From Opitutales bacterium (GTDB lineage Bacteria; Verrucomicrobiota; Verrucomicrobiia; Opitutales; Seribacteraceae), in NCBI GenBank assembly GCA_028101545.1, contig JAOHKZ010000014.1, positions 1-52,097 of the forward strand: a DNA stretch of 52,097 nt. The letters are read 5' to 3'. Every line of letters begins with the position of its first letter. The first letter of the stretch is position 1. The notes under the pieces are model-generated. The model was not told where the DNA came from, did no database searches, and saw nothing but the letters and a program-made list of their open reading frames with translations. Positions 1-52,097 of this stretch are shown piece by piece. A program made the position numbers and the translations under genes.

Positions 1-98
1 ATGCAATATCAAATTCGGTAGGTCAAGTGTGCAGGAAATTTATTTTGAAATATGATTTTTGATTGGTCTTAGACCTAATAAATTTAGTATCGTGAGTC

Positions 99-800
99 GT
101 GATTATTGATTCAAGATATTTACTTAAGATAATAACCTTATTTTTTTTTAACTCTTATGGATTGTTTGGTACGGAAGAAAATGCTTCTAAGTTACCTGAA
201 ATAATAAAAGTTAAAGAAGGGGTTTATCAATTTGGTTCAGTGGTAATTAATCGAAAAATGAACTCCCTGTCCATTCCAGCTGTATCGAATCAAGTAAATG
301 GACTGGTTGAATATGGAATTGTTCATGAGAATGGTAAAATTCATGAATCTCTTTTTCGAACTAAAGTAAGACCTCAAATTTTTCATACCTCATTATTACT
401 ATTGAAAGCAAAACCGGTTAGTACATTTTTTGATAATTTATGGTCTGACGATCCCAAACTTATTGATTACTCAAAAAATTGCTTTGAAATTTCGGTTTTT
501 TGGGAAATTAACGGAACAAAATTTGAGAATAAAATTGAAAAACTTTCGGTGAATCAAATTCGTAAGGGAAATGTAGAAAAAAAGTCATTTATCTTTACTG
601 GTTCAAGAATGGTGGAAGGTACTTTTTTGGCTGAGTCTTCTGGTTCTATTTTAGCTATATATGCTGATGATACTGCTATTCTTAATAATAGTGATTATGA
701 CAGTACTAATGACGATGTGTGGATTGCAAACGAGAGAGAAATGCCTCCTTTGGAATTGCCAGTTACCATTCGCTTCAACTTGCCTATGGTTTTGGATTAG
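99..800 (+). CDS. Secreted YdjY-domain-like protein
   Basis: A 233-residue protein starting at a GTG; the codon two upstream in the same frame is a stop, so no earlier start is possible. The N-terminus (about residues 7-24) is a hydrophobic segment behind Arg and Lys, read as a signal peptide. The middle resembles the YdjY-like domain of Verrucomicrobia and Planctomycetes: a Gly-x-Val-Glu-Tyr segment, then HESLFRT (about 83-89), then a run of Leu followed by Lys-Ala. The biochemical role of that family is not known to me. It is followed 22 bases later by another secreted protein on the same strand, so the two are probably co-transcribed. Family call moderate; function unknown. Confidence 0.6.
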   Translation: MIIDSRYLLKIITLFFFNSYGLFGTEENASKLPEIIKVKEGVYQFGSVVINRKMNSLSIPAVSNQVNGLVEYGIVHENGKIHESLFRTKVRPQIFHTSLLLLKAKPVSTFFDNLWSDDPKLIDYSKNCFEISVFWEINGTKFENKIEKLSVNQIRKGNVEKKSFIFTGSRMVEGTFLAESSGSILAIYADDTAILNNSDYDSTNDDVWIANEREMPPLELPVTIRFNLPMVLD

Positions 801-822
801 GATAACTTAGTTTAAAAATACT

Positions 823-1971
823 ATGAAATTATTAATGCGAAAAATAACGATATGGCTGAGCTTTTTTGTCATGATTGAAAACCCCTCATTTGGAAATCAG
901 GCAATTTCGCTAAAATTAGAAATTGAGAGGGCATTAGGAAAGGGTATTAAATGGCTTAACAACGAACAGAATGCAACTTCTGGAAGTTGGGGGGAACCTG
1001 ATTATCCTGCCCTTACAGGACTTGCCTTGCGTGCTACTATGGGGCATCCTGATCAATCATTTATAAAAAGATACGCTTCCAATCAAAAGAAGGGTTTTGA
1101 TTTTTTACTTTCCAAGGTGCAGTCAGATGGAGGTATTTATGGCAAAGGTTTGGCTAGTTATAATACTTCCATTTGCCTAATGGCTTTTTTGCAGACTAAA
1201 AATGCTAAGTACGAAGAAATTGTTCAGACTGCACGTCGTTTCCTGATTAACCAACAGTCTGATTTTGATATTAAAGGTGAAGGTGATAACACCTTTGATG
1301 GTGGAATTGGGTATGGTTCAAGGTGGGCTCACTCCGATCTTTCGAACACACACCTTGCAATGGAAGCTCTTTTTTATGCCAAAAAATCCTTAAAAATAAA
1401 AGAAGGGCAAAACCTCGATTTGGATTGGGATGCGGCAATTTCTTTCGTTACTAAATGCCAAAATTTATCTTCCTCAAATAAGGAGAAATGGGTCAGTGAA
1501 CATAAAGATGATAAGGGCGGCTTTATATATTTTCCGGGAAGTAGCATGGCCGGAGAAAGAGAAAGAGATGATGGATCTGTTGCATTACGCTCATACGGAA
1601 GCATGAGTTACGCAGGTTTATTGAGTTTCGTATATGCAGAAATGGATCAAGCTGATCCTCGACTCAAAGCAGTTCTCGAATGGTTACAGAAAAACTACAA
1701 CATTGATGAAAATCCTGGTATGGGACAACAGGGATTGTACTATTATTACCACACCATGGCAAAAGCTCTCTCTTTGAGTGGAATATATGAAATCATTGAC
1801 AAGAATGGGGTCAAAAGGGATTGGCGGAAAGAACTGGTTATGGAATTGTTAAACAAACAGGATCCGAAAGGATATTGGTTAAATGAAAATGGTCGATGGT
1901 GGGAAAGAGACCCGATTCTTGTTACGTCCTACGCTATGTTGGCACTCGAGCGAGTCTATTACAGCCTGTAG
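823..1971 (+). CDS. Secreted prenyltransferase/squalene-cyclase-like alpha/alpha-toroid protein
   Basis: A 382-residue protein with an N-terminal hydrophobic signal (about residues 8-24). The body carries repeated helix pairs with Gly/Trp-rich turns typical of the alpha/alpha toroid shared by squalene cyclases, prenyltransferase beta subunits and complement-like proteins: GSWGEPDYPALTGLALRA (about 54-71), DGGIYGKGLASYNTS, FDGGIGYGSRWAHSDLSNTH, GSMSYAGLLSFVYAEMD and, near the end, a further YWLNENGRWW segment. I see no DXDD catalytic motif of squalene-hopene cyclases, and the predicted export also argues against a membrane terpene cyclase. A binding or scaffold role outside the cytoplasm is more likely (inference). 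It sits between two other secreted-protein genes with short spacers. Confidence 0.7.
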   Translation: MKLLMRKITIWLSFFVMIENPSFGNQAISLKLEIERALGKGIKWLNNEQNATSGSWGEPDYPALTGLALRATMGHPDQSFIKRYASNQKKGFDFLLSKVQSDGGIYGKGLASYNTSICLMAFLQTKNAKYEEIVQTARRFLINQQSDFDIKGEGDNTFDGGIGYGSRWAHSDLSNTHLAMEALFYAKKSLKIKEGQNLDLDWDAAISFVTKCQNLSSSNKEKWVSEHKDDKGGFIYFPGSSMAGERERDDGSVALRSYGSMSYAGLLSFVYAEMDQADPRLKAVLEWLQKNYNIDENPGMGQQGLYYYYHTMAKALSLSGIYEIIDKNGVKRDWRKELVMELLNKQDPKGYWLNENGRWWERDPILVTSYAMLALERVYYSL

Positions 1972-1980
1972 TTCCTCCAC

Positions 1981-2565
1981 ATGAAGTTTCCAGGATTTTG
2001 TATTTTAGTCTTGTTGCAGATTCCTCTTTGGCTCTTGGGTCAGAAGGGAGCCGATCAATTTCCAAACATTGGATCAGGTTTTATATTTTCAGATTTGCAA
2101 ACTGGAGATTCCCGGAAAGTTGTCATGCAAAAACTCCGCGATGGTGGATTTCTGCAGATTTATGAAGAGCGGGACAAGGGTTTGGTTAAATGTACCTTTC
2201 GTCTTAATAATTTTCGATATGAATTGGGTGCTAAGCTAACTAACGAAAAATTGAAATTCTGTTTGATTGACGGGCAGAAAGGTTGGCAGTTTTCATTTTA
2301 TGAAGACGTAGTTGAACCTCAATGGAGTAATTTAAGGGAAGTCCTTATTAAAAAATATGGAAAAAACAGAAAACATCGGAATTTTCCTGAATTGATTAAT
2401 GTTCCACTTAACGACACTGGAGGATATGTTACTGACACTTGGGATACAGAAGACCGTTTGATCATGCTTACGGTACTCCTTTTTGAAGTAAAGGATTGTT
2501 GCACTAATCAGATGGTTGAATATTCTTGCTGCACATTGCTGATTCAACCTAAAAACAAGGATTAA
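1981..2565 (+). CDS. Hypothetical secreted protein
   Basis: A 194-residue protein I do not recognise. The first 20 residues (MKFPGFCILVLLQIPLWLLG) form a typical signal peptide. The rest is a mixed, soluble-looking domain with Trp and Tyr spread through it and five Cys in the C-terminal part, including a CC pair and a later CC close to the end, which could form disulphides outside the cytoplasm. It begins 9 bases after the toroid protein and ends 11 bases before ftsY, so it is the last gene of a three-gene secreted cassette that may read through into ftsY. Function unknown. Confidence 0.6.
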   Translation: MKFPGFCILVLLQIPLWLLGQKGADQFPNIGSGFIFSDLQTGDSRKVVMQKLRDGGFLQIYEERDKGLVKCTFRLNNFRYELGAKLTNEKLKFCLIDGQKGWQFSFYEDVVEPQWSNLREVLIKKYGKNRKHRNFPELINVPLNDTGGYVTDTWDTEDRLIMLTVLLFEVKDCCTNQMVEYSCCTLLIQPKNKD

Positions 2566-2576
2566 ATAGTCTTTAC

Positions 2577-3515
2577 ATGGGAATTTTTTCTAAATTTAAA
2601 AAAGGCTTTCAAAAAGGTGCTTCGGTTATACAGGGTGCACTAGATACTATATCTGGTAAGGGCCGATTGGATGAAAGTACCTTACTTGATATTGAAGAGG
2701 CGTTTTATACAAGTGATTTTGGGGTAGAAACAACCGAGGAAATTTTAAATTCGATTCGGGAAGCACATCGAAATGATCGAGAACTCAGAGCTGAGGGAGT
2801 TAGAAATATAGCCCGTGAAATCCTTCGTAATACTTTAGCAGGTTCTGAGGGTGGTGAGTGGTTAGGTAAAATAACAGGAAAACCAGAAGTTTTATGTTTG
2901 ATAGGTGTTAATGGCTCAGGCAAAACAACCACCTGTGCCAAGCTTGGATTTCAATTAAAAGCAAAGGGCACCACTATTATTCTTGGTGCTTGTGACACTT
3001 TTCGGGCTGCGGCAACTGAGCAACTTAAAGCCTGGGCAAACCGTTTGGATTTGGAGATTGTATCAGGTCATCATGGAGCCGACTCCGCTGCCGTGGCATT
3101 TGACGCTTATACGGCTGGAGAGTCCCGTGGTCGAGACCTCGTGATAATCGATACAGCTGGGCGATTGCATGTTAAAGAGGGCCTAATGGATGAATTGGCT
3201 AAAATGAAAAGGGTTTTAGGAAAGCGCAATGAAGATGCACCTCATCATTCATGGCTTGTTATAGACGGATCAACCGGTACCAATGGCATTGAACAAGCCC
3301 GTGTTTTTCATGAGAAGTTTGGATTGACCGGTTTGGTTGTCACTAAATTGGATGGAACCGCAAAGGGGGGTGCTTTGGTCGCAATCTACCGAGAGCTCGG
3401 ATTACCTATATTTTATATTGGCTTGGGGGAGTCTCCCGACGACCTTCAACCTTTTTCAATTGAACAATATTTAAATTCGATTTTACCTGATATGGAAATG
3501 CAGGTGGCAAATTAA
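2577..3515 (+). CDS. ftsY: Signal recognition particle receptor FtsY
   Basis: FtsY is the membrane-associated SRP receptor GTPase that docks Ffh-bound ribosomes at the Sec translocon. The 312-residue protein is the bare NG form: an N-domain helical bundle (about 1-90) followed directly by the G domain, without the long acidic A domain of E. coli. Visible GTPase motifs are GVNGSGKTTT (110-119), DTFRAAATEQL (140-150), DTAGR (192-196) and TKLDGTAKGG (256-265), with the C-terminal GLGE and DDL segments that complete the SRP GTPase fold. The start MGIFSKFKKGF is basic and amphipathic, suitable for lipid contact. The segment usually DATTGQN reads DGSTGTN (230-236), a small deviation. aroB follows after 37 bases. 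Confidence 0.97.
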   Translation: MGIFSKFKKGFQKGASVIQGALDTISGKGRLDESTLLDIEEAFYTSDFGVETTEEILNSIREAHRNDRELRAEGVRNIAREILRNTLAGSEGGEWLGKITGKPEVLCLIGVNGSGKTTTCAKLGFQLKAKGTTIILGACDTFRAAATEQLKAWANRLDLEIVSGHHGADSAAVAFDAYTAGESRGRDLVIIDTAGRLHVKEGLMDELAKMKRVLGKRNEDAPHHSWLVIDGSTGTNGIEQARVFHEKFGLTGLVVTKLDGTAKGGALVAIYRELGLPIFYIGLGESPDDLQPFSIEQYLNSILPDMEMQVAN

Positions 3516-3552
3516 CCCTCCATCGATCTACACTTGCAACTTTAGGTAAGTA

Positions 3553-4659
3553 ATGAGTGAACAAGTTCTGAAAACTTTAAAAGTTGGCCTTGAAGATAGG
3601 GCTTATCCAATTTTCATTGGTCATGGATTGGGATCTTTGATTATTAAGTCATTCACCGAGCATCTCGGAGAGGGAAAAAAAGTCGCGGTATTGATAGATG
3701 ATGGTTTTAGTGAAAAAGCACCTCTTTTTGTCAAGGAATTACTTTCCCGCGTTTCAACCCTAAAGCTACCCAGTGGCGAGAGTACAAAATCGGTTCAATT
3801 TTTATCCAAAATATGGGATTTTCTTGCAAGTGAAGAGGTCGATCGAACTGGAGTTGTTTTTGCACTGGGTGGTGGAGTTACCGGAGATCTTTCAGGCTTT
3901 GCTGCAGCTTCTTATTTGCGTGGTTTGGATTTCTATCAAGTACCAACCACCCTACTTGCGATGGTGGATAGTTCCGTTGGTGGTAAAACTGGAATTAATT
4001 TGTCAGCGGGAAAGAATTTAGTTGGAGCTTTTCATCAACCAAAGGCTGTGTTTATTGACCTAGACTGTTTGAGCACATTGCCAAAACGCGAATTTTCAGC
4101 CGGTATGGCTGAGGTTATAAAATATGGATTACTTGGGAATAAATCACTTTATCATAAACTTCTTTCATTTTCTAAACCCTTAAATTCAGAATCCAAGGAG
4201 TTACCTGAAATTATTGAAACCTGTTGTTTGGATAAGGCAAAAATTGTGGAAAGCGATGAAAGGGAATCGATAGAGTCTTCTGGTGGTCGAGCCCTCTTAA
4301 ACTTGGGGCATACTTTTGCTCATGCGATTGAATCTGTTGCTGGCTACGGGGAATATTTACACGGAGAAGCAGTTTCAATAGGACTGATTTGTGCACTTCG
4401 ATTATCGCGGATGTCAGGTTATTGTTCAGATGCGGATGAAAAGATACTTGAATCATTGCTTCAATCCTATGCTTTGCCTGTAAAACTAAGGTTTGATCTC
4501 TGCTCCCAAGCATTGATGAATGCCATGCAATCTGATAAAAAAGTAAAAGCGGGAAAAATTCGATTTGTCGTATTAAAAGAGATCAGCGATGCATTTCTCA
4601 GCTCTCGTTTCGATACAGACCAAGTTTTGAAGATTTGGAATTCCGTGGGGGCAAAATAA
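3553..4659 (+). CDS. aroB: 3-dehydroquinate synthase
   Basis: AroB converts DAHP to 3-dehydroquinate, the second step of the shikimate pathway, in the cytoplasm, using NAD+ and a divalent metal. The 368-residue length is normal. The NAD-binding region shows ALGGGVTGDLSGF (104-116) and the central motif VDSSVGGKTGINL (138-150). Metal ligands expected for the family are present: Glu187 in AEVIKYG, His253 in GHTFAHA and His270 in LHGEAV. It lies between ftsY and a conserved hypothetical gene (13-base gap), with lpxA beyond, all on the + strand. Only one shikimate gene is present here, so the rest of the pathway must be encoded elsewhere. Confidence 0.97.
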   Translation: MSEQVLKTLKVGLEDRAYPIFIGHGLGSLIIKSFTEHLGEGKKVAVLIDDGFSEKAPLFVKELLSRVSTLKLPSGESTKSVQFLSKIWDFLASEEVDRTGVVFALGGGVTGDLSGFAAASYLRGLDFYQVPTTLLAMVDSSVGGKTGINLSAGKNLVGAFHQPKAVFIDLDCLSTLPKREFSAGMAEVIKYGLLGNKSLYHKLLSFSKPLNSESKELPEIIETCCLDKAKIVESDERESIESSGGRALLNLGHTFAHAIESVAGYGEYLHGEAVSIGLICALRLSRMSGYCSDADEKILESLLQSYALPVKLRFDLCSQALMNAMQSDKKVKAGKIRFVVLKEISDAFLSSRFDTDQVLKIWNSVGAK

Positions 4660-4672
4660 GTCTGAATGTCTC

Positions 4673-5275
4673 ATGGATGTTGAGCATGATTTGATGGAGG
4701 CTTATTTTGAAAGCAATGGTTTTCTTGTTAGGCAGGCGGGGAAACCAGATGCAATGCCAGTCAAAAAAAAACAGCAATCTTTAATGACTCTGGCAATTTT
4801 TAATCCTAGGATTTCTTCAAATCACGCTTCAGCAAGTTTTAGGCTATATACTAGTGACTTAAATAAAATAAGGGCAGGTCTTGTATCTTTGATCGGGTGG
4901 GGAAATTCAGATTTTACTAATGGCATGTTGAATAACGATAGTTCATTGCTCAAGTTTTTTAAAAAAGAGGTTAAGGGAAATCGTCTGGAATCGAGTTTTA
5001 ACCCTGGTCCGGAATTGGCTGAAAGTGGAATGGGTTCATTCTTACGTTTACTTGTTGTACCAGCTTTGCCGCGTAGTGAGGCTAAGGTCGGCGAGGTGTT
5101 TGGAATTCTTAAAGAAGCTGGTGTCGACGGCATTCTAACTTTACGATCGATGCTTGAAAATTTACTGAGGCAGTCAGAACCAACGAAAATTTATGCAGGT
5201 AAGCCTTTTTTCCAGGTTTTAAAGTTGATGAAAGTTTATGAACTTGCGAAAGAACCCCAATTGGAGATGTTTTAA
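4673..5275 (+). CDS. Conserved-looking hypothetical protein between aroB and lpxA
   Basis: A 200-residue protein I do not recognise. It has no signal peptide and no membrane segment, so it is probably cytoplasmic. The N-terminal part (about 1-60) is mixed and basic; the C-terminal half has a hydrophobic strand-like segment FLRLLVVPALPRSEAKVGEV (about 122-141) followed by helices. It starts 13 bases after aroB and ends 3 bases before lpxA, so it belongs to the same transcription unit. The tight packing and codon use like its neighbours argue that it is a real gene. No function can be assigned from sequence alone. Confidence 0.7.
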   Translation: MDVEHDLMEAYFESNGFLVRQAGKPDAMPVKKKQQSLMTLAIFNPRISSNHASASFRLYTSDLNKIRAGLVSLIGWGNSDFTNGMLNNDSSLLKFFKKEVKGNRLESSFNPGPELAESGMGSFLRLLVVPALPRSEAKVGEVFGILKEAGVDGILTLRSMLENLLRQSEPTKIYAGKPFFQVLKLMKVYELAKEPQLEMF

Positions 5276-5278
5276 AGT

Positions 5279-6076
5279 ATGGAATCACAAGTTCACCCCA
5301 CTTCAATTGTGGATCCAACAGCAATTATAAAGAAAAATTGCAAAGTTGGGGCTTACGCTATTATTGAGAAGGGTGTTGTGTTAGGGCAGAATTGCCAGAT
5401 TGATGCTCATGCGATAATAAAAAAAGCAACCGTTTTGGAAAAGAATGTTAAAGTGGGACATTTTTCTGTTATTGGCGGTGATCCTCAACATTTAACTTTT
5501 GATACTTCGGTAAAATCAAGTGTGCACATTTGTGCTGAGGTTCGAATTGGGGAAGGAGTTACGGTTCATCGGTCAATTTATCCAGATGGAGTAACGAGGA
5601 TTGGCTCAAGGTCATTTTTGATGGGCTATTCTCATGTTGCGCATGACTGCGACTTAGGGAACGAGGTTGTATTAGCAAATGGGGCTTTATTGGGCGGACA
5701 TGTTACGATTGAAGGCTTTACCTTTGTTGGGGGAGGTGCGGGAATTCACCAATTTGCCAAAATAGGGGAGGGAGTAATGATTGGTGGACTTGCGGAGGTT
5801 TCCAAGGATGTTCCTCCTTTTGTTACCGTTTCAGGTCGAAACCAAGCTCACGGGTTAAACTTAGTAGGAATGAAGAGAAGGGGCTTTTCAGAAGAAGAAT
5901 CCAAGGTGTTAAAACAGGCTTACCGATCGATTCTAATGAAGACCGGAAATCCTTCCATTCATGCGAAGAAATTTCTGGATGAGAATGAAGATTTAAGTAA
6001 TGATAAAGCTGTTCAATTTGCTAACTTTTTTTTAACTGAAAACCGTGGTTTTGTAAAAAGTAAATCTTGCCGGTAA
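5279..6076 (+). CDS. lpxA: Acyl-ACP--UDP-N-acetylglucosamine O-acyltransferase
   Basis: LpxA adds the first 3-hydroxyacyl chain to UDP-GlcNAc and starts lipid A synthesis. The 265-residue protein matches the family length. Residues 5-190 are a left-handed beta-helix made of hexapeptide repeats. The catalytic histidine is visible as His122 in SHVAHDCDLG. GGGAGIHQFAKIGEG and the downstream SGRNQAHGLNLVGMKRRGF segment are diagnostic of LpxA rather than LpxD. The C-terminal 70 residues form the helical cap. No lpxD, fabZ or lpxB is adjacent, unlike the classic proteobacterial cluster. Its presence shows that the organism makes lipopolysaccharide, consistent with the O-antigen-type locus downstream. 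Confidence 0.95.
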   Translation: MESQVHPTSIVDPTAIIKKNCKVGAYAIIEKGVVLGQNCQIDAHAIIKKATVLEKNVKVGHFSVIGGDPQHLTFDTSVKSSVHICAEVRIGEGVTVHRSIYPDGVTRIGSRSFLMGYSHVAHDCDLGNEVVLANGALLGGHVTIEGFTFVGGGAGIHQFAKIGEGVMIGGLAEVSKDVPPFVTVSGRNQAHGLNLVGMKRRGFSEEESKVLKQAYRSILMKTGNPSIHAKKFLDENEDLSNDKAVQFANFFLTENRGFVKSKSCR

Positions 6077-6125
6077 TAGCTTTAACAAGTTGAACTCAAT
6101 CTAGAATTTCTTTAATTTAAAATAA

Positions 6126-6497
6126 ATGCCCGCTTTAGTTGAGTTGCCCGTTGGAGTAAGAGAAGGAAATGAAAAACTTGTAAAAGTTTCCGCATCTGCA
6201 TCTGTTAAAATATTCCAATTGATTGAGAGGGAAGGAAAGGGAGAGTTTTTGCGAGTTCGAATTACGGGTGGAGGGTGTAATGGATTATCTTACAAGATGA
6301 AATTTGTTAGCGAACCGAAGGAAGGGGATATCTTTGTTTTGAGTGAGGATGTAAAAGTTTTAGTTGATTCTAAAACAGCTTTATACTTAAGGGGAACTCT
6401 TTTGGAGTATTCCGATAAACTTGTCGCAGGTGGTTTTAAATTTTCCAATCCTAACGCAAAGGCAAGTTGTAGCTGTGGTGAAAGCTTTAATCTTTAA
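6126..6497 (+). CDS. A-type iron-sulfur carrier protein (IscA/ErpA/HesB family)
   Basis: A 123-residue member of the HesB/IscA family, which carries or inserts Fe-S clusters into target proteins in the cytoplasm. The three cluster-ligand cysteines are in the expected places: Cys51 in GGGCNGLSY and Cys115/Cys117 in the C-terminal SCSCGESF. The region between is the usual compact beta-rich fold (DVKVLVDSKTALYLRGT). It is preceded by an extra 20 residues or so before the family core. No isc or suf genes flank it; it stands between lpxA and infC, so it is probably a stand-alone carrier of the ErpA kind. The subtype (IscA, ErpA or SufA) cannot be settled by sequence reading. Confidence 0.92.
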   Translation: MPALVELPVGVREGNEKLVKVSASASVKIFQLIEREGKGEFLRVRITGGGCNGLSYKMKFVSEPKEGDIFVLSEDVKVLVDSKTALYLRGTLLEYSDKLVAGGFKFSNPNAKASCSCGESFNL

Positions 6498-6615
6498 ATT
6501 TTTATCAAAAAAATATGCTTGCTTAAAATGCCACTTATTTATGGAATTGAACTTCTAATTATTATTTTATTCATCAATTGCAACTCTTGACAATTTCCAA
6601 ACTAAGCTAACCCAC

Positions 6616-7290
6616 ATGGTTAAAAAACCAAGTGGAAAAAATAAAAGACGGTTTCAAAACCGTGATTACATTCGGAAAAACGATAAAATACGGGCAAGAG
6701 AAGTTCGTGTTATTGGACCAGATGGAGAAATGCTTGGGGTAATGCCTCCAGAAGAAGCTTTAAAAATAGCGAAGTCCCATTATTTAGACCTTGTAGAAGT
6801 AGCCTCCAATGCAGTTCCTCCGGTTTGCCGTATATTGGAGTTCGGGAAATATAAGTACGAATTAAGTAAGCAAAAGAGGAATAAAGAGAAAACTTCGAAG
6901 AGGGTGAAAGAAGCAAAATTTAGACCTCGGATTGAAGAGCATGACTATGTTACCAAGTTGAGAAGATCTGAAAAGTTTCTACATCAAGGAAATAAATTGA
7001 AGATTACTCTGATGTTCCGTGGCCGTGAAATGGAACATATTGATCTTGGTATGAATTTAGTAAAACAAGCAATTAACGATTTATCCGGAGTCGGGAAAGC
7101 TGATGATACTCCTAAATTGAATGGTCGTTTTATAATAGTGAGTTTATCCCCCATCCCTCAGCATCAAAGAGTTCTTAAGTACAATACCCTTGATGATATT
7201 GATGTTGAAGAAGAGGATGACGCTGAAGAGGAAGACGGAGAAGAATTTGAAGAAGATGAAGTTGCGGAATCTTCGGAAAAAAGCGGCTAA
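6616..7290 (+). CDS. infC: Translation initiation factor IF-3
   Basis: IF-3 binds the 30S subunit and checks start-codon and initiator-tRNA selection. The 224-residue protein has the N-domain (about 15-85: REVRVIGPDGEMLGVMPPEEA, then LDLVEVA and PPVCRILEFGKYKYE), a basic linker, and the C-domain (about 95-190: KEAKFRPRIEEHDY, KITLMFRGREMEH). It starts at an ordinary ATG rather than the AUU/AUC found in many bacteria, so the classic start-codon autoregulation is not evident. After residue 190 there is a roughly 30-residue tail dominated by Glu and Asp. The usual partners rpmI and rplT do not follow; crcB does, 27 bases later. Confidence 0.97.
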   Translation: MVKKPSGKNKRRFQNRDYIRKNDKIRAREVRVIGPDGEMLGVMPPEEALKIAKSHYLDLVEVASNAVPPVCRILEFGKYKYELSKQKRNKEKTSKRVKEAKFRPRIEEHDYVTKLRRSEKFLHQGNKLKITLMFRGREMEHIDLGMNLVKQAINDLSGVGKADDTPKLNGRFIIVSLSPIPQHQRVLKYNTLDDIDVEEEDDAEEEDGEEFEEDEVAESSEKSG

Positions 7291-7317
7291 GTAAAGCCAA
7301 TCTAAAACCTTGAGCCT

Positions 7318-7689
7318 ATGGATTGGAAATTCTTCCTGCTTGTTGCTGGTGGTGGAGCAATTGGGTCGTTTTTACGGGCGTCTTTAGGTTATATTTTACG
7401 GTTATGGTTACCTTGGCCAACCCTTCTTGTTAATATTCTTGGTGCTTTTTTGATTGGACTTTGCCTGAAGCATTGGGAGCATAATGGCGAAAGTGAACTT
7501 TTTCGCGCATTTTGGATTGTTGGTATATGTGGAGGTTTTACTACATTTTCTACCTTTGGGTTGGATGCCTTAAATTTTATAAAATCCGCTCAATGGTTCA
7601 ATGCTACCGCTTATATTAGTTTAAATTTTTTTGGCACATTATTCTTTATTTTGATCGGTTTTCGATTCTATGCCTGGATTAATCCTTAG
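7318..7689 (+). CDS. crcB: CrcB/FluC fluoride channel
   Basis: CrcB (Fluc) is a dual-topology dimeric channel in the inner membrane that lets fluoride out of the cell. The 123-residue protein has four hydrophobic segments. Family signatures are visible: GGGAIGSFLRASLGYI near the N-terminus, the TLLVNILGAFLIG segment with the conserved Asn, and GICGGFTTFSTFGLDA with the Phe/Thr/Ser pore residues. There is only one copy, so it should form homodimers. I saw no fluoride (crcB) riboswitch in the 27-base gap after infC; expression probably depends on the upstream unit. Confidence 0.95.
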   Translation: MDWKFFLLVAGGGAIGSFLRASLGYILRLWLPWPTLLVNILGAFLIGLCLKHWEHNGESELFRAFWIVGICGGFTTFSTFGLDALNFIKSAQWFNATAYISLNFFGTLFFILIGFRFYAWINP

Positions 7690-7736
7690 TATCCTTGCAT
7701 CTTGCTTGTCGGACTTCTTTGTGGCAACTTAATGTA

Positions 7737-8636
7737 GTGATTTTAAAAATTACAACATTTACTTTATTATGTGGATCCATTCTGCTTGGTTCAGTTGCTC
7801 CTAATCCTTTTCTTAAACCAGGTTCAAATCGTAAACCTCCCCCTCCTAATAAACCGGTCTTCAAACCAAAGGCTATTGTTCGACCCGATGTTGCTAAGGA
7901 ACTGGAATTTAAGGGATATTTTATTTTGAAAGGACAGGTTTATTTCTCTCTATTTAATAAAAAAGTCAATCATGGTGAATGGATTAAGATTAGTGAAAAG
8001 ACCTACGAAGATTTTTCTGCCCATAAATTTGATCTGGAGACGGAAACATTAACTATTCTTTATGAGGGACAGTCTTTCGATTTAAAACTTCTTCAATCTA
8101 AATCCTTAAATGCACTACCTTCTCCTAAGGGAAAAGTTCCGATGCTTCCAAAATCTATTCCTGGATTGAGTAAATCTAAAACCACAAGAGTTATGCCACC
8201 TAGGCCAAAGACAAATCCTGTCATTCCCTCATTTCTTGTGAATCAATCTTCAAAAAGTAAATTTAATAATTCCAAGGTTGGTACATCTTTAGGAGGAAGT
8301 TCACAAAGTTCTTCTAGATCCATGCTTCCAAGTTTACCATACCCAGGTTTTGTTCCACGAAGAAATATCAGTTCATCTCCAGAGTTTAATTCGGTAGATT
8401 CGACTTCAAATTCTGCAAATAATTTTAATTCAGGAGGATTAATTACATCCAATAATTCGCAATCAGCAGATTCGAGAACGATATCAAATAATGTAGATAT
8501 TCTTGATCCAAATGAACAGATTAATAATTTTGATAGTGATGAGATCGACTTGAATAGTCTTCCACCCCCACCTCCACCACCAAATATTTTACCACCAAGT
8601 CCCCCGCCCGATATAGTGCCATCACGTGAAGAATAA
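7737..8636 (+). CDS. Hypothetical secreted Ser/Asn/Pro-rich protein
   Basis: A protein of about 299 residues I do not recognise. The chosen GTG start gives a clean signal peptide (VILKITTFTLLCGSILLGSVA); a TTG at 7695 in the same frame would add 14 residues and cannot be excluded. After a short Pro/Lys stretch comes a small folded-looking domain (about residues 50-105, with GYFILKGQVYFSLFNKK). The remainder is low complexity: Lys/Ser/Pro-rich, then Ser/Asn-rich, ending in long proline runs. Its stop overlaps the start of the next gene, a secreted protease, by 11 bases, so the two are co-translated and may work together at the cell surface. The folded part recalls small secretion-system accessory domains, but I cannot assign it. 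Confidence 0.6.
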   Translation: MILKITTFTLLCGSILLGSVAPNPFLKPGSNRKPPPPNKPVFKPKAIVRPDVAKELEFKGYFILKGQVYFSLFNKKVNHGEWIKISEKTYEDFSAHKFDLETETLTILYEGQSFDLKLLQSKSLNALPSPKGKVPMLPKSIPGLSKSKTTRVMPPRPKTNPVIPSFLVNQSSKSKFNNSKVGTSLGGSSQSSSRSMLPSLPYPGFVPRRNISSSPEFNSVDSTSNSANNFNSGGLITSNNSQSADSRTISNNVDILDPNEQINNFDSDEIDLNSLPPPPPPPNILPPSPPPDIVPSREE

Positions 8637-9912
8637 AAAACTCGTTTTTTTATTTATATTTATTTTAGGACATCTTTTTTTAAATGCCAAGGAGCGAAGA
8701 ATTGGAAAATTGGATAATTTACTATGGGAAAATTATTTGAATTTAGGTTCTAATATTAATCATTATAAGGCAGGTATTGATTATCCCGATATGTCGTGTG
8801 TGGGAGCAGTTGTATCGGGAGATGTATATGGTACTGGAACTTTAATTGCAAATAATGTGGTATTAACTGCTGCTCACATATTAAGAAACCATTTGAATGA
8901 CCCCGTTCCTGATCCATCGTCATGGGAGTTTATTTTATCAAAAGATTTTGAATCAGCTCCTGATGACCAAAAATTTAGAGTTGAATCCATTTTATTACAT
9001 TCTGGTTGGAGTAAACGACTAATTGCAAACAATGGTAAAGGTGATGGTGATAAACTTGGTGTTGATATTGCGTTACTTTTTTTAGAAAAAAATGTGGTAG
9101 GAGTATATCCTGCAAAACTTCCCGATAATTTAAAAGAAAGTGTTGGCAGTCGAATTGTTTTAACTGGTTACGGGACATTGGTGGACGGATTGTCTGGTGA
9201 ATTCAACAGCAATAATAGTCTTCGTACCGGTGGAGAAAATATTTTAGACCGTGTGGTTATGGAGGTGGACGCACCAATGGTTGATATATCTGAGAAAGGT
9301 GGACTAATTGCTGTTGATTTCGACTCCCCTGATCAAGATAAAAATACCTTGGGAGAAAGTGCTGCCGAAGTGGATTATTTAGGCCCAGGGGAAAGTTCTT
9401 CTTTACCTCTTCCTTTGGAAGCGAGCACGGCAGTCGGAGATAGCGGTGGTCCGGCATTTTTATATCACAATAATTCTTGGAGGGTGGTTGGAGTTCTTTC
9501 TTATGGAACTTCGAATTCAACATATGGTGATGTTACAATATTTACTAGGGTAGGAAGTCAATTAGCTTGGATACAAAATTTTTTACCAAATTGGTCACAG
9601 GGGCGCCAAACTGAATATAGCAATTGGCTCGAACTTGATTGGTTTGGAGCGTTTTTTACATTAAACAATGGATGGAATTTTAACATAGCACACGGATGGT
9701 TTTATTCTGGGTCTACAAATGGAGAGTCATTTTGGGCATGGCAGGATAATCAATTGGGTTGGTGGTGGAGTGCCCACGGAGTGTACCCATATATTTACTC
9801 TTACAATCTAGAAAAGTGGATTTATGTTTCTGTACCAGAATCAAATAACGAACAACTTACTTATTATGATTATGGTCTGGAGGATTGGTTAAAGTTAAAT
9901 ACCTCATTTTAA
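8626..9912 (+). CDS. Secreted trypsin-like serine protease with Trp-rich C-terminal domain
   Basis: A 428-residue S1-family protease starting at a GTG that overlaps the previous gene by 11 bases. Residues 1-21 are a signal peptide. The catalytic triad is intact: His84 in LTAAHIL, Asp147 in GVDIALLFL and Ser273 in GDSGGPAFLY, so it should be an active endoprotease outside the cytoplasm. After the protease fold (ending about 322), residues 330-425 form a separate Trp/Tyr-rich domain with repeated Gly-Trp and Trp-phi-Tyr units (GWNFNIAHGWFYSG, GWWWSAHGVYPYIY, KWIYVSVPES). I recall similar tails on secreted proteins of marine Verrucomicrobia, where they look like a surface-sorting or binding module (inference). 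Confidence 0.9.
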   Translation: MKNKKLVFLFIFILGHLFLNAKERRIGKLDNLLWENYLNLGSNINHYKAGIDYPDMSCVGAVVSGDVYGTGTLIANNVVLTAAHILRNHLNDPVPDPSSWEFILSKDFESAPDDQKFRVESILLHSGWSKRLIANNGKGDGDKLGVDIALLFLEKNVVGVYPAKLPDNLKESVGSRIVLTGYGTLVDGLSGEFNSNNSLRTGGENILDRVVMEVDAPMVDISEKGGLIAVDFDSPDQDKNTLGESAAEVDYLGPGESSSLPLPLEASTAVGDSGGPAFLYHNNSWRVVGVLSYGTSNSTYGDVTIFTRVGSQLAWIQNFLPNWSQGRQTEYSNWLELDWFGAFFTLNNGWNFNIAHGWFYSGSTNGESFWAWQDNQLGWWWSAHGVYPYIYSYNLEKWIYVSVPESNNEQLTYYDYGLEDWLKLNTSF

Positions 9913-9959
9913 AATGTAACTCGCACTTTAGATAAATTTTTTTATAAACCTGAATATAA

Positions 9960-10766
9960 ATGGATCCAATTCTTAGTATTTTTAAAAAGTGGGGACTTCT
10001 TTGGCAGTTTTTACTTCGGAATGTGAAACAAAGACATCGTGGAAGCGTGCTAGGAGCTTTTTGGTTGATTGCCAACCCATTGCTCTTGCTTGGTCTTTAT
10101 GTTTTTGCATTTGGCATTGTATTTGGCGGTCGATTTACCGATTCTCCAACTGAATCTACCCTCGATTATGCCCTTGGCGTTTTTCTGGGGTTAAGTGTTT
10201 TGGGGTTGGTTTCTGGGACTATAGGTGTTTCTCCTGGCGTTATTGTTAATCAACCCAATTTCGTAAAGAAAGTCGTATTCCCATTAGAGATTCTACCAAC
10301 TGCTATGGTTGGGGCATTGAGTTATGATTTAATAATTGGACTAAGCTTATGTTTGATTGGTATTACTTTTCTGGGTTCTGGATTTTCATCGAGCTTTTTA
10401 TTAATTCCGGTTATTATTGCACCTACTTTTTTGATTGCTCTGGGCTTATCTTGGTTCTTTTCCGCTCTTGGAGTGTTCGTTAGGGATGTGACTCATCTCG
10501 GTTCATTTCTTGGCTTGGCTTTGTTATATGCAAGTGGAGTTTTTTACTCAGCAGAAAAAGCCAAAACTGCAGCACCTCAAATTTGGAAGTTTTTGCAGTG
10601 GAATCCGCTTTTGCAAATTATTGATTCCTTAAGAAAAGTAACGATATGGGGCGGTCAACCAGATTGGGATTCCATTGCATATGCATGGATTTTTGGAATT
10701 GTAGTGTTAGTTCTTGGTGCTTGTTTTTTTAATCGGTTGCGACCAGCTTTTGCAGATGTTGTTTAG
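9960..10766 (+). CDS. ABC-2 polysaccharide export permease (Wzm/TagG-like)
   Basis: A 268-residue inner-membrane permease with about six transmembrane segments and the TagG/KpsM/Wzm architecture: an N-terminal amphipathic part with LLWQFLLRNVKQRHRGSVLG, a conserved feature before the first membrane helix, and a C-terminal region ending with LRPAFADVV. Such permeases move lipid-linked O-antigen or teichoic-type polymers across the inner membrane with a Wzt-like ATPase. The only candidate ATPase here is encoded on the other strand more than 10 kb away. Its stop codon shares bases with the stop of the convergent GT4 gene, so no room exists for a separate terminator between them. Confidence 0.9.
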   Translation: MDPILSIFKKWGLLWQFLLRNVKQRHRGSVLGAFWLIANPLLLLGLYVFAFGIVFGGRFTDSPTESTLDYALGVFLGLSVLGLVSGTIGVSPGVIVNQPNFVKKVVFPLEILPTAMVGALSYDLIIGLSLCLIGITFLGSGFSSSFLLIPVIIAPTFLIALGLSWFFSALGVFVRDVTHLGSFLGLALLYASGVFYSAEKAKTAAPQIWKFLQWNPLLQIIDSLRKVTIWGGQPDWDSIAYAWIFGIVVLVLGACFFNRLRPAFADVV

Positions 10767-11875
10767 GGTTTTATTTTATAAATTTCTTCAGCTAATGATT
10801 CCCAATTATGCTTTTTAGCCCAAACTTTTCCTTTTTTTCCCATTTTAAATCGCAGAGATTTATTCTCCAATAAATGTTGAAGAGCATCCCTTAATTCTGT
10901 TGGATTTTGAGAATTTGTTAATGTACCTGTAATTCCATCTTGAACTGCGTCCTCAACTCCACCAATACGGTGTGCTAAAATTGGTAAGCCATGTGAAGAT
11001 GCCTCCAGATATACAAATCCAAACCCCTCAATGCTATTTGCTCTTGGCATGGATGGTAGGATGAAAATATGAGATGATTGATAAATTTCCCTTAATTCAT
11101 TATCTGGCAAATCTCCCAAAAACGATACTTTGCAACCAGTCTTAGTTCCTTGCTTTTGAATTTTTTCATAAAATCTTTTATTCACAACCGGACCAACAAA
11201 TAAACATTCAATATTATATTTGAGAACTTTGGGAAGGTTTTGAATTGTCTTCAATACTAGATCTTGACCTTTTCTCGGATGGATTCGAGCCACGCATAAA
11301 ATTCTTACCTTATTACCTGTCGAACTTTTTGTACAAATGTCTCTGCTAACTAGGTTTCGTGCAGGAGCACCAGGGTGTAGAAATACATTATCTTTAACTT
11401 CAGGATATATTTTTAGAAGCTCAATTCGATTAAAATTCGATAAAACATGTATTCTTTTTGCTTTTTTTAATACTTTTTTGAAAAGAATTTTTTCGATCGG
11501 ATTTTTACAAAACCTGATAAGTTCGGTTCCATGAATTGTAACTATAAAAGCAGGAAGATTTTTTATGAACCAAGCAAACCTGACCAATGCCCTTAAACTT
11601 CCCGGTTCAGCAAAGTGAAGCAGAGTAGATGATGAAAATAAGTTTTGATTATTCCATATCTCCTTAAACAATCGATAGCTACAAAACCAGCTTTGGGTTC
11701 CTTTAATCGGAATATTTCGCACATATTCACTTTCAGCAGAGTATTCAGGAACCCACGCTTCTACAGGAATATCAAGCTTTTGTGAGGCATGTACTAACTC
11801 CTCACAATAGACACCTGCACCCCCTCTTTTGGGAGGATATTCGTGAGTAAGCAGTATGATCTTTTGGTTGTCCAT
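10763..11875 (-). CDS. Glycosyltransferase family 4 protein
   Basis: A 370-residue GT-B fold glycosyltransferase. The N-terminal domain opens with LLTHEYPPKRGGAGVYCEEL, the usual acceptor-side motif. The C-terminal domain has ARIHPRKGQDLVLKTI, the sugar-nucleotide side, and EGFGFVYLEASSHGLP, which carries the two glutamates of the EX7E motif of retaining GT4 enzymes. It probably adds one sugar to a surface polysaccharide at the cytoplasmic face. It is convergent with the ABC permease, overlapping it by four bases, and divergent from the SDR gene. The donor and acceptor cannot be told from sequence. Confidence 0.92.
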   Translation of the reverse strand: MDNQKIILLTHEYPPKRGGAGVYCEELVHASQKLDIPVEAWVPEYSAESEYVRNIPIKGTQSWFCSYRLFKEIWNNQNLFSSSTLLHFAEPGSLRALVRFAWFIKNLPAFIVTIHGTELIRFCKNPIEKILFKKVLKKAKRIHVLSNFNRIELLKIYPEVKDNVFLHPGAPARNLVSRDICTKSSTGNKVRILCVARIHPRKGQDLVLKTIQNLPKVLKYNIECLFVGPVVNKRFYEKIQKQGTKTGCKVSFLGDLPDNELREIYQSSHIFILPSMPRANSIEGFGFVYLEASSHGLPILAHRIGGVEDAVQDGITGTLTNSQNPTELRDALQHLLENKSLRFKMGKKGKVWAKKHNWESLAEEIYKIKP

Positions 11876-11947
11876 CCTGTGTTGTTTCTTATTCTTGTAT
11901 TGAATCGAGTTTCTGCAAAGACCAAATTCTGTAGAATTGAAAAAAAT

Positions 11948-12742
11948 ATGAAAATAAAAAAAGCTGTTGTTACAGGTGGGAGTTCAGGTATTGGATTGGC
12001 AATCTGCGAGAATTTATTGAAGACAGGTGCCGAAGTTTATTCAATTTCTCGGAATCATGAAAAAATTCAGCCTAAAGAAAATTTACATTTATTAAAACTT
12101 GATTTGTCTAATTTGAATGCCGTTTGCGATTTTGGAACAAATTTTATTAAAAAATATGGAGTTCCCGACCTCTTAATTAATAATGCGGGTTATGGTGCTT
12201 TTTATGAATGGAAGGAATTCCCTCAAAAGGAAATAGAGAGTCAGATAAATGTTCTTTTTACAGCTCCTACATTACTGTGTAAATCATTTGCTCCTCTAAT
12301 GGCTACAAATGAAAAAGGTGTTATCGTTAACATTACTTCTTTGGCCACTCTTTACCCACTACCTTTTATGCCGCTTTATAATGCTGGTAAGTCAGCTCTA
12401 TCCTCCTTTTCTCAATCGATGATGCTAGAATATCGCGATTATCCCCGATGGATTGATTTCAGACTTGGCGACATTTGTACCAGTTTTAATGAATCCGCAC
12501 CTAAGCAAAAACCAGAATTGCAATCTGAGATAATGAAAAATGCATGGTTACAAATTGAGAAGCAACTCAATGAATCTCCTTCGGCTAATTTTGCTGCAAA
12601 ACAAATAATAACTTCCATTATCGAGGAGCGATCTTGTACCAAATACGGTGGTGGTTTTTTTCAAGCATTTCTAGCACCCTTTCTTTACAGATTTTTAAAA
12701 CCAGAATTACTCCTTAAAATTTTAAAATACAGGTACAGATAG
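11948..12742 (+). CDS. Short-chain dehydrogenase/reductase
   Basis: A classical SDR oxidoreductase of about 264 residues. The chosen ATG gives MKIKKAVVTGGSSGIG, placing the NAD(P)-binding TGxxxGxG motif at its normal position close to the N-terminus. An earlier in-frame ATG at 11843 would add 35 residues that overlap the divergent GT4 gene and match nothing in the family. Further motifs are NNAG (cofactor-binding fold), ITS with the catalytic Ser, and YNAGK with the catalytic Tyr and Lys. The C-terminus is basic and hydrophobic (FLAPFLYRFLKPELLLKILK), suggesting membrane contact. The substrate is unknown; lipid or sugar are both possible given the polysaccharide context. Confidence 0.88.
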   Translation: MKIKKAVVTGGSSGIGLAICENLLKTGAEVYSISRNHEKIQPKENLHLLKLDLSNLNAVCDFGTNFIKKYGVPDLLINNAGYGAFYEWKEFPQKEIESQINVLFTAPTLLCKSFAPLMATNEKGVIVNITSLATLYPLPFMPLYNAGKSALSSFSQSMMLEYRDYPRWIDFRLGDICTSFNESAPKQKPELQSEIMKNAWLQIEKQLNESPSANFAAKQIITSIIEERSCTKYGGGFFQAFLAPFLYRFLKPELLLKILKYRYR

Positions 12743-12883
12743 AATGAAATTATTCACTTGTAAAATTGTCCAAAATATATTCGTTTAATAGTAGAACTTT
12801 AATTTTTATTACTTTCTTAATTTATACCCATCAATATTTATTATTTGACAAGCCCTTCTACCGCCTAAATCTTTATCTAAGAA

Positions 12884-13996
12884 ATGAAAATTTATACCTC
12901 TTCTATTTTATCTATTTTATTATTTTCTTGTTTTGGATCCTTCCTCCATGGACAGCCAACAACCTATTCTAATACTGCGAGTTATATCGTTGGGGATTTA
13001 GTAGTTTCGGGAAGTGCTACTTACATTGCTATTGCCGGAAGCACTGGCCAAACCCCTCCTAATACTTCATATTGGTCTGACTTATCAGTTGCTGCGACAG
13101 CTCTTAATATCCCAACTGAAGCAGTGCCAACTTTAGATACTCAAACAATCCTCAATTCACTTCCTGGATTCACCCCTGACGGGGGTGCTTCTAGCGGAGT
13201 TTCTATATATCAAAAAGGCTTATCAACAGCAGGCTATGTATCATCAGATGCCTACCTAAGTGGAGGATTTATTATCAAAGGTGGTACTAAAAGAGTTATT
13301 ATAATGGGCAAAGGTGCGGGTAATGTCAGTGATCCACTTGACAACCCTCGTTTGGATTTACTTTCAGGTAACTCAAACTGGAGTTCAATTGCTAACAACT
13401 CTGATTGGAAAAGCGGTTCGCAAGTAACCGACATTACAGCTACTAAACTCATGAATGGTTACAAAGACACTGATGCTGCATTAATTACAACATTGGAACC
13501 TGGGACCTATCTCGCAAATGTTCACTCTCAGAGTGGTGATGCCGGCGGAGCACTTGTAGAAATTTATGATTTAGATGCTATAGAGGGAACTAGTTCTAAT
13601 TCTTATTTGCACGCAATTTCAACTAATGGAACCGTGTTAGCAGGAACTGCAGCTGGTCAGAAAATGAGTGCTGGTTTTGATATTTCGGGTACTGGTTCTC
13701 TTAAAGTTTTAATAATGGCCAAGACATCTGTTGGCGTAACTTCAGACCCTTTAAATAATCCCCGTTTAGATTTGCTTTCAGGTAATGCAAGTTGGGCTTC
13801 AATTGCTAATAATTCCGATTGGAAGAATGGTAGTAATGTTACTGAAATTACTGCTACAAAACTAATGAATGGTTATCCTGATAACTCAGCGGCTTTGATG
13901 CTGACATTACAACCAGGGGTTTACATAGCTGATGTTTATTCAGAAGATTCTGATTCAGGAGGAGCGTTGGTTGAGGTTTATTTGGTTGAAGATTAA
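12884..13996 (+). CDS. Secreted protein with CBM5/12-like module and two tandem repeats
   Basis: A 370-residue exported protein (signal peptide 1-23, ending FLHGQ). Residues 27-67 resemble a carbohydrate-binding module of the CBM5/12 (chitin-binding) type: YIVGDLVVSGSATYIAI, then PPNTSYWSDL. Two beta-rich repeats follow, about 110-232 and 242-367, each with a GGF/AGF-type strand, NPRLDLLSGN, SIANNSDWK, ITATKLMNGY and an ending GGALVEIYD/GGALVEVY. This repeat resembles the abundant Verrucomicrobial extracellular repeat ending in ALVEVYD. It is probably a surface or secreted glycan-binding protein rather than an enzyme, as no catalytic motif is visible. It stands alone on the + strand inside the polysaccharide locus. 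Confidence 0.75.
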   Translation: MKIYTSSILSILLFSCFGSFLHGQPTTYSNTASYIVGDLVVSGSATYIAIAGSTGQTPPNTSYWSDLSVAATALNIPTEAVPTLDTQTILNSLPGFTPDGGASSGVSIYQKGLSTAGYVSSDAYLSGGFIIKGGTKRVIIMGKGAGNVSDPLDNPRLDLLSGNSNWSSIANNSDWKSGSQVTDITATKLMNGYKDTDAALITTLEPGTYLANVHSQSGDAGGALVEIYDLDAIEGTSSNSYLHAISTNGTVLAGTAAGQKMSAGFDISGTGSLKVLIMAKTSVGVTSDPLNNPRLDLLSGNASWASIANNSDWKNGSNVTEITATKLMNGYPDNSAALMLTLQPGVYIADVYSEDSDSGGALVEVYLVED

Positions 13997-14106
13997 TTTT
14001 TCAGAAATATTTTAACTCGGTCTATTTACTAAACGATTTTTCATACAGTTTAGGGTTAATTAAAAACATATTTCTTAGTTCTCTAGTTGAGTAGGTATAT
14101 ATATTT

Positions 14107-14937
14107 TTATAAAGGCTTAGATGCCTCCAATTCTATAGCTGGTGCTATTTTTTCCCATGGCCCGTTACTTCGTGTGTCACATTGAAGTAATTTGGAGTTG
14201 AATTTTGGTAGATATTCAAAAACTTTAGATATACCGTTTTTCAAGCATCTTAATGATTTCTTTTCTTTACGAGTAATTTTTAGCTCATCAAGTAGACAAT
14301 TTAAATCCCCAAGTATGTATGCTAGTTGATCAAAGTTTGACCAAGAGCTAGGTTGGCATTTAGAGATATTGAACTGTGAAAAGATCCTTTTTGCACCGGA
14401 GGTAGTCATATTAAAATAATGGTTAGGGTATCCATGCATGTGTTGCATGAAAGCGGTCAGTACAAAAACTTTTCCTCCAGGTTTGAGCACTCGAAATATT
14501 TCTTCAGCTGCAATCCATGGAGAGTGTAAATGCTCAAAAACGGCTAATGAATAAACATAATCGAACGAATCATCGGGAAATGGCATTAGGTGAGCATCGA
14601 CAAGAGAATGTAAATCTGTAGAGTACAAATAAGCGTCAGTTTTTATTAAGTGGGGTAGGTTGCATTTATCGACACCCGCACCAAGTTGGAGCACATCTTT
14701 ATTTGAATCTAACGCCTCTTGTACAAAAGGAATCTTTAAAGTAGAAGAATCTTGAATTGGTAATGATTTGGCTTCGTTTAAAATATCTAATTCTTCACTT
14801 TCCTTGTAGGGTCTCAAAATGGGAACACCATGAAGTAGTTTGATCTCAAAACCACAATTAGTACAATTTTGTAATGATAGCAATTTGCTGTCTGGTTTCC
14901 CAATATTAGTTTTACACAGTGGACAGGAGATTTGCAT
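14107..14937 (-). CDS. Class I SAM-dependent methyltransferase with N-terminal zinc ribbon
   Basis: A 276-residue protein. The N-terminus is a zinc-ribbon-like module with two Cys pairs, Cys5/Cys8 (CPLC) and Cys25/Cys28 (CTNC), as in the Trm112-like start of many methyltransferases in polysaccharide clusters. The catalytic domain has the SAM motif VLQLGAGVDKC, the acidic SFDYVYSLAVFEHLHSP segment and VLKPGGKVFVLT, all of the Methyltransf_11 type. It likely methylates a sugar or sugar nucleotide (inference). It is downstream of the GT2 gene on the same strand, after a 104-base gap, so it may be the last gene of the leftward operon or a separate unit. Confidence 0.88.
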   Translation of the reverse strand: MQISCPLCKTNIGKPDSKLLSLQNCTNCGFEIKLLHGVPILRPYKESEELDILNEAKSLPIQDSSTLKIPFVQEALDSNKDVLQLGAGVDKCNLPHLIKTDAYLYSTDLHSLVDAHLMPFPDDSFDYVYSLAVFEHLHSPWIAAEEIFRVLKPGGKVFVLTAFMQHMHGYPNHYFNMTTSGAKRIFSQFNISKCQPSSWSNFDQLAYILGDLNCLLDELKITRKEKKSLRCLKNGISKVFEYLPKFNSKLLQCDTRSNGPWEKIAPAIELEASKPL

Positions 14938-15041
14938 AGATTTAAAGATATAATTTTTTAGAGATAAGATATTTCGGTTTAACTCAATATTTTTAAAGAA
15001 TTAATCAATCAAAAGTCAGACATTTTTACAATGTAGAATGT

Positions 15042-15920
15042 TTAAAATGAAATTAAGCTCATATTTTTTTTTAATGAATAGAAAATCTCTTTTTGATTAA
15101 GTTGTTTGGTTTTATAAAGCCATAAGAAATCTTTTGTAAAACTTTTGAACAAGACTGGTATGATTTTTCGGTTAGCGGTTTTTAAATTATAGCCAAACTC
15201 TTTTTTGAAATATTGAATTTCAGTCGCACGTCTTTTTATTAAATTTTTAAAGCTAAAGTTGTGGGAGTGATAGACAATAGAGTCTGGTTGATATGCTATA
15301 CTAAAACCGGATTCAATAATTTTTTGAGCCCAAGTTTGATCTTCGCCGAAATTAACATTGGGAAATGGAATCTTTTCCCAAACGGATCTTCTTAATCCTG
15401 AATTATTGTTAGAAAAGAAATGTAAAGTTTGCCTAAGTGAAATAGTATTTTTACAAATATCCCAATTTTCAATTTTTCGAATTGGGAATTTGCTCATCTT
15501 ATTGAAGTGATTGTCAATATCACGGTGTAATAATTTTGGATGATTCTTATGTGCAATATGCCTTCCAAATACACCCGCAATATTGTTGTTTTCAAGAGTA
15601 TCGACCATAGTTGCTAACCAATAATCATTTGCAGGTATTGCATCCTGAGTTAAAAGTAAAATAAACTCAGCTGAAGATTTAGAAATTGCAAAATTCCGAG
15701 TCTTTCCGTGTTCAAACTCACTTTGATTTATTTTATATAAATGTATGTTTTCGTGAATTTCAGATTGGGCATTGAGAAATTCTGTTGTTCCGTCATTGGA
15801 GGATGAATCTACAAATATGATTTCGTATGACTGGTCGAATTTTTGATTGAGAATTGCATTTAAAGACTTCTTGAGTAGATCGCTTCCATTAAATGTAGGG
15901 CAGATGATAGAAACCTTCAT
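15042..15920 (-). CDS. Glycosyltransferase family 2 (rhamnosyltransferase-like)
   Basis: A 292-residue GT-A fold enzyme. It starts with MKVSIICPTFNGSDLLKKSL; the nucleotide-binding region shows VDSSSNDGT (37-45), the DXD-like region follows LLLTQDAIP, and the later GEDQTWAQKI gives the catalytic-base ED. The C-terminal YHSHNFSFKNLIKRRATE stretch is a pattern I associate with the rhamnosyltransferase branch of GT2, which fits the dTDP-rhamnose genes nearby. It sits 3 bases downstream of the kinase-GT4 fusion, so it is translated in the same operon. DNA here is very AT-rich (11 G/C in the 60 bases 15061-15120). Confidence 0.9.
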   Translation of the reverse strand: MKVSIICPTFNGSDLLKKSLNAILNQKFDQSYEIIFVDSSSNDGTTEFLNAQSEIHENIHLYKINQSEFEHGKTRNFAISKSSAEFILLLTQDAIPANDYWLATMVDTLENNNIAGVFGRHIAHKNHPKLLHRDIDNHFNKMSKFPIRKIENWDICKNTISLRQTLHFFSNNNSGLRRSVWEKIPFPNVNFGEDQTWAQKIIESGFSIAYQPDSIVYHSHNFSFKNLIKRRATEIQYFKKEFGYNLKTANRKIIPVLFKSFTKDFLWLYKTKQLNQKEIFYSLKKNMSLISF

Positions 15921-15923
15921 AAA

Positions 15924-18548
15924 TTATTTACTTTTGGAAATTGAATTTTTCAAAATAGTCTCGATTTGCTTTGAACTTTTTTCCCACGATAATGAATTTA
16001 CATAATATAATGCATTCTTTGAAATTTTATTTCGTTGGTTCTTATCATCTAGTAGACTGGAAATTGCTTGAGCTATAGATTCTGGGCTTGGTTTAGCTAA
16101 TATAACGGAGTCCTTTGGAAAAGTTTTTCTGGTATTTTCACCATCCATTTCAATTACTGGTAAACCGCAAGCCATCATTTCTTGTGGAATAAGTGAATAA
16201 TTAGTTGAAGAAAAAACCATACCGAGGGTACATTCTCTGTAAAGTGAGCCTAAGTTTTTAGCGTTCAATATTCCATGTGATTTAAATTGAAAGGGGAGAT
16301 TGGCTAAATTTCTCTCACCAAAAATATCAACATGAAAGTCATTTCTTTCTTCAGCCAAAACCTCAAGGGCAAGCATTCCCATTTCAGATAACCTACGAGG
16401 TGTAGCGCTACGGGAGTAAAATGCTATTCGATTGGATTCTTTTTTCTGGTTTTTTGGTGGGAAATAGTTTTGGGAGTCATATGCCAATTCGAAATAATCT
16501 ACATCATTAAGCCCTTTTTTATTTAAGACTGATTTTAACCATTTACCCGCAGTTATAGCGTGGAAACCAAAGTCGAGAGTGTTTTGAGCCAAAAAATATT
16601 CTGTTCCCTTTGGGAAAAAATCAGCTTCGTAATCTTGAACAAAGTACATTCTTCTTCTAAATTTTTCTATTGCTCTTACAAAATAGGCACTTCTCCATTC
16701 GGTTGCTATTATAATATCACCTTTTAAGTTACTTAAATCGTCTTCATTAATAAAACCGACTTCTGCATTCAGATTTTGAAAATGTTCAGAAATAACCTTC
16801 TTTGCGTTACTTGCAGAACCCCATTGAGAATTCCACATTATCCAGATTGTGTTTTGATGACCAAAAGATTCAAGAAAACGAATTGTTCTAAAAATGGTCA
16901 TGTGTCCACCTGCACCTTTTGAAAAATCGGGGATTATCCAATGAATGTTGAGAGAATTTGGATTCAATTTTTCATTTATTTCAATTTGTGGTAATGATTT
17001 TAATTTTGTTATGAATTTGTAATCGATCTTACCATTATTGTTATTAGAAAATTCAGAGGTTTTAAGTACTTTTTGTTTTTTTCTATAAATGAGACGGCTT
17101 CCAATTCTTATTATGTTTCCGTTTGCGGTTTCAGCATCGACATGAATTAATTTTAAACCAGTACCAATTTTGAATTGAGCGTGAAAGCCTAGTAAAACAT
17201 CAACATCAGTTTGACTCGGTAAAAAATCATTTAGAAATCTCGTTGAATGATTTTGGCAGTCAATAATTCTATTTCCTATACGAGCCATAATTCTTTTGGC
17301 TGGATTTCCGTTACTGTCGGCAAAATATCCAGAAAAATTAATTTCACCATCAGCTGAATACAGAATTTTTTTTCTTGGTTCTTGAAGGATGTAAGTGTCT
17401 GAATAAAAGTAACTTTTAAAATTCTTATTTAGATTAGTAAAAAATGAAAAGGTGCAAACTTTCTGAAGAAAGTTGAGAGCCTTGAAGGTTTGAGATTGTT
17501 TGATTTCAGCAATTTCCTTGAGATTTCTCACAAAGTGTTTTCTGCATTGGTTGTAAGTTTGAACCATGAACTCTAGTTCAGTTCTAAAAATTATAGTGCT
17601 GTCTAATGTCTCCAAACCGGAGGGAACTTGTACCGTTTTTTTGTTTTTAATTTCCGATGTTAGGTTAGAAATCTTTTTTAAGATTCCATAAGTTAATTTT
17701 GGCGTCAGATGTAAATCTCGTGTTTTGTCTTCCAGCATTAGTTGTCGAACCCAAAAATATAAGGAATACCCTGATAATTCTTGACTTTTGGGGATGAACT
17801 CGGTTTCCCGAATTTCTTTTCTCAATGATGAAAAGGCATAGAATCGAATCCAATCTTCTTTAGGGAAGTATGTCTTTTGAGCAAATTCAGTATCTATTAT
17901 TACTATTTTACCACTTTTATTTATAAGTAGATTACGATCAATGAAATCTCCATTTGTCCATCTGCATGTTGGTTTTTTTATACATTCTAAATTTTGTTTT
18001 AAAAGTGGGAAAACCTCATGATCAAAGTTTTTTATTACATCGTTTGGTAGTACTTTTATTGATCTAATTTTCTCGAATAAATGGTTAATTTCACTGATTA
18101 GACCTTCTGTGGAACCTTTAGATTTAGTTTCTGCGTCTTGTAGGTTTGAGAACAATTTATTCAATGACTTGAGGATAATTTCTTCCGGTAGGAATTTTTT
18201 TTCTAAAGCAAGATTGAGTGGTTGCCCCCTAAAAAATTTATGACAAAGAAAATCAAGCGAGTATTCTTTAAAGAATCGAATTGGAGCAAAACTATACTCT
18301 GGGTATGCCTTATTAAATTCAATTGATTGTTGGAAGCGATTACTTAAATTTGAAGAAATTTCAATATAGAGTATGGGTTTAGAACCCTCGTGGATTATAA
18401 AATTATGAATTTGTTTATTCCAACTCCTAAGGCGATGAAGTGGTCTTGCAAAGATTTTGGTTTCGTTAACATCTGTAAGTATATTTTGTTTAAGGAGTGC
18501 CTCCTTAATATCATTACATGTTAAAGCATAAGGGGTACTTAAGAGCAT
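15924..18548 (-). CDS. APH-like kinase / beta-sandwich / GT4 glycosyltransferase fusion
   Basis: An 874-residue three-part protein. Residues 35-240 look like an aminoglycoside-phosphotransferase or WbdD-type kinase: NGDFIDRNLLI (199-209) gives the catalytic Asp201 and metal-binding Asn206, and IVIIDTEFA (215-223) the second metal Asp. Residues 395-490 resemble the small beta-sandwich often fused to glycosyltransferases (INFSGYFADSNGNPAKRIMA). Residues 535-870 are a GT4-type transferase: WIIPDFSKGAGGHMTIFR (537-554), FVQDYEADFFPKG, AFYSRSATPRR and PQEMMACGLPVIEMDGEN. It starts inside the end of the upstream methyltransferase gene (10-base overlap). It probably phosphorylates and glycosylates the same glycan end (inference). 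No signal peptide or membrane helix is seen. Confidence 0.8.
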   Translation of the reverse strand: MLLSTPYALTCNDIKEALLKQNILTDVNETKIFARPLHRLRSWNKQIHNFIIHEGSKPILYIEISSNLSNRFQQSIEFNKAYPEYSFAPIRFFKEYSLDFLCHKFFRGQPLNLALEKKFLPEEIILKSLNKLFSNLQDAETKSKGSTEGLISEINHLFEKIRSIKVLPNDVIKNFDHEVFPLLKQNLECIKKPTCRWTNGDFIDRNLLINKSGKIVIIDTEFAQKTYFPKEDWIRFYAFSSLRKEIRETEFIPKSQELSGYSLYFWVRQLMLEDKTRDLHLTPKLTYGILKKISNLTSEIKNKKTVQVPSGLETLDSTIIFRTELEFMVQTYNQCRKHFVRNLKEIAEIKQSQTFKALNFLQKVCTFSFFTNLNKNFKSYFYSDTYILQEPRKKILYSADGEINFSGYFADSNGNPAKRIMARIGNRIIDCQNHSTRFLNDFLPSQTDVDVLLGFHAQFKIGTGLKLIHVDAETANGNIIRIGSRLIYRKKQKVLKTSEFSNNNNGKIDYKFITKLKSLPQIEINEKLNPNSLNIHWIIPDFSKGAGGHMTIFRTIRFLESFGHQNTIWIMWNSQWGSASNAKKVISEHFQNLNAEVGFINEDDLSNLKGDIIIATEWRSAYFVRAIEKFRRRMYFVQDYEADFFPKGTEYFLAQNTLDFGFHAITAGKWLKSVLNKKGLNDVDYFELAYDSQNYFPPKNQKKESNRIAFYSRSATPRRLSEMGMLALEVLAEERNDFHVDIFGERNLANLPFQFKSHGILNAKNLGSLYRECTLGMVFSSTNYSLIPQEMMACGLPVIEMDGENTRKTFPKDSVILAKPSPESIAQAISSLLDDKNQRNKISKNALYYVNSLSWEKSSKQIETILKNSISKSK

Positions 18549-20167
18549 TCTATAAAATAACTTGGTGCAAAGTTATGCAGTGTATTGAGATTCGCCATGG
18601 ATTTAGCCAAGGATTTTATTTCACTCTGTTTATTAAGAAGATTACCATTTGTTCCATCATGTTCTTTAATCCACTTTTCTTTCAAAATATGTTCATTTAA
18701 TTTACATTGGTTAGCTTTTATGGGGAATATTTTAACGGGTAGCTTGTAATCTGGAGTTGAAGTGTAAAAGTTTATTTTATTAAAACCAGCATCTAATAGC
18801 ATATCTTTGTATTCGGCTATGCTATGAGTAAGAGAACGTAGTTCTTGGTTGGTCTTTTCCTTATATAGCTTTTTAGCTAATTCCTTTTCGTAGATTGTAA
18901 TATTTGGATGACCAATATGATCGTCTGGTGCACCCAGTAGGTATTTTAATCCCAACCGGTTTTCTATTCCGATGATTAATTTTCCATTTTCCTTTAGCTC
19001 TGATTTAATTTTCTTTAAAAAATCTAGTTGTAAATCTTCGGGTTCTTTTCTCGATCTAAAAGCACCTACCCATTCTAGGACGCCAATCGATAGAATTAAG
19101 TCGAATTTATTTTCAAATTTAATATCGAGATAATCTGCACCAATAAAGGATATATTTTTTGATACCTTTTCCTGCCTAGATGCAGTTTTTATAAAATCTA
19201 GTCTTTCCGGAGTTGGCTCTAATGAACAAATTTTGTTTTGTTTTGCTAATGGAAGGGTGAACTGACCCCATCCAGCACCAATATCCAAAATTTGTAAATC
19301 TTTTGGCTTTACGAATTCGTCTATAAATTTGGTTCTTTTTGGACTAGTTACAATTTCGTAAAGCCATGGATTAGCTTTTTGAAACTTTTCTTTGACGGCC
19401 TTTTTCCAATGAGTGCCATTTTTGATTTCTTCGATAATAAATCTGATATTTTCTTCTTTTGTATCTTGGTAACAATTTTCAGGCCTAGCACTGAATGATT
19501 CTCCCAAACCTATCGAGTGTTTAACCTTTTTTATCTCGAATCTTATTTTATTATCAAAGTCCTTCTCTTCCTTTTTCGATAAACTTAGTGCCAAGTTAAT
19601 CGGAGTAACTAGAAAAGCGAAGAAAACAGATTTTTGGAACCATTCCATATCCAAAAAATCTAACTTACTCCAATGGTCAAGATGTTCTTCAAGAGGAAGG
19701 TCGATAATAGGGTCATTGCATTCATTATGGGTAGTTGCAATTAAGTTTCCTGATTTGTTAAAAGCTAAATCAACTTGCTGGACTGGTTTTAAAGTTCTGA
19801 GATCAAATTCGTGTAGAATTTTATGCTGATCTCCAAGCTTCTTTTTCCCCATAATTGAGATTTTTTTAACTTCGATTGATCCATTGGTGTCCATCGGATC
19901 AAATCTAAGACCGTAAATTTTTTTGGCCGGGATTTTGAAGTTTACCTCCCCTGTTTTGTTTTGATCTAAAAGTTTTTTATTTGAATGTCTCTCGATATAT
20001 CCTCCACCAATGTCATAGAATACTTGGCAATTCGCATGGTTGTTAGATTTGCAAGTTATATTCAAATAATATGTTGAAGACTGAATTTTCGAACAATATG
20101 AAATCATCAAACCTATCGATACTCCAATAGATGATAGTATCAAAAATTTAGATTTATTCAGCTGCAT
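18539..20167 (-). CDS. Membrane-anchored SAM methyltransferase with extracytoplasmic domain
   Basis: A 542-residue protein with two predicted membrane helices (about 8-24 and 180-197). Between them lies a beta-rich segment (VFYDIGGGYIERHS, IYGLRFDPMDTNGSIEVKKI) of the kind found in periplasmic parts of polysaccharide membrane proteins. Lysines before helix 1 and after helix 2 put this segment outside and the C-terminus inside. Residues 260-480 are a class I methyltransferase: ILDIGAGWGQFTLPLA (293-308), LILSIGVLEWVG, then IENRLGLKYLLGAPDDHIG (401-419) and YKLPVKIFPI. That last signature belongs to a family usually fused to a kinase, and here the kinase is the next, overlapping gene. Its start overlaps the upstream ligase-like gene by 14 bases. 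Confidence 0.82.
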   Translation of the reverse strand: MQLNKSKFLILSSIGVSIGLMISYCSKIQSSTYYLNITCKSNNHANCQVFYDIGGGYIERHSNKKLLDQNKTGEVNFKIPAKKIYGLRFDPMDTNGSIEVKKISIMGKKKLGDQHKILHEFDLRTLKPVQQVDLAFNKSGNLIATTHNECNDPIIDLPLEEHLDHWSKLDFLDMEWFQKSVFFAFLVTPINLALSLSKKEEKDFDNKIRFEIKKVKHSIGLGESFSARPENCYQDTKEENIRFIIEEIKNGTHWKKAVKEKFQKANPWLYEIVTSPKRTKFIDEFVKPKDLQILDIGAGWGQFTLPLAKQNKICSLEPTPERLDFIKTASRQEKVSKNISFIGADYLDIKFENKFDLILSIGVLEWVGAFRSRKEPEDLQLDFLKKIKSELKENGKLIIGIENRLGLKYLLGAPDDHIGHPNITIYEKELAKKLYKEKTNQELRSLTHSIAEYKDMLLDAGFNKINFYTSTPDYKLPVKIFPIKANQCKLNEHILKEKWIKEHDGTNGNLLNKQSEIKSLAKSMANLNTLHNFAPSYFIECS

Positions 20168-21389
20168 TATTTGCCTTGGTTTTTGTAGCCGTTTGAATCA
20201 AAAAACATAAACATGAAAAGAACATGATATATGTCAAAACAACATCTGTTTGCCAAATGCTCCAACTAAGTGAAAATAAAACTGTAACAGCTGTAATTAT
20301 CGAAATGACGTAAGGTGCGGAATCTGAACAGTTAACCAATTTAATCATGACTTTATTGGTTTTGTTAATGAAGTAGGTTAAAATTAAGGCTCCCAATAAA
20401 CCAAATTCGAGCCAAATTAGAGCAACGAAATTGTGTGGGTGGTTACCAGGAAATGTTTCCCATGATTTTAACCATTCTCTTACAGGTGAGGGATGTTCTG
20501 GCAAAAATTGAATTATGTTGAGGGAAAGGGTAGATCCAAAACCTTTTCCTATCAAGAAATTGTCCATGATAGCATTAGATGCTACTTCAAATTGTAAAAA
20601 CCTTTGATACAGTCGATGATGAACCCAATCCATAATTGAGAGATTAAGAAACTGAAAAATAAGGGGGAAACACAAAACATAAGAAATGAGGCTCCAATAA
20701 AGAATCTTCCATGTTGTCATCGAATTATAGCTACTTGCAAAATAAATTAAAATAGAAATTATTAGTGCTAGTTTCGCAGATTCTGAATAGGAAGACATCG
20801 TGGCTATTAAGGCCAAGGAAATTACAAGCAACTTTTTATATTCGAAACACCTTCTTATTGTAAACATTACCGGCCAAAAAAATATAACTAACCAAAATGT
20901 ATGATATTTTTCATTCCAAGCACCTACTGAGCATTGAAATGCAAAGTAATTTAAACTTTCTTTAATGTAAAACTCTGAGTTTTGTAAAATCATCAAGATG
21001 CAAAGGAAAAGAAAAATTATCCAAAACGATTGAGTATTAATTCTGTTTGAGCTCTGAACTGAGAACAGCATAACAACCGATAAGCCAAGGATGCATTTGC
21101 AAATTGCACTGTAAGTCCAATTGGGCTCAGTATCTGTCCATATTGGTAAAATAATTGTTAAAAAGGATAAGGAAGAAAATATGCAGATGTTTTTTACCGC
21201 TCCCTTAAGTATAGGCGATCGCAATTCAGAATATGATAATGATATAAGTGCAAGAAGTGACATTCCAAGAAGTACAGAATTTCCAATAGAGTCGATATTA
21301 CTTGCAAAGAAAAATGCGTATATACTGAATGAAAAAAGTAGACTAGCTTGTATTACAGAAACAAATTTGTGATTTTGTAAATTTCCCAT
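20154..21389 (-). CDS. O-antigen ligase/polymerase-like membrane protein
   Basis: A 411-residue integral membrane protein with roughly ten or more hydrophobic segments. It has the layout of the WaaL/Wzy superfamily: several N-terminal helices, SYSESAKLAL (about 200-209) at the position of the usual Ser/Arg-containing motif, a large extracytoplasmic loop (about 252-320), and HPHNFVALIWLEFGLLGALI (317-336), the signature that ends the loop. Such proteins transfer polysaccharide from undecaprenyl diphosphate to lipid A core, or polymerise repeat units. Because the operon also has a Wzt ATPase, a ligase role is more likely than a Wzy role (inference). It is 3 bases from wzt and overlaps the next gene by 14 bases. 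Confidence 0.85.
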   Translation of the reverse strand: MGNLQNHKFVSVIQASLLFSFSIYAFFFASNIDSIGNSVLLGMSLLALISLSYSELRSPILKGAVKNICIFSSLSFLTIILPIWTDTEPNWTYSAICKCILGLSVVMLFSVQSSNRINTQSFWIIFLFLCILMILQNSEFYIKESLNYFAFQCSVGAWNEKYHTFWLVIFFWPVMFTIRRCFEYKKLLVISLALIATMSSYSESAKLALIISILIYFASSYNSMTTWKILYWSLISYVLCFPLIFQFLNLSIMDWVHHRLYQRFLQFEVASNAIMDNFLIGKGFGSTLSLNIIQFLPEHPSPVREWLKSWETFPGNHPHNFVALIWLEFGLLGALILTYFINKTNKVMIKLVNCSDSAPYVISIITAVTVLFSLSWSIWQTDVVLTYIMFFSCLCFLIQTATKTKANNAAE

Positions 21390-21392
21390 CTT

Positions 21393-22781
21393 CTAGTTAC
21401 AATCGATCATAATCATTAAGTCTTCGCACTTTATTGAACAATTACAGTTTGCGATTCCAAAGGAACCATCGGTGTTAATAATTTCTAATTCTTTTGCATC
21501 ATATCGTCGATGGATGACTTCGAGTTCATCATCTTCTCGGAATCGAGTTACACCGAAGGAGATTAGATATTTACCGGCTCCTAAGTTTGCACTCAATTGG
21601 AATGTTATCTTTATCTTCTTTCCATTCTCTAAATCGTTTGTGGGGGTTTTAGAAAAAAGAGTATTTTGACCATAGATTTGTTGCCCCTTTGTATCTCGAA
21701 TGGTTAACGCATAAATTGGGTTTGCAACCAGTGCTTTACCTAAAACAGTGAAGGTTATTTCGAAGATTTCGGAGGAAGGTATTACATTTGATTCAAAGCC
21801 TTCATTATTTAAAATATTAAATTCAATAATTTCTGCTTTTTTACCTCCGTAATTAAATTCTTCCGAGGCTGAATTGTTCTCCTTTTCAGAGTTAAGTAAT
21901 TCAGATCGCAGATCTTCATTGCTAGGTTTTTGAGAAATAGATTTTTCCTTTTTATTGGAGATTTCACTTTCTTGAGGTTTGGTTTTATCTCCAGAAATAA
22001 TTTTGGAGTATTCGTTAATTACATTTTTAGGAATACCATTTGATTCAATCTTTCCTTCGTGTAAAAGAATTGCCGCATTACATAAGCGTGCAATGGAGTT
22101 GATATCATGAGAAACAAATAGAAGGGTTTTTCCTTTTTCCTTAAACGATTCGAGGAATGAAAAACATTTAGACTGGAAACGTGCATCCCCTACAGCTAGT
22201 GCTTCGTCAATTATGAGAATGTCAGGGTCGGTGTGAGCGATAACGGAGAAAGCAAGCCTGACCACCATTCCGCTTGAATAAGTTCGAACGGGCTGATTTA
22301 TAAAGTCTCCGATGCCGGAAAAGGAAGTTATTAGATCATATTTTTTATCAACCTCACTCGTACTAAGCCCTAAGATTTTAGCATTTAAATAGATGTTTTC
22401 TCTTCCTGTGAATTCGGGGTTAAACCCCGATCCTAATTCAAGGAGTGCTCCGATTTTACCGTTTGAGTGAATTTCCCCTGAGCTTGGTTGCAATGTGCCA
22501 GCGATTATTTGTAATAGTGTGCTTTTTCCAGATCCATTTAATCCAATAATTCCAACGGCATCCCCTTTTTTTATTTTTAGCGAAATATCTGAAAGGGCTG
22601 AAAAAGATTCTTCAGTACAGTTTTTTTTACTTCCTTTAAAAAGGGCGCCGAGCATCAATTGCCAAGTTCGTTTCTTTTCATTTAAAGACGATGATACTTT
22701 TGGGTAATCCTTGTCAATCTTGGTTGTAATTACAGCATATTTTGAATTATCTTCCTCAAAATTATCTGTAGTGGTATGCAT
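21393..22781 (-). CDS. wzt: Wzt-like O-antigen export ATPase with C-terminal domain
   Basis: A 462-residue ABC ATPase of the polysaccharide-export family. Residues 60-260 hold GLNGSGKSTLL (80-90, Walker A), the KIGALLELGSGFNPEFTGREN region typical of this family (split here only by reading), YSSGMVVRLAFSV (168-180, signature), ILIIDEALAVGD (188-199, Walker B) and VSHD (223-226). A charged, low-complexity linker (about 262-315) leads to a beta-rich C-terminal domain (about 317-460) like Wzt_C, which in E. coli O9a binds the modified end of the finished chain. It is the first gene of the leftward operon. Its permease partner is presumably the Wzm-like gene at 9.96 kb. Confidence 0.92.
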   Translation of the reverse strand: MHTTTDNFEEDNSKYAVITTKIDKDYPKVSSSLNEKKRTWQLMLGALFKGSKKNCTEESFSALSDISLKIKKGDAVGIIGLNGSGKSTLLQIIAGTLQPSSGEIHSNGKIGALLELGSGFNPEFTGRENIYLNAKILGLSTSEVDKKYDLITSFSGIGDFINQPVRTYSSGMVVRLAFSVIAHTDPDILIIDEALAVGDARFQSKCFSFLESFKEKGKTLLFVSHDINSIARLCNAAILLHEGKIESNGIPKNVINEYSKIISGDKTKPQESEISNKKEKSISQKPSNEDLRSELLNSEKENNSASEEFNYGGKKAEIIEFNILNNEGFESNVIPSSEIFEITFTVLGKALVANPIYALTIRDTKGQQIYGQNTLFSKTPTNDLENGKKIKITFQLSANLGAGKYLISFGVTRFREDDELEVIHRRYDAKELEIINTDGSFGIANCNCSIKCEDLMIMIDCN

Positions 22782-23013
22782 TTGCTCTTTATTTTTTTAA
22801 TATCTGAATTTGTAAAACATTTTTCCTAATACTTTATGATTGTAGGGTCAACGATTGTCCTAATTCCTTTAAGTTAACTCAAGACTTTAGATTTAAGAGG
22901 TGATCTCTACACTGTAAATTTTACTTACCCTCGAAATTGTAATTCTTGTAAAAAGATTGATAGACTTAAAATCTCCGTTGTCATTTTAGTAAATTTTGAG
23001 ATCATCTGGGTTA
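22782..23013. promoter_or_regulatory. Divergent intergenic region between the wzt and rml operons
   Basis: This 232-base AT-rich spacer separates the leftward wzt operon from the rightward sugar-nucleotide operon, so it should contain both promoters. I could not place convincing -35/-10 pairs, a JUMPstart-like element, or a tRNA in it. The call rests on gene orientation only. Confidence 0.35.
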
Positions 23014-23892
23014 ATGTTTTTTATACTCGGAGCAACGGGATACCTTGGGTCTTATTTTGTTAAATATCTTCGTCAAGAAGGTGAAGATGTTTTTGGACTA
23101 TCTCGTACAGAGATCGATTATACTGATGTAGGTTCTTTAATTTCAATTCTGCGGAGAAAAAAACCTAAGTTTCTGATAAATGCCGCCGGCTACACGGGGA
23201 AACCTAATGTTGATGCTTGTGAATCTGATAAAGCAGAGTGTTTGTTTGGAAATGCGGTATTTCCTGGGCGTATTAGAACTGCATGTGAGGAGGTGGGTAT
23301 TCCGTGGGGGCATGTTTCCAGCGGTTGTATATACTCTGACAGAAAATCGAATGGAGAGGGATGGAGCGAGAATGATGAGCCGAACTTTTCATTTCGTAAT
23401 GGACCATGTAGTTTTTACAGTGGTACAAAAGCGTTGGGTGAGGAAATTTTAAAAGATGCTAAGGATTGTTACATTTGGAGACTACGGATCCCTTTTAACG
23501 AGGAGAAAAGTCCGCGAAATTATTTACAAAAGCTTTTAAATTATTCTTCTCTCTTGGAGGCGGAGAATTCAATATCCCATATCGATGATTACATTAATTC
23601 TTGCCTCTCTTCATTTACTCAAGAGTGTGAGCCTGGAATTTATAATTTAACCAATTCCGGTTCGATTAGGACTAGGCAGGTGGTTGAGTGGATGAAGGAG
23701 GAGGGCGTGACAGATAAAGAATTTAACTTTTTTGAAAACGAGGAGGATTTTATGGCCAAGGCAGCAATTACACCTCGTTCAAATTGTGTGATGGATACTT
23801 CCAAAGCAGAAAGAAACGGAATTGCATTACGGCCCGTTGAGGAGGCAGTGCGTGATTCACTTCGTAAAATGAGAGAACAAGTTTTAGCATGA
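23014..23892 (+). CDS. NRS/ER-like bifunctional 3,5-epimerase/4-reductase (RmlD-like SDR)
   Basis: An extended SDR of about 292 residues. The ATG at 23014 puts the NAD(P) motif GATGYLG at residues 6-12; a TTG at 22996 would add six residues. The catalytic pair is Tyr135/Lys139 in FYSGTKALGEE. The sequence follows plant nucleotide-rhamnose synthase/epimerase-reductase (NRS/ER) more closely than bacterial RmlD: NAAGYTGKPNVDACE (56-70), SSGCIYSD (102-109), RLRIPF (156-161), PRNYLQKLLNY and GIYNLTNSG. Cys105 and Lys173 match in place and spacing (68 residues) the residues I recall as epimerase residues in the plant enzyme. With rfbB and rfbA it would make dTDP-L-rhamnose without a separate RmlC. 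Its stop overlaps rfbB by 4 bases. Confidence 0.8.
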   Translation: MFFILGATGYLGSYFVKYLRQEGEDVFGLSRTEIDYTDVGSLISILRRKKPKFLINAAGYTGKPNVDACESDKAECLFGNAVFPGRIRTACEEVGIPWGHVSSGCIYSDRKSNGEGWSENDEPNFSFRNGPCSFYSGTKALGEEILKDAKDCYIWRLRIPFNEEKSPRNYLQKLLNYSSLLEAENSISHIDDYINSCLSSFTQECEPGIYNLTNSGSIRTRQVVEWMKEEGVTDKEFNFFENEEDFMAKAAITPRSNCVMDTSKAERNGIALRPVEEAVRDSLRKMREQVLA

Positions 23893-24947
23893 AATCAATA
23901 ATTGTAACGGGTGGATTGGGTTTTATTGGATCGAATTTTATTCGAATGCTTTTAAATGAAAATCTGTGTGATTCAGTTTTAAATATTGATAAACAGACTT
24001 ATGCGGGAAATCCAGAAAACTTGATTGAATTTGAAAAAGATTCACGATACCAGTTTTTAAAAGCTGATATTGGGGATACTAGAAAAGTCGAATCTGCTAT
24101 TTCGGAGTTTTGTCCGTCTTCGATTATTAATTTTGCCGCAGAAAGTCATGTCGATCGATCCATCGATACACCGGAACCTTTCGTGGAAACCAATGTCCTT
24201 GGTACTCTTCGTTTGCTTCAAGCAAGCAGAAATTATTTTTCTCAATTGGAGGAGAAGGGCAAAAACGAATTTCGCTTCCTGCATGTCTCAACTGACGAAG
24301 TTTATGGTAGTTTAAATATTACCGATCCGGCTTTTTCAGAAACGACTTCTTATGCACCGAATAGTCCATATTCAGCTTCCAAGGCAGGAGCTGATCATTT
24401 GGTCAGATCTTATCATCATACTTTTGGTTTACCCACTCTTACTACAAATTGTTCTAATAATTACGGGCCTTTTCAATTTCCTGAAAAATTAATACCGCTC
24501 ATGATTCTTAATGCATGTGAAGGAAAAAATCTTCCGATTTATGGAGATGGTGCGAATATTCGTGATTGGCTTCATGTGGAGGATCATTGCCGAGGAATTT
24601 TTACCGTTCTTGAAAAGGGGAGGGTAGGTGAAACATATTGTATCGGTGGCGACTCTGAAAAAACTAATCTTGAGGTGGTGGATACTATTTGCGAAGCTTT
24701 GGATAAAGACCGATCTGAAAATGCACCCCATAAAAACTTGAAAACTTTTGTGAAGGATCGTCCTGGTCATGATCGTCGCTATGCAATCGATTTTTCCAAG
24801 ATTAGAAATGAATTAGGTTGGGAACCCCGTTTCTCTTTCGAGGAAGGGATGGCTCAAACTGTTGACTGGTACTTAACTCATTCCGAATGGTGTGACAATG
24901 TAACCTCAGGAAAATATCAAAGGGAAAGGTTGGGAAGCGATGAGTAA
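23889..24947 (+). CDS. rfbB: dTDP-glucose 4,6-dehydratase
   Basis: RfbB (RmlB) converts dTDP-glucose to dTDP-4-keto-6-deoxyglucose with bound NAD+. The 352-residue length is normal. Motifs are [12 protein letters not shown] (NAD binding), STDEVYGSL with the catalytic Thr-Asp-Glu, YSASK with the catalytic Tyr/Lys, [17 protein letters not shown], and [13 protein letters not shown], all diagnostic of this enzyme. It overlaps the NRS/ER-like gene by 4 bases (ATGA) and rfbA by 8 bases, so the three are translationally coupled. Its product is the direct substrate for the upstream epimerase-reductase. Confidence 0.97.
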
Positions 24948-25818
24948 TCGAAAGGGTATTGTTTTAGCCGGTGGATCAGGTACCCGTCTTTATCCACTCA
25001 CTATGGCTGTTAGTAAACAAATTATGCCTGTTTACGACAAACCAATGATTTATTATCCGATCTCGATTCTCATGCTTGCTGGAATTCGGGAGATTTTAAT
25101 TATTTCCACACCAAGAGACCTTCCTTCCTTTAAAGAATTACTAGGGACCGGTGAAAGATTCGGAGTAGAATTTAATTATGCCGAACAGCCCAGCCCAGAT
25201 GGTCTTGCTCAGGCTTTGATTATTGGGGAAGAATTTCTCTCAGGTTCTCCCTCCGCACTTATTTTGGGAGATAATGTATTTTATGGGCATGAACTAGAGC
25301 AGACTCTCGCTGATGCTGATGCTCAGGAAGCAGGTTCAACCATTTTCGGGTATCATGTTTCAGATCCAACAAGTTATGGTGTGGTTGAATTTGATAAAGA
25401 GGGCTTAGCTATTTCCTTAGAGGAAAAACCAGAGCAACCGCGTTCAAATTACGCTGTCCCGGGTTTGTATTTTTACGACAAGCATGCATCGAAATATGCA
25501 AAGGCTCTTTCTCCGTCGAGTCGTGGAGAATTAGAAATTACTGATTTGAACAGAGTTTATTTGGAAGCAGGAAATCTTTCCGTTGAGGTTTTGGGGAGGG
25601 GAACTGCCTGGCTTGATACAGGTAGTCATGATAATCTTGCATCGGCGACTGATTTTGTCCGCGTTATCGAAAAAAGACAGGGTTTGAAAATTGCCTGTTT
25701 GGAAGAAATCTCTTTGTACAAAGGGTGGATGACTTCTTCAGAAGTTGAAAAAGCGGCCCGAGCTCATGGTTCTTCAACATACGGAAAATATTTAAAAAAC
25801 TTAATTTTAAAATCCTGA
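24940..25818 (+). CDS. rfbA: Glucose-1-phosphate thymidylyltransferase
   Basis: RfbA (RmlA) joins dTTP and glucose-1-phosphate to dTDP-glucose, the entry step of the dTDP-deoxysugar pathway. The 292-residue protein has the nucleotide-binding [20 protein letters not shown], then [20 protein letters not shown], the [11 protein letters not shown] segment with the metal-binding Asp, and [15 protein letters not shown], all classic. It is the last gene of the three-gene sugar operon. A palindrome and then metK follow within 82 bases, but metK is unrelated in function and probably has its own promoter. Confidence 0.97.
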
Positions 25819-25831
25819 AATTAAAATAACG

Positions 25832-25857
25832 CATCAACATATCATGATATGATGATG
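25832..25857. promoter_or_regulatory. 26-base palindrome upstream of metK (possible operator)
   Basis: The core CATATCATGATATG (25838-25851) is a perfect 14-base palindrome. It is flanked by CATCA on the left and TGATG on the right, so the dyad spans 26 bases with one mismatched position on each side of the core. It lies 42 bases before the metK start, in the only gap before the metK-ahcY pair. An operator for a dimeric regulator is the simplest reading; a short transcribed hairpin is the alternative. Known SAM-cycle regulators of the ArsR family (SahR) bind symmetric AT-rich sites, but I cannot match this site to one. Confidence 0.4.
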
Positions 25858-25899
25858 AATAAACTTGATTTTGATCCTTGGTTTTGATGGAATTGAATA

Positions 25900-27069
25900 A
25901 TGTCAAAATCTTTTACATTTTCTTCCGAGTCCGTTGGAGAAGGACATCCCGATAAAGTTTCCGATTCTATATCGGATAGTGTACTTGATGCCTGCCTAGA
26001 ACAGGATCCCCAAAGCCGAGTGGCTTGTGAGACTTTAGTTAAAAGTAACTGCGTGACTATTGCTGGTGAGATTACCACCAATGCAAAATTTGATTACGAG
26101 CAGATTGTGAGAGATGCTATTCGTAAAATCGGTTACATAAATGATGATGACATTTTTCATGCCGATCAGGTTTTCATAACTAATCAATTAACTGCGCAAT
26201 CGCGTGATATCGGACAAGGAGTTGATGCAGCGGCCGCAGAGGGCAAAGATACCGCAGAGCAGGGTGCAGGCGATCAAGGAATTATGTTTGGATATGCTTG
26301 TAATGAGACAGAGGAGTTGATGCCCGCTCCAGTCATGTTTGCACATAGAATTTTAAGAAAAATGGCGGAAGTTCGCCACGCTGGGATTGAAGCAAAATGG
26401 TTGCGTCCAGATTGTAAATCCCAAGTAGCTCTTAAGTACGAGGGTGGACAAATGACGGGCATCGAAAATGTGGTCGTATCAACACAGCATTCAGCTGATG
26501 CGGATAACAATACGATTCGTAGTTTTATAACTGAAGAAATTATTAAACCGTCCCTTCCATCTGAACTTCTTTCATCATCAACTGATTATCTTATCAATCC
26601 AACTGGCCGGTTTGTTGTAGGTGGCCCACAGGGTGATTCTGGTCTTACAGGTAGAAAAATCATCGTTGATACTTACGGAGGTTGGGGTAGGCATGGAGGA
26701 GGTGCATTTTCCGGTAAGGACCCAAGTAAGGTTGATCGCTCTGCAGCATACATGTGCCGATGGGTCGCAAAAAACATTGTTGCTGCTGAATTGGCTGAAC
26801 GAGTAGAGATACAGGCTGCCTATGCGATTGGATATCCAGAACCAACGAGCATAACTATTGATTGTTTTGGAACCTCAAAAGTGCCCGAAGAAACTATTGA
26901 AAAAGCTCTTTTGGAAGTATTTTCATTTAAACCCGCTGATATCGTCAGCCAGTTGGATTTACTTCGACCCATTTATCGTGAAACCACGCACTACGGACAC
27001 TTTGGAAAAGCAAATTTACCTTGGGAGCAAACCAACAAAATAACAGAACTTCAAAACGCTGTTGGATAA
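25900..27069 (+). CDS. metK: S-adenosylmethionine synthetase
   Basis: MetK makes SAM from methionine and ATP in the cytoplasm. The 389-residue length is normal. Motifs visible are [16 protein letters not shown] (11-26, including the catalytic His16), [12 protein letters not shown] (about 121-132), the second signature [18 protein letters not shown] and the C-terminal THYGHFGK. It is followed 49 bases later by ahcY, so the two probably form an operon that both makes SAM and removes its by-product. The nearby locus encodes at least two SAM-dependent methyltransferases. A palindrome upstream may be its operator. Confidence 0.98.
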
Positions 27070-27118
27070 TTTGCATCTAATTTTGATCTTTTTTCTTTTT
27101 TACCTCGTTATTTAACCC

Positions 27119-28567
27119 ATGACCACAATGACTGAAACATTAACACCTACCCTAGATTATAAAGTTGCTGATATAACCCTTGCCGAATTTGGCCGTAAGG
27201 AAATTTCTATCGCAGAACACGAAATGCCTGGACTTATGGCAACCCGCGAAAAATATGGACCATCTAAACCTCTTGCGGGAGTTAAAGTAATGGGTTCCTT
27301 ACACATGACCATTCAGACTGCGGTATTGATCGAAACTTTAGTTGAACTCGGTGCCGATGTCAGATGGTGCTCATGCAATATATTTTCAACACAAGATCAC
27401 GCTGCTGCTGCAATCGCTGCTGCAGGTGTCCCCGTTTTCGCTTGGAAAGGTGAAACCCTTGAGGACTATTGGGAATGTACTTACAAAGCAATTACATGGC
27501 CAGACGGTTCAGGTCCTGATCAAATTGTTGATGATGGAGGAGACGCTACCATGCTCATTCATAAAGGATTGGAATTAGATAATGGAAGCGACTGGGTAAA
27601 CTCTCCTTCGGACAATCATGAAGAAAGTGTTGTCAAAGACCTACTCAAACGTTTACACGCCGAAAACTCAAATCGTTGGCAGTCAATCGCAGATGCAGTT
27701 GTTGGTGTATCCGAAGAAACCACAACTGGTGTTCACCGACTCGTACAGATGGAAGAGGAAGGAAAACTTCTTTTCCAAGCGGTTAATGTAAATGATTCCG
27801 TAACTAAATCCAAGTTCGACAATAATTATGGTTGCCGTCACTCTTTGGTTGATGGAATTAAGCGTGCTCTTGATGTACTCATTTCTGGCAAAGTAGCTAT
27901 GGTATGTGGGTTTGGTGATGTTGGAAAGGGCTCTGCCGATTCTCTCGCCAATGAAAAAGCACGGGTAATGGTATCCGAAGTTGATCCAATTTGTGCATTA
28001 CAGGCCTGCATGGCAGGTTTTCAGGTCACAACAGTCGAAGACGCTTTAGAAACTGCCGATATTTTTGTAACCACTACAGGTAACAAAGACATTATTACTG
28101 CAGAGCATATGAGCAAAATGAAAGACCAAGCAATCGTATGCAACATCGGACATTTTGATAATGAAATACAGGTTGCGAAACTTGAAGCAATGGATGGTGT
28201 TACTAAGGAAGTAATTAAAGAAGATTCTGTTCCTGGTGGTCCAGTCAGTCGTTTTACATTTCCAGACGGTAGAAGCATCTATCTTTTAGCTGAAGGTCGT
28301 TTAATCAACCTTGGCTGTGCAACAGGTCATCCAAGTTTTGTTATGTCAAATAGCTTTACTAATCAAACAATTGCCCAAATTGACATTCGTAATAACCCGA
28401 ATCGTAATATTGGAGTGTATCGATTGAGTAAAGAACTTGATGAAGAAGTTGCCCGCTTACATTTGGACAAACTTGGTGCTAAACTTACAAATTTAAGTAG
28501 TGAACAGGCAGATTACATTGGTGTCCCGGTTGAAGGCCCATACAAACCTGAACATTACAGATACTAA
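27119..28567 (+). CDS. ahcY: Adenosylhomocysteinase
   Basis: AhcY hydrolyses S-adenosylhomocysteine to adenosine and homocysteine, relieving product inhibition of methyltransferases. The 482-residue form carries the roughly 40-residue insert of many bacterial enzymes. Motifs are [16 protein letters not shown], the substrate-binding [32 protein letters not shown], the NAD-binding [13 protein letters not shown] (about residue 262 on) and the C-terminal KPEHYRY, whose Lys and Tyr reach the partner subunit. There are two ATGs three codons apart at the start; the first is taken. A strong hairpin follows the stop. Confidence 0.98.
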
Positions 28568-28592
28568 AACCGGTCGGTCATAGTTTTTAATA

Positions 28593-28627
28593 AATGAGGG
28601 AAGCAAACTAGTTTTGCTTCCCTCATT
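28593..28627. terminator. Strong hairpin after ahcY
   Basis: AATGAGGGAAGCAAA pairs perfectly with TTTGCTTCCCTCATT across a five-base loop, a 15-base-pair stem, 25 bases after the ahcY stop and 42 bases before obgE. There is no T tract directly after the stem on either strand, so it is not a textbook intrinsic terminator. It may still end or stabilise the metK-ahcY mRNA. Confidence 0.55.
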
Positions 28628-28669
28628 GACCTTTAGGACCCAATTAGGTAGGCTGTTCTCCCATCATTT

Positions 28670-29659
28670 ATGTTCTATGACGAAACAAAGGTTTATTTAA
28701 AAGCAGGTAATGGTGGAGACGGGTGCATGAGTTTCCTTCGTCAAAAATATATGCCAGAAGGAGGCCCAAATGGTGGGAATGGAGGTCGAGGTGGAGATGT
28801 TCTTTTACAGGCGGATGAGAATATTTCAGATTTACGGGCTTTTCATTTTAAGAAACATTGGAAAGCAAGAAACGGAGAACCTGGTCGCGGAAGCGATCAA
28901 AATGGGAAAAATGGAGAGCCTTGTCTACTAAAACTTCCGCTGGGCACAGAAATTAGAATTGAAGGAGAAGATGAAATATTGTGTGAACTTTTAAAACATG
29001 GTGAAGAAATGCTTCTTTTAGAGGGAGGAAAAGGGGGTAGGGGAAATGCAACTTTTAAATCTTCAGTCAATCAAACTCCGCGACAAACTACTGAAGGTAA
29101 AGATGGCAGTGAAGAGAATTATGTTTTTACTCTTAAAACAATCGCGGATGTTGGGTTAGTTGGGTTTCCAAATGCCGGAAAGTCAACCCTGCTTAATGTT
29201 TTGTCTAATGCAACTCCTAAGATTGCATCCTATCCCTTCACTACTCTTGTGCCCACAGTCGGTATTATAAACTACCCAGAGGAATACAGAACGATAAGTA
29301 TGGCTGATGTTCCTGGCTTAATTGAAGGAGCTGCTGAGAACCGTGGATTAGGGCATCGTTTTTTACGACATGTTGAACGTTGCAACCTGCTTGTATTTCT
29401 TATCGACTTATCAGCTGCTGATGGACGTGAACCTTGGGAAGATTTTGTTCATTTGCGACAGGAATTGGAGGATTATGATCCTCAGGTTGCCAAAAAACCC
29501 TTTTTATTAGTTGGTAATAAAATGGATGAAGAAAACGCTCCTCAAAACCTAAAACTTTGTAAGAGTAAATTTCCAGATATCGAAGTTTTGGAAATATCGG
29601 CAATTTTAGAAGAAGGGCTTCCTATTCTTAAGCAAAAGATGCTCGAACTAATTTCTTGA
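28670..29659 (+). CDS. obgE: GTPase Obg/CgtA
   Basis: ObgE is an essential ribosome-associated GTPase involved in large-subunit assembly and stress control. The 329-residue protein has the Gly-rich Obg fold (1-155: KAGNGGDGCMSF, GGPNGGNGGRGGDV) and the G domain with GFPNAGKSTL (about 165-174), the switch region IASYPFTTLVP, DVPGLIEGAAENRGLG and NKMD. It ends about where the G domain ends, so the variable C-terminal OCT domain of some Gram-positive Obg proteins is absent, as in many Gram-negatives. rplU and rpmA, which often precede obg, are not here. Two very small genes follow on the same strand. Confidence 0.97.
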   Translation: MFYDETKVYLKAGNGGDGCMSFLRQKYMPEGGPNGGNGGRGGDVLLQADENISDLRAFHFKKHWKARNGEPGRGSDQNGKNGEPCLLKLPLGTEIRIEGEDEILCELLKHGEEMLLLEGGKGGRGNATFKSSVNQTPRQTTEGKDGSEENYVFTLKTIADVGLVGFPNAGKSTLLNVLSNATPKIASYPFTTLVPTVGIINYPEEYRTISMADVPGLIEGAAENRGLGHRFLRHVERCNLLVFLIDLSAADGREPWEDFVHLRQELEDYDPQVAKKPFLLVGNKMDEENAPQNLKLCKSKFPDIEVLEISAILEEGLPILKQKMLELIS

Positions 29660-29728
29660 AAAATGGTTTCACGCAAAAAGATTTTTTTTTAGCTTGTTTT
29701 ACACAAGCGTTTGTGCAAATAAAAATTC

Positions 29729-29932
29729 ATGGGAAATTCATTTGAAGAGTGGGGGGAAGAAGAAATTCAATTAGATGTAGACGAGGAATCCAGTTTATTT
29801 CGAGAGACAGGAAACAGTTCTTTTCAAAAAAATGCAGCTTGGGAAAAGGAAGCTGAAAATATTTTGAATGGAATGGAGGATTCTTTTCAACGTCTTGAAA
29901 GAGTGTTGAAGGTTTTTAACCGTATGTTGTAA
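29729..29932 (+). CDS. Small acidic hypothetical protein
   Basis: A 67-residue protein I do not recognise. The N-terminal 25 residues are strongly acidic (EEWGEEEIQLDVDEESS); the C-terminal half is a helix with heptad-like Leu/Met/Phe spacing (ENILNGMEDSFQRLERVLKVF), which could be a short coiled coil. No signal peptide or membrane segment is seen. It starts 69 bases after obgE and is followed 16 bases later by a small, very basic gene. An inverted repeat, CACAA-GCGT-TTGTG, lies at 29702-29715 just upstream. Function unknown; coding nature is likely but not certain. Confidence 0.5.
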   Translation: MGNSFEEWGEEEIQLDVDEESSLFRETGNSSFQKNAAWEKEAENILNGMEDSFQRLERVLKVFNRML

Positions 29933-29948
29933 CTCGTGAGAAAATAAT

Positions 29949-30122
29949 ATGATCCCAAAAAAAATATCCTCCCTTACTCAAGTGGCAGCTCAAATGGGTA
30001 AAAAAGGGGGTAAGGCAGGTAAAGGTTCGAGTAAAAAAAGAGGAAATTCTAGTTACTATCGTGATATGCAACGAAAGTCAGTTGCTTCCCGGATGCAAAA
30101 AACAACCGAGGATAAAAAATAG
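29949..30122 (+). CDS. Small basic KGG-type hypothetical protein
   Basis: A 57-residue frame from ATG at 29949 to TAG at 30122. The product is very basic: it starts MIPKKISSLTQVAAQMGKKG, continues with a Gly/Lys stretch (GGKAGKGSSKKRG) and ends in a helix-like YYRDMQRKSVASRMQKT. The MGKKGGKAGKG segment resembles the KGG motif of small stress proteins and of some nucleic-acid-binding peptides, but I would not assign a function. It is 16 bases after the acidic 67-residue gene and ends 4 bases before the convergent nuclease gene, so it fills the gap precisely. I judge it more likely real than chance. Confidence 0.5.
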   Translation: MIPKKISSLTQVAAQMGKKGGKAGKGSSKKRGNSSYYRDMQRKSVASRMQKTTEDKK

Positions 30123-30126
30123 TTTC

Positions 30127-31512
30127 TCAGTTAACCCAGTCTGCTTTGGCCATTATAAATTGCCATTGTCCACGATACCGGGATAAATAACCGAATCCTG
30201 AAATTGATTCTCCCTTGGAATGCGAGAAGAGAATTTCTCTGGTTTTTGGATCAAAGCTATATAAACCCAATGTCCGCTCTCCCATTTTTACACTCAATGG
30301 TTTTTTTCTATCCACAATTCCCGAGAATTGAAAAGTCCTTCCAAAATTTTGGGGAATGAGGAAAGAATTTTGCCAAGGAATTGCTGATTTCTTGGCTTCC
30401 GAATAATCGATTAATCTTTGCTCTCTTTCGATTTCTGGAAAGTGGTTTCCTTTCTTTGTTTTCAACCCTTTGGTTTGAAAGCGGGCAGATAATGGAAAGT
30501 GATCGCTAGTTCCAAAACCATTCAAGTCGTTGGACCATTCAAAGGGAATACCCAAACCTTCCACTTCGTTAAAATTTTTATATTTTTCAACTTTAAATGA
30601 ATCTGTAATATATTGAATGCCCTTAGAATCATAAAGGCTCTCAGGGATTAGAATATGCATCAGAGTTCCCCATTTTCCCTTCCATGCATCGGAACCTCTT
30701 TCTATAGTTGGTAATTCGTGCCATAAGTTATACAATTTTCTGCCAATGCTTTTTCCTGCTGGTTCAATCTCAGTGCTGAGCAGTCTGTCATTTATACCTG
30801 TCACTGTCATTGCTTCCTTATAGATGCCCGATTGGTTGTAATGAGAATTAAGATCTCCTCCTACCAAAAAATCAATCTTCGGATCTTTTTGAACCAATTC
30901 ATCAATTCTCTTTCGTAGAACCTCTGCATTTTGAATACGGTGTAATTCCATCTCTGGAGAAGATGCGCCGGATTTCCAATGATTATTAAATAGGGTAAAG
31001 TTATGTCCATTCACAAGAATAGTGGTCTCCAGAATGGGGCGAGCTCGTTCAATGGAATGGAGATGACTTCCGATAATCGGAAACTTGGATAAGGTTAGGC
31101 AGTGAACCGATGGCCATTTTTCAGGTGGATCTTTGAGGTTATATCCAAGTCTGTAATAATAATGGCCAAATCCATTTAATTTTAATTCCCTAATTAATTC
31201 ATCTGTCGCGGAAAGGAATTCGGAAGGAGTCCGGTCTACTTCGATTTCCTGAAGTAAAATAACTTCGGGACCTGTTACGCCACCAATCTTCTTAAGTGTA
31301 CTTGCTATCGCTTTGAGTTTGTTTCCCAGTTCAGTGATGCCGTACATACCCTTTTCGTAGTCACTGTATAAAGAAACACCGTCCACATCGAAAAGGTTTT
31401 CAACATTATAGGCAACCACCTGGAAAGAATCTGAATTACCTGACTGTGCGGGACAGAAAAAAGGAGACAAACAAAGTGAGACAATGAAACAAATGCGGGC
31501 AAGCATGGACAT
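30127..31512 (-). CDS. Secreted endonuclease/exonuclease/phosphatase-family protein
   Basis: A 461-residue exported protein (signal peptide about 1-22, ending FFCPAQ). The EEP-family metal-dependent phosphoesterase residues are all present: Asn in VVAYNVENLFD, Glu in LLQEIEVD, His in LFNNHWKSG, Asp/Asn in GGDLNSHYNQ and the final Asp-His in GTSDHFPL. Such enzymes cleave nucleic acids, lipids or sugar phosphates; outside the cell, DNA or phosphodiester scavenging is plausible (inference). About 120 residues after the catalytic domain have no clear match. It lies 24 bases downstream of yaaA on the same strand and is convergent with the small basic gene. Confidence 0.88.
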   Translation of the reverse strand: MSMLARICFIVSLCLSPFFCPAQSGNSDSFQVVAYNVENLFDVDGVSLYSDYEKGMYGITELGNKLKAIASTLKKIGGVTGPEVILLQEIEVDRTPSEFLSATDELIRELKLNGFGHYYYRLGYNLKDPPEKWPSVHCLTLSKFPIIGSHLHSIERARPILETTILVNGHNFTLFNNHWKSGASSPEMELHRIQNAEVLRKRIDELVQKDPKIDFLVGGDLNSHYNQSGIYKEAMTVTGINDRLLSTEIEPAGKSIGRKLYNLWHELPTIERGSDAWKGKWGTLMHILIPESLYDSKGIQYITDSFKVEKYKNFNEVEGLGIPFEWSNDLNGFGTSDHFPLSARFQTKGLKTKKGNHFPEIEREQRLIDYSEAKKSAIPWQNSFLIPQNFGRTFQFSGIVDRKKPLSVKMGERTLGLYSFDPKTREILFSHSKGESISGFGYLSRYRGQWQFIMAKADWVN

Positions 31513-31536
31513 ACCTGCAGAATGCTATTCTCTTAC

Positions 31537-32325
31537 CTATGCCGCAATCCGATTTTGTTCAGAGCGAAGAAAAACTGGTTGAAGGTCAGTAGATTCAGAC
31601 GATTCGAATTCATAGCCGGAATCATTAAATTGTCGAAGACCATCCATCGAATCAATTCGGTTTTTAATCAAATGACTTGCCATCATTCCCCGAGCTTTTT
31701 TTGCATAAAAACTGATTATTTTAAATTTGCCATTTTTCTCATCCTTAAAAACTGGGGATATAATTTGCCCTTCCAAATTTTTTGGCTGCGTTGATTTGAA
31801 ATATTCCTGGGATGCAAGATTAATGAGGAATTTGGATCCTGACGCTTTTAATTCTCGGTTTATGGTTTTGCATAATCGATCTCCCCAGAATGCATATAAA
31901 TCTTTACCAGCAGGGTTTGCATAAACCGTTCCCATCTCCAAGCGGTGTGGTTGTATCAGATCAAGAGGACGCAACAAACCATACAGACCAGAAAGTAGGC
32001 GTATATTTTTTTGAGCATAGACGAAGTCTTCTTTTGTATAGTCCCATGCTTTTATCCCTTCATAAACATCTCCTTTGAAAGCAAGAATTGCCTGCTTTGA
32101 ATTGTCAGTATTATGTTCCGCTTTCCAATCTTGGTATCTCTTTCTATTCAGTTCCGAAAGCTTGGGACTAATTCCCATGAGTTTGGATAAGTCGGCAGAA
32201 GAAATCTTGCTCAATCCCGATATTAAATCTTTTGAAAAGGATAAAAATTCAGGCTCAGTGCAAGTTTTACAGCAAGAAGGAGATTTAAAATCCAAAGTCT
32301 TTGCAGGTGATAACAAAGTAATCAT
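31537..32325 (-). CDS. yaaA: Peroxide stress protein YaaA
   Basis: YaaA (DUF328/UPF0246) protects against hydrogen peroxide, in E. coli by lowering free iron. The start ATG at 32325 gives MITLLSPAKTLDF, matching the family N-terminus; a TTG two codons earlier is possible but less likely. Further family features are the LFAFKGDVYEG-like segment (here LAFKGDVYEGIKAWD), LYGLLRPLDLIQPHRLEMG, and near the C-terminus FYAKKARGMMASHLIKNRI. The 262-residue length is normal. It is first in a two-gene leftward unit with the secreted EEP enzyme and is divergent from the antiporter operon, 51 bases away. Confidence 0.95.
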   Translation of the reverse strand: MITLLSPAKTLDFKSPSCCKTCTEPEFLSFSKDLISGLSKISSADLSKLMGISPKLSELNRKRYQDWKAEHNTDNSKQAILAFKGDVYEGIKAWDYTKEDFVYAQKNIRLLSGLYGLLRPLDLIQPHRLEMGTVYANPAGKDLYAFWGDRLCKTINRELKASGSKFLINLASQEYFKSTQPKNLEGQIISPVFKDEKNGKFKIISFYAKKARGMMASHLIKNRIDSMDGLRQFNDSGYEFESSESTDLQPVFLRSEQNRIAA

Positions 32326-32376
32326 TTTCAAAATCTATTTTTTCTTTTATTTGAAGCAAGGAAAGAAAATTAAAAA

Positions 32377-32952
32377 ATGGGTAAATTTTTTTCGTTCGGG
32401 GTTGCGCCAAACGAGAAATGCCTTTTTCTCTGTAATTTAATCTTTTTATTTACCTTGTATCTGCTTGTTGTATTTATACTGCTATTCCTGAATTGGATCG
32501 TTTTGTCGGGGAAGTTTGATGCGTTCCATTTAGGGCTTGGTGTGGTTTCCTGTGTTGTGGTGACTTGGTTGTCCCAGGATTTACTCTTCTATGATCGTAA
32601 GATGGGCTTTGTTGAACGAACGAGGCAGGTGTTTGCTTTTCTTCGTTATATACCATGGATTATCTGGGAAGTTGTAAAAGCTAACCTTCATGTTCTTAAA
32701 CTTGCAACCACTTCTAAAGGATACGAGGAAATTTCCCCCCGTGTGGTTACATTTAAAACGATATTGAAGACTGATTTTGCCAAGTTTGTTTTGGCCAACT
32801 CGATTACCCTGACCCCAGGGACAATAACCATGCTGATCAGAGGGAAGGTTTTTCATGTGCACACAATGAGTCAGTTTTTGGAGGATGATTTGCTTACCGG
32901 ATCGATTGAAAAAAAAGTAGCGGAAGTTTTTGAACCGGATGTATTGCCATAG
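32377..32952 (+). CDS. mrpE: Na+/H+ antiporter subunit E (MrpE/MnhE)
   Basis: First gene of the antiporter operon. The 191-residue protein has two or three N-terminal membrane segments (about 18-40 and 50-63) followed by a cytoplasmic domain. The family signature is LRYIPWIIWEVVKANLHVLK, and then FVLANSITLTPGTITMLIRG with the conserved TPGT, and HVHTMSQFLEDD. MrpE is an accessory, conserved subunit needed for assembly of the Mrp complex. It starts 51 bases from the divergent yaaA gene and 2 bases separate it from mrpF. A purine-rich AAGGAAAG lies about 15 bases before the start, one of few possible ribosome-binding sites in the window. Confidence 0.93.
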   Translation: MGKFFSFGVAPNEKCLFLCNLIFLFTLYLLVVFILLFLNWIVLSGKFDAFHLGLGVVSCVVVTWLSQDLLFYDRKMGFVERTRQVFAFLRYIPWIIWEVVKANLHVLKLATTSKGYEEISPRVVTFKTILKTDFAKFVLANSITLTPGTITMLIRGKVFHVHTMSQFLEDDLLTGSIEKKVAEVFEPDVLP

Positions 32953-32954
32953 AA

Positions 32955-33266
32955 ATGATTGAATATTTTGCTATTTTTATGGGTGTTGCCCTTTTCGTAT
33001 TGATGATTCCTGTGGTATATCGAATCGGTGCTGGCCCGACTCCTTTTGATCGAATGCTGGCGGTTAATGTGATTGGTACCAAGACAGCAGTTTTATTAGT
33101 GATAATAGGAACTTTATTTGATCGAGTTGATATGTTTGTTGATTTTGCGATCGCTTATGCATTGCTTAATTTTGTTAGTGCCATAGTTGTTTCACGTTAC
33201 CTAAACAGGACAATTTCTCTTGATGAAATGGAAGCAAAAGAAAATGCAAAGAAAATAAAGTCATGA
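32955..33266 (+). CDS. mrpF: Na+/H+ antiporter subunit F (MrpF/MnhF)
   Basis: A 103-residue protein with three membrane helices. The segment YRIGAGPTPFDRMLAVNVIG (about 22-41) is the diagnostic MrpF motif, with the conserved Gly-Pro-Thr and Asp-Arg. It is followed by the acidic membrane segment DRVDMFVDFAIAYALLNFV. MrpF is a small core subunit of the Mrp cation/proton antiporter. It overlaps mrpG by 4 bases (ATGA), indicating translational coupling. Confidence 0.93.
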   Translation: MIEYFAIFMGVALFVLMIPVVYRIGAGPTPFDRMLAVNVIGTKTAVLLVIIGTLFDRVDMFVDFAIAYALLNFVSAIVVSRYLNRTISLDEMEAKENAKKIKS

Positions 33267-33676
33267 GCTTGGATCAGACAATGTTTATTCCAGTGCTTGC
33301 AGAATCTTTGCAAACAACCTCAAGTCCAACACCTTTGCAATTTTTTGGTATTCTGTTGGGTCTTCTTGGACTGTTTTTTTTCGTTGGTACTGCTGTTGGA
33401 ATGATTCGCTTTCCGGATTTCTACACTCGTATGCATGCTGCCGGAAAAGGAGACACTCTTTCCACAATGCTCATGCTTTCCGGCTTTGGCTTGGTCTCGA
33501 TGGAGGACCTTTCTATGGGGAGTTGGTTATTGTTCTTTAAAATTATGGGAGTTGTTTTATTCATCTTTATCACCTGCCCAACCAGTTCTCATGCATTAAT
33601 GAGGGCTGCTTTTGAAGATGATGAAATGCCGATGACAGAAAAAGATTTAAAAAAGCCGAGTGCTAAAAAGAAGTGA
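33263..33676 (+). CDS. mrpG: Na+/H+ antiporter subunit G (MrpG/MnhG)
   Basis: A 137-residue protein with three hydrophobic segments. The motif GTAVGMIRFPDFYTRMHAAG (about 41-60) with the following KGDTLSTMLML is diagnostic of MrpG. Compared with typical family members it has an N-terminal extension of about 20 residues and a basic C-terminal tail (KDLKKPSAKKK). MrpG belongs to the small-subunit set of the antiporter. It overlaps both neighbours by 4 bases. Confidence 0.93.
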   Translation: MSLDQTMFIPVLAESLQTTSSPTPLQFFGILLGLLGLFFFVGTAVGMIRFPDFYTRMHAAGKGDTLSTMLMLSGFGLVSMEDLSMGSWLLFFKIMGVVLFIFITCPTSSHALMRAAFEDDEMPMTEKDLKKPSAKKK

Positions 33677-33924
33677 TGGGATTAGCACTTTTTAATACTT
33701 TTATTTTGCTTCTACTTGTCGTAGCTGCACTGCTTGCATTGCGAGTGAAGGATTTACTGACCGCCTCTGTGGTTTTTGCTGTATATAGTTTTTTAATGTG
33801 TCTGCTCTGGGCAGAAATGGGGGCGGTCGATGTAGCTTTCACGGAAGCAACTGTGGGAGCGGGTATAAGTACAGTGGTTTTGATTGCGACAATTTTTAAT
33901 CTGAAAAGAAAATCTTCTGATTAA
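33673..33924 (+). CDS. MbhD-like (DUF4040) antiporter subunit
   Basis: An 83-residue membrane protein with three helices. It matches the MbhD/DUF4040 domain: LLTASVVFAVYSFLMCLLWA, then AVDVAFTEATVGAGISTVVL with the conserved Ala-Phe-Thr-Glu-Ala. In canonical Mrp systems this domain is the C-terminal part of the large MrpA; here it is a separate polypeptide, as in archaeal Mbh/Mbs-type complexes. The start can be GTG at 33673 or ATG at 33676; both overlap the mrpG stop. The next gene begins immediately after its stop codon. Confidence 0.88.
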   Translation: MMGLALFNTFILLLLVVAALLALRVKDLLTASVVFAVYSFLMCLLWAEMGAVDVAFTEATVGAGISTVVLIATIFNLKRKSSD

Positions 33925-34674
33925 ATGAAACTATTATCATTCATCCCTGTTCTAGTTGTCGGTGTTTTATTGCTTTATGCGGCGAAGGATTTCCCCGAGT
34001 GGGGTAGCCTGGATGCACCTGCATCAAAATCACCGGTATCCTCTCATTTTATTGCGAATACCGGAGTCGATACTGAAGTACCTAATATGGTAACCGCTGT
34101 GCTGGCAGACTATCGTGGCTTTGATACTATGTTTGAAACTGTAGTCGTTTTTATTGCAGGAATGGCAGTTCTTGCGATTTTGAAAAATTCGGGAAGAAAA
34201 AAACTCGTAAAAAGAGAATTTGAAGTAGATGCGGAACCTGACTTGATTGTAACAAATACAGTTCGATTGCTGGTTCCAGTTATCCAGATTTTCGCCTTTT
34301 ATGTACTTGCCCACGGCCATGTCAGTCCCGGAGGAGGGTTTCAGGGAGGCGTGCTAATGGGGGCTAGTTTTATCCTAGTTGCTTTGTCTTGGGATCTCGA
34401 AACTGCACTTATTAGGTTCCCTTTTAATTGGACTACAATTCTAGGCGGACTCGGGGTTTTTCTTTATGCGGGAATCGGTCTGTTATCAATGTTTTTAGGA
34501 GGTGAGTTTTTAGACTATTCTGAACTGGCTAATATTTTTACGGTTAGTAGGGAAATGGCCAGGTATCATGCTATGCTAGGGGTTGAGATTGGTGTCGGCT
34601 TAACCGTCACCGCGATTATGTTTTCCCTTTACGCAAATTTATCTACTGAAGGTCGTCATCAAAGAGGTTTATAA
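33925..34674 (+). CDS. mrpB: MbhE-MrpB fused antiporter subunit
   Basis: A 249-residue protein combining two modules. Residues 1-85 resemble MbhE (KDFPEWG, then TEVPNMVTAVLADYRGFDT, MFETVVVFIAGMAVL), which in many Mrp systems is the end of MrpA. Residues 105-245 are MrpB proper: NTVRLLVPVIQIFAFYVLAH, then HGHVSPGGGFQGGVLMGASF with the conserved Pro-Gly-Gly-Gly-Phe-Gln-Gly-Gly. This arrangement shows that the C-terminal domains of MrpA are distributed over two separate genes here. About six membrane segments are visible. It starts directly after the previous stop. Confidence 0.92.
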   Translation: MKLLSFIPVLVVGVLLLYAAKDFPEWGSLDAPASKSPVSSHFIANTGVDTEVPNMVTAVLADYRGFDTMFETVVVFIAGMAVLAILKNSGRKKLVKREFEVDAEPDLIVTNTVRLLVPVIQIFAFYVLAHGHVSPGGGFQGGVLMGASFILVALSWDLETALIRFPFNWTTILGGLGVFLYAGIGLLSMFLGGEFLDYSELANIFTVSREMARYHAMLGVEIGVGLTVTAIMFSLYANLSTEGRHQRGL

Positions 34675-34692
34675 TTATTACAAGAAAATGTG

Positions 34693-35577
34693 ATGTTTGA
34701 GGATGGTACCATAATCAACGAATTGCTCATCGAGCGGTTGAACTATTTGATTTATGTGGTTCTCCTTTTAATAGGCTTGCACGCCATGATTGCTAAGAAA
34801 AACCTGATTAAAAAATTGATTGGTATGTCAATTTTTCAAACGGCAATTATTTTGTTTTATGTTTCAATTGGAGTGAAAGAGGGGAGTACTATACCGGTTT
34901 ATTTACCAGAACATGACCTTCATGGCTCTCATTCTGTTCCGTCTGATACGAATGAAACTTCGCATTTTGAGCACGGCCCATTCATTGTGGATTCTTCCTT
35001 GGTAAGGGGGTACGCCAACCCGCTTCCGCATGTCCTCATGCTTACTGCAATTGTTGTGGGTGTTGCTACTTTGGGCTTAGCCCTTGCATTGTGTCTGCGG
35101 ATTTATCAGGGGTATGGTACGATTGAAGAGGATGAGGTTCTTGCCAAGATTGAGAGGCAGGAAATGCTCTCTAAGCCAAGTATTGTTGTGAAATCTGTGG
35201 ATTCATCCAAAACGACCAATAGCAAAGCTGAAAAACCGCCATCCAAGCCAAAGGTATCTTCTTCTTCTCCAAGTACAAAGCGTCCCCAAGCAATACCCAA
35301 AACTAAAGCAAAGGCTGCTTCCACATCCGCCAAAGCAAAAACTTCCCGAGCCAAATCTGTTTCGCCTAAGGCAAAACCTGCTGCATCAAAGTCGACTACC
35401 ACTGGATCTAAAAAATCTCCTGCTAAGTCGAAAACGGCGGCATCTAAACCGACTACCAAAGCCAAGCCCAAGCCGAAAGTAAAATCAAAGGCTAAACCAG
35501 CAGTTCGAACAAAATCTTCTTCCCCTGCCAAAAAAGCAACGGCTTCAAAGCCTAAGCCAAGGACTCCAAAGAAATGA
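34693..35577 (+). CDS. mrpC: Na+/H+ antiporter subunit C (MrpC/NuoK-like) with basic tail
   Basis: The N-terminal 140 residues are a NuoK/MrpC-type subunit: about 20-33, 42-62 and 112-138 are the three membrane helices, with LIYVVLLLIGLHAMIAKKNL, KKLIGMSIFQTAIILFYVSI and ANPLPHVLMLTAIVVGVATL. An acidic, His-containing loop (about 72-98) separates helices 2 and 3. From about residue 171 to the end there is a tail of some 125 residues made almost only of Lys, Ala, Ser, Pro and Thr, like histone H1, which normal MrpC proteins of about 110-150 residues lack. From NuoK topology the tail should be cytoplasmic. GTG at 34690 is an alternative start. It overlaps the next gene by 4 bases. Confidence 0.9.
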   Translation: MFEDGTIINELLIERLNYLIYVVLLLIGLHAMIAKKNLIKKLIGMSIFQTAIILFYVSIGVKEGSTIPVYLPEHDLHGSHSVPSDTNETSHFEHGPFIVDSSLVRGYANPLPHVLMLTAIVVGVATLGLALALCLRIYQGYGTIEEDEVLAKIERQEMLSKPSIVVKSVDSSKTTNSKAEKPPSKPKVSSSSPSTKRPQAIPKTKAKAASTSAKAKTSRAKSVSPKAKPAASKSTTTGSKKSPAKSKTAASKPTTKAKPKPKVKSKAKPAVRTKSSSPAKKATASKPKPRTPKK

Positions 35578-37133
35578 TGGAAAACGCGATTGCCTGGATT
35601 TTAATATTCCCATTATTTGGATCAGTTGCCTGTGCAATTTTGGGAATGGGTAATAAGAAGCTTTGTTATCCAATTGCAGTTCTTTCTATGGCTGGTTCCC
35701 TCTGGGGTGGGATTGAAACCTTAAGGCAAGTGATTGCCTCCGAGGTACACACAGTTTCTTATATATTTGGCGGATGGACCCTCGACAATTACCCACGGGG
35801 AGTCGGTATAGAATTTCATGCGGATATTTTAGGAATACTAATCACATTGGTTGTACTGGGCGTAGGGTTCATTGTGGCTATTTATTCAAAACTACCCGTT
35901 CAGGATGAGACCCCGAATAAAGAATCTCTTTTTTACACATTATTTTTATTACAGATTACGGGATTGGCAGGTATTTGCTTAACTGGAGATGCTTTTAATT
36001 TGTATGTATTAATCGAAGTGGCGGCATTGACTGGGTATGGATTGATCGCAATGGGTTCCAAGCGTGCAGAAGCAGCCACTTTTAATTATGTGATTTTAGG
36101 AACAATTGGAGCTTCGCTTTATCTGCTTGGAGTCGGATATATTTACATAAAAACCGGCACGCTGAATATGGTGGGAATTCACGATGTGATTGTGGCGAAT
36201 GGCTTGGCTGATTCCGCGACTATGCAGGTTGCTTTTGTTCTAGTTGGAATAGGAATTCTTATTAAAATGGCTTTTTTCCCATTTCACGCATGGCTTCCGA
36301 ATGCATATTGTAATGCTCCAACGGTTACTTCTTCATTGCTCGCACCTTTAGTGACCAAGGTAATGATTTATGTGATGATTCGTATGGTGTTGTCCGTTTT
36401 TGGTGTCGAGTTTTCTTTTGAATCTACTCTTTGGGTTGATGTAATGCCTTGGTTGGTGGTCGTTGCGATCATATGTGCAGCCGTTATGGCACTGGCTCAG
36501 CGGGAAATTAAACGAATGCTTGCCTATTTGATTGTGGCCGAGGTTGGCTATATGGTTGGAGGGGTTTGGATTTATAATTACTATGGTTTAATTGGGTCGA
36601 TCTTCCATGTGATCAGTGATGCATGTATGACCCTTTGTTTGTTTCTTGGTGCCGGGCTTATTTTACGAAAGGCAAAGACCACGCATTTTGACGGATTGCG
36701 TGGATTGTTTTCCAAAATGCCCTTAACCATGACCGGATTTTTTATTGGTGGCTTCTCGATTATTGGACTGCCTCCAACCTGTGGGTTTTTCAGTAAGTGG
36801 TATCTAATCACTGGGGGTATGGTTTCCCAGAGATGGGAATATATGGTTGTGCTTATGTTCTCAACCATGGTGATGGTGGTTCTGTTCTTCCGTCTTATCG
36901 AAAGAATCCATTTGGCTGTTAGTGAAAGTGGGGAGAATTTAGGGCACGGACATGGTGATCTGGGTCTAACCAAGGAACAGACACGCTTTGATGAGGGGCC
37001 ATTATCCATGCTGATTCCACTTCTTCTTGCCGCCACGGTGGTTTTGGTCGTGGGTATATACAACCAGGATATTGTTAATCTAATTGAGATCTTTTTGGAT
37101 GAATTCAATCTTCCCAAGGGGGTGAGCCATTAA
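35574..37133 (+). CDS. mrpD: Proton-translocating antiporter subunit, MrpD/NuoN-like (first copy)
   Basis: A 519-residue polytopic protein of the NuoL/M/N-MrpA/D superfamily with about 14 helices. The acidic residue of the conserved channel is in NLYVLIEVAALTGYGLIAMG, and the lysine-bearing helix is ILIKMAFFPFHAWLPNAYC. The later helix segment LAQREIKRMLAYLIVAEVGY and FFIGGFSIIGLPPTCGFFSK are typical. It should carry protons or sodium across the inner membrane. A His-containing loop (GHGHGDLG) is near the C-terminus. It is the first of three such subunits in the operon and shares one base with the next gene. Confidence 0.92.
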   Translation: MMENAIAWILIFPLFGSVACAILGMGNKKLCYPIAVLSMAGSLWGGIETLRQVIASEVHTVSYIFGGWTLDNYPRGVGIEFHADILGILITLVVLGVGFIVAIYSKLPVQDETPNKESLFYTLFLLQITGLAGICLTGDAFNLYVLIEVAALTGYGLIAMGSKRAEAATFNYVILGTIGASLYLLGVGYIYIKTGTLNMVGIHDVIVANGLADSATMQVAFVLVGIGILIKMAFFPFHAWLPNAYCNAPTVTSSLLAPLVTKVMIYVMIRMVLSVFGVEFSFESTLWVDVMPWLVVVAIICAAVMALAQREIKRMLAYLIVAEVGYMVGGVWIYNYYGLIGSIFHVISDACMTLCLFLGAGLILRKAKTTHFDGLRGLFSKMPLTMTGFFIGGFSIIGLPPTCGFFSKWYLITGGMVSQRWEYMVVLMFSTMVMVVLFFRLIERIHLAVSESGENLGHGHGDLGLTKEQTRFDEGPLSMLIPLLLAATVVLVVGIYNQDIVNLIEIFLDEFNLPKGVSH

Positions 37134-38623
37134 TGAGTGCACCTGAAGTCACAGTTATAGAAGATATTCGCCCATTAATTGCTTTTGTTGCTCCTTTGAT
37201 TGGGGTCATTGGAATTGCTTGGGCAGGAGAAAAACGAAAAAACCTCCGGGAGACTTTTACTTTCTTGGTGGCAACCATTCAAGCTTCCGTTGTTCTTTCC
37301 ATGGTTCCTATTTTGCTAAGTGGAAGTATAATAGAATTTCAAATATGGCAGATGTTTACCCATGTGCCCCTTTTATTACGGGTTGATGGCTTTGGTTTGC
37401 TCTTTGCCTGTGTGGCATCTCTTCTTTGGATTGCCACCACTGTATATGCGATTGGATATATGCGCGGTTTACACGAACATGCCCAGACAAGATTTTATTC
37501 CTTTTTCGCGATCTCGCTTTCAGCCACAATTGGGGTCGCTTTTTCGGCTAACCTGCTGACGATCTATTTTTTCTATGAGATGCTCTCGGTTTCCACTTTT
37601 CCTTTGGTCACACACATGCAGGACAAGGATGCACGGACGGGTGGCAGGACATATTTAGGATACCTCCTGTTTACTTCCCTCTGTCTGTTATTACCGGCCA
37701 TGAGTTGGTGCTATGTCTGGCTGGATGGTGGCACAGTAACCATGGATTTTCTTGCTGATACCGGTAAGGTTGGTGCTTTTAGCCAGACCACGCAAATTGT
37801 TCTACTAGCTCTTTTTACTTTTGGCTTTGCCAAGGCGGGTATCATGCCCCTTCACTCGTGGCTACCAGGGGCAATGGTTGCTCCAACTCCGGTCTCTGCA
37901 TTACTCCATGCAGTTGCAGTGGTCAAAGTGGGGGTCTTTTGTGTAATTAGGGTGTATTCTGATATTTTTGGTATACAAGTTTTGCAGGAGTTAGATGGAG
38001 AGGATTGGATGATTGGTCTTGCCTGTGCCACCATATTGATCTCTTCCTTGATCGCATTATCTCAGGATAATTTAAAGAGGAGGTTAGCCTTTTCCACTAT
38101 TGGACAACTGGGTTATGTCGTGCTCGGGGCTACTCTTGCCACGGAACAGGGAGTGGGTGGATCCGTATTGCACATTGCGATGCACGCCTGTGGTAAAATT
38201 ACTTTGTTCTTCTGTGCCGGGGCTATTTTTGTGGCCAGTGGTAAAAAGTATGTGAGTGAATTACGTGGTCTGGGTAGAAAGATGCCGATTACTATGGGTG
38301 CCTTTATGATAGGTTCCCTTAGCGTGATAGGACTTCCCCCTTTAGGCGGTTTTATAAGTAAATGGTACTTAGCTCTGGGTGCTTTGGACCGAGATATGAC
38401 CTGGGTGGTAGTGGTCTTGTTAGTCAGTTCTCTTCTAAATGTTTTTTATCTTCTCCCCGTTGCGGTAACCGCATTTTTTAGAGACCCAGATGACGATAAG
38501 GAGACTGGAATGAAGGAAGCCCCTATGGCTTGCGTTGTTCCTCTTGCAATAACCGCGATCGGTTGTTTTGTCTTGTTCTTTTTTGCCGAGCCTATCCTAC
38601 ATTTAGTTGGATTATCTAAATGA
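37133..38623 (+). CDS. Proton-translocating antiporter subunit, MrpD/NuoM-like (second copy)
   Basis: A 496-residue membrane protein of the same superfamily. The conserved channel residues are seen in LTIYFFYEMLSVSTFPLVTH (Glu) and FAKAGIMPLHSWLPGAMVA (Lys), followed by PTPVSALLHAVAVVKVGVFC. RRLAFSTIGQLGYVVLGATL and MIGSLSVIGLPPLGGFISKW complete the pattern. It is only moderately similar by eye to its neighbours, so the three are distinct subunits rather than recent duplicates. It begins at the stop of the first copy, and the following small gene starts 4 bases after its stop. Confidence 0.92.
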   Translation: MSAPEVTVIEDIRPLIAFVAPLIGVIGIAWAGEKRKNLRETFTFLVATIQASVVLSMVPILLSGSIIEFQIWQMFTHVPLLLRVDGFGLLFACVASLLWIATTVYAIGYMRGLHEHAQTRFYSFFAISLSATIGVAFSANLLTIYFFYEMLSVSTFPLVTHMQDKDARTGGRTYLGYLLFTSLCLLLPAMSWCYVWLDGGTVTMDFLADTGKVGAFSQTTQIVLLALFTFGFAKAGIMPLHSWLPGAMVAPTPVSALLHAVAVVKVGVFCVIRVYSDIFGIQVLQELDGEDWMIGLACATILISSLIALSQDNLKRRLAFSTIGQLGYVVLGATLATEQGVGGSVLHIAMHACGKITLFFCAGAIFVASGKKYVSELRGLGRKMPITMGAFMIGSLSVIGLPPLGGFISKWYLALGALDRDMTWVVVVLLVSSLLNVFYLLPVAVTAFFRDPDDDKETGMKEAPMACVVPLAITAIGCFVLFFFAEPILHLVGLSK

Positions 38624-38627
38624 TCAT

Positions 38628-38954
38628 ATGCCTTTCATTATGAGTAAACAAAAAGATAATAATAACGAACCTGATCGTTGGCTTGATGATCCCTTAAATG
38701 TTCGCAAGTTAATCCGTGGATTTTACTGGCTTTGTGCAATTGTTATTTTAATCGATCTTATCTTTAGTTTGGGTTGGCATAAACATGCTGCTTTTACGGA
38801 AGACATAAGCGTTCATTCGCTCGAAACCTTACCGGCCTTTTATGGGGTGTACGGTTTTTTGGCCTGCGTTGGTTTGGTATATGTTTCAAAACTAATGCGC
38901 GAAATCGCTGGTAAGAAAATTCTTATGAGAGACGAGGATTACTGGGACAAATAG
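38628..38954 (+). CDS. Small two-helix membrane protein of the antiporter cluster
   Basis: A protein of about 108 residues; ATG at 38628 is the first after the previous stop and ATG at 38640 is an alternative. It has two membrane segments (FYWLCAIVILIDLIFSLGW and FYGVYGFLACVGLVYVSKL). The pattern of a Trp-Leu-Asp-Asp-Pro start, an acidic loop before FYGVYGF, and a C-terminal R-x-x-Glu-Asp-Tyr-Trp-Asp matches a short conserved protein I recall beside similar antiporter subunits in marine Proteobacteria. It lies between two large antiporter-like subunits with tiny gaps, so it is probably a structural accessory of the complex. It has no MrpA-G counterpart. Confidence 0.75.
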   Translation: MPFIMSKQKDNNNEPDRWLDDPLNVRKLIRGFYWLCAIVILIDLIFSLGWHKHAAFTEDISVHSLETLPAFYGVYGFLACVGLVYVSKLMREIAGKKILMRDEDYWDK

Positions 38955-38955
38955 A

Positions 38956-40776
38956 ATGAATACCCTAGCAGCTACTATGGATATTGGATTTCACCCCGCA
39001 TTTGCATTAATTCTTGGCGGTTTAGTCGCGGCTGTATTGCGTGGTCGTTTTGCGTCCATGGCTCTGGTGATTGCGCCTATACTTGGGTTTTGGCAGGTTT
39101 ATGCACTTGATATCGGAAGCATGTCCAGTATGACGCTTTTTGGTTACGAAATCATTGGAGTGGAGGTTGATAAACAAGCCAAGGTTTTTGGTTATCTTTT
39201 TCACTTGGCTGCCTTGGTTGCTGGAATCTATTCTTTTCATGTAAGGGATCCCTGGCAAATTTCGATGGCCTTATTTTACGCTGCTTCTGCAGTCGGGGTT
39301 GCCTTTGCAGGGGATATGATTTCCCTTTTTCTCTGGTGGGAAGGTTTGGCGATTACTTCTGTCTTTCAGATTTGGGGAAGAAAAACCAAAGAAGCGGAAG
39401 AATCTGGATTTCGATATTTATTTTTTCATGTTTCTTCGGGCTTACTCTTACTTGCAGGTATTCTTTTTCGTTACCACGGTGAAGGACCGTCCGCTTTTCT
39501 GCTTGAGCCGTTGACGGAGGCCTTGGAGGCAGGTGATCTTGGTTCATGGCTAATCTTATTAGCTATTGGAATAAAAGCAGCTTTCCCGGGTTTGCATACC
39601 TGGCTTAAGGATGGTTATTCCGAGGCCACTCCTACCGGGCCGGTTTGGCTTTGTGCATTTACCACCAAGTGTGCTGTTTGTATGTTAGTTCGCCTTTTCC
39701 CCGGGGCTGATATTTTAATTACTATTGGGGGTGTTATGGCGATGTTTCCCATTTTCTACGCCGTGATTGAAAATGATCTCCGTCGTGTGCTTTGCTATAG
39801 TAAGATTAATCAGATTGGATTTATGGTTGTGGGAATTGGGATAGGCACCGAACTCGCCATTGATGGTGCGATTGCTCATGCATTTACCCATGTTCTTTAT
39901 AAAGGGTTATTATTTATGAGTATGGGAGCGGTTCTATTTCGAACTGGCGAGATCCGGGGATCTCATTTAGGTGGCTTATATAAGACCATGCCCTGGACCA
40001 CAGGTTTCTGTATCGTAGGTGCGGCATCCATTTCCGCATTTCCTCTCTTCAGTGGTTTTATAAGTAAATCAATTATTATTACTGAAACAGCCCGTAATGG
40101 ACATATGGTAATTTGGTTATGTTTACTTTTTGCTTCTGCGGGGGTGTTTCATCATGCAGGAATCAAAATTCCATTTTTTGCCTTCTTTGCTCATGATTCT
40201 GGAAAGCGTCCCAAGGAAGCACCTTTAAATATGCTGATTGCAATGGGGATTTCGTCATTCATGTGTATCTTTCTTGGGTGTAATCCTCAATGGCTGTATG
40301 AAATGTTGCCCTATGGTGCAGCAGGGTACCACCCTTATGATGCTACCCATGTAATTACTCAGATCGAGATCCTTCTTTTTTCAGCCCTTGCATTTACCCT
40401 ACTGAATTTATGGGGGAAATATCCTCCTGAACTGCCATCTGTTAACCTCGATATTGATTGGGTTTACCGAAAAGCGGGTCGTTCTTTTCTTCGATATATG
40501 GATCTATTTTGGAATGGTCTAAATAAAAAAACACATTCCTTGGTTGTGGTGGATTTCATATCCAAAGTAGGTAGTTTTGCTAAAGGTGGTCAGGTGCATG
40601 TTATGAAATTTGTTAGCGAACAAATTCATAACCTTGGACTTGTTTCATCTCCCAATGCAAATGCGGCTAAAAATAAAATGGAGAAGCGTGCAAGCTTAGG
40701 ATTGCATCCGATCGGATTGACCGCAGTTTTTGCCCTGTTGTTTGTGGGTGCTTTTCTTTTTATTGCCGCCTCTTAA
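38956..40776 (+). CDS. Antiporter subunit, NuoL/MrpA-N/MrpD-like (third copy)
   Basis: A 606-residue polytopic protein, the largest subunit of the cluster. The conserved Glu and Lys of the antiporter-like channel are in MISLFLWWEGLAITSVFQIW and LAIGIKAAFPGLHTWLKDGY; a second Lys helix (AFTTKCAVCMLVRLF) and the His-containing HAFTHVLYKGLLFMSMGAVL follow. After about residue 490 there is an amphipathic, mostly soluble stretch and a final hydrophobic helix (FALLFVGAFLFIAAS), which could be the lateral-helix-like end of NuoL-type subunits (inference). It starts 1 base after the small gene and ends the operon; I saw no clear terminator after it. Confidence 0.9.
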   Translation: MNTLAATMDIGFHPAFALILGGLVAAVLRGRFASMALVIAPILGFWQVYALDIGSMSSMTLFGYEIIGVEVDKQAKVFGYLFHLAALVAGIYSFHVRDPWQISMALFYAASAVGVAFAGDMISLFLWWEGLAITSVFQIWGRKTKEAEESGFRYLFFHVSSGLLLLAGILFRYHGEGPSAFLLEPLTEALEAGDLGSWLILLAIGIKAAFPGLHTWLKDGYSEATPTGPVWLCAFTTKCAVCMLVRLFPGADILITIGGVMAMFPIFYAVIENDLRRVLCYSKINQIGFMVVGIGIGTELAIDGAIAHAFTHVLYKGLLFMSMGAVLFRTGEIRGSHLGGLYKTMPWTTGFCIVGAASISAFPLFSGFISKSIIITETARNGHMVIWLCLLFASAGVFHHAGIKIPFFAFFAHDSGKRPKEAPLNMLIAMGISSFMCIFLGCNPQWLYEMLPYGAAGYHPYDATHVITQIEILLFSALAFTLLNLWGKYPPELPSVNLDIDWVYRKAGRSFLRYMDLFWNGLNKKTHSLVVVDFISKVGSFAKGGQVHVMKFVSEQIHNLGLVSSPNANAAKNKMEKRASLGLHPIGLTAVFALLFVGAFLFIAAS

Positions 40777-40839
40777 TTGGTTTTATTTATCAAATTTCTT
40801 GCTTAGCGAGAAACTCAGTGGTTTTCTTAATTTGTGTGG

Positions 40840-41355
40840 ATGAGAATATGGATAAAATATGTCTGGATATGTGTGGTTTTTACTTTCCTGTTTTCATGTA
40901 AATATCTCGATCGAAATGCCAATTTTATTTCTGATGAGAAAGTTTGGGAAAAAGTTAGTTCCCAAGCACCTGCCAGTGGATTAGATCCTACTTTTGTATA
41001 TGCGATTTGCCATGCTGAAAGCAGTTTAAATGCAAATGCTGAATCATCTGTAGCCAGAGGGATGATGCAATTAACCGAAGCGGCATGGCAGGATGTTACC
41101 AAGCTCCATTATCGACAGGCTTTTGAATGGGAGACCAATGTGGAGGTGGGTATTCTTTACCTTGAAAGATTAAAGGGAATGTTGGAAAGTGTGGATTTAT
41201 TTTCCTATCCAAGGTTAGCAGCTAGTTATCGATATGGTTTTGGTGCGTTAAGAAAAGAAAAATTTATGGTCAGTCGTATGAAAACTCCAATTAATCGAAT
41301 TTACCGAAAGTTATTTGCCGGCGACATGGCCCCGGTTTCCCCTCCTTCGAATTAA
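40840..41355 (+). CDS. Lipoprotein lytic transglycosylase (SLT domain)
   Basis: A protein of about 171 residues. ATG at 40840 gives a lipoprotein signal ending FTFLFSC with the lipidated Cys20; a GTG two codons upstream is less likely. The SLT domain follows: the catalytic Glu60 in CHAESSLNANAESSVARGMM, then MQLTEAAWQDV, then the NVEVGILYLERL motif. Such enzymes cut peptidoglycan glycan strands to 1,6-anhydro ends for growth or insertion of envelope complexes. It is short, close to the minimal MltE-like fold. Its stop is directly followed by the Xer recombinase start. Confidence 0.88.
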   Translation: MRIWIKYVWICVVFTFLFSCKYLDRNANFISDEKVWEKVSSQAPASGLDPTFVYAICHAESSLNANAESSVARGMMQLTEAAWQDVTKLHYRQAFEWETNVEVGILYLERLKGMLESVDLFSYPRLAASYRYGFGALRKEKFMVSRMKTPINRIYRKLFAGDMAPVSPPSN

Positions 41356-42321
41356 ATGGGGGCAAAGAGCAAAGTAAAACGAAGAGAGAAAGGGGAAGTC
41401 CGAAAGGAACCACCAGCTCAATTTGAAAGGGAATTAAGTGATTTTTTAGCTTGGGTTCAACTGGAGAAAGGGCTGTCCAAAAATACGGTCGGTTCCTATG
41501 AGAATGATTTGGTTCAATGTGCTCTTCATTTAAAAGGGCAGGGGGTTGGTTCCTGGGGTGAAGTTGAACTCGTTCATCTTTCAAGTTGGTTGGGTTCTTT
41601 AACCGATGAGGAATATGCGGTGGCGAGTCTTTCGAGGAAATTATCTGCGGTTCGAATGCTTGCAAAGTTTCTTGTGGGGGAAGGATTTTTAAAAGAGGAT
41701 TTTACTGAGTTGTTGTCTAATCCAAAAAAAAGAAGGCATCTGCCTGATTGTCTGAGCATTGATGAAATGGAACGTTTTTTATCCGCTCCAGATTTAAATA
41801 AGCCTTTGGGCAAGCGGGATCGTGCATTGTTCGAATTGATGTACGGAAGTGGACTACGTGTTTCCGAAATTTGTTCCTTACCTATGACTGCAGTTGATTG
41901 TGAGGAAGGATATGCCCGAATATTTGGAAAGGGTTCAAAGGAAAGAATTGTTCCAGTCGGTCGGCACGCGGTTAATGCAATCCGTAATTATTTACACGGT
42001 GGACGTCCGCAATTAATCAAAGATGGAACAGGTGGAGAGTTGTTTTTAAGTATGCGTGGAAAAGCAATTTCTCGAAAAATGGTTTGGGTCTTGGTTAAGG
42101 ATTACGCACGAAAAGCGGGAATTGAAAAAAACTTAAGCCCTCATGGATTAAGGCATTCCTTTGCGACTCATTTATTAATGGGAGGAGCAGATATTCGGGC
42201 GGTTCAAGAAATGCTTGGGCATGCGGATATTGGAACAACTCAGGTTTACACCCAAGTGGAAGTGGAAAGATTGCTCGATGAACATGCAAATTTTCATCCC
42301 ATGGCACAGACCACGGGATAA
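41356..42321 (+). CDS. xerD: Tyrosine recombinase XerC/XerD
   Basis: A 321-residue site-specific recombinase that resolves chromosome dimers at dif. The N-terminal SAM-like core-binding domain (about 22-115) includes WVQLEKGLSKNTVGSYENDL. The catalytic domain has all active residues: Arg168 in YGSGLRVSEI, Lys192 in GKGSKER, His263 and Arg266 in SPHGLRHSFATHLL, His289 in LGHADIGTTQ and Tyr298 in VYTQV. A basic N-terminal extension of about 20 residues is present. I favour XerD over XerC weakly. Its context is housekeeping, with no phage or integron genes, so it is not a mobile-element integrase. Confidence 0.92.
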   Translation: MGAKSKVKRREKGEVRKEPPAQFERELSDFLAWVQLEKGLSKNTVGSYENDLVQCALHLKGQGVGSWGEVELVHLSSWLGSLTDEEYAVASLSRKLSAVRMLAKFLVGEGFLKEDFTELLSNPKKRRHLPDCLSIDEMERFLSAPDLNKPLGKRDRALFELMYGSGLRVSEICSLPMTAVDCEEGYARIFGKGSKERIVPVGRHAVNAIRNYLHGGRPQLIKDGTGGELFLSMRGKAISRKMVWVLVKDYARKAGIEKNLSPHGLRHSFATHLLMGGADIRAVQEMLGHADIGTTQVYTQVEVERLLDEHANFHPMAQTTG

Positions 42322-42397
42322 AAAAAATCAAAGTTTTTTTCCACGTGCGCAAAATAAGGTTGCCTGTCGAGGCTAGGCATCTTCTTTAGAATGGGTT

Positions 42398-42643
42398 GTG
42401 AAGGTTACTGTATTTGTTTCCCCCAAGGCTACGGTCTTGGATCCCCAAGGCGCAGCGGTCGAGCAAGCAATGAAAAGCTTAGGCCATCAATCGGTGGGGG
42501 GTGTCCGCGTGGGCAAGACCATCACCTTTGAGATGGAGGGCGAGGATACGCCTGAAATCCGCACTCAAATTGATCGGCTATGCGATGGATTATTGAGTAA
42601 TCCTGTGATTGAGGATTATCGATTCGAGATTGAAGCGGGGTGA
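42398..42643 (+). CDS. purS: Phosphoribosylformylglycinamidine synthase subunit PurS
   Basis: An 81-residue protein starting at GTG, matching PurS: MKVTVFVSPKATVLDPQGAA, then SLGHQSVGGVRVGKTITFEM. PurS dimers bridge PurL and PurQ in the FGAM synthase complex of the fourth purine step and are required where PurL is the small form, as here. It is the first gene of the purine operon, 76 bases after xerD, and overlaps the next gene, an FAH-family enzyme, by 4 bases (GTGA). Confidence 0.93.
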   Translation: MKVTVFVSPKATVLDPQGAAVEQAMKSLGHQSVGGVRVGKTITFEMEGEDTPEIRTQIDRLCDGLLSNPVIEDYRFEIEAG

Positions 42644-43476
42644 GAATCTTTCGATATCTGGACAAAGCCGGGTCGATGGGCTTTGGTCGGTTTGATGAGC
42701 AGGGTCAAATGTTTTTGATTCTTAAAAAAGACAATGGTGATTTTGAGGCAACGAAAGAAAGGATCACACCGTTTCGTTTTTTGACACCGATTGATTTTCG
42801 CTGCATTTATGGAGTTGGACTTAATTATAAAGCCCATGCAAAGGAAACGGGAAAAGATGCCCCGAAATACCCAATGATTTTTATGAAAGCTCCCACATCT
42901 GCTCAAAGTGCTGGGGATCCGATTGTTATTCCGCGCTTTTTACGAAGCGATAAAGTTGATTATGAGGGTGAATTGGGCGTAGTGATTGGAAAGCCATGTA
43001 AAAATGTCAAACCTGAGGATGCCCTTTCCTATGTTTTGGGCTATACTTGTGCGAATGATGTAAGTGCTCGGGATTGGCAAAAAGAAAAAGGAGGCGGTCA
43101 GTTTTGCCGGGGTAAAAGTTTTGATACATTTTGCCCGGTTGGACCGTGCCTTACAACAGCAGATGAGATTCCCGATCCTTCCAAACTTATGTTACAAACT
43201 TATGTAAATGAGGAAAAGATGCAGGAGTCTTCAACTGGGGATATGATTTTTGATGTACCCACATTAATTTCATTCCTGAGTGGGAGTACTACCTTATTAC
43301 CCGGCACGTTAATTCTTACCGGTACGCCATCTGGGGTGGGAGAAGCCAGGGAACCAAGGAGATTTCTTGTGCCGGGGGATGAAGTAACGGTGGAGATCGA
43401 AGGTATTGGCATGTTGACTAACCCGGTAGTGGAAGAAATTTTTGATGAAGAGGAGCCTAATAGTTCGGCTCAGTAA
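42640..43476 (+). CDS. Fumarylacetoacetate hydrolase (FAH) family protein
   Basis: A 278-residue enzyme starting at a GTG inside the end of purS. The FAH fold is clear: IYGVGLNYKAHAKETGK, the metal-binding Glu residues in VDYEGELGVVIG, the Asp in GYTCANDVSARDWQ, then GKSFDTFCPVGPCL and ILTGTPSGVGEAREP. The family includes fumarylpyruvate and acylpyruvate hydrolases, oxaloacetate decarboxylases and isomerases of aromatic-degradation pathways; the exact substrate cannot be read from sequence. No aromatic-degradation genes are near. Its position between purS and purQ, with translational coupling to purS, is unexpected for purine synthesis. Confidence 0.92.
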   Translation: MRIFRYLDKAGSMGFGRFDEQGQMFLILKKDNGDFEATKERITPFRFLTPIDFRCIYGVGLNYKAHAKETGKDAPKYPMIFMKAPTSAQSAGDPIVIPRFLRSDKVDYEGELGVVIGKPCKNVKPEDALSYVLGYTCANDVSARDWQKEKGGGQFCRGKSFDTFCPVGPCLTTADEIPDPSKLMLQTYVNEEKMQESSTGDMIFDVPTLISFLSGSTTLLPGTLILTGTPSGVGEAREPRRFLVPGDEVTVEIEGIGMLTNPVVEEIFDEEEPNSSAQ

Positions 43477-43494
43477 TTATTCAGTAGCGTTTTT

Positions 43495-44184
43495 ATGAAA
43501 GTAGCAATTTTACAATTTCCCGGTTCCAATTGTGATTGGGATGCGGAGCATGCCGTCAAAGATGTTTTGGGTATTCCGTCTTCACGGATATGGCACAAAG
43601 CATCCTTGCCTGCAGAAACAGAAGCGGTGGTTGTACCGGGTGGATTTTCCTTCGGGGATTATCTTCGTTGCGGTGCGATAGCCCGGTTCTCTCCCATTAT
43701 GGATGACTTAAAATCTTTTGCCAGTAACGGTGGGCAGGTTCTTGGCATTTGCAATGGTTTTCAGATTCTCTGCGAATCGGGATTGCTTCCCGGTGCTTTA
43801 ATTCGAAATGATTGCCTGGAATTTCGCTGTATCAATCAGCAAGTTGCCATTGAAAATTCCAACGATCGCTTTAATCCAGAAAAGTGTGGAGAGCAATTAT
43901 CCCTGCCCATTGCTCATGGGGAGGGAAATTATCGCTTAAAGGATGGTGATCTTGAAAAATTGGAATCAAACGGACAAGTTCTTCTCCGTTATATTGGAAA
44001 TCCTAATGGATCCATAAATGATATTGCTGGGATTAGAAATGAAGAGGGTAATGTTTATGGTATGATGCCGCATCCGGAAAGGGCGGTTGAACCTCACCAT
44101 CCCAGTCGGGATGGATTACCTATTTTAAAAGCTTTTCTTGAACCAATTCTTACCCGTTCTTCCGTGGAAATATCCGCATCATGA
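43495..44184 (+). CDS. purQ: Phosphoribosylformylglycinamidine synthase, glutaminase subunit PurQ
   Basis: A 229-residue class I glutamine amidotransferase that supplies ammonia to PurL. Motifs are [37 protein letters not shown] (49-65), the nucleophile Cys86 in GICNGFQIL, and the His/Glu of the triad in [13 protein letters not shown]. It begins 18 bases after the FAH gene and overlaps purL by 4 bases, consistent with a PurS-PurQ-PurL complex made from one mRNA. Confidence 0.96.
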
Positions 44185-46496
44185 ACCAGAATACTGCCAC
44201 TCCATTGCCTCCGAACCCTGATCCATGTCTGAATGTAGAGATTACTCCGGAACTGGTTGCTCAACACGGCTTGCTTCCAGAAGAGTACGAACAAGTTTTG
44301 GAAATTTTGGGCCGTGTTCCTAATTTAACGGAGTTGGGTATTTTTTCGGTCATGTGGTCGGAACATTGTGCATATAAAAATACCCGCAAATTACTCAGGC
44401 TTTTTCCAACGGAAAAACAGGATAAAGATTCAGTTGGTCAGGTATTAGTCAAGGCGGGTGAGGAAAATGCCGGTGTGATTGATGTGGGAGAAGGTTGGGG
44501 TGTTGCTTTTAAAATTGAATCACATAATCATCCCAGTGCAATTGAACCTTTTGAAGGGGCAGCAACTGGGGTGGGTGGAATTGTAAGAGATATTTTTACA
44601 ATGGGAGCCCGCCCAGTTCTTTTAACGAATTCACTACGCTTTGGTTCCTTGGAATCTGCTCATGTAAAGAGGCTCTTTCGTGGAGTGGTTAGTGGTATTT
44701 CAAATTATGGTAATTGCTTGGGTATTCCCAATATGGGTGGTGATGTATACTTTGATGATTGTTACGAAGGTAACCCTTTGGTTAATGCGCTTTGTGCTGG
44801 AATTCTTAAGCATGAGGATATCCATCGTGGTGCTGCTACCGGTGTGGGTAACCCTGTTTTTTATGTTGGCCCAGGTACCGGTAGAGACGGACTGGGTGGA
44901 GCCAGTTTTGCATCCCGTGAATTGACTGAGGAGAGTGCTGCGGATCGACCAGCGGTTCAGAAAGGGGATCCATTCATGGAAAAACTTTTACTTGAAGCGT
45001 GTCTTGAAATGATGGCAATCCCTGGACTGGTTGTGGGTATACAAGATATGGGAGCAGCTGGTTTGACATGTTCGACTTGTGAGACAGCTTCCCGTGGTGG
45101 TTTAGGAATTGAAATTGATCTCGACCTAGTTCCTCAACGTGAGACTGGAATGAATTCCTATGAAATCATGCTCTCCGAAAGTCAGGAAAGAATGCTTGTT
45201 ATCGTCAAAAAAGGCAGGGAGAATGAGATTAGAGAAGTATTTGAAAAATGGGATCTGCATGCGGCTCATATTGGGGAAGTCAAAGAGGGTGATCGAATGG
45301 TCGTTCGGCATAAAGGGGTAGTGGTTGCTGATTTACCAGCCAAATCCCTTACAGATGAAGCCCCAATTTATGACCAGCCAGCTAGTGAACCCGCACATAT
45401 TCAAGCAGCTAGAGATTGGGATGTAAATTCTCTTCCCGAACTTGCTGCTGAATCTGTAGAATCTTCTTTGGGAAAACTTTTAGCTCATCCAACCATTGCC
45501 TCGAAGAGGTGGGTTTGGCAACAGTATGACCATATGGTAATGTCTGGTTGTACTGTTGAGCCAGGTAGCGATGCGGGTGTGGTTCATTTGAGTATTGCTG
45601 GGATTGATAAAAGATTGGCTATTTCCAACGATTGTAATAACCGCTTTTGCTATCTGGATCCTTACCGCGGGGCCCAGATTGCCTTTGCTGAGTGTATGCG
45701 AAATTTAGCGTGTTCGGGAGCCCGTGCTCTTGCGGTGACAGATAATTTGAACTTTGCCAATCCGAACAAGCCCGAAGCCTATCATATGCTTAAGGAGTGC
45801 GTTAAAGGATTGGCGGATGCCTGTACTTTTTTCGATGTCCCCGTTGTCGGAGGAAATGTGAGTTTGTATAATGAGCACGGTGATGGTGCGATTGATCCAA
45901 CTCCTGTTATTTCTATGGTTGGGCTGATCGAGAAGGCGGATCAGGTAACTCGAAGTTTTATTGCAGATGCGGGGCAATCTATTGTGTTAATTGGCGATTT
46001 ACCAAATGAATTGGGAGGCAGTTATTTTCTACAAACTGAATTTGGTAAAAAAGAAGGAACGTGCCCAGGTGTTAATTTAGCAGAAGAGAAGAAGGTGCAA
46101 GACTTTCTCATAAACGCTATTAATTCAGGACATATTAGTGCGGCTCATGATATTTCTGAAGGCGGTCTTCTTGTTGCGATTGCCGAAATGTTATTTGAAA
46201 ATCCTGAACTGGGTGCTGATTTGTCGATTGATTCATTAGGTGAATCCAATCGTTTGGATGCCTTGCTTTTTGGCGAAAGTCAGGGTCGAGTTTTAATATC
46301 AGTTTCTAATGAAAATTTGGATGAGGTTTTAGAGTCAGCCATAAATGATGGTTTGTCGGTTTTGAAATTGGGTACTTCTACGGATTCGGGCCGGTTGAAA
46401 CTTTCGGTTTCTGAAAATGAAATCCTTGATTCCGAGGTCAATAAGTTGCATAAGATTTGGAGTGAAGCTATTCCAGAAAAAATGAAAAAAAGCTAA
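44181..46496 (+). CDS. purL: Phosphoribosylformylglycinamidine synthase, catalytic subunit PurL
   Basis: A 771-residue small-type PurL that converts FGAR to FGAM with ATP and ammonia from PurQ. Diagnostic parts are [15 protein letters not shown] (58-72), [20 protein letters not shown] (111-130), the following [27 protein letters not shown] and, in the second half, the repeated ATPase-like fold with [14 protein letters not shown] and [16 protein letters not shown]. The lack of a C-terminal glutaminase domain agrees with separate purQ and purS upstream. It overlaps purQ by 4 bases, and purF follows after 6 bases. Confidence 0.97.
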
Positions 46497-46502
46497 ACCA
46501 CG

Positions 46503-48422
46503 ATGAGTGATGAAATAGGCCACCACTGCGGAATTGCTCTTGTCCGTTTACGGAAGCCATTGGCTTATTACGAACAAAAGTATGGCACTCCATTATGGGG
46601 TTTTAATCAACTTTTCCTATTAATGGAAAAACAGCACAACCGCGGCCAGGATGGTGCAGGAATTGGGTCGATGAAATTAAACATGCCTCCGGGCGAAGCT
46701 TTTATGTTCCGCGAACGGAGCACGAGCACGAAAGCGTTGTCTAAAATTTTCGGTGGCCAGCACAAAAAACTGGAAAAAATGATTAAGGATGGGATTGCAT
46801 TTCCTGAATTTCCCGAAACTTACAAAAAGCATTTTGACTACGGCGGCGAAGTTTTGCTAGGGCATTTACGGTATGGAACATCTGGAGCATATGGTTCGAC
46901 AACTTGTCATCCCTATTTTCGGAAGAGCAATTGGCCTGGCAAAAACCTTATGGTTGCAGGTAATTTTAACCTGACCAATGTGGAGGAACTTAACCAAAAA
47001 CTGGTCGAGCGTGGACAGCACCCAGTCTTTGATACCGATACTCAGGCAATTCTTGAGGAAACTGGATATCATTTGGATGCAATCAATGATAAACTATCTG
47101 CGGAAGCCGCTCAGGTAGGGGTTAGTGGAGACCAACTTTCAAAATGGATTGGTGAACGTGTAGATTTACCTGATGTTTTTCGTAAAGCATCTGAACATTG
47201 GGATGGTGGGTATGCATTGGCGGGTATTATTGGGAACGGGGATGCTTTTGCGATGCGTGACCCGCTCGGTATTCGTCCAGGTTTTTATTTTGCTGATGAC
47301 GAAGTGATTGCAATCGCATCTGAGCGAGCCCCACTGATGACCGTTTTTGATAAAAAAGCTGATCAGGTTGAAGAGATTAAACCAGGGACTATTGTTTTGG
47401 CAAAAGCCAATGGAGAGCTTGATGTCGAAAGATTTGCAGATGATCCGGCTCGTGAGACTGCTTGTTCTTTCGAGCGAATTTATTTTTCACGGGGCAATGA
47501 TCCCGACATTTATGCCGAGCGTAAGATGCTCGGTGCTTTGTTAGTTCCAGATGTACTTAAATCTGTAGGGAATGATTTTTCAAGCAGTGTGTTCAGTTAT
47601 GTGCCAAATACTGCAGAGAGTGCCTATTACGGATTTATGGAGCAACTTCGTCTGGTTCGCCGGGCAGAAGTTCAACAGCAGTTAATTGATGCTAAAAATA
47701 AGGGTGAATTAACAGACGAACTTATCAATGAATTGGTAATGGATAATTGGCCAAAGGGGGAGAAAATTGCTAATAAGGATATTAAATTACGAACATTCAT
47801 CTCTCAGGAATCTGGTAGAAATCAGCTGGTTTCTCATGTTTACGATATTACTTATGGTGTAATTAGGGAAAAAGTGGACGCCTTGGTTTGTATTGATGAT
47901 TCCATTGTCCGAGGTACTACACTCAAGCAGAGTATTCTGAAGATTTTAGGTCGGTCTAAACCGAGAAAGTTATTGATCGCTTCCACCGCTCCTCAAATTC
48001 GATACCCGGATTGTTATGGAATAGACATGTCTGAATTGGGAAAGTTTATTGCTTTTCAGGCTGCAGTTGCCTTGATTAAAGAACGTGGATTTAATGGTTT
48101 ATTGGCTGAAGTTGCTCAGAATTGCCGTGATGCATTGAAAGAAACTCGTCCAAACTTGGTTAATCATGTGAAAAAAGTTTACGAGAATTTCACTCCTGTT
48201 GAAATATCTGAAAAAGTTGCGGAATTAGTGACACCCGAAGAGTTGAACGGAGATCCACAGGTTGAGGTGATTTATCAGGGAATTGAAAATTTGCATGAAG
48301 CACTACCTGATCATCCAGGTGACTGGTATTTTACGGGTGATTATCCTACGCCCGGTGGGTATCGCGTTGCTCATAAGGCATTTCTGAATTTTTACGAAAA
48401 TAAAAACGGACGAAGTTATTAA
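46503..48422 (+). CDS. purF: Amidophosphoribosyltransferase
   Basis: PurF makes phosphoribosylamine from PRPP and glutamine, the committed step of purine synthesis. The glutaminase nucleophile is Cys9 in MSDEIGHHCGIALV, so an eight-residue propeptide must be removed for activity. GGEVLLGHLRYGTSGAYG and AGNFNLTNVEELN belong to the Ntn-hydrolase domain, and VCIDDSIVRGTTLKQSI is the PRPP-binding loop of the transferase domain. At 639 residues it is much longer than the roughly 505-residue E. coli enzyme, like the long form I recall in Bacteroidetes and Verrucomicrobia. The extra length is spread over both domains and the C-terminus. It ends the purine operon. Confidence 0.93.
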   Translation: MSDEIGHHCGIALVRLRKPLAYYEQKYGTPLWGFNQLFLLMEKQHNRGQDGAGIGSMKLNMPPGEAFMFRERSTSTKALSKIFGGQHKKLEKMIKDGIAFPEFPETYKKHFDYGGEVLLGHLRYGTSGAYGSTTCHPYFRKSNWPGKNLMVAGNFNLTNVEELNQKLVERGQHPVFDTDTQAILEETGYHLDAINDKLSAEAAQVGVSGDQLSKWIGERVDLPDVFRKASEHWDGGYALAGIIGNGDAFAMRDPLGIRPGFYFADDEVIAIASERAPLMTVFDKKADQVEEIKPGTIVLAKANGELDVERFADDPARETACSFERIYFSRGNDPDIYAERKMLGALLVPDVLKSVGNDFSSSVFSYVPNTAESAYYGFMEQLRLVRRAEVQQQLIDAKNKGELTDELINELVMDNWPKGEKIANKDIKLRTFISQESGRNQLVSHVYDITYGVIREKVDALVCIDDSIVRGTTLKQSILKILGRSKPRKLLIASTAPQIRYPDCYGIDMSELGKFIAFQAAVALIKERGFNGLLAEVAQNCRDALKETRPNLVNHVKKVYENFTPVEISEKVAELVTPEELNGDPQVEVIYQGIENLHEALPDHPGDWYFTGDYPTPGGYRVAHKAFLNFYENKNGRSY

Positions 48423-48555
48423 CTGGTTGGTCTTTGTTATTCTTTTAGACCTGCATGGATGATTAAAGCATTTGACGAAAAATTTAATAGCTTCGTAGCA
48501 TACTGAGTATTTTTATGTTTTACATATTTAGTTCTTGAAAATTGATAAAAATCCT

Positions 48556-48585
48556 TTGACAGGGTGGCTCATTATTTCCTTAAAT
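48556..48585 (+). promoter_or_regulatory. Putative sigma70-type promoter before the HNH gene
   Basis: TTGACA (48556-48561) is a perfect -35 hexamer. After 18 bases TTAAAT (48580-48585) matches the -10 consensus at four of six positions. Transcription would start only a few bases before the ATG at 48595, giving an almost leaderless mRNA. A weaker pair, TTGACG (48472-48477) with TAGCAT (48496-48501), is further upstream in the same 172-base gap after purF. Confidence 0.35.
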
Positions 48586-48594
48586 TAAAAACGG

Positions 48595-49188
48595 ATGGAG
48601 ACAAGTTATCAAACCCTCGTACTCAATCGGCTTTGGCAGGCCGTAAATGTTGTAGGGGTCGAACGAGCGTTTAGCTTGTTAGCCCTTGATCACGCTCAGG
48701 TTATTTATGCTGAGGATGGGAGTTTCCGGGTTTTAGACGCGGCTGCCTGGTTTGAACATTCCAAGAAAGTGGAAAGTACACCAGGTGCCCGAGTAATACG
48801 AACCGTAAACCAAGCTGTTTTAGTTCCTGCCGTTTTACTATTAAAAGGATTTGACCGGATTCTTTTACAGGATATCAAATTCAATCGTCAAAATCTTTTG
48901 GAAAGGGATGATCATCGGTGTCAATATTGTGGCAAGAATCTTCCCCATAAGGAATTGAATATGGATCATGTTATCCCAAGAGATCGGGGAGGGGGGACAT
49001 CATGGGAGAATGTGGTTATTTCTTGTATTCGTTGCAACAGTAAGAAGAGTAACCGTTTGCCTAAGGAAGCGGGAATGAGACTACTGAAGGAACCGAAAAG
49101 GCCGCCAAGGCGTCCCTTTGTTTCCTCTCTCTACGGAAAGCCGGTCGAGAAATCTTGGGAATACTTTTTGCAGTCTAAAGAGAAGTAA
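48595..49188 (+). CDS. HNH endonuclease family protein
   Basis: A 197-residue protein with a long N-terminal region (METSYQTLVLNRLWQAVNVV, then the roughly 100 residues of the widely conserved HNH subfamily) and an HNH zinc nuclease core: CQYCGKNLPHKELNMDHVIP gives the first Cys pair and the Asp-His, RDRGGGTSWENVV the Asn position, and CIRCNSKK the second Cys pair. It is a common chromosomal housekeeping gene of unknown biological role in many phyla, not part of a visible restriction or mobile element. The gene is preceded by a promoter-like sequence and a 172-base gap, so it is a separate unit. Confidence 0.92.
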   Translation: METSYQTLVLNRLWQAVNVVGVERAFSLLALDHAQVIYAEDGSFRVLDAAAWFEHSKKVESTPGARVIRTVNQAVLVPAVLLLKGFDRILLQDIKFNRQNLLERDDHRCQYCGKNLPHKELNMDHVIPRDRGGGTSWENVVISCIRCNSKKSNRLPKEAGMRLLKEPKRPPRRPFVSSLYGKPVEKSWEYFLQSKEK

Positions 49189-49232
49189 TTTTCGATTCTC
49201 GCCTTAGCAATTCATTCTGCTATTTTTTTTAA

Positions 49233-50936
49233 ATGGATCAAAGGCAGGAGATTGAAGTATCAGACCGTAAAGCAGTAGATGCTTTATATCGGATAAGTAC
49301 TTTGTCGGGGAATGAAAAGGATCCAATGGAGGCGTTGGAGGGAATTCTAGATGAAGTTATTAATTTATTTGGTGCAAGTTCGGCTTCTATTTGTCTTGTT
49401 AATGCGAACTCTGATAAGTTACTCATCGAGGTTGAGCGGGGATTATCCAAGGCTAGTAAGGGTTTCGAATTACCAATGGGTGTTGGAATTACTGGTTGGG
49501 TCGCTCTTTATGGAGAGCCTTTTTTAAGTCCTAATGTATTGGAGGAAGAGAAGTATTTTGCTCTTGATGATCGAATTCATTCTGAGATGGCTGCTCCTTT
49601 GATTGAGGGTGGCAGGACAGTAGGTGCGCTCAATGTTGATTCTTTTGAGATCAATGCTTTTGATGGGAATGACCTACGCCTACTTGTACTAATGGCAAAA
49701 GAGGCAAGTCGAGTGTTGGAAAATATGTGGATGATTCAACAGTTAAGGCGTAAAGCAGATCAATTGCAGACTTTAGTTTTGGTCGGTCAGGATATGTCGG
49801 GCAAGAGGGAGTTGAAAGAAGTTTTAAGAACGATAACAAGAGAAGCTTTACTTCTCCTTGACTGTAAGCTTTCTGCTTTTTTTCTTTATAACAAAGAAGA
49901 GGATTTATTAAATTTACATTCCTTGCAGGATCGCAATGGTTCTCGTTCCTACGAGGAATCATTAAGTATTACGGACAGTATCCTTGGAACATCATTACGA
50001 GGCAATAGGCAGGTTCAGACCCGTGATTTATTGCGTACAGAGGAACATCATTTTGTTTCTTTGATTCGTGAGGAGAAACTTCATTCGATGCTGGTTACTC
50101 CGGTGGTATATGAAGAAGAACCGATTGGTGTTTTGTCTCTTTATGTAGATCGCCCCCATCGTTTTAATGATGATGAAAAATTAATTGCTAGAGCGTTGGC
50201 AGATTTGGGTGCAATTGCTGCCGAAAATGCGAGGCTTTATGGTCGGGTTTTTGATTCGGAGGAAAGCCTGCGGAAGAGCGAACGTTTAACAACATTGGGA
50301 ACATTAGCAGCAGAGATTGCTCATGAGATAAGAAATCCGCTGATGGTAATTCGATTGCTTTTTGATTCCCTGGATTTAGTGGATGCTGATGAGGCTAAAA
50401 GCAAAGATCTTTCTGTCATACGTGAGAAATTAGATCATTTGGAACAAATTGCCGGGCGAATTTTAGATTTTGGGAAAAGCCGAGAGGCATTCCGAAAAAC
50501 TTTTTCTCTACAGGAAATTATACAGGACGCTGCTTTATTGGTGAGATTGAAATTAGAACAATGTCAAGTGAAGTTAGAAGTAAGCAAATTTGAGGAGGAT
50601 TTAATGGTTTATGTAGATAAAGGGCAAATCCAGCAGGCACTGCTAAACCTTATGCTTAATGCTTTAGTGGCAATGCCTCAAGGAGGACAACTTTCTATTG
50701 TAGCAACTCGAAGTGATGATGGAAAAGCTCAGGTATCAGTTAAAGATACTGGTTCGGGGATTCCACATGATCTGCAGGAAAAGATTTTTGATTCATTCCT
50801 AACGGGAACCTCCGAGGGTACTGGCTTGGGTTTATCAATTTCTAAGAGAATTTTAAGAGCACATGATGGTGATCTTGAGTTGATCGAATCAGGGGAAGGG
50901 GGGACTATTTTTAAAATAAGTTTACCTAAAGCTTAG
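49233..50936 (+). CDS. Cytoplasmic sensor histidine kinase with two GAF domains
   Basis: A 567-residue kinase without membrane segments. GAF domains are read at about 15-165 (SASICLVNANSDKLLIEVER, then VGITGWVALYGEPFLSPNV) and 180-335 (ITREALLLLDCKLSAFFLYN, VVYEEEPIGVLSLYVDRPH). The dimerisation domain has the phospho-acceptor His364 in EIAHEIRNPLMVIRLL. The ATPase domain shows the N box LLNLMLNALVAMPQGGQ and the G boxes VKDTGSGIPHDLQEKIF and GTGLGLSISKRI. The H-box resembles the NtrB/AtoS type. A cytoplasmic ligand is likely sensed. No response regulator is next to it in the window; it is convergent with glnD, 9 bases apart. Confidence 0.93.
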   Translation: MDQRQEIEVSDRKAVDALYRISTLSGNEKDPMEALEGILDEVINLFGASSASICLVNANSDKLLIEVERGLSKASKGFELPMGVGITGWVALYGEPFLSPNVLEEEKYFALDDRIHSEMAAPLIEGGRTVGALNVDSFEINAFDGNDLRLLVLMAKEASRVLENMWMIQQLRRKADQLQTLVLVGQDMSGKRELKEVLRTITREALLLLDCKLSAFFLYNKEEDLLNLHSLQDRNGSRSYEESLSITDSILGTSLRGNRQVQTRDLLRTEEHHFVSLIREEKLHSMLVTPVVYEEEPIGVLSLYVDRPHRFNDDEKLIARALADLGAIAAENARLYGRVFDSEESLRKSERLTTLGTLAAEIAHEIRNPLMVIRLLFDSLDLVDADEAKSKDLSVIREKLDHLEQIAGRILDFGKSREAFRKTFSLQEIIQDAALLVRLKLEQCQVKLEVSKFEEDLMVYVDKGQIQQALLNLMLNALVAMPQGGQLSIVATRSDDGKAQVSVKDTGSGIPHDLQEKIFDSFLTGTSEGTGLGLSISKRILRAHDGDLELIESGEGGTIFKISLPKA

Positions 50937-50945
50937 GCGAAAGTA

Positions 50946-52097
50946 TTAAACTTCAAGATAATATTTTCCAGCGTTTAGAGATTCGCTAAGTTCTTCTCTT
51001 AATTCAAGAAATTGTGATGGAGAAGGGTTTTTTTCTTCTGAAGCTCTCTTAATATTAAAAATATCTGTGGCAATTCCCTGTTCGGTAGCAACTCTGGCAA
51101 ACTGGATACTAAATCCGCATTTGGAAATTGTTTTGGCAATGGAATGAAGGAGACCAACCTGATCAGCAGCTCGAACTTCAACAATAATTCGCCCGAGGGT
51201 CACATCATGATAAACATCGACCCTTGGCGGAATTCTTTCGCCTAATCGATCTTCGTTTGAAAAAAGTCGGTTTCGGTCTGTTTTCTTCCTTTTTTCTTTA
51301 ATCTGCTTATCGGGCGAAGTTTCATTTTCAAGGAATGCATGAATGGATGATTCACAAAGCTTACGGGTCTTGGTATCGTTTACGATTCCACCTTTTTCTT
51401 CCTCAACATAAAAGACATCAATTGCGATCCCATCTTTTCGTGTTACTGCACGGGCACCAAGAATATTTAGTCCAGCAACTGAGAAACCACCGGCAATTTT
51501 TTCAAAAAGGGCTGGTTTGTCATTAGTGACAATATCAACAATTGTGAGGGTGCGACGCATATCGTTACGCCAACTAATAATTGGCTTTTTCGACTTGTTT
51601 TCGTTGCCTCTAAATTGATGGATCATACCCACATGCAAAGCAACTTCTTCTTTTCCCGTATGTGAAAAATATCTTTCGGGGACTTGTTCAAGATGTTCAA
51701 TTAAATTCTCCTTGGGTACCCCATCCACAACAATTTCCATATATGCATTTTTCAATACGCTTGGATCTTTTCGGGCATGTTTACCTTCTAGAACATTTAA
51801 TGTATTAATGAACAAGTGAGTGTGCAGTTCTTCCTTATGGTCGTTCCAAAGATCTGGAGCAGTAGCGTTGGCATCGCAGTAAGTATGGACATATAAAAAG
51901 CGGAGTCTTTGTTCGCCTTCAATAAATTGTGCAAACGAGTCAATTACTTCGGGGTCATCCAAGTCAAATTTATTGGAAAAGCGACTCATTTCCAGGTGAT
52001 TTCGAATTACAAAAAGAATACGATCGTGCATTTCATCCGAAATTCCTAATCGATCTAATAAGCCTCTTGCAATTTCAACTCCCCTTTCACAATGCCC
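50946..52097 (-). CDS. glnD: GlnD-like [protein-PII] uridylyltransferase, C-terminal part (cut by window edge)
   Basis: The reading frame runs open to the right edge, so the 5' part lies outside. The visible 383 or so residues start inside the HD domain (GHCERGVEIARGLLDRLG, then RILFVIRNHLEMSRFSNKFD and DLDDPEVIDSFAQFI), continue with LRFLYVHTYCDANATAPDLW and end with two ACT domains (ACT1 around RRTLTIVDIVTNDKPALFEK, ACT2 around VEVRAADQVGLLHSIAKTIS). This is the GlnD layout: HD removes UMP from PII and the ACT domains sense glutamine. Whether the N-terminal nucleotidyltransferase is intact cannot be seen. An ATG at 52031 is internal, not the true start. Confidence 0.9.
   Translation of the reverse strand, partial: GHCERGVEIARGLLDRLGISDEMHDRILFVIRNHLEMSRFSNKFDLDDPEVIDSFAQFIEGEQRLRFLYVHTYCDANATAPDLWNDHKEELHTHLFINTLNVLEGKHARKDPSVLKNAYMEIVVDGVPKENLIEHLEQVPERYFSHTGKEEVALHVGMIHQFRGNENKSKKPIISWRNDMRRTLTIVDIVTNDKPALFEKIAGGFSVAGLNILGARAVTRKDGIAIDVFYVEEEKGGIVNDTKTRKLCESSIHAFLENETSPDKQIKEKRKKTDRNRLFSNEDRLGERIPPRVDVYHDVTLGRIIVEVRAADQVGLLHSIAKTISKCGFSIQFARVATEQGIATDIFNIKRASEEKNPSPSQFLELREELSESLNAGKYYLEV

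Follow-up and report, generated by a model that had tools for sequence, protein, structure and literature searches.

How is a surface polysaccharide chain ended, and how does its exporter recognise the end? An operon in a contig of an Opitutales bacterium (JAOHKZ010000014.1, positions 1 to 52,097; this whole stretch of 52,097 nucleotides is called the window) raises this question. An earlier note on this DNA had likened the operon to the WbdD/Wzt system of E. coli O9a, and gene calls and a domain scan of the window located the genes that it named. Most likely, these genes terminate a surface sugar chain and give it a cap by which the exporter can recognise it. As an explanation of the whole, we favour a two-protein terminator that caps a surface polysaccharide and probably, if by no means certainly, corresponds in split form to ORF6, the chain terminator of Klebsiella pneumoniae O7.

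Operon layout and export genes

The operon lies on the minus strand and encodes, in this order, a Wzt with a Wzt_C domain, an O-antigen ligase-like protein, a methyltransferase (MT), an APH-fold kinase joined to a GT4 glycosyltransferase, and a GT2 glycosyltransferase. The GT2 gene (positions 15042 to 15920; PF00535, E 1.3e-22) follows the kinase-GT4 gene after a gap of 3 bp, and a second methyltransferase gene (14107 to 14937, minus strand; PF08241, 3.6e-13) lies 104 bp further downstream. The operon adjoins dTDP-rhamnose precursor genes on the plus strand (22996 to 25818), namely RmlD-like, RmlB and RmlA. RmlB and RmlA exceed the NCBIfam cut-offs, and RmlD scores under that of NCBIfam and above that of Pfam; no rmlC was identified among the genes scanned.

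The Wzt (462 aa, 21393 to 22781, minus strand) is an O-polysaccharide ABC exporter ATPase (ABC_tran, 9.2e-22) with a C-terminal carbohydrate-binding domain of the Wzt_C family at residues ~310-442 (21456 to 21854; PF14524, 3e-27), which is predicted to bind the cap. Its top phmmer match is 8dku (9e-79, covering both domains), which we take to be the Wzt of A. aeolicus. A profile of the Wzt_C domain (A5) matches the PDB chains 8dku/7k2t (1.4e-16), 6o14 (1.1e-15) and 8dky (1.4e-15), as well as 2r5o (2.1e-9) and 5hno (2.2e-7), presumably the Wzt_C domains of O9a and Raoultella, respectively. The extra tail noted earlier on this Wzt is thus Wzt_C.

A likely partner of Wzt is a Wzm-like ABC-2 permease (9960 to 10766, plus strand; PF01061, ABC2_membrane, 2.5e-19), to which the earlier note did not refer. 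It could supply the permease for cap-selected Wzm/Wzt export, though from outside the operon, as it lies ~10.6 kb away on the opposite strand. Its scores are far below the cut-offs of the KpsM and Wzm/RfbD models.

Between Wzt and the MT lies the gene for a polytopic protein of the O-antigen ligase/Wzy_C family (WaaL-like; 20154 to 21389, minus strand; PF04932, 1.8e-9; nine hydrophobic segments), also absent from the earlier note.

A membrane-anchored methyltransferase

The putative methylating half of the terminator is a protein of 542 aa (18539 to 20167, minus strand), described here from Pfam, a family alignment and a structure model. Residues 250-542 (18542 to 19420) form the catalytic class I SAM methyltransferase domain according to Pfam, Foldseek and the alignment (A4). 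The top Foldseek match of the model is CmoM (7.3e-11); the top 50 include neither WbdD nor CgnL, which was published as the structure nearest to the O7 MT. The family signature IENRLGLKYLLGAPDDHIG spans residues 401-419 (18911 to 18967). In alignment A4, which holds 37 sequences from 80 scanned loci plus those of the window and L042, R404, K408 and Y409 are invariant (39/39) and H417 is found in 38/39. R404, K408 and H417 are shared by the MT of L119, next to which no kinase was detected, and hence these residues are no proof of a phosphate acceptor.

The catalytic domain is preceded by residues 1-205 (19553 to 20167), modelled as a hydrophobic helix (5-29), a beta-sandwich (33-157) of a family that we call LRFDP, and a further helix (174-205). 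The pLDDT of the model is 89 overall and lower in parts of this region. Hydropathy detected the first helix in the window protein and both helices in L064; together with the model, this bears out the earlier view that the MT is tied to the membrane. The LRFDP family is also found behind the kinase in several fused terminators and, in two copies, in a membrane protein that relatives encode separately, upstream of Wzt. The sequences used for the LRFDP profile were those of the window, L042, L064 and the second copies in L067, L070, L072 and L075, so that matches to these are circular; there is no such circularity in the matches to the first copies, L057, L066, L071, L074 and the kinase proteins. 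The domains of the window's kinase-GT4 protein gave no match to this profile.

A predicted APH-fold kinase joined to a GT4

The second protein (874 aa, 15924 to 18548, minus strand), whose gene overlaps the MT gene by 10 bp, is a fusion of kinase, beta-type domain and GT4 according to Pfam, a structure model and Foldseek. The window's kinase N-terminus (residues ~1-310, 17619 to 18548) has no significant Pfam match of its own, and PF01636 was detected in 3 of 15 family members scanned, the window's not among them. Its AlphaFold2 model (pLDDT 84, pTM 0.82) matches aminoglycoside phosphotransferases (best Foldseek E 9.2e-8, prob 1.00), in agreement with the APH-like kinase proposed earlier. The top 50 structural matches consist of APHs plus a lanthipeptide synthetase and include neither WbdD nor AmiN.

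The catalytic loop NGDFIDRN occupies residues 199-206 (17931 to 17954). D201, N206 and D219 are invariant in 15/15 family members, the window included, and so are E221, D232 and R235. Kinases usually carry an ATP-binding lysine in strand 3. At this position, as assigned from the alignment, the window has Tyr, and the 15 members have H in seven, K in five, Y in two and R in one; the kinase is atypical in that this lysine position is not conserved. Sequence links the kinase weakly to solved structures, the best PDB match of the family profile (A3) being corramycin phosphotransferase (E 0.016). Profile A3 comprises 15 sequences and excludes L046 (a broken gene) as well as L073 and L074 (apparent near copies of L072). 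In hhalign comparisons, the family aligned both with the kinase part of proteins that fuse MT and kinase (prob 90.3, E 1.5e-6) and with the kinases that other phyla encode separately, downstream of the MT (prob 84.7, E 6.7e-6); reversed profiles gave 0.8 and 0.3, and three unrelated domain profiles 0.1.

Residues ~395-490 (17079 to 17366) form a domain judged from its sequence to be of beta type. It matches L048 (phmmer 9e-12), which carries the same domain ahead of GT-like sequence, and L013 (3e-6). The WsaF-like GT4 follows at residues ~528-874 (15927 to 16967; WsaF_C PF22772, 4e-10; Glycos_transf_1, 2.4e-9) and shows 47% and 44% identity to G015 and G022, respectively. WsaF_C scores above its cut-off (40.1 vs 27 bits) and WsaF_N under it (25.2 vs 27). 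A crude heptad test detected no coiled-coil ruler in the window protein, as 104 of 300 shuffles were equally good; among relatives, the signal is clear only in L071 (0/300) and weaker in L076 (12/300).

Conservation of the locus

The locus survey covered the best 80 of 469 relatives of the window MT, which split into the 18 closest, all from Verrucomicrobiota, and 62 others; some Verrucomicrobiota MT starts were set by hand from ORF lists. Of these 62 loci, 39 encode the MT and a kinase region in one protein, and in 16 the kinase is encoded by a gene of its own that follows the MT. The family, described earlier as normally fused to a kinase, is thus often either kinase-fused or kinase-followed. 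The fused-kinase profile was itself built from 36 of the 62 loci, those with 330 aa or more beyond the motif, which makes 36 of the 39 fused calls circular as far as the profile goes; the 16 split kinases stood outside that profile. A D-x4-N...D-x-E pattern occurs in 38 of the 39 fused proteins, that of L108 looking spurious. The five split kinase genes scanned from loci other than the Verrucomicrobiota ones (L081, L106, L110, L120 and L129) carry GT2 domains, and L093 and L119 have the MT plus a tail only, with no kinase seen.

In 14 of the 18 Verrucomicrobiota loci, the MT is followed downstream by a homologue of the window kinase. Three of the remaining four are on contigs that stop within 300 bp past the MT; in the fourth (L077), one gene shows an APH-like motif and matches APH below the threshold. 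Of the 80 loci, 74 have 1.3 kb or more of sequence upstream of the MT; in 43 of these Wzt lies there within 300 bp, and in the other 31 it is not directly upstream. Across 288 genomes of the phylum, Wzt_C was present in 8/8 with the MT and in 117/280 without it (Fisher p 0.0011). The two are on one contig a few kb apart in six of the eight MT genomes and on different contigs in G127 and G292. The two surveys overlap, since L063, L068, L080, L105 and L126 are, judged by their length, contigs of G026, G359, G011, G222 and G127. Co-occurrence of these genes in other genomes is recurrent in both.

These patterns suggest that MT-kinase capping is modular and occurs across many phyla: MT and kinase may share a protein or be separate, the partner may be a GT2, a GT4 or no GT that is recognised, and the enzymes may be soluble or membrane-anchored. 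They also offer a lead for annotation: this MT family beside a Wzt with Wzt_C points to a terminator, which would put a name to kinases often unrecognised by Pfam.

Proposed mechanism and alternatives

We propose that a surface polysaccharide, probably a rhamnose-containing O-antigen, would be assembled in the cytoplasm and leave it through Wzm/Wzt. The APH-fold kinase would phosphorylate the non-reducing terminal sugar, and the membrane-anchored MT would then methylate the terminal phosphate to a putative methyl-phosphate cap. The C-terminal domain of Wzt may recognise this cap and let the chain into the transporter, and ligation of the chain would fall to the WaaL-like protein. The GT4 fused to the kinase could serve as polymerase or as adapter and compete with capping for the chain end. 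The Wzt_C domain, the APH-like model with its invariant residues, the links to fused and split kinases, the residue spacing in L134, the conserved neighbourhood and the adjoining rml genes speak for this scheme. Against it count the lack of a coiled-coil ruler in the heptad test, the atypical strand-3 position, the weak sequence link of the kinase to solved structures, the signature residues of L119, the members that do not follow the ORF6-O7 spacing, the genomes with MT and Wzt_C on different contigs, the 31 loci with Wzt not directly upstream, and a Wzm outside the operon. The earlier note had suggested that one terminal sugar is phosphorylated, methylated and glycosylated. This is unsupported because the O7 GT modules, as described in the part of the source used here (PMC11231755), polymerise and the cap ends their work; the GT4 more probably extends the chain, as a competitor of capping, than glycosylates the capped sugar. 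We think it improbable that the two membrane helices wire the MT to a periplasmic beta-sandwich and so couple cytoplasmic capping to the glycan or the ligase outside. If such an outward-facing domain did take part in export, this would be a new coupling of capping and secretion.

The cap might instead be a methyl group on a sugar hydroxyl, as with E. coli O8 WbdD and Geobacillus WsaE, with the kinase-GT4 acting mainly as a glycosyltransferase and its kinase inactive or acting elsewhere. The kinase-less L093 and L119 and the missing strand-3 lysine agree with this, as does the WsaF-like GT4, the partner of WsaF, WsaE, being reported to make a 2-O-methyl cap (PMC2943079, in part). An inactive domain would, however, not be expected to keep six invariant residues in 15/15 members. 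The kinase and MT genes, moreover, stay paired, with pairwise distances that correlate at r 0.93 (13 loci), and we regard a methyl-only cap as unlikely.

A kinase target other than the chain end, whether in-chain sugars (a phosphoglycan), the linkage region or lipid A-core, with the MT as an independent decoration enzyme, would fit the second MT and the GT2 later in the operon, and APH-fold kinases are known with many small-molecule substrates. The MT-kinase pair, however, often adjoins a Wzt with Wzt_C, a reader of chain ends, and the one characterised protein found with MT and APH-like kinase caps the chain end according to the portion of PMC11231755 used here, which leaves this reading rather doubtful. 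We give still less credence to the idea that the same logic serves to make an S-layer glycan or an exopolysaccharide. In its favour are the WsaF-like GT4 and the many homologous loci among the best 80 of 469 that belong to Gram-positive bacteria (Paenibacillus, Lysinibacillus, Clostridia), which lack LPS. Against it, the closest named relatives among the matches listed are Opitutales, which are Gram-negative, and the operon holds a WaaL-like Wzy_C gene. Capping of an O-antigen by the two-protein terminator thus remains the reading that we prefer.

Comparison with known systems

WbdD of E. coli O9a shares with the window the proposed set of kinase, methyltransferase, chain end and cap-dependent export; it is a single protein with a coiled-coil ruler and, in the part of the source relied on, its kinase is called Src-like (PMC3482155). 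As a model, O9a therefore holds for the function set and fails for the kinship of the kinase, and ORF6-O7 is closer. The window kinase is APH-like and on a polypeptide separate from the MT. Direct membership of WbdD was rejected: the structural matches of the kinase model are APHs, and phmmer returned no chain named WbdD for the MT (23 matches, E up to 1) or the kinase-GT4 (4 matches, E up to 10). Nor was a WbdD chain among the best 60 of 232 profile matches.

The S-layer system of Geobacillus stearothermophilus resembles the window in its WsaF-like GT4, which works with WsaE, an MT-based cap, wzm/wzt and rml genes (PMC2943079; PMC3898925, both in part). WsaE, compared by description, makes a 2-O-methyl cap, and the portion of PMC2943079 used describes no kinase. 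The Wzm/Wzt of Aquifex aeolicus likewise has a Wzt with a cap-binding C-terminal domain, 8dku being the top PDB match for both Wzt domains, whereas its caps are 3-O-methyl mannose or rhamnose in the excerpted account (PMC9445017).

As far as the excerpts of PMC11231755 go, ORF6-O7, characterised in 2024, combines an MT, an unannotated APH/AmiN-like kinase, an Ig-like domain, a coiled coil and two GT2s, adds methyl-phosphate to terminal rhamnose and lies in a cluster with wzm, wzt and rml genes. Its published residues Y28, Y66, G91, G93, E112, Y158 and D441 correspond to Y32, Y70, G95, G97, E116 (counted by eye from a printed stretch), Y162 and D446 of L134, a locus found with the window MT, suggesting by residue spacing the same MT family. 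Among 11 members, all residues were placed only in L134 and L125, and the spacing is within one residue throughout in L134 alone; L125 and L100 are off by 6 residues at the kinase Asp, and in other members the script did not find at least one residue.

Both systems have an APH/AmiN-like kinase with a catalytic Asp (in the window, matches to APHs with AmiN outside the top 50), an extra beta domain (in the window, judged from sequence), GT modules within the same assembly, and wzm, wzt and rml genes of a rhamnose pathway. The earlier note saw novelty in joining the kinase to a glycosyltransferase. This fusion is not new in itself, since ORF6-O7 already unites MT, APH-like kinase and GT modules; five split kinase genes carry GT2 as well. 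We noticed no description of a split MT/kinase-GT terminator in the literature searched, most subscription journals lying outside it. In the window, two overlapping genes replace the single polypeptide, the partner is a GT4 rather than two GT2s, and the crude heptad test detected no coiled coil. The O7 kinase is followed by an Ig-like domain; the window has a domain of unassigned family at residues 395-490 of the kinase-GT4 protein and the LRFDP domain, flanked by two membrane helices, on the MT. Compared by published positions, the window system looks like a split version of ORF6-O7, and the difference lies in the split with a membrane-anchored MT.

Operon Layout and a Putative Capping Scheme

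On the minus strand, genes for Wzt (22781–21393), a WaaL-like protein (21389–20154), the methyltransferase (MT; 20167–18539), a putative kinase fused to a GT4 glycosyltransferase (kinase-GT4; 18548–15924) and a GT2 (15920–15042) are followed, 104 bp beyond GT2, by a second MT gene (14937–14107). The junctions in this order are +3, −14, −10, +3 and +104 bp. A Wzm-like permease gene (9960–10766) and the RmlD-like, RmlB and RmlA genes (22996–25818) lie on the opposite strand. The window is the entire contig of a 57% complete genome, and its nearest named relatives among the best 80 of 469 MT relatives are Opitutales (loci L063 and L080). The rml genes are directly adjoined by metK and a SAH hydrolase gene (25900–28567), as they are by sequence in loci L042 and L047; this placement may or may not be linked to methylation demand. 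At 12884–13996, a small, apparently secreted protein is encoded. The window copy lacks a Pfam match; in several members of the genus, look-alikes recognized by eye (L043 12359–13459, L044 2601–3779, L045 2206–3360, L046 1062–2078) are encoded inside or adjoining the polysaccharide locus.

The earlier note read this operon as a WbdD-like system for chain capping and selection, and its central idea is probably right. In the proposed scheme, chain extension would fall to GT4 and GT2, phosphorylation of the chain end to the kinase that shares a polypeptide with GT4, and methylation of this phosphate to the MT at the membrane. The capped chain would then be admitted by the C-terminal domain of Wzt (Wzt_C), exported by Wzm/Wzt and ligated by the WaaL-like protein. 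We infer each chemical step from what was observed, namely anatomy and conservation. The MT is very likely a terminator module; the kinase fairly probably targets the same chain end, and a methyl-phosphate is slightly favored as the cap.

The Wzt Tail

Residues 310–442 of Wzt match Wzt_C (3e-27), and a Wzt_C profile built from ten sequences matches PDB chains 8dku/7k2t, 6o14, 8dky, 2r5o (2.1e-9) and 5hno. These chains represent either Wzt or its C-terminal part, with 2r5o coming from E. coli O9a. The suspected relationship of the tail to Wzt_C is thereby borne out. On these matches, the tail is probably the domain that reads the cap, as passages of PMC9445017 describe for A. aeolicus. In three genus members, Wzt_C matches fall within open frames of 887, 871 and 873 aa (G013:C90, G014:C28, G016:C69), hinting at Wzt fused to another part.

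The Methyltransferase Family

MT residues 250–542 form a class I MT, and a conserved signature from residue 401 marks a large family of 469 relatives. Among the best 80, 18 closest loci are from Verrucomicrobiota (L063–L080). Of the 62 others, 39 carry a kinase region on the MT polypeptide itself and 16 have a kinase as the next gene (E 3e-17 or better, with a profile that did not include these 16 kinases), consistent with the claim that this family is often joined to a kinase. In the other 7, a kinase was not found or not judgeable; one of these, L096, is neighbored by a different gene that bears an APH-like motif and matches APH below threshold. Because the Verrucomicrobiota loci and these 16 of the 62 encode the MT and the kinase separately, the split is a recurrent form.

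Two Arenicella members of the family (L093 9815–11047, L119 9956–11188) carry a tail on the MT, and no kinase was found beside either, although the L093 contig stops soon after. They resemble the methyl-only WbdD of O8 and are a natural comparison when asking about phosphate specificity. A 147-aa MT fragment at L045 69–512, starting near the signature and adjoining other genes, may reflect truncation, recombination or an assembly break.

Modeling and hydropathy place two helices around a beta-sandwich in the front part of the window MT, the first helix being hydrophobic, in line with the proposed membrane attachment; hydropathy supports the first helix in the window, and the second passes a simple hydropathy test only in L064. 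Under the positive-inside rule, the sandwich would face the periplasm. The predicted membrane-spanning MT is one unusual feature of the system. The sandwich (LRFDP) profile also picks up a domain that follows the kinase, both in fused proteins (e.g., L101 residues 556–607, E 1.1e-9) and in separate kinase proteins (L078 330–399, 1.7e-9; L087 256–358, 5e-16). Separate Opitutia membrane proteins of about 400–420 aa, encoded upstream of Wzt, carry two copies (L067 7059–8327, L070 7147–8415, L072 3474–4697, L075 352–1560, L057 12552–13796); for the first four, the second copy went into the profile. Three hydrophobic segments are present in the L072 protein and two were found in that of L067, which has no Pfam match. 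Judging by position, the sandwich may correspond to the Ig-like domain of ORF6, the Klebsiella pneumoniae O7 chain terminator.

The Kinase

By itself, the window kinase sequence gave no significant kinase match. Three of 15 scanned family members have an APH match (best 8.5e-7) and one a Pkinase match, and the solved structure that the sequence profile matches best, corramycin phosphotransferase, reaches only E 0.016. The APH fold expected in the earlier note is recovered in the model of the kinase part (pLDDT 84, pTM 0.82), which matches APH(2'')-Ia and APH(3')-Ia; with TM about 0.5 and rmsd mostly 6–8 Å, the relation is distant. NGD-x4-N and D-x-E are invariant in all 15 members, and the strand-3 lysine position shows no conservation across them. 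Profile-profile comparison links this family to the fused and split MT-kinases (probabilities 90.3 and 84.7; reversed-profile controls below 1). The Pfam glycosyltransferase partner is GT4 in the window and GT2 in L069, L075, L081, L106, L110, L120 and L129; none was found on the kinase proteins of L065, L078 and L071. Adjoining Wzt, broken or degraded kinase genes with several stops occur at L046 4704–5723 and 5805–6137 (genome G017) and at about L047 8883–9437 (G037). Neither genome has an MT match at E 0.001, and we regard these genes as remnants of a lost capping module.

Neighborhood and Co-occurrence

A window-type kinase lies downstream of the MT in 14 of the 18 Verrucomicrobiota loci, with a 1.1 kb gap in L078. 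Of the other four, L063, L064 and L080 run out of contig, and in L077 there is a divergent gene bearing an APH-like motif. Where sequence suffices, Wzt lies within 300 bp upstream of the MT in 11/16 of these loci and anywhere in the locus in 14/16; outside this set, among the best 80 of 469 relatives, the counts are 32/58 and 42/58. Between Wzt and MT, the window and L063 have the WaaL-like gene, and L072 (6267–7196) and L074 (3047–3976) a metallo-beta-lactamase-like gene, so named from sequence. L064 carries a different methyltransferase-like gene (488–1198), likewise so named, at the WaaL-like position.

Of 288 genomes surveyed in the phylum, 125 carry Wzt_C and 8 carry the MT; all 8 are among those 125 (p 0.0011), and in two of them (G127, G292) the MT and Wzt_C lie on different contigs. 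The co-occurrence that the earlier note proposed to survey is seen in other genomes. Genomes with Wzt_C often lack this MT, which therefore appears to represent one of several types of cap. Over 13 loci, the MT, kinase and Wzt domains have correlated pairwise distances (r 0.61–0.93); this shows that they are inherited together, not that they are in contact.

Comparison With Known Systems

Passages of PMC11231755 describe K. pneumoniae O7 ORF6, encoded in cluster MN173773.1, as one protein with MT, APH/AmiN-like kinase, Ig-like domain, coiled coil and two GT2s, which places methyl-phosphate at position 3 of the terminal rhamnose. The key-residue positions given there match family member L134 with offsets of +4 to +5. 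Of ten further members, only L125 was placed completely, in a test whose script missed residues in members other than L134 and L125; at the kinase Asp, L125 and L100 deviate by 6 residues. Whereas ORF6 joins MT and kinase on one polypeptide, the window has two separate proteins, and the kinase partner is GT4 instead of two GT2s. The WbdD kinase of E. coli O9a is Src-like (passages of PMC3482155), and because of this WbdD gives way as a model to ORF6, which appears to be the nearer and the best functional model found. The closest relative of the window system, ORF6, has already been characterized.
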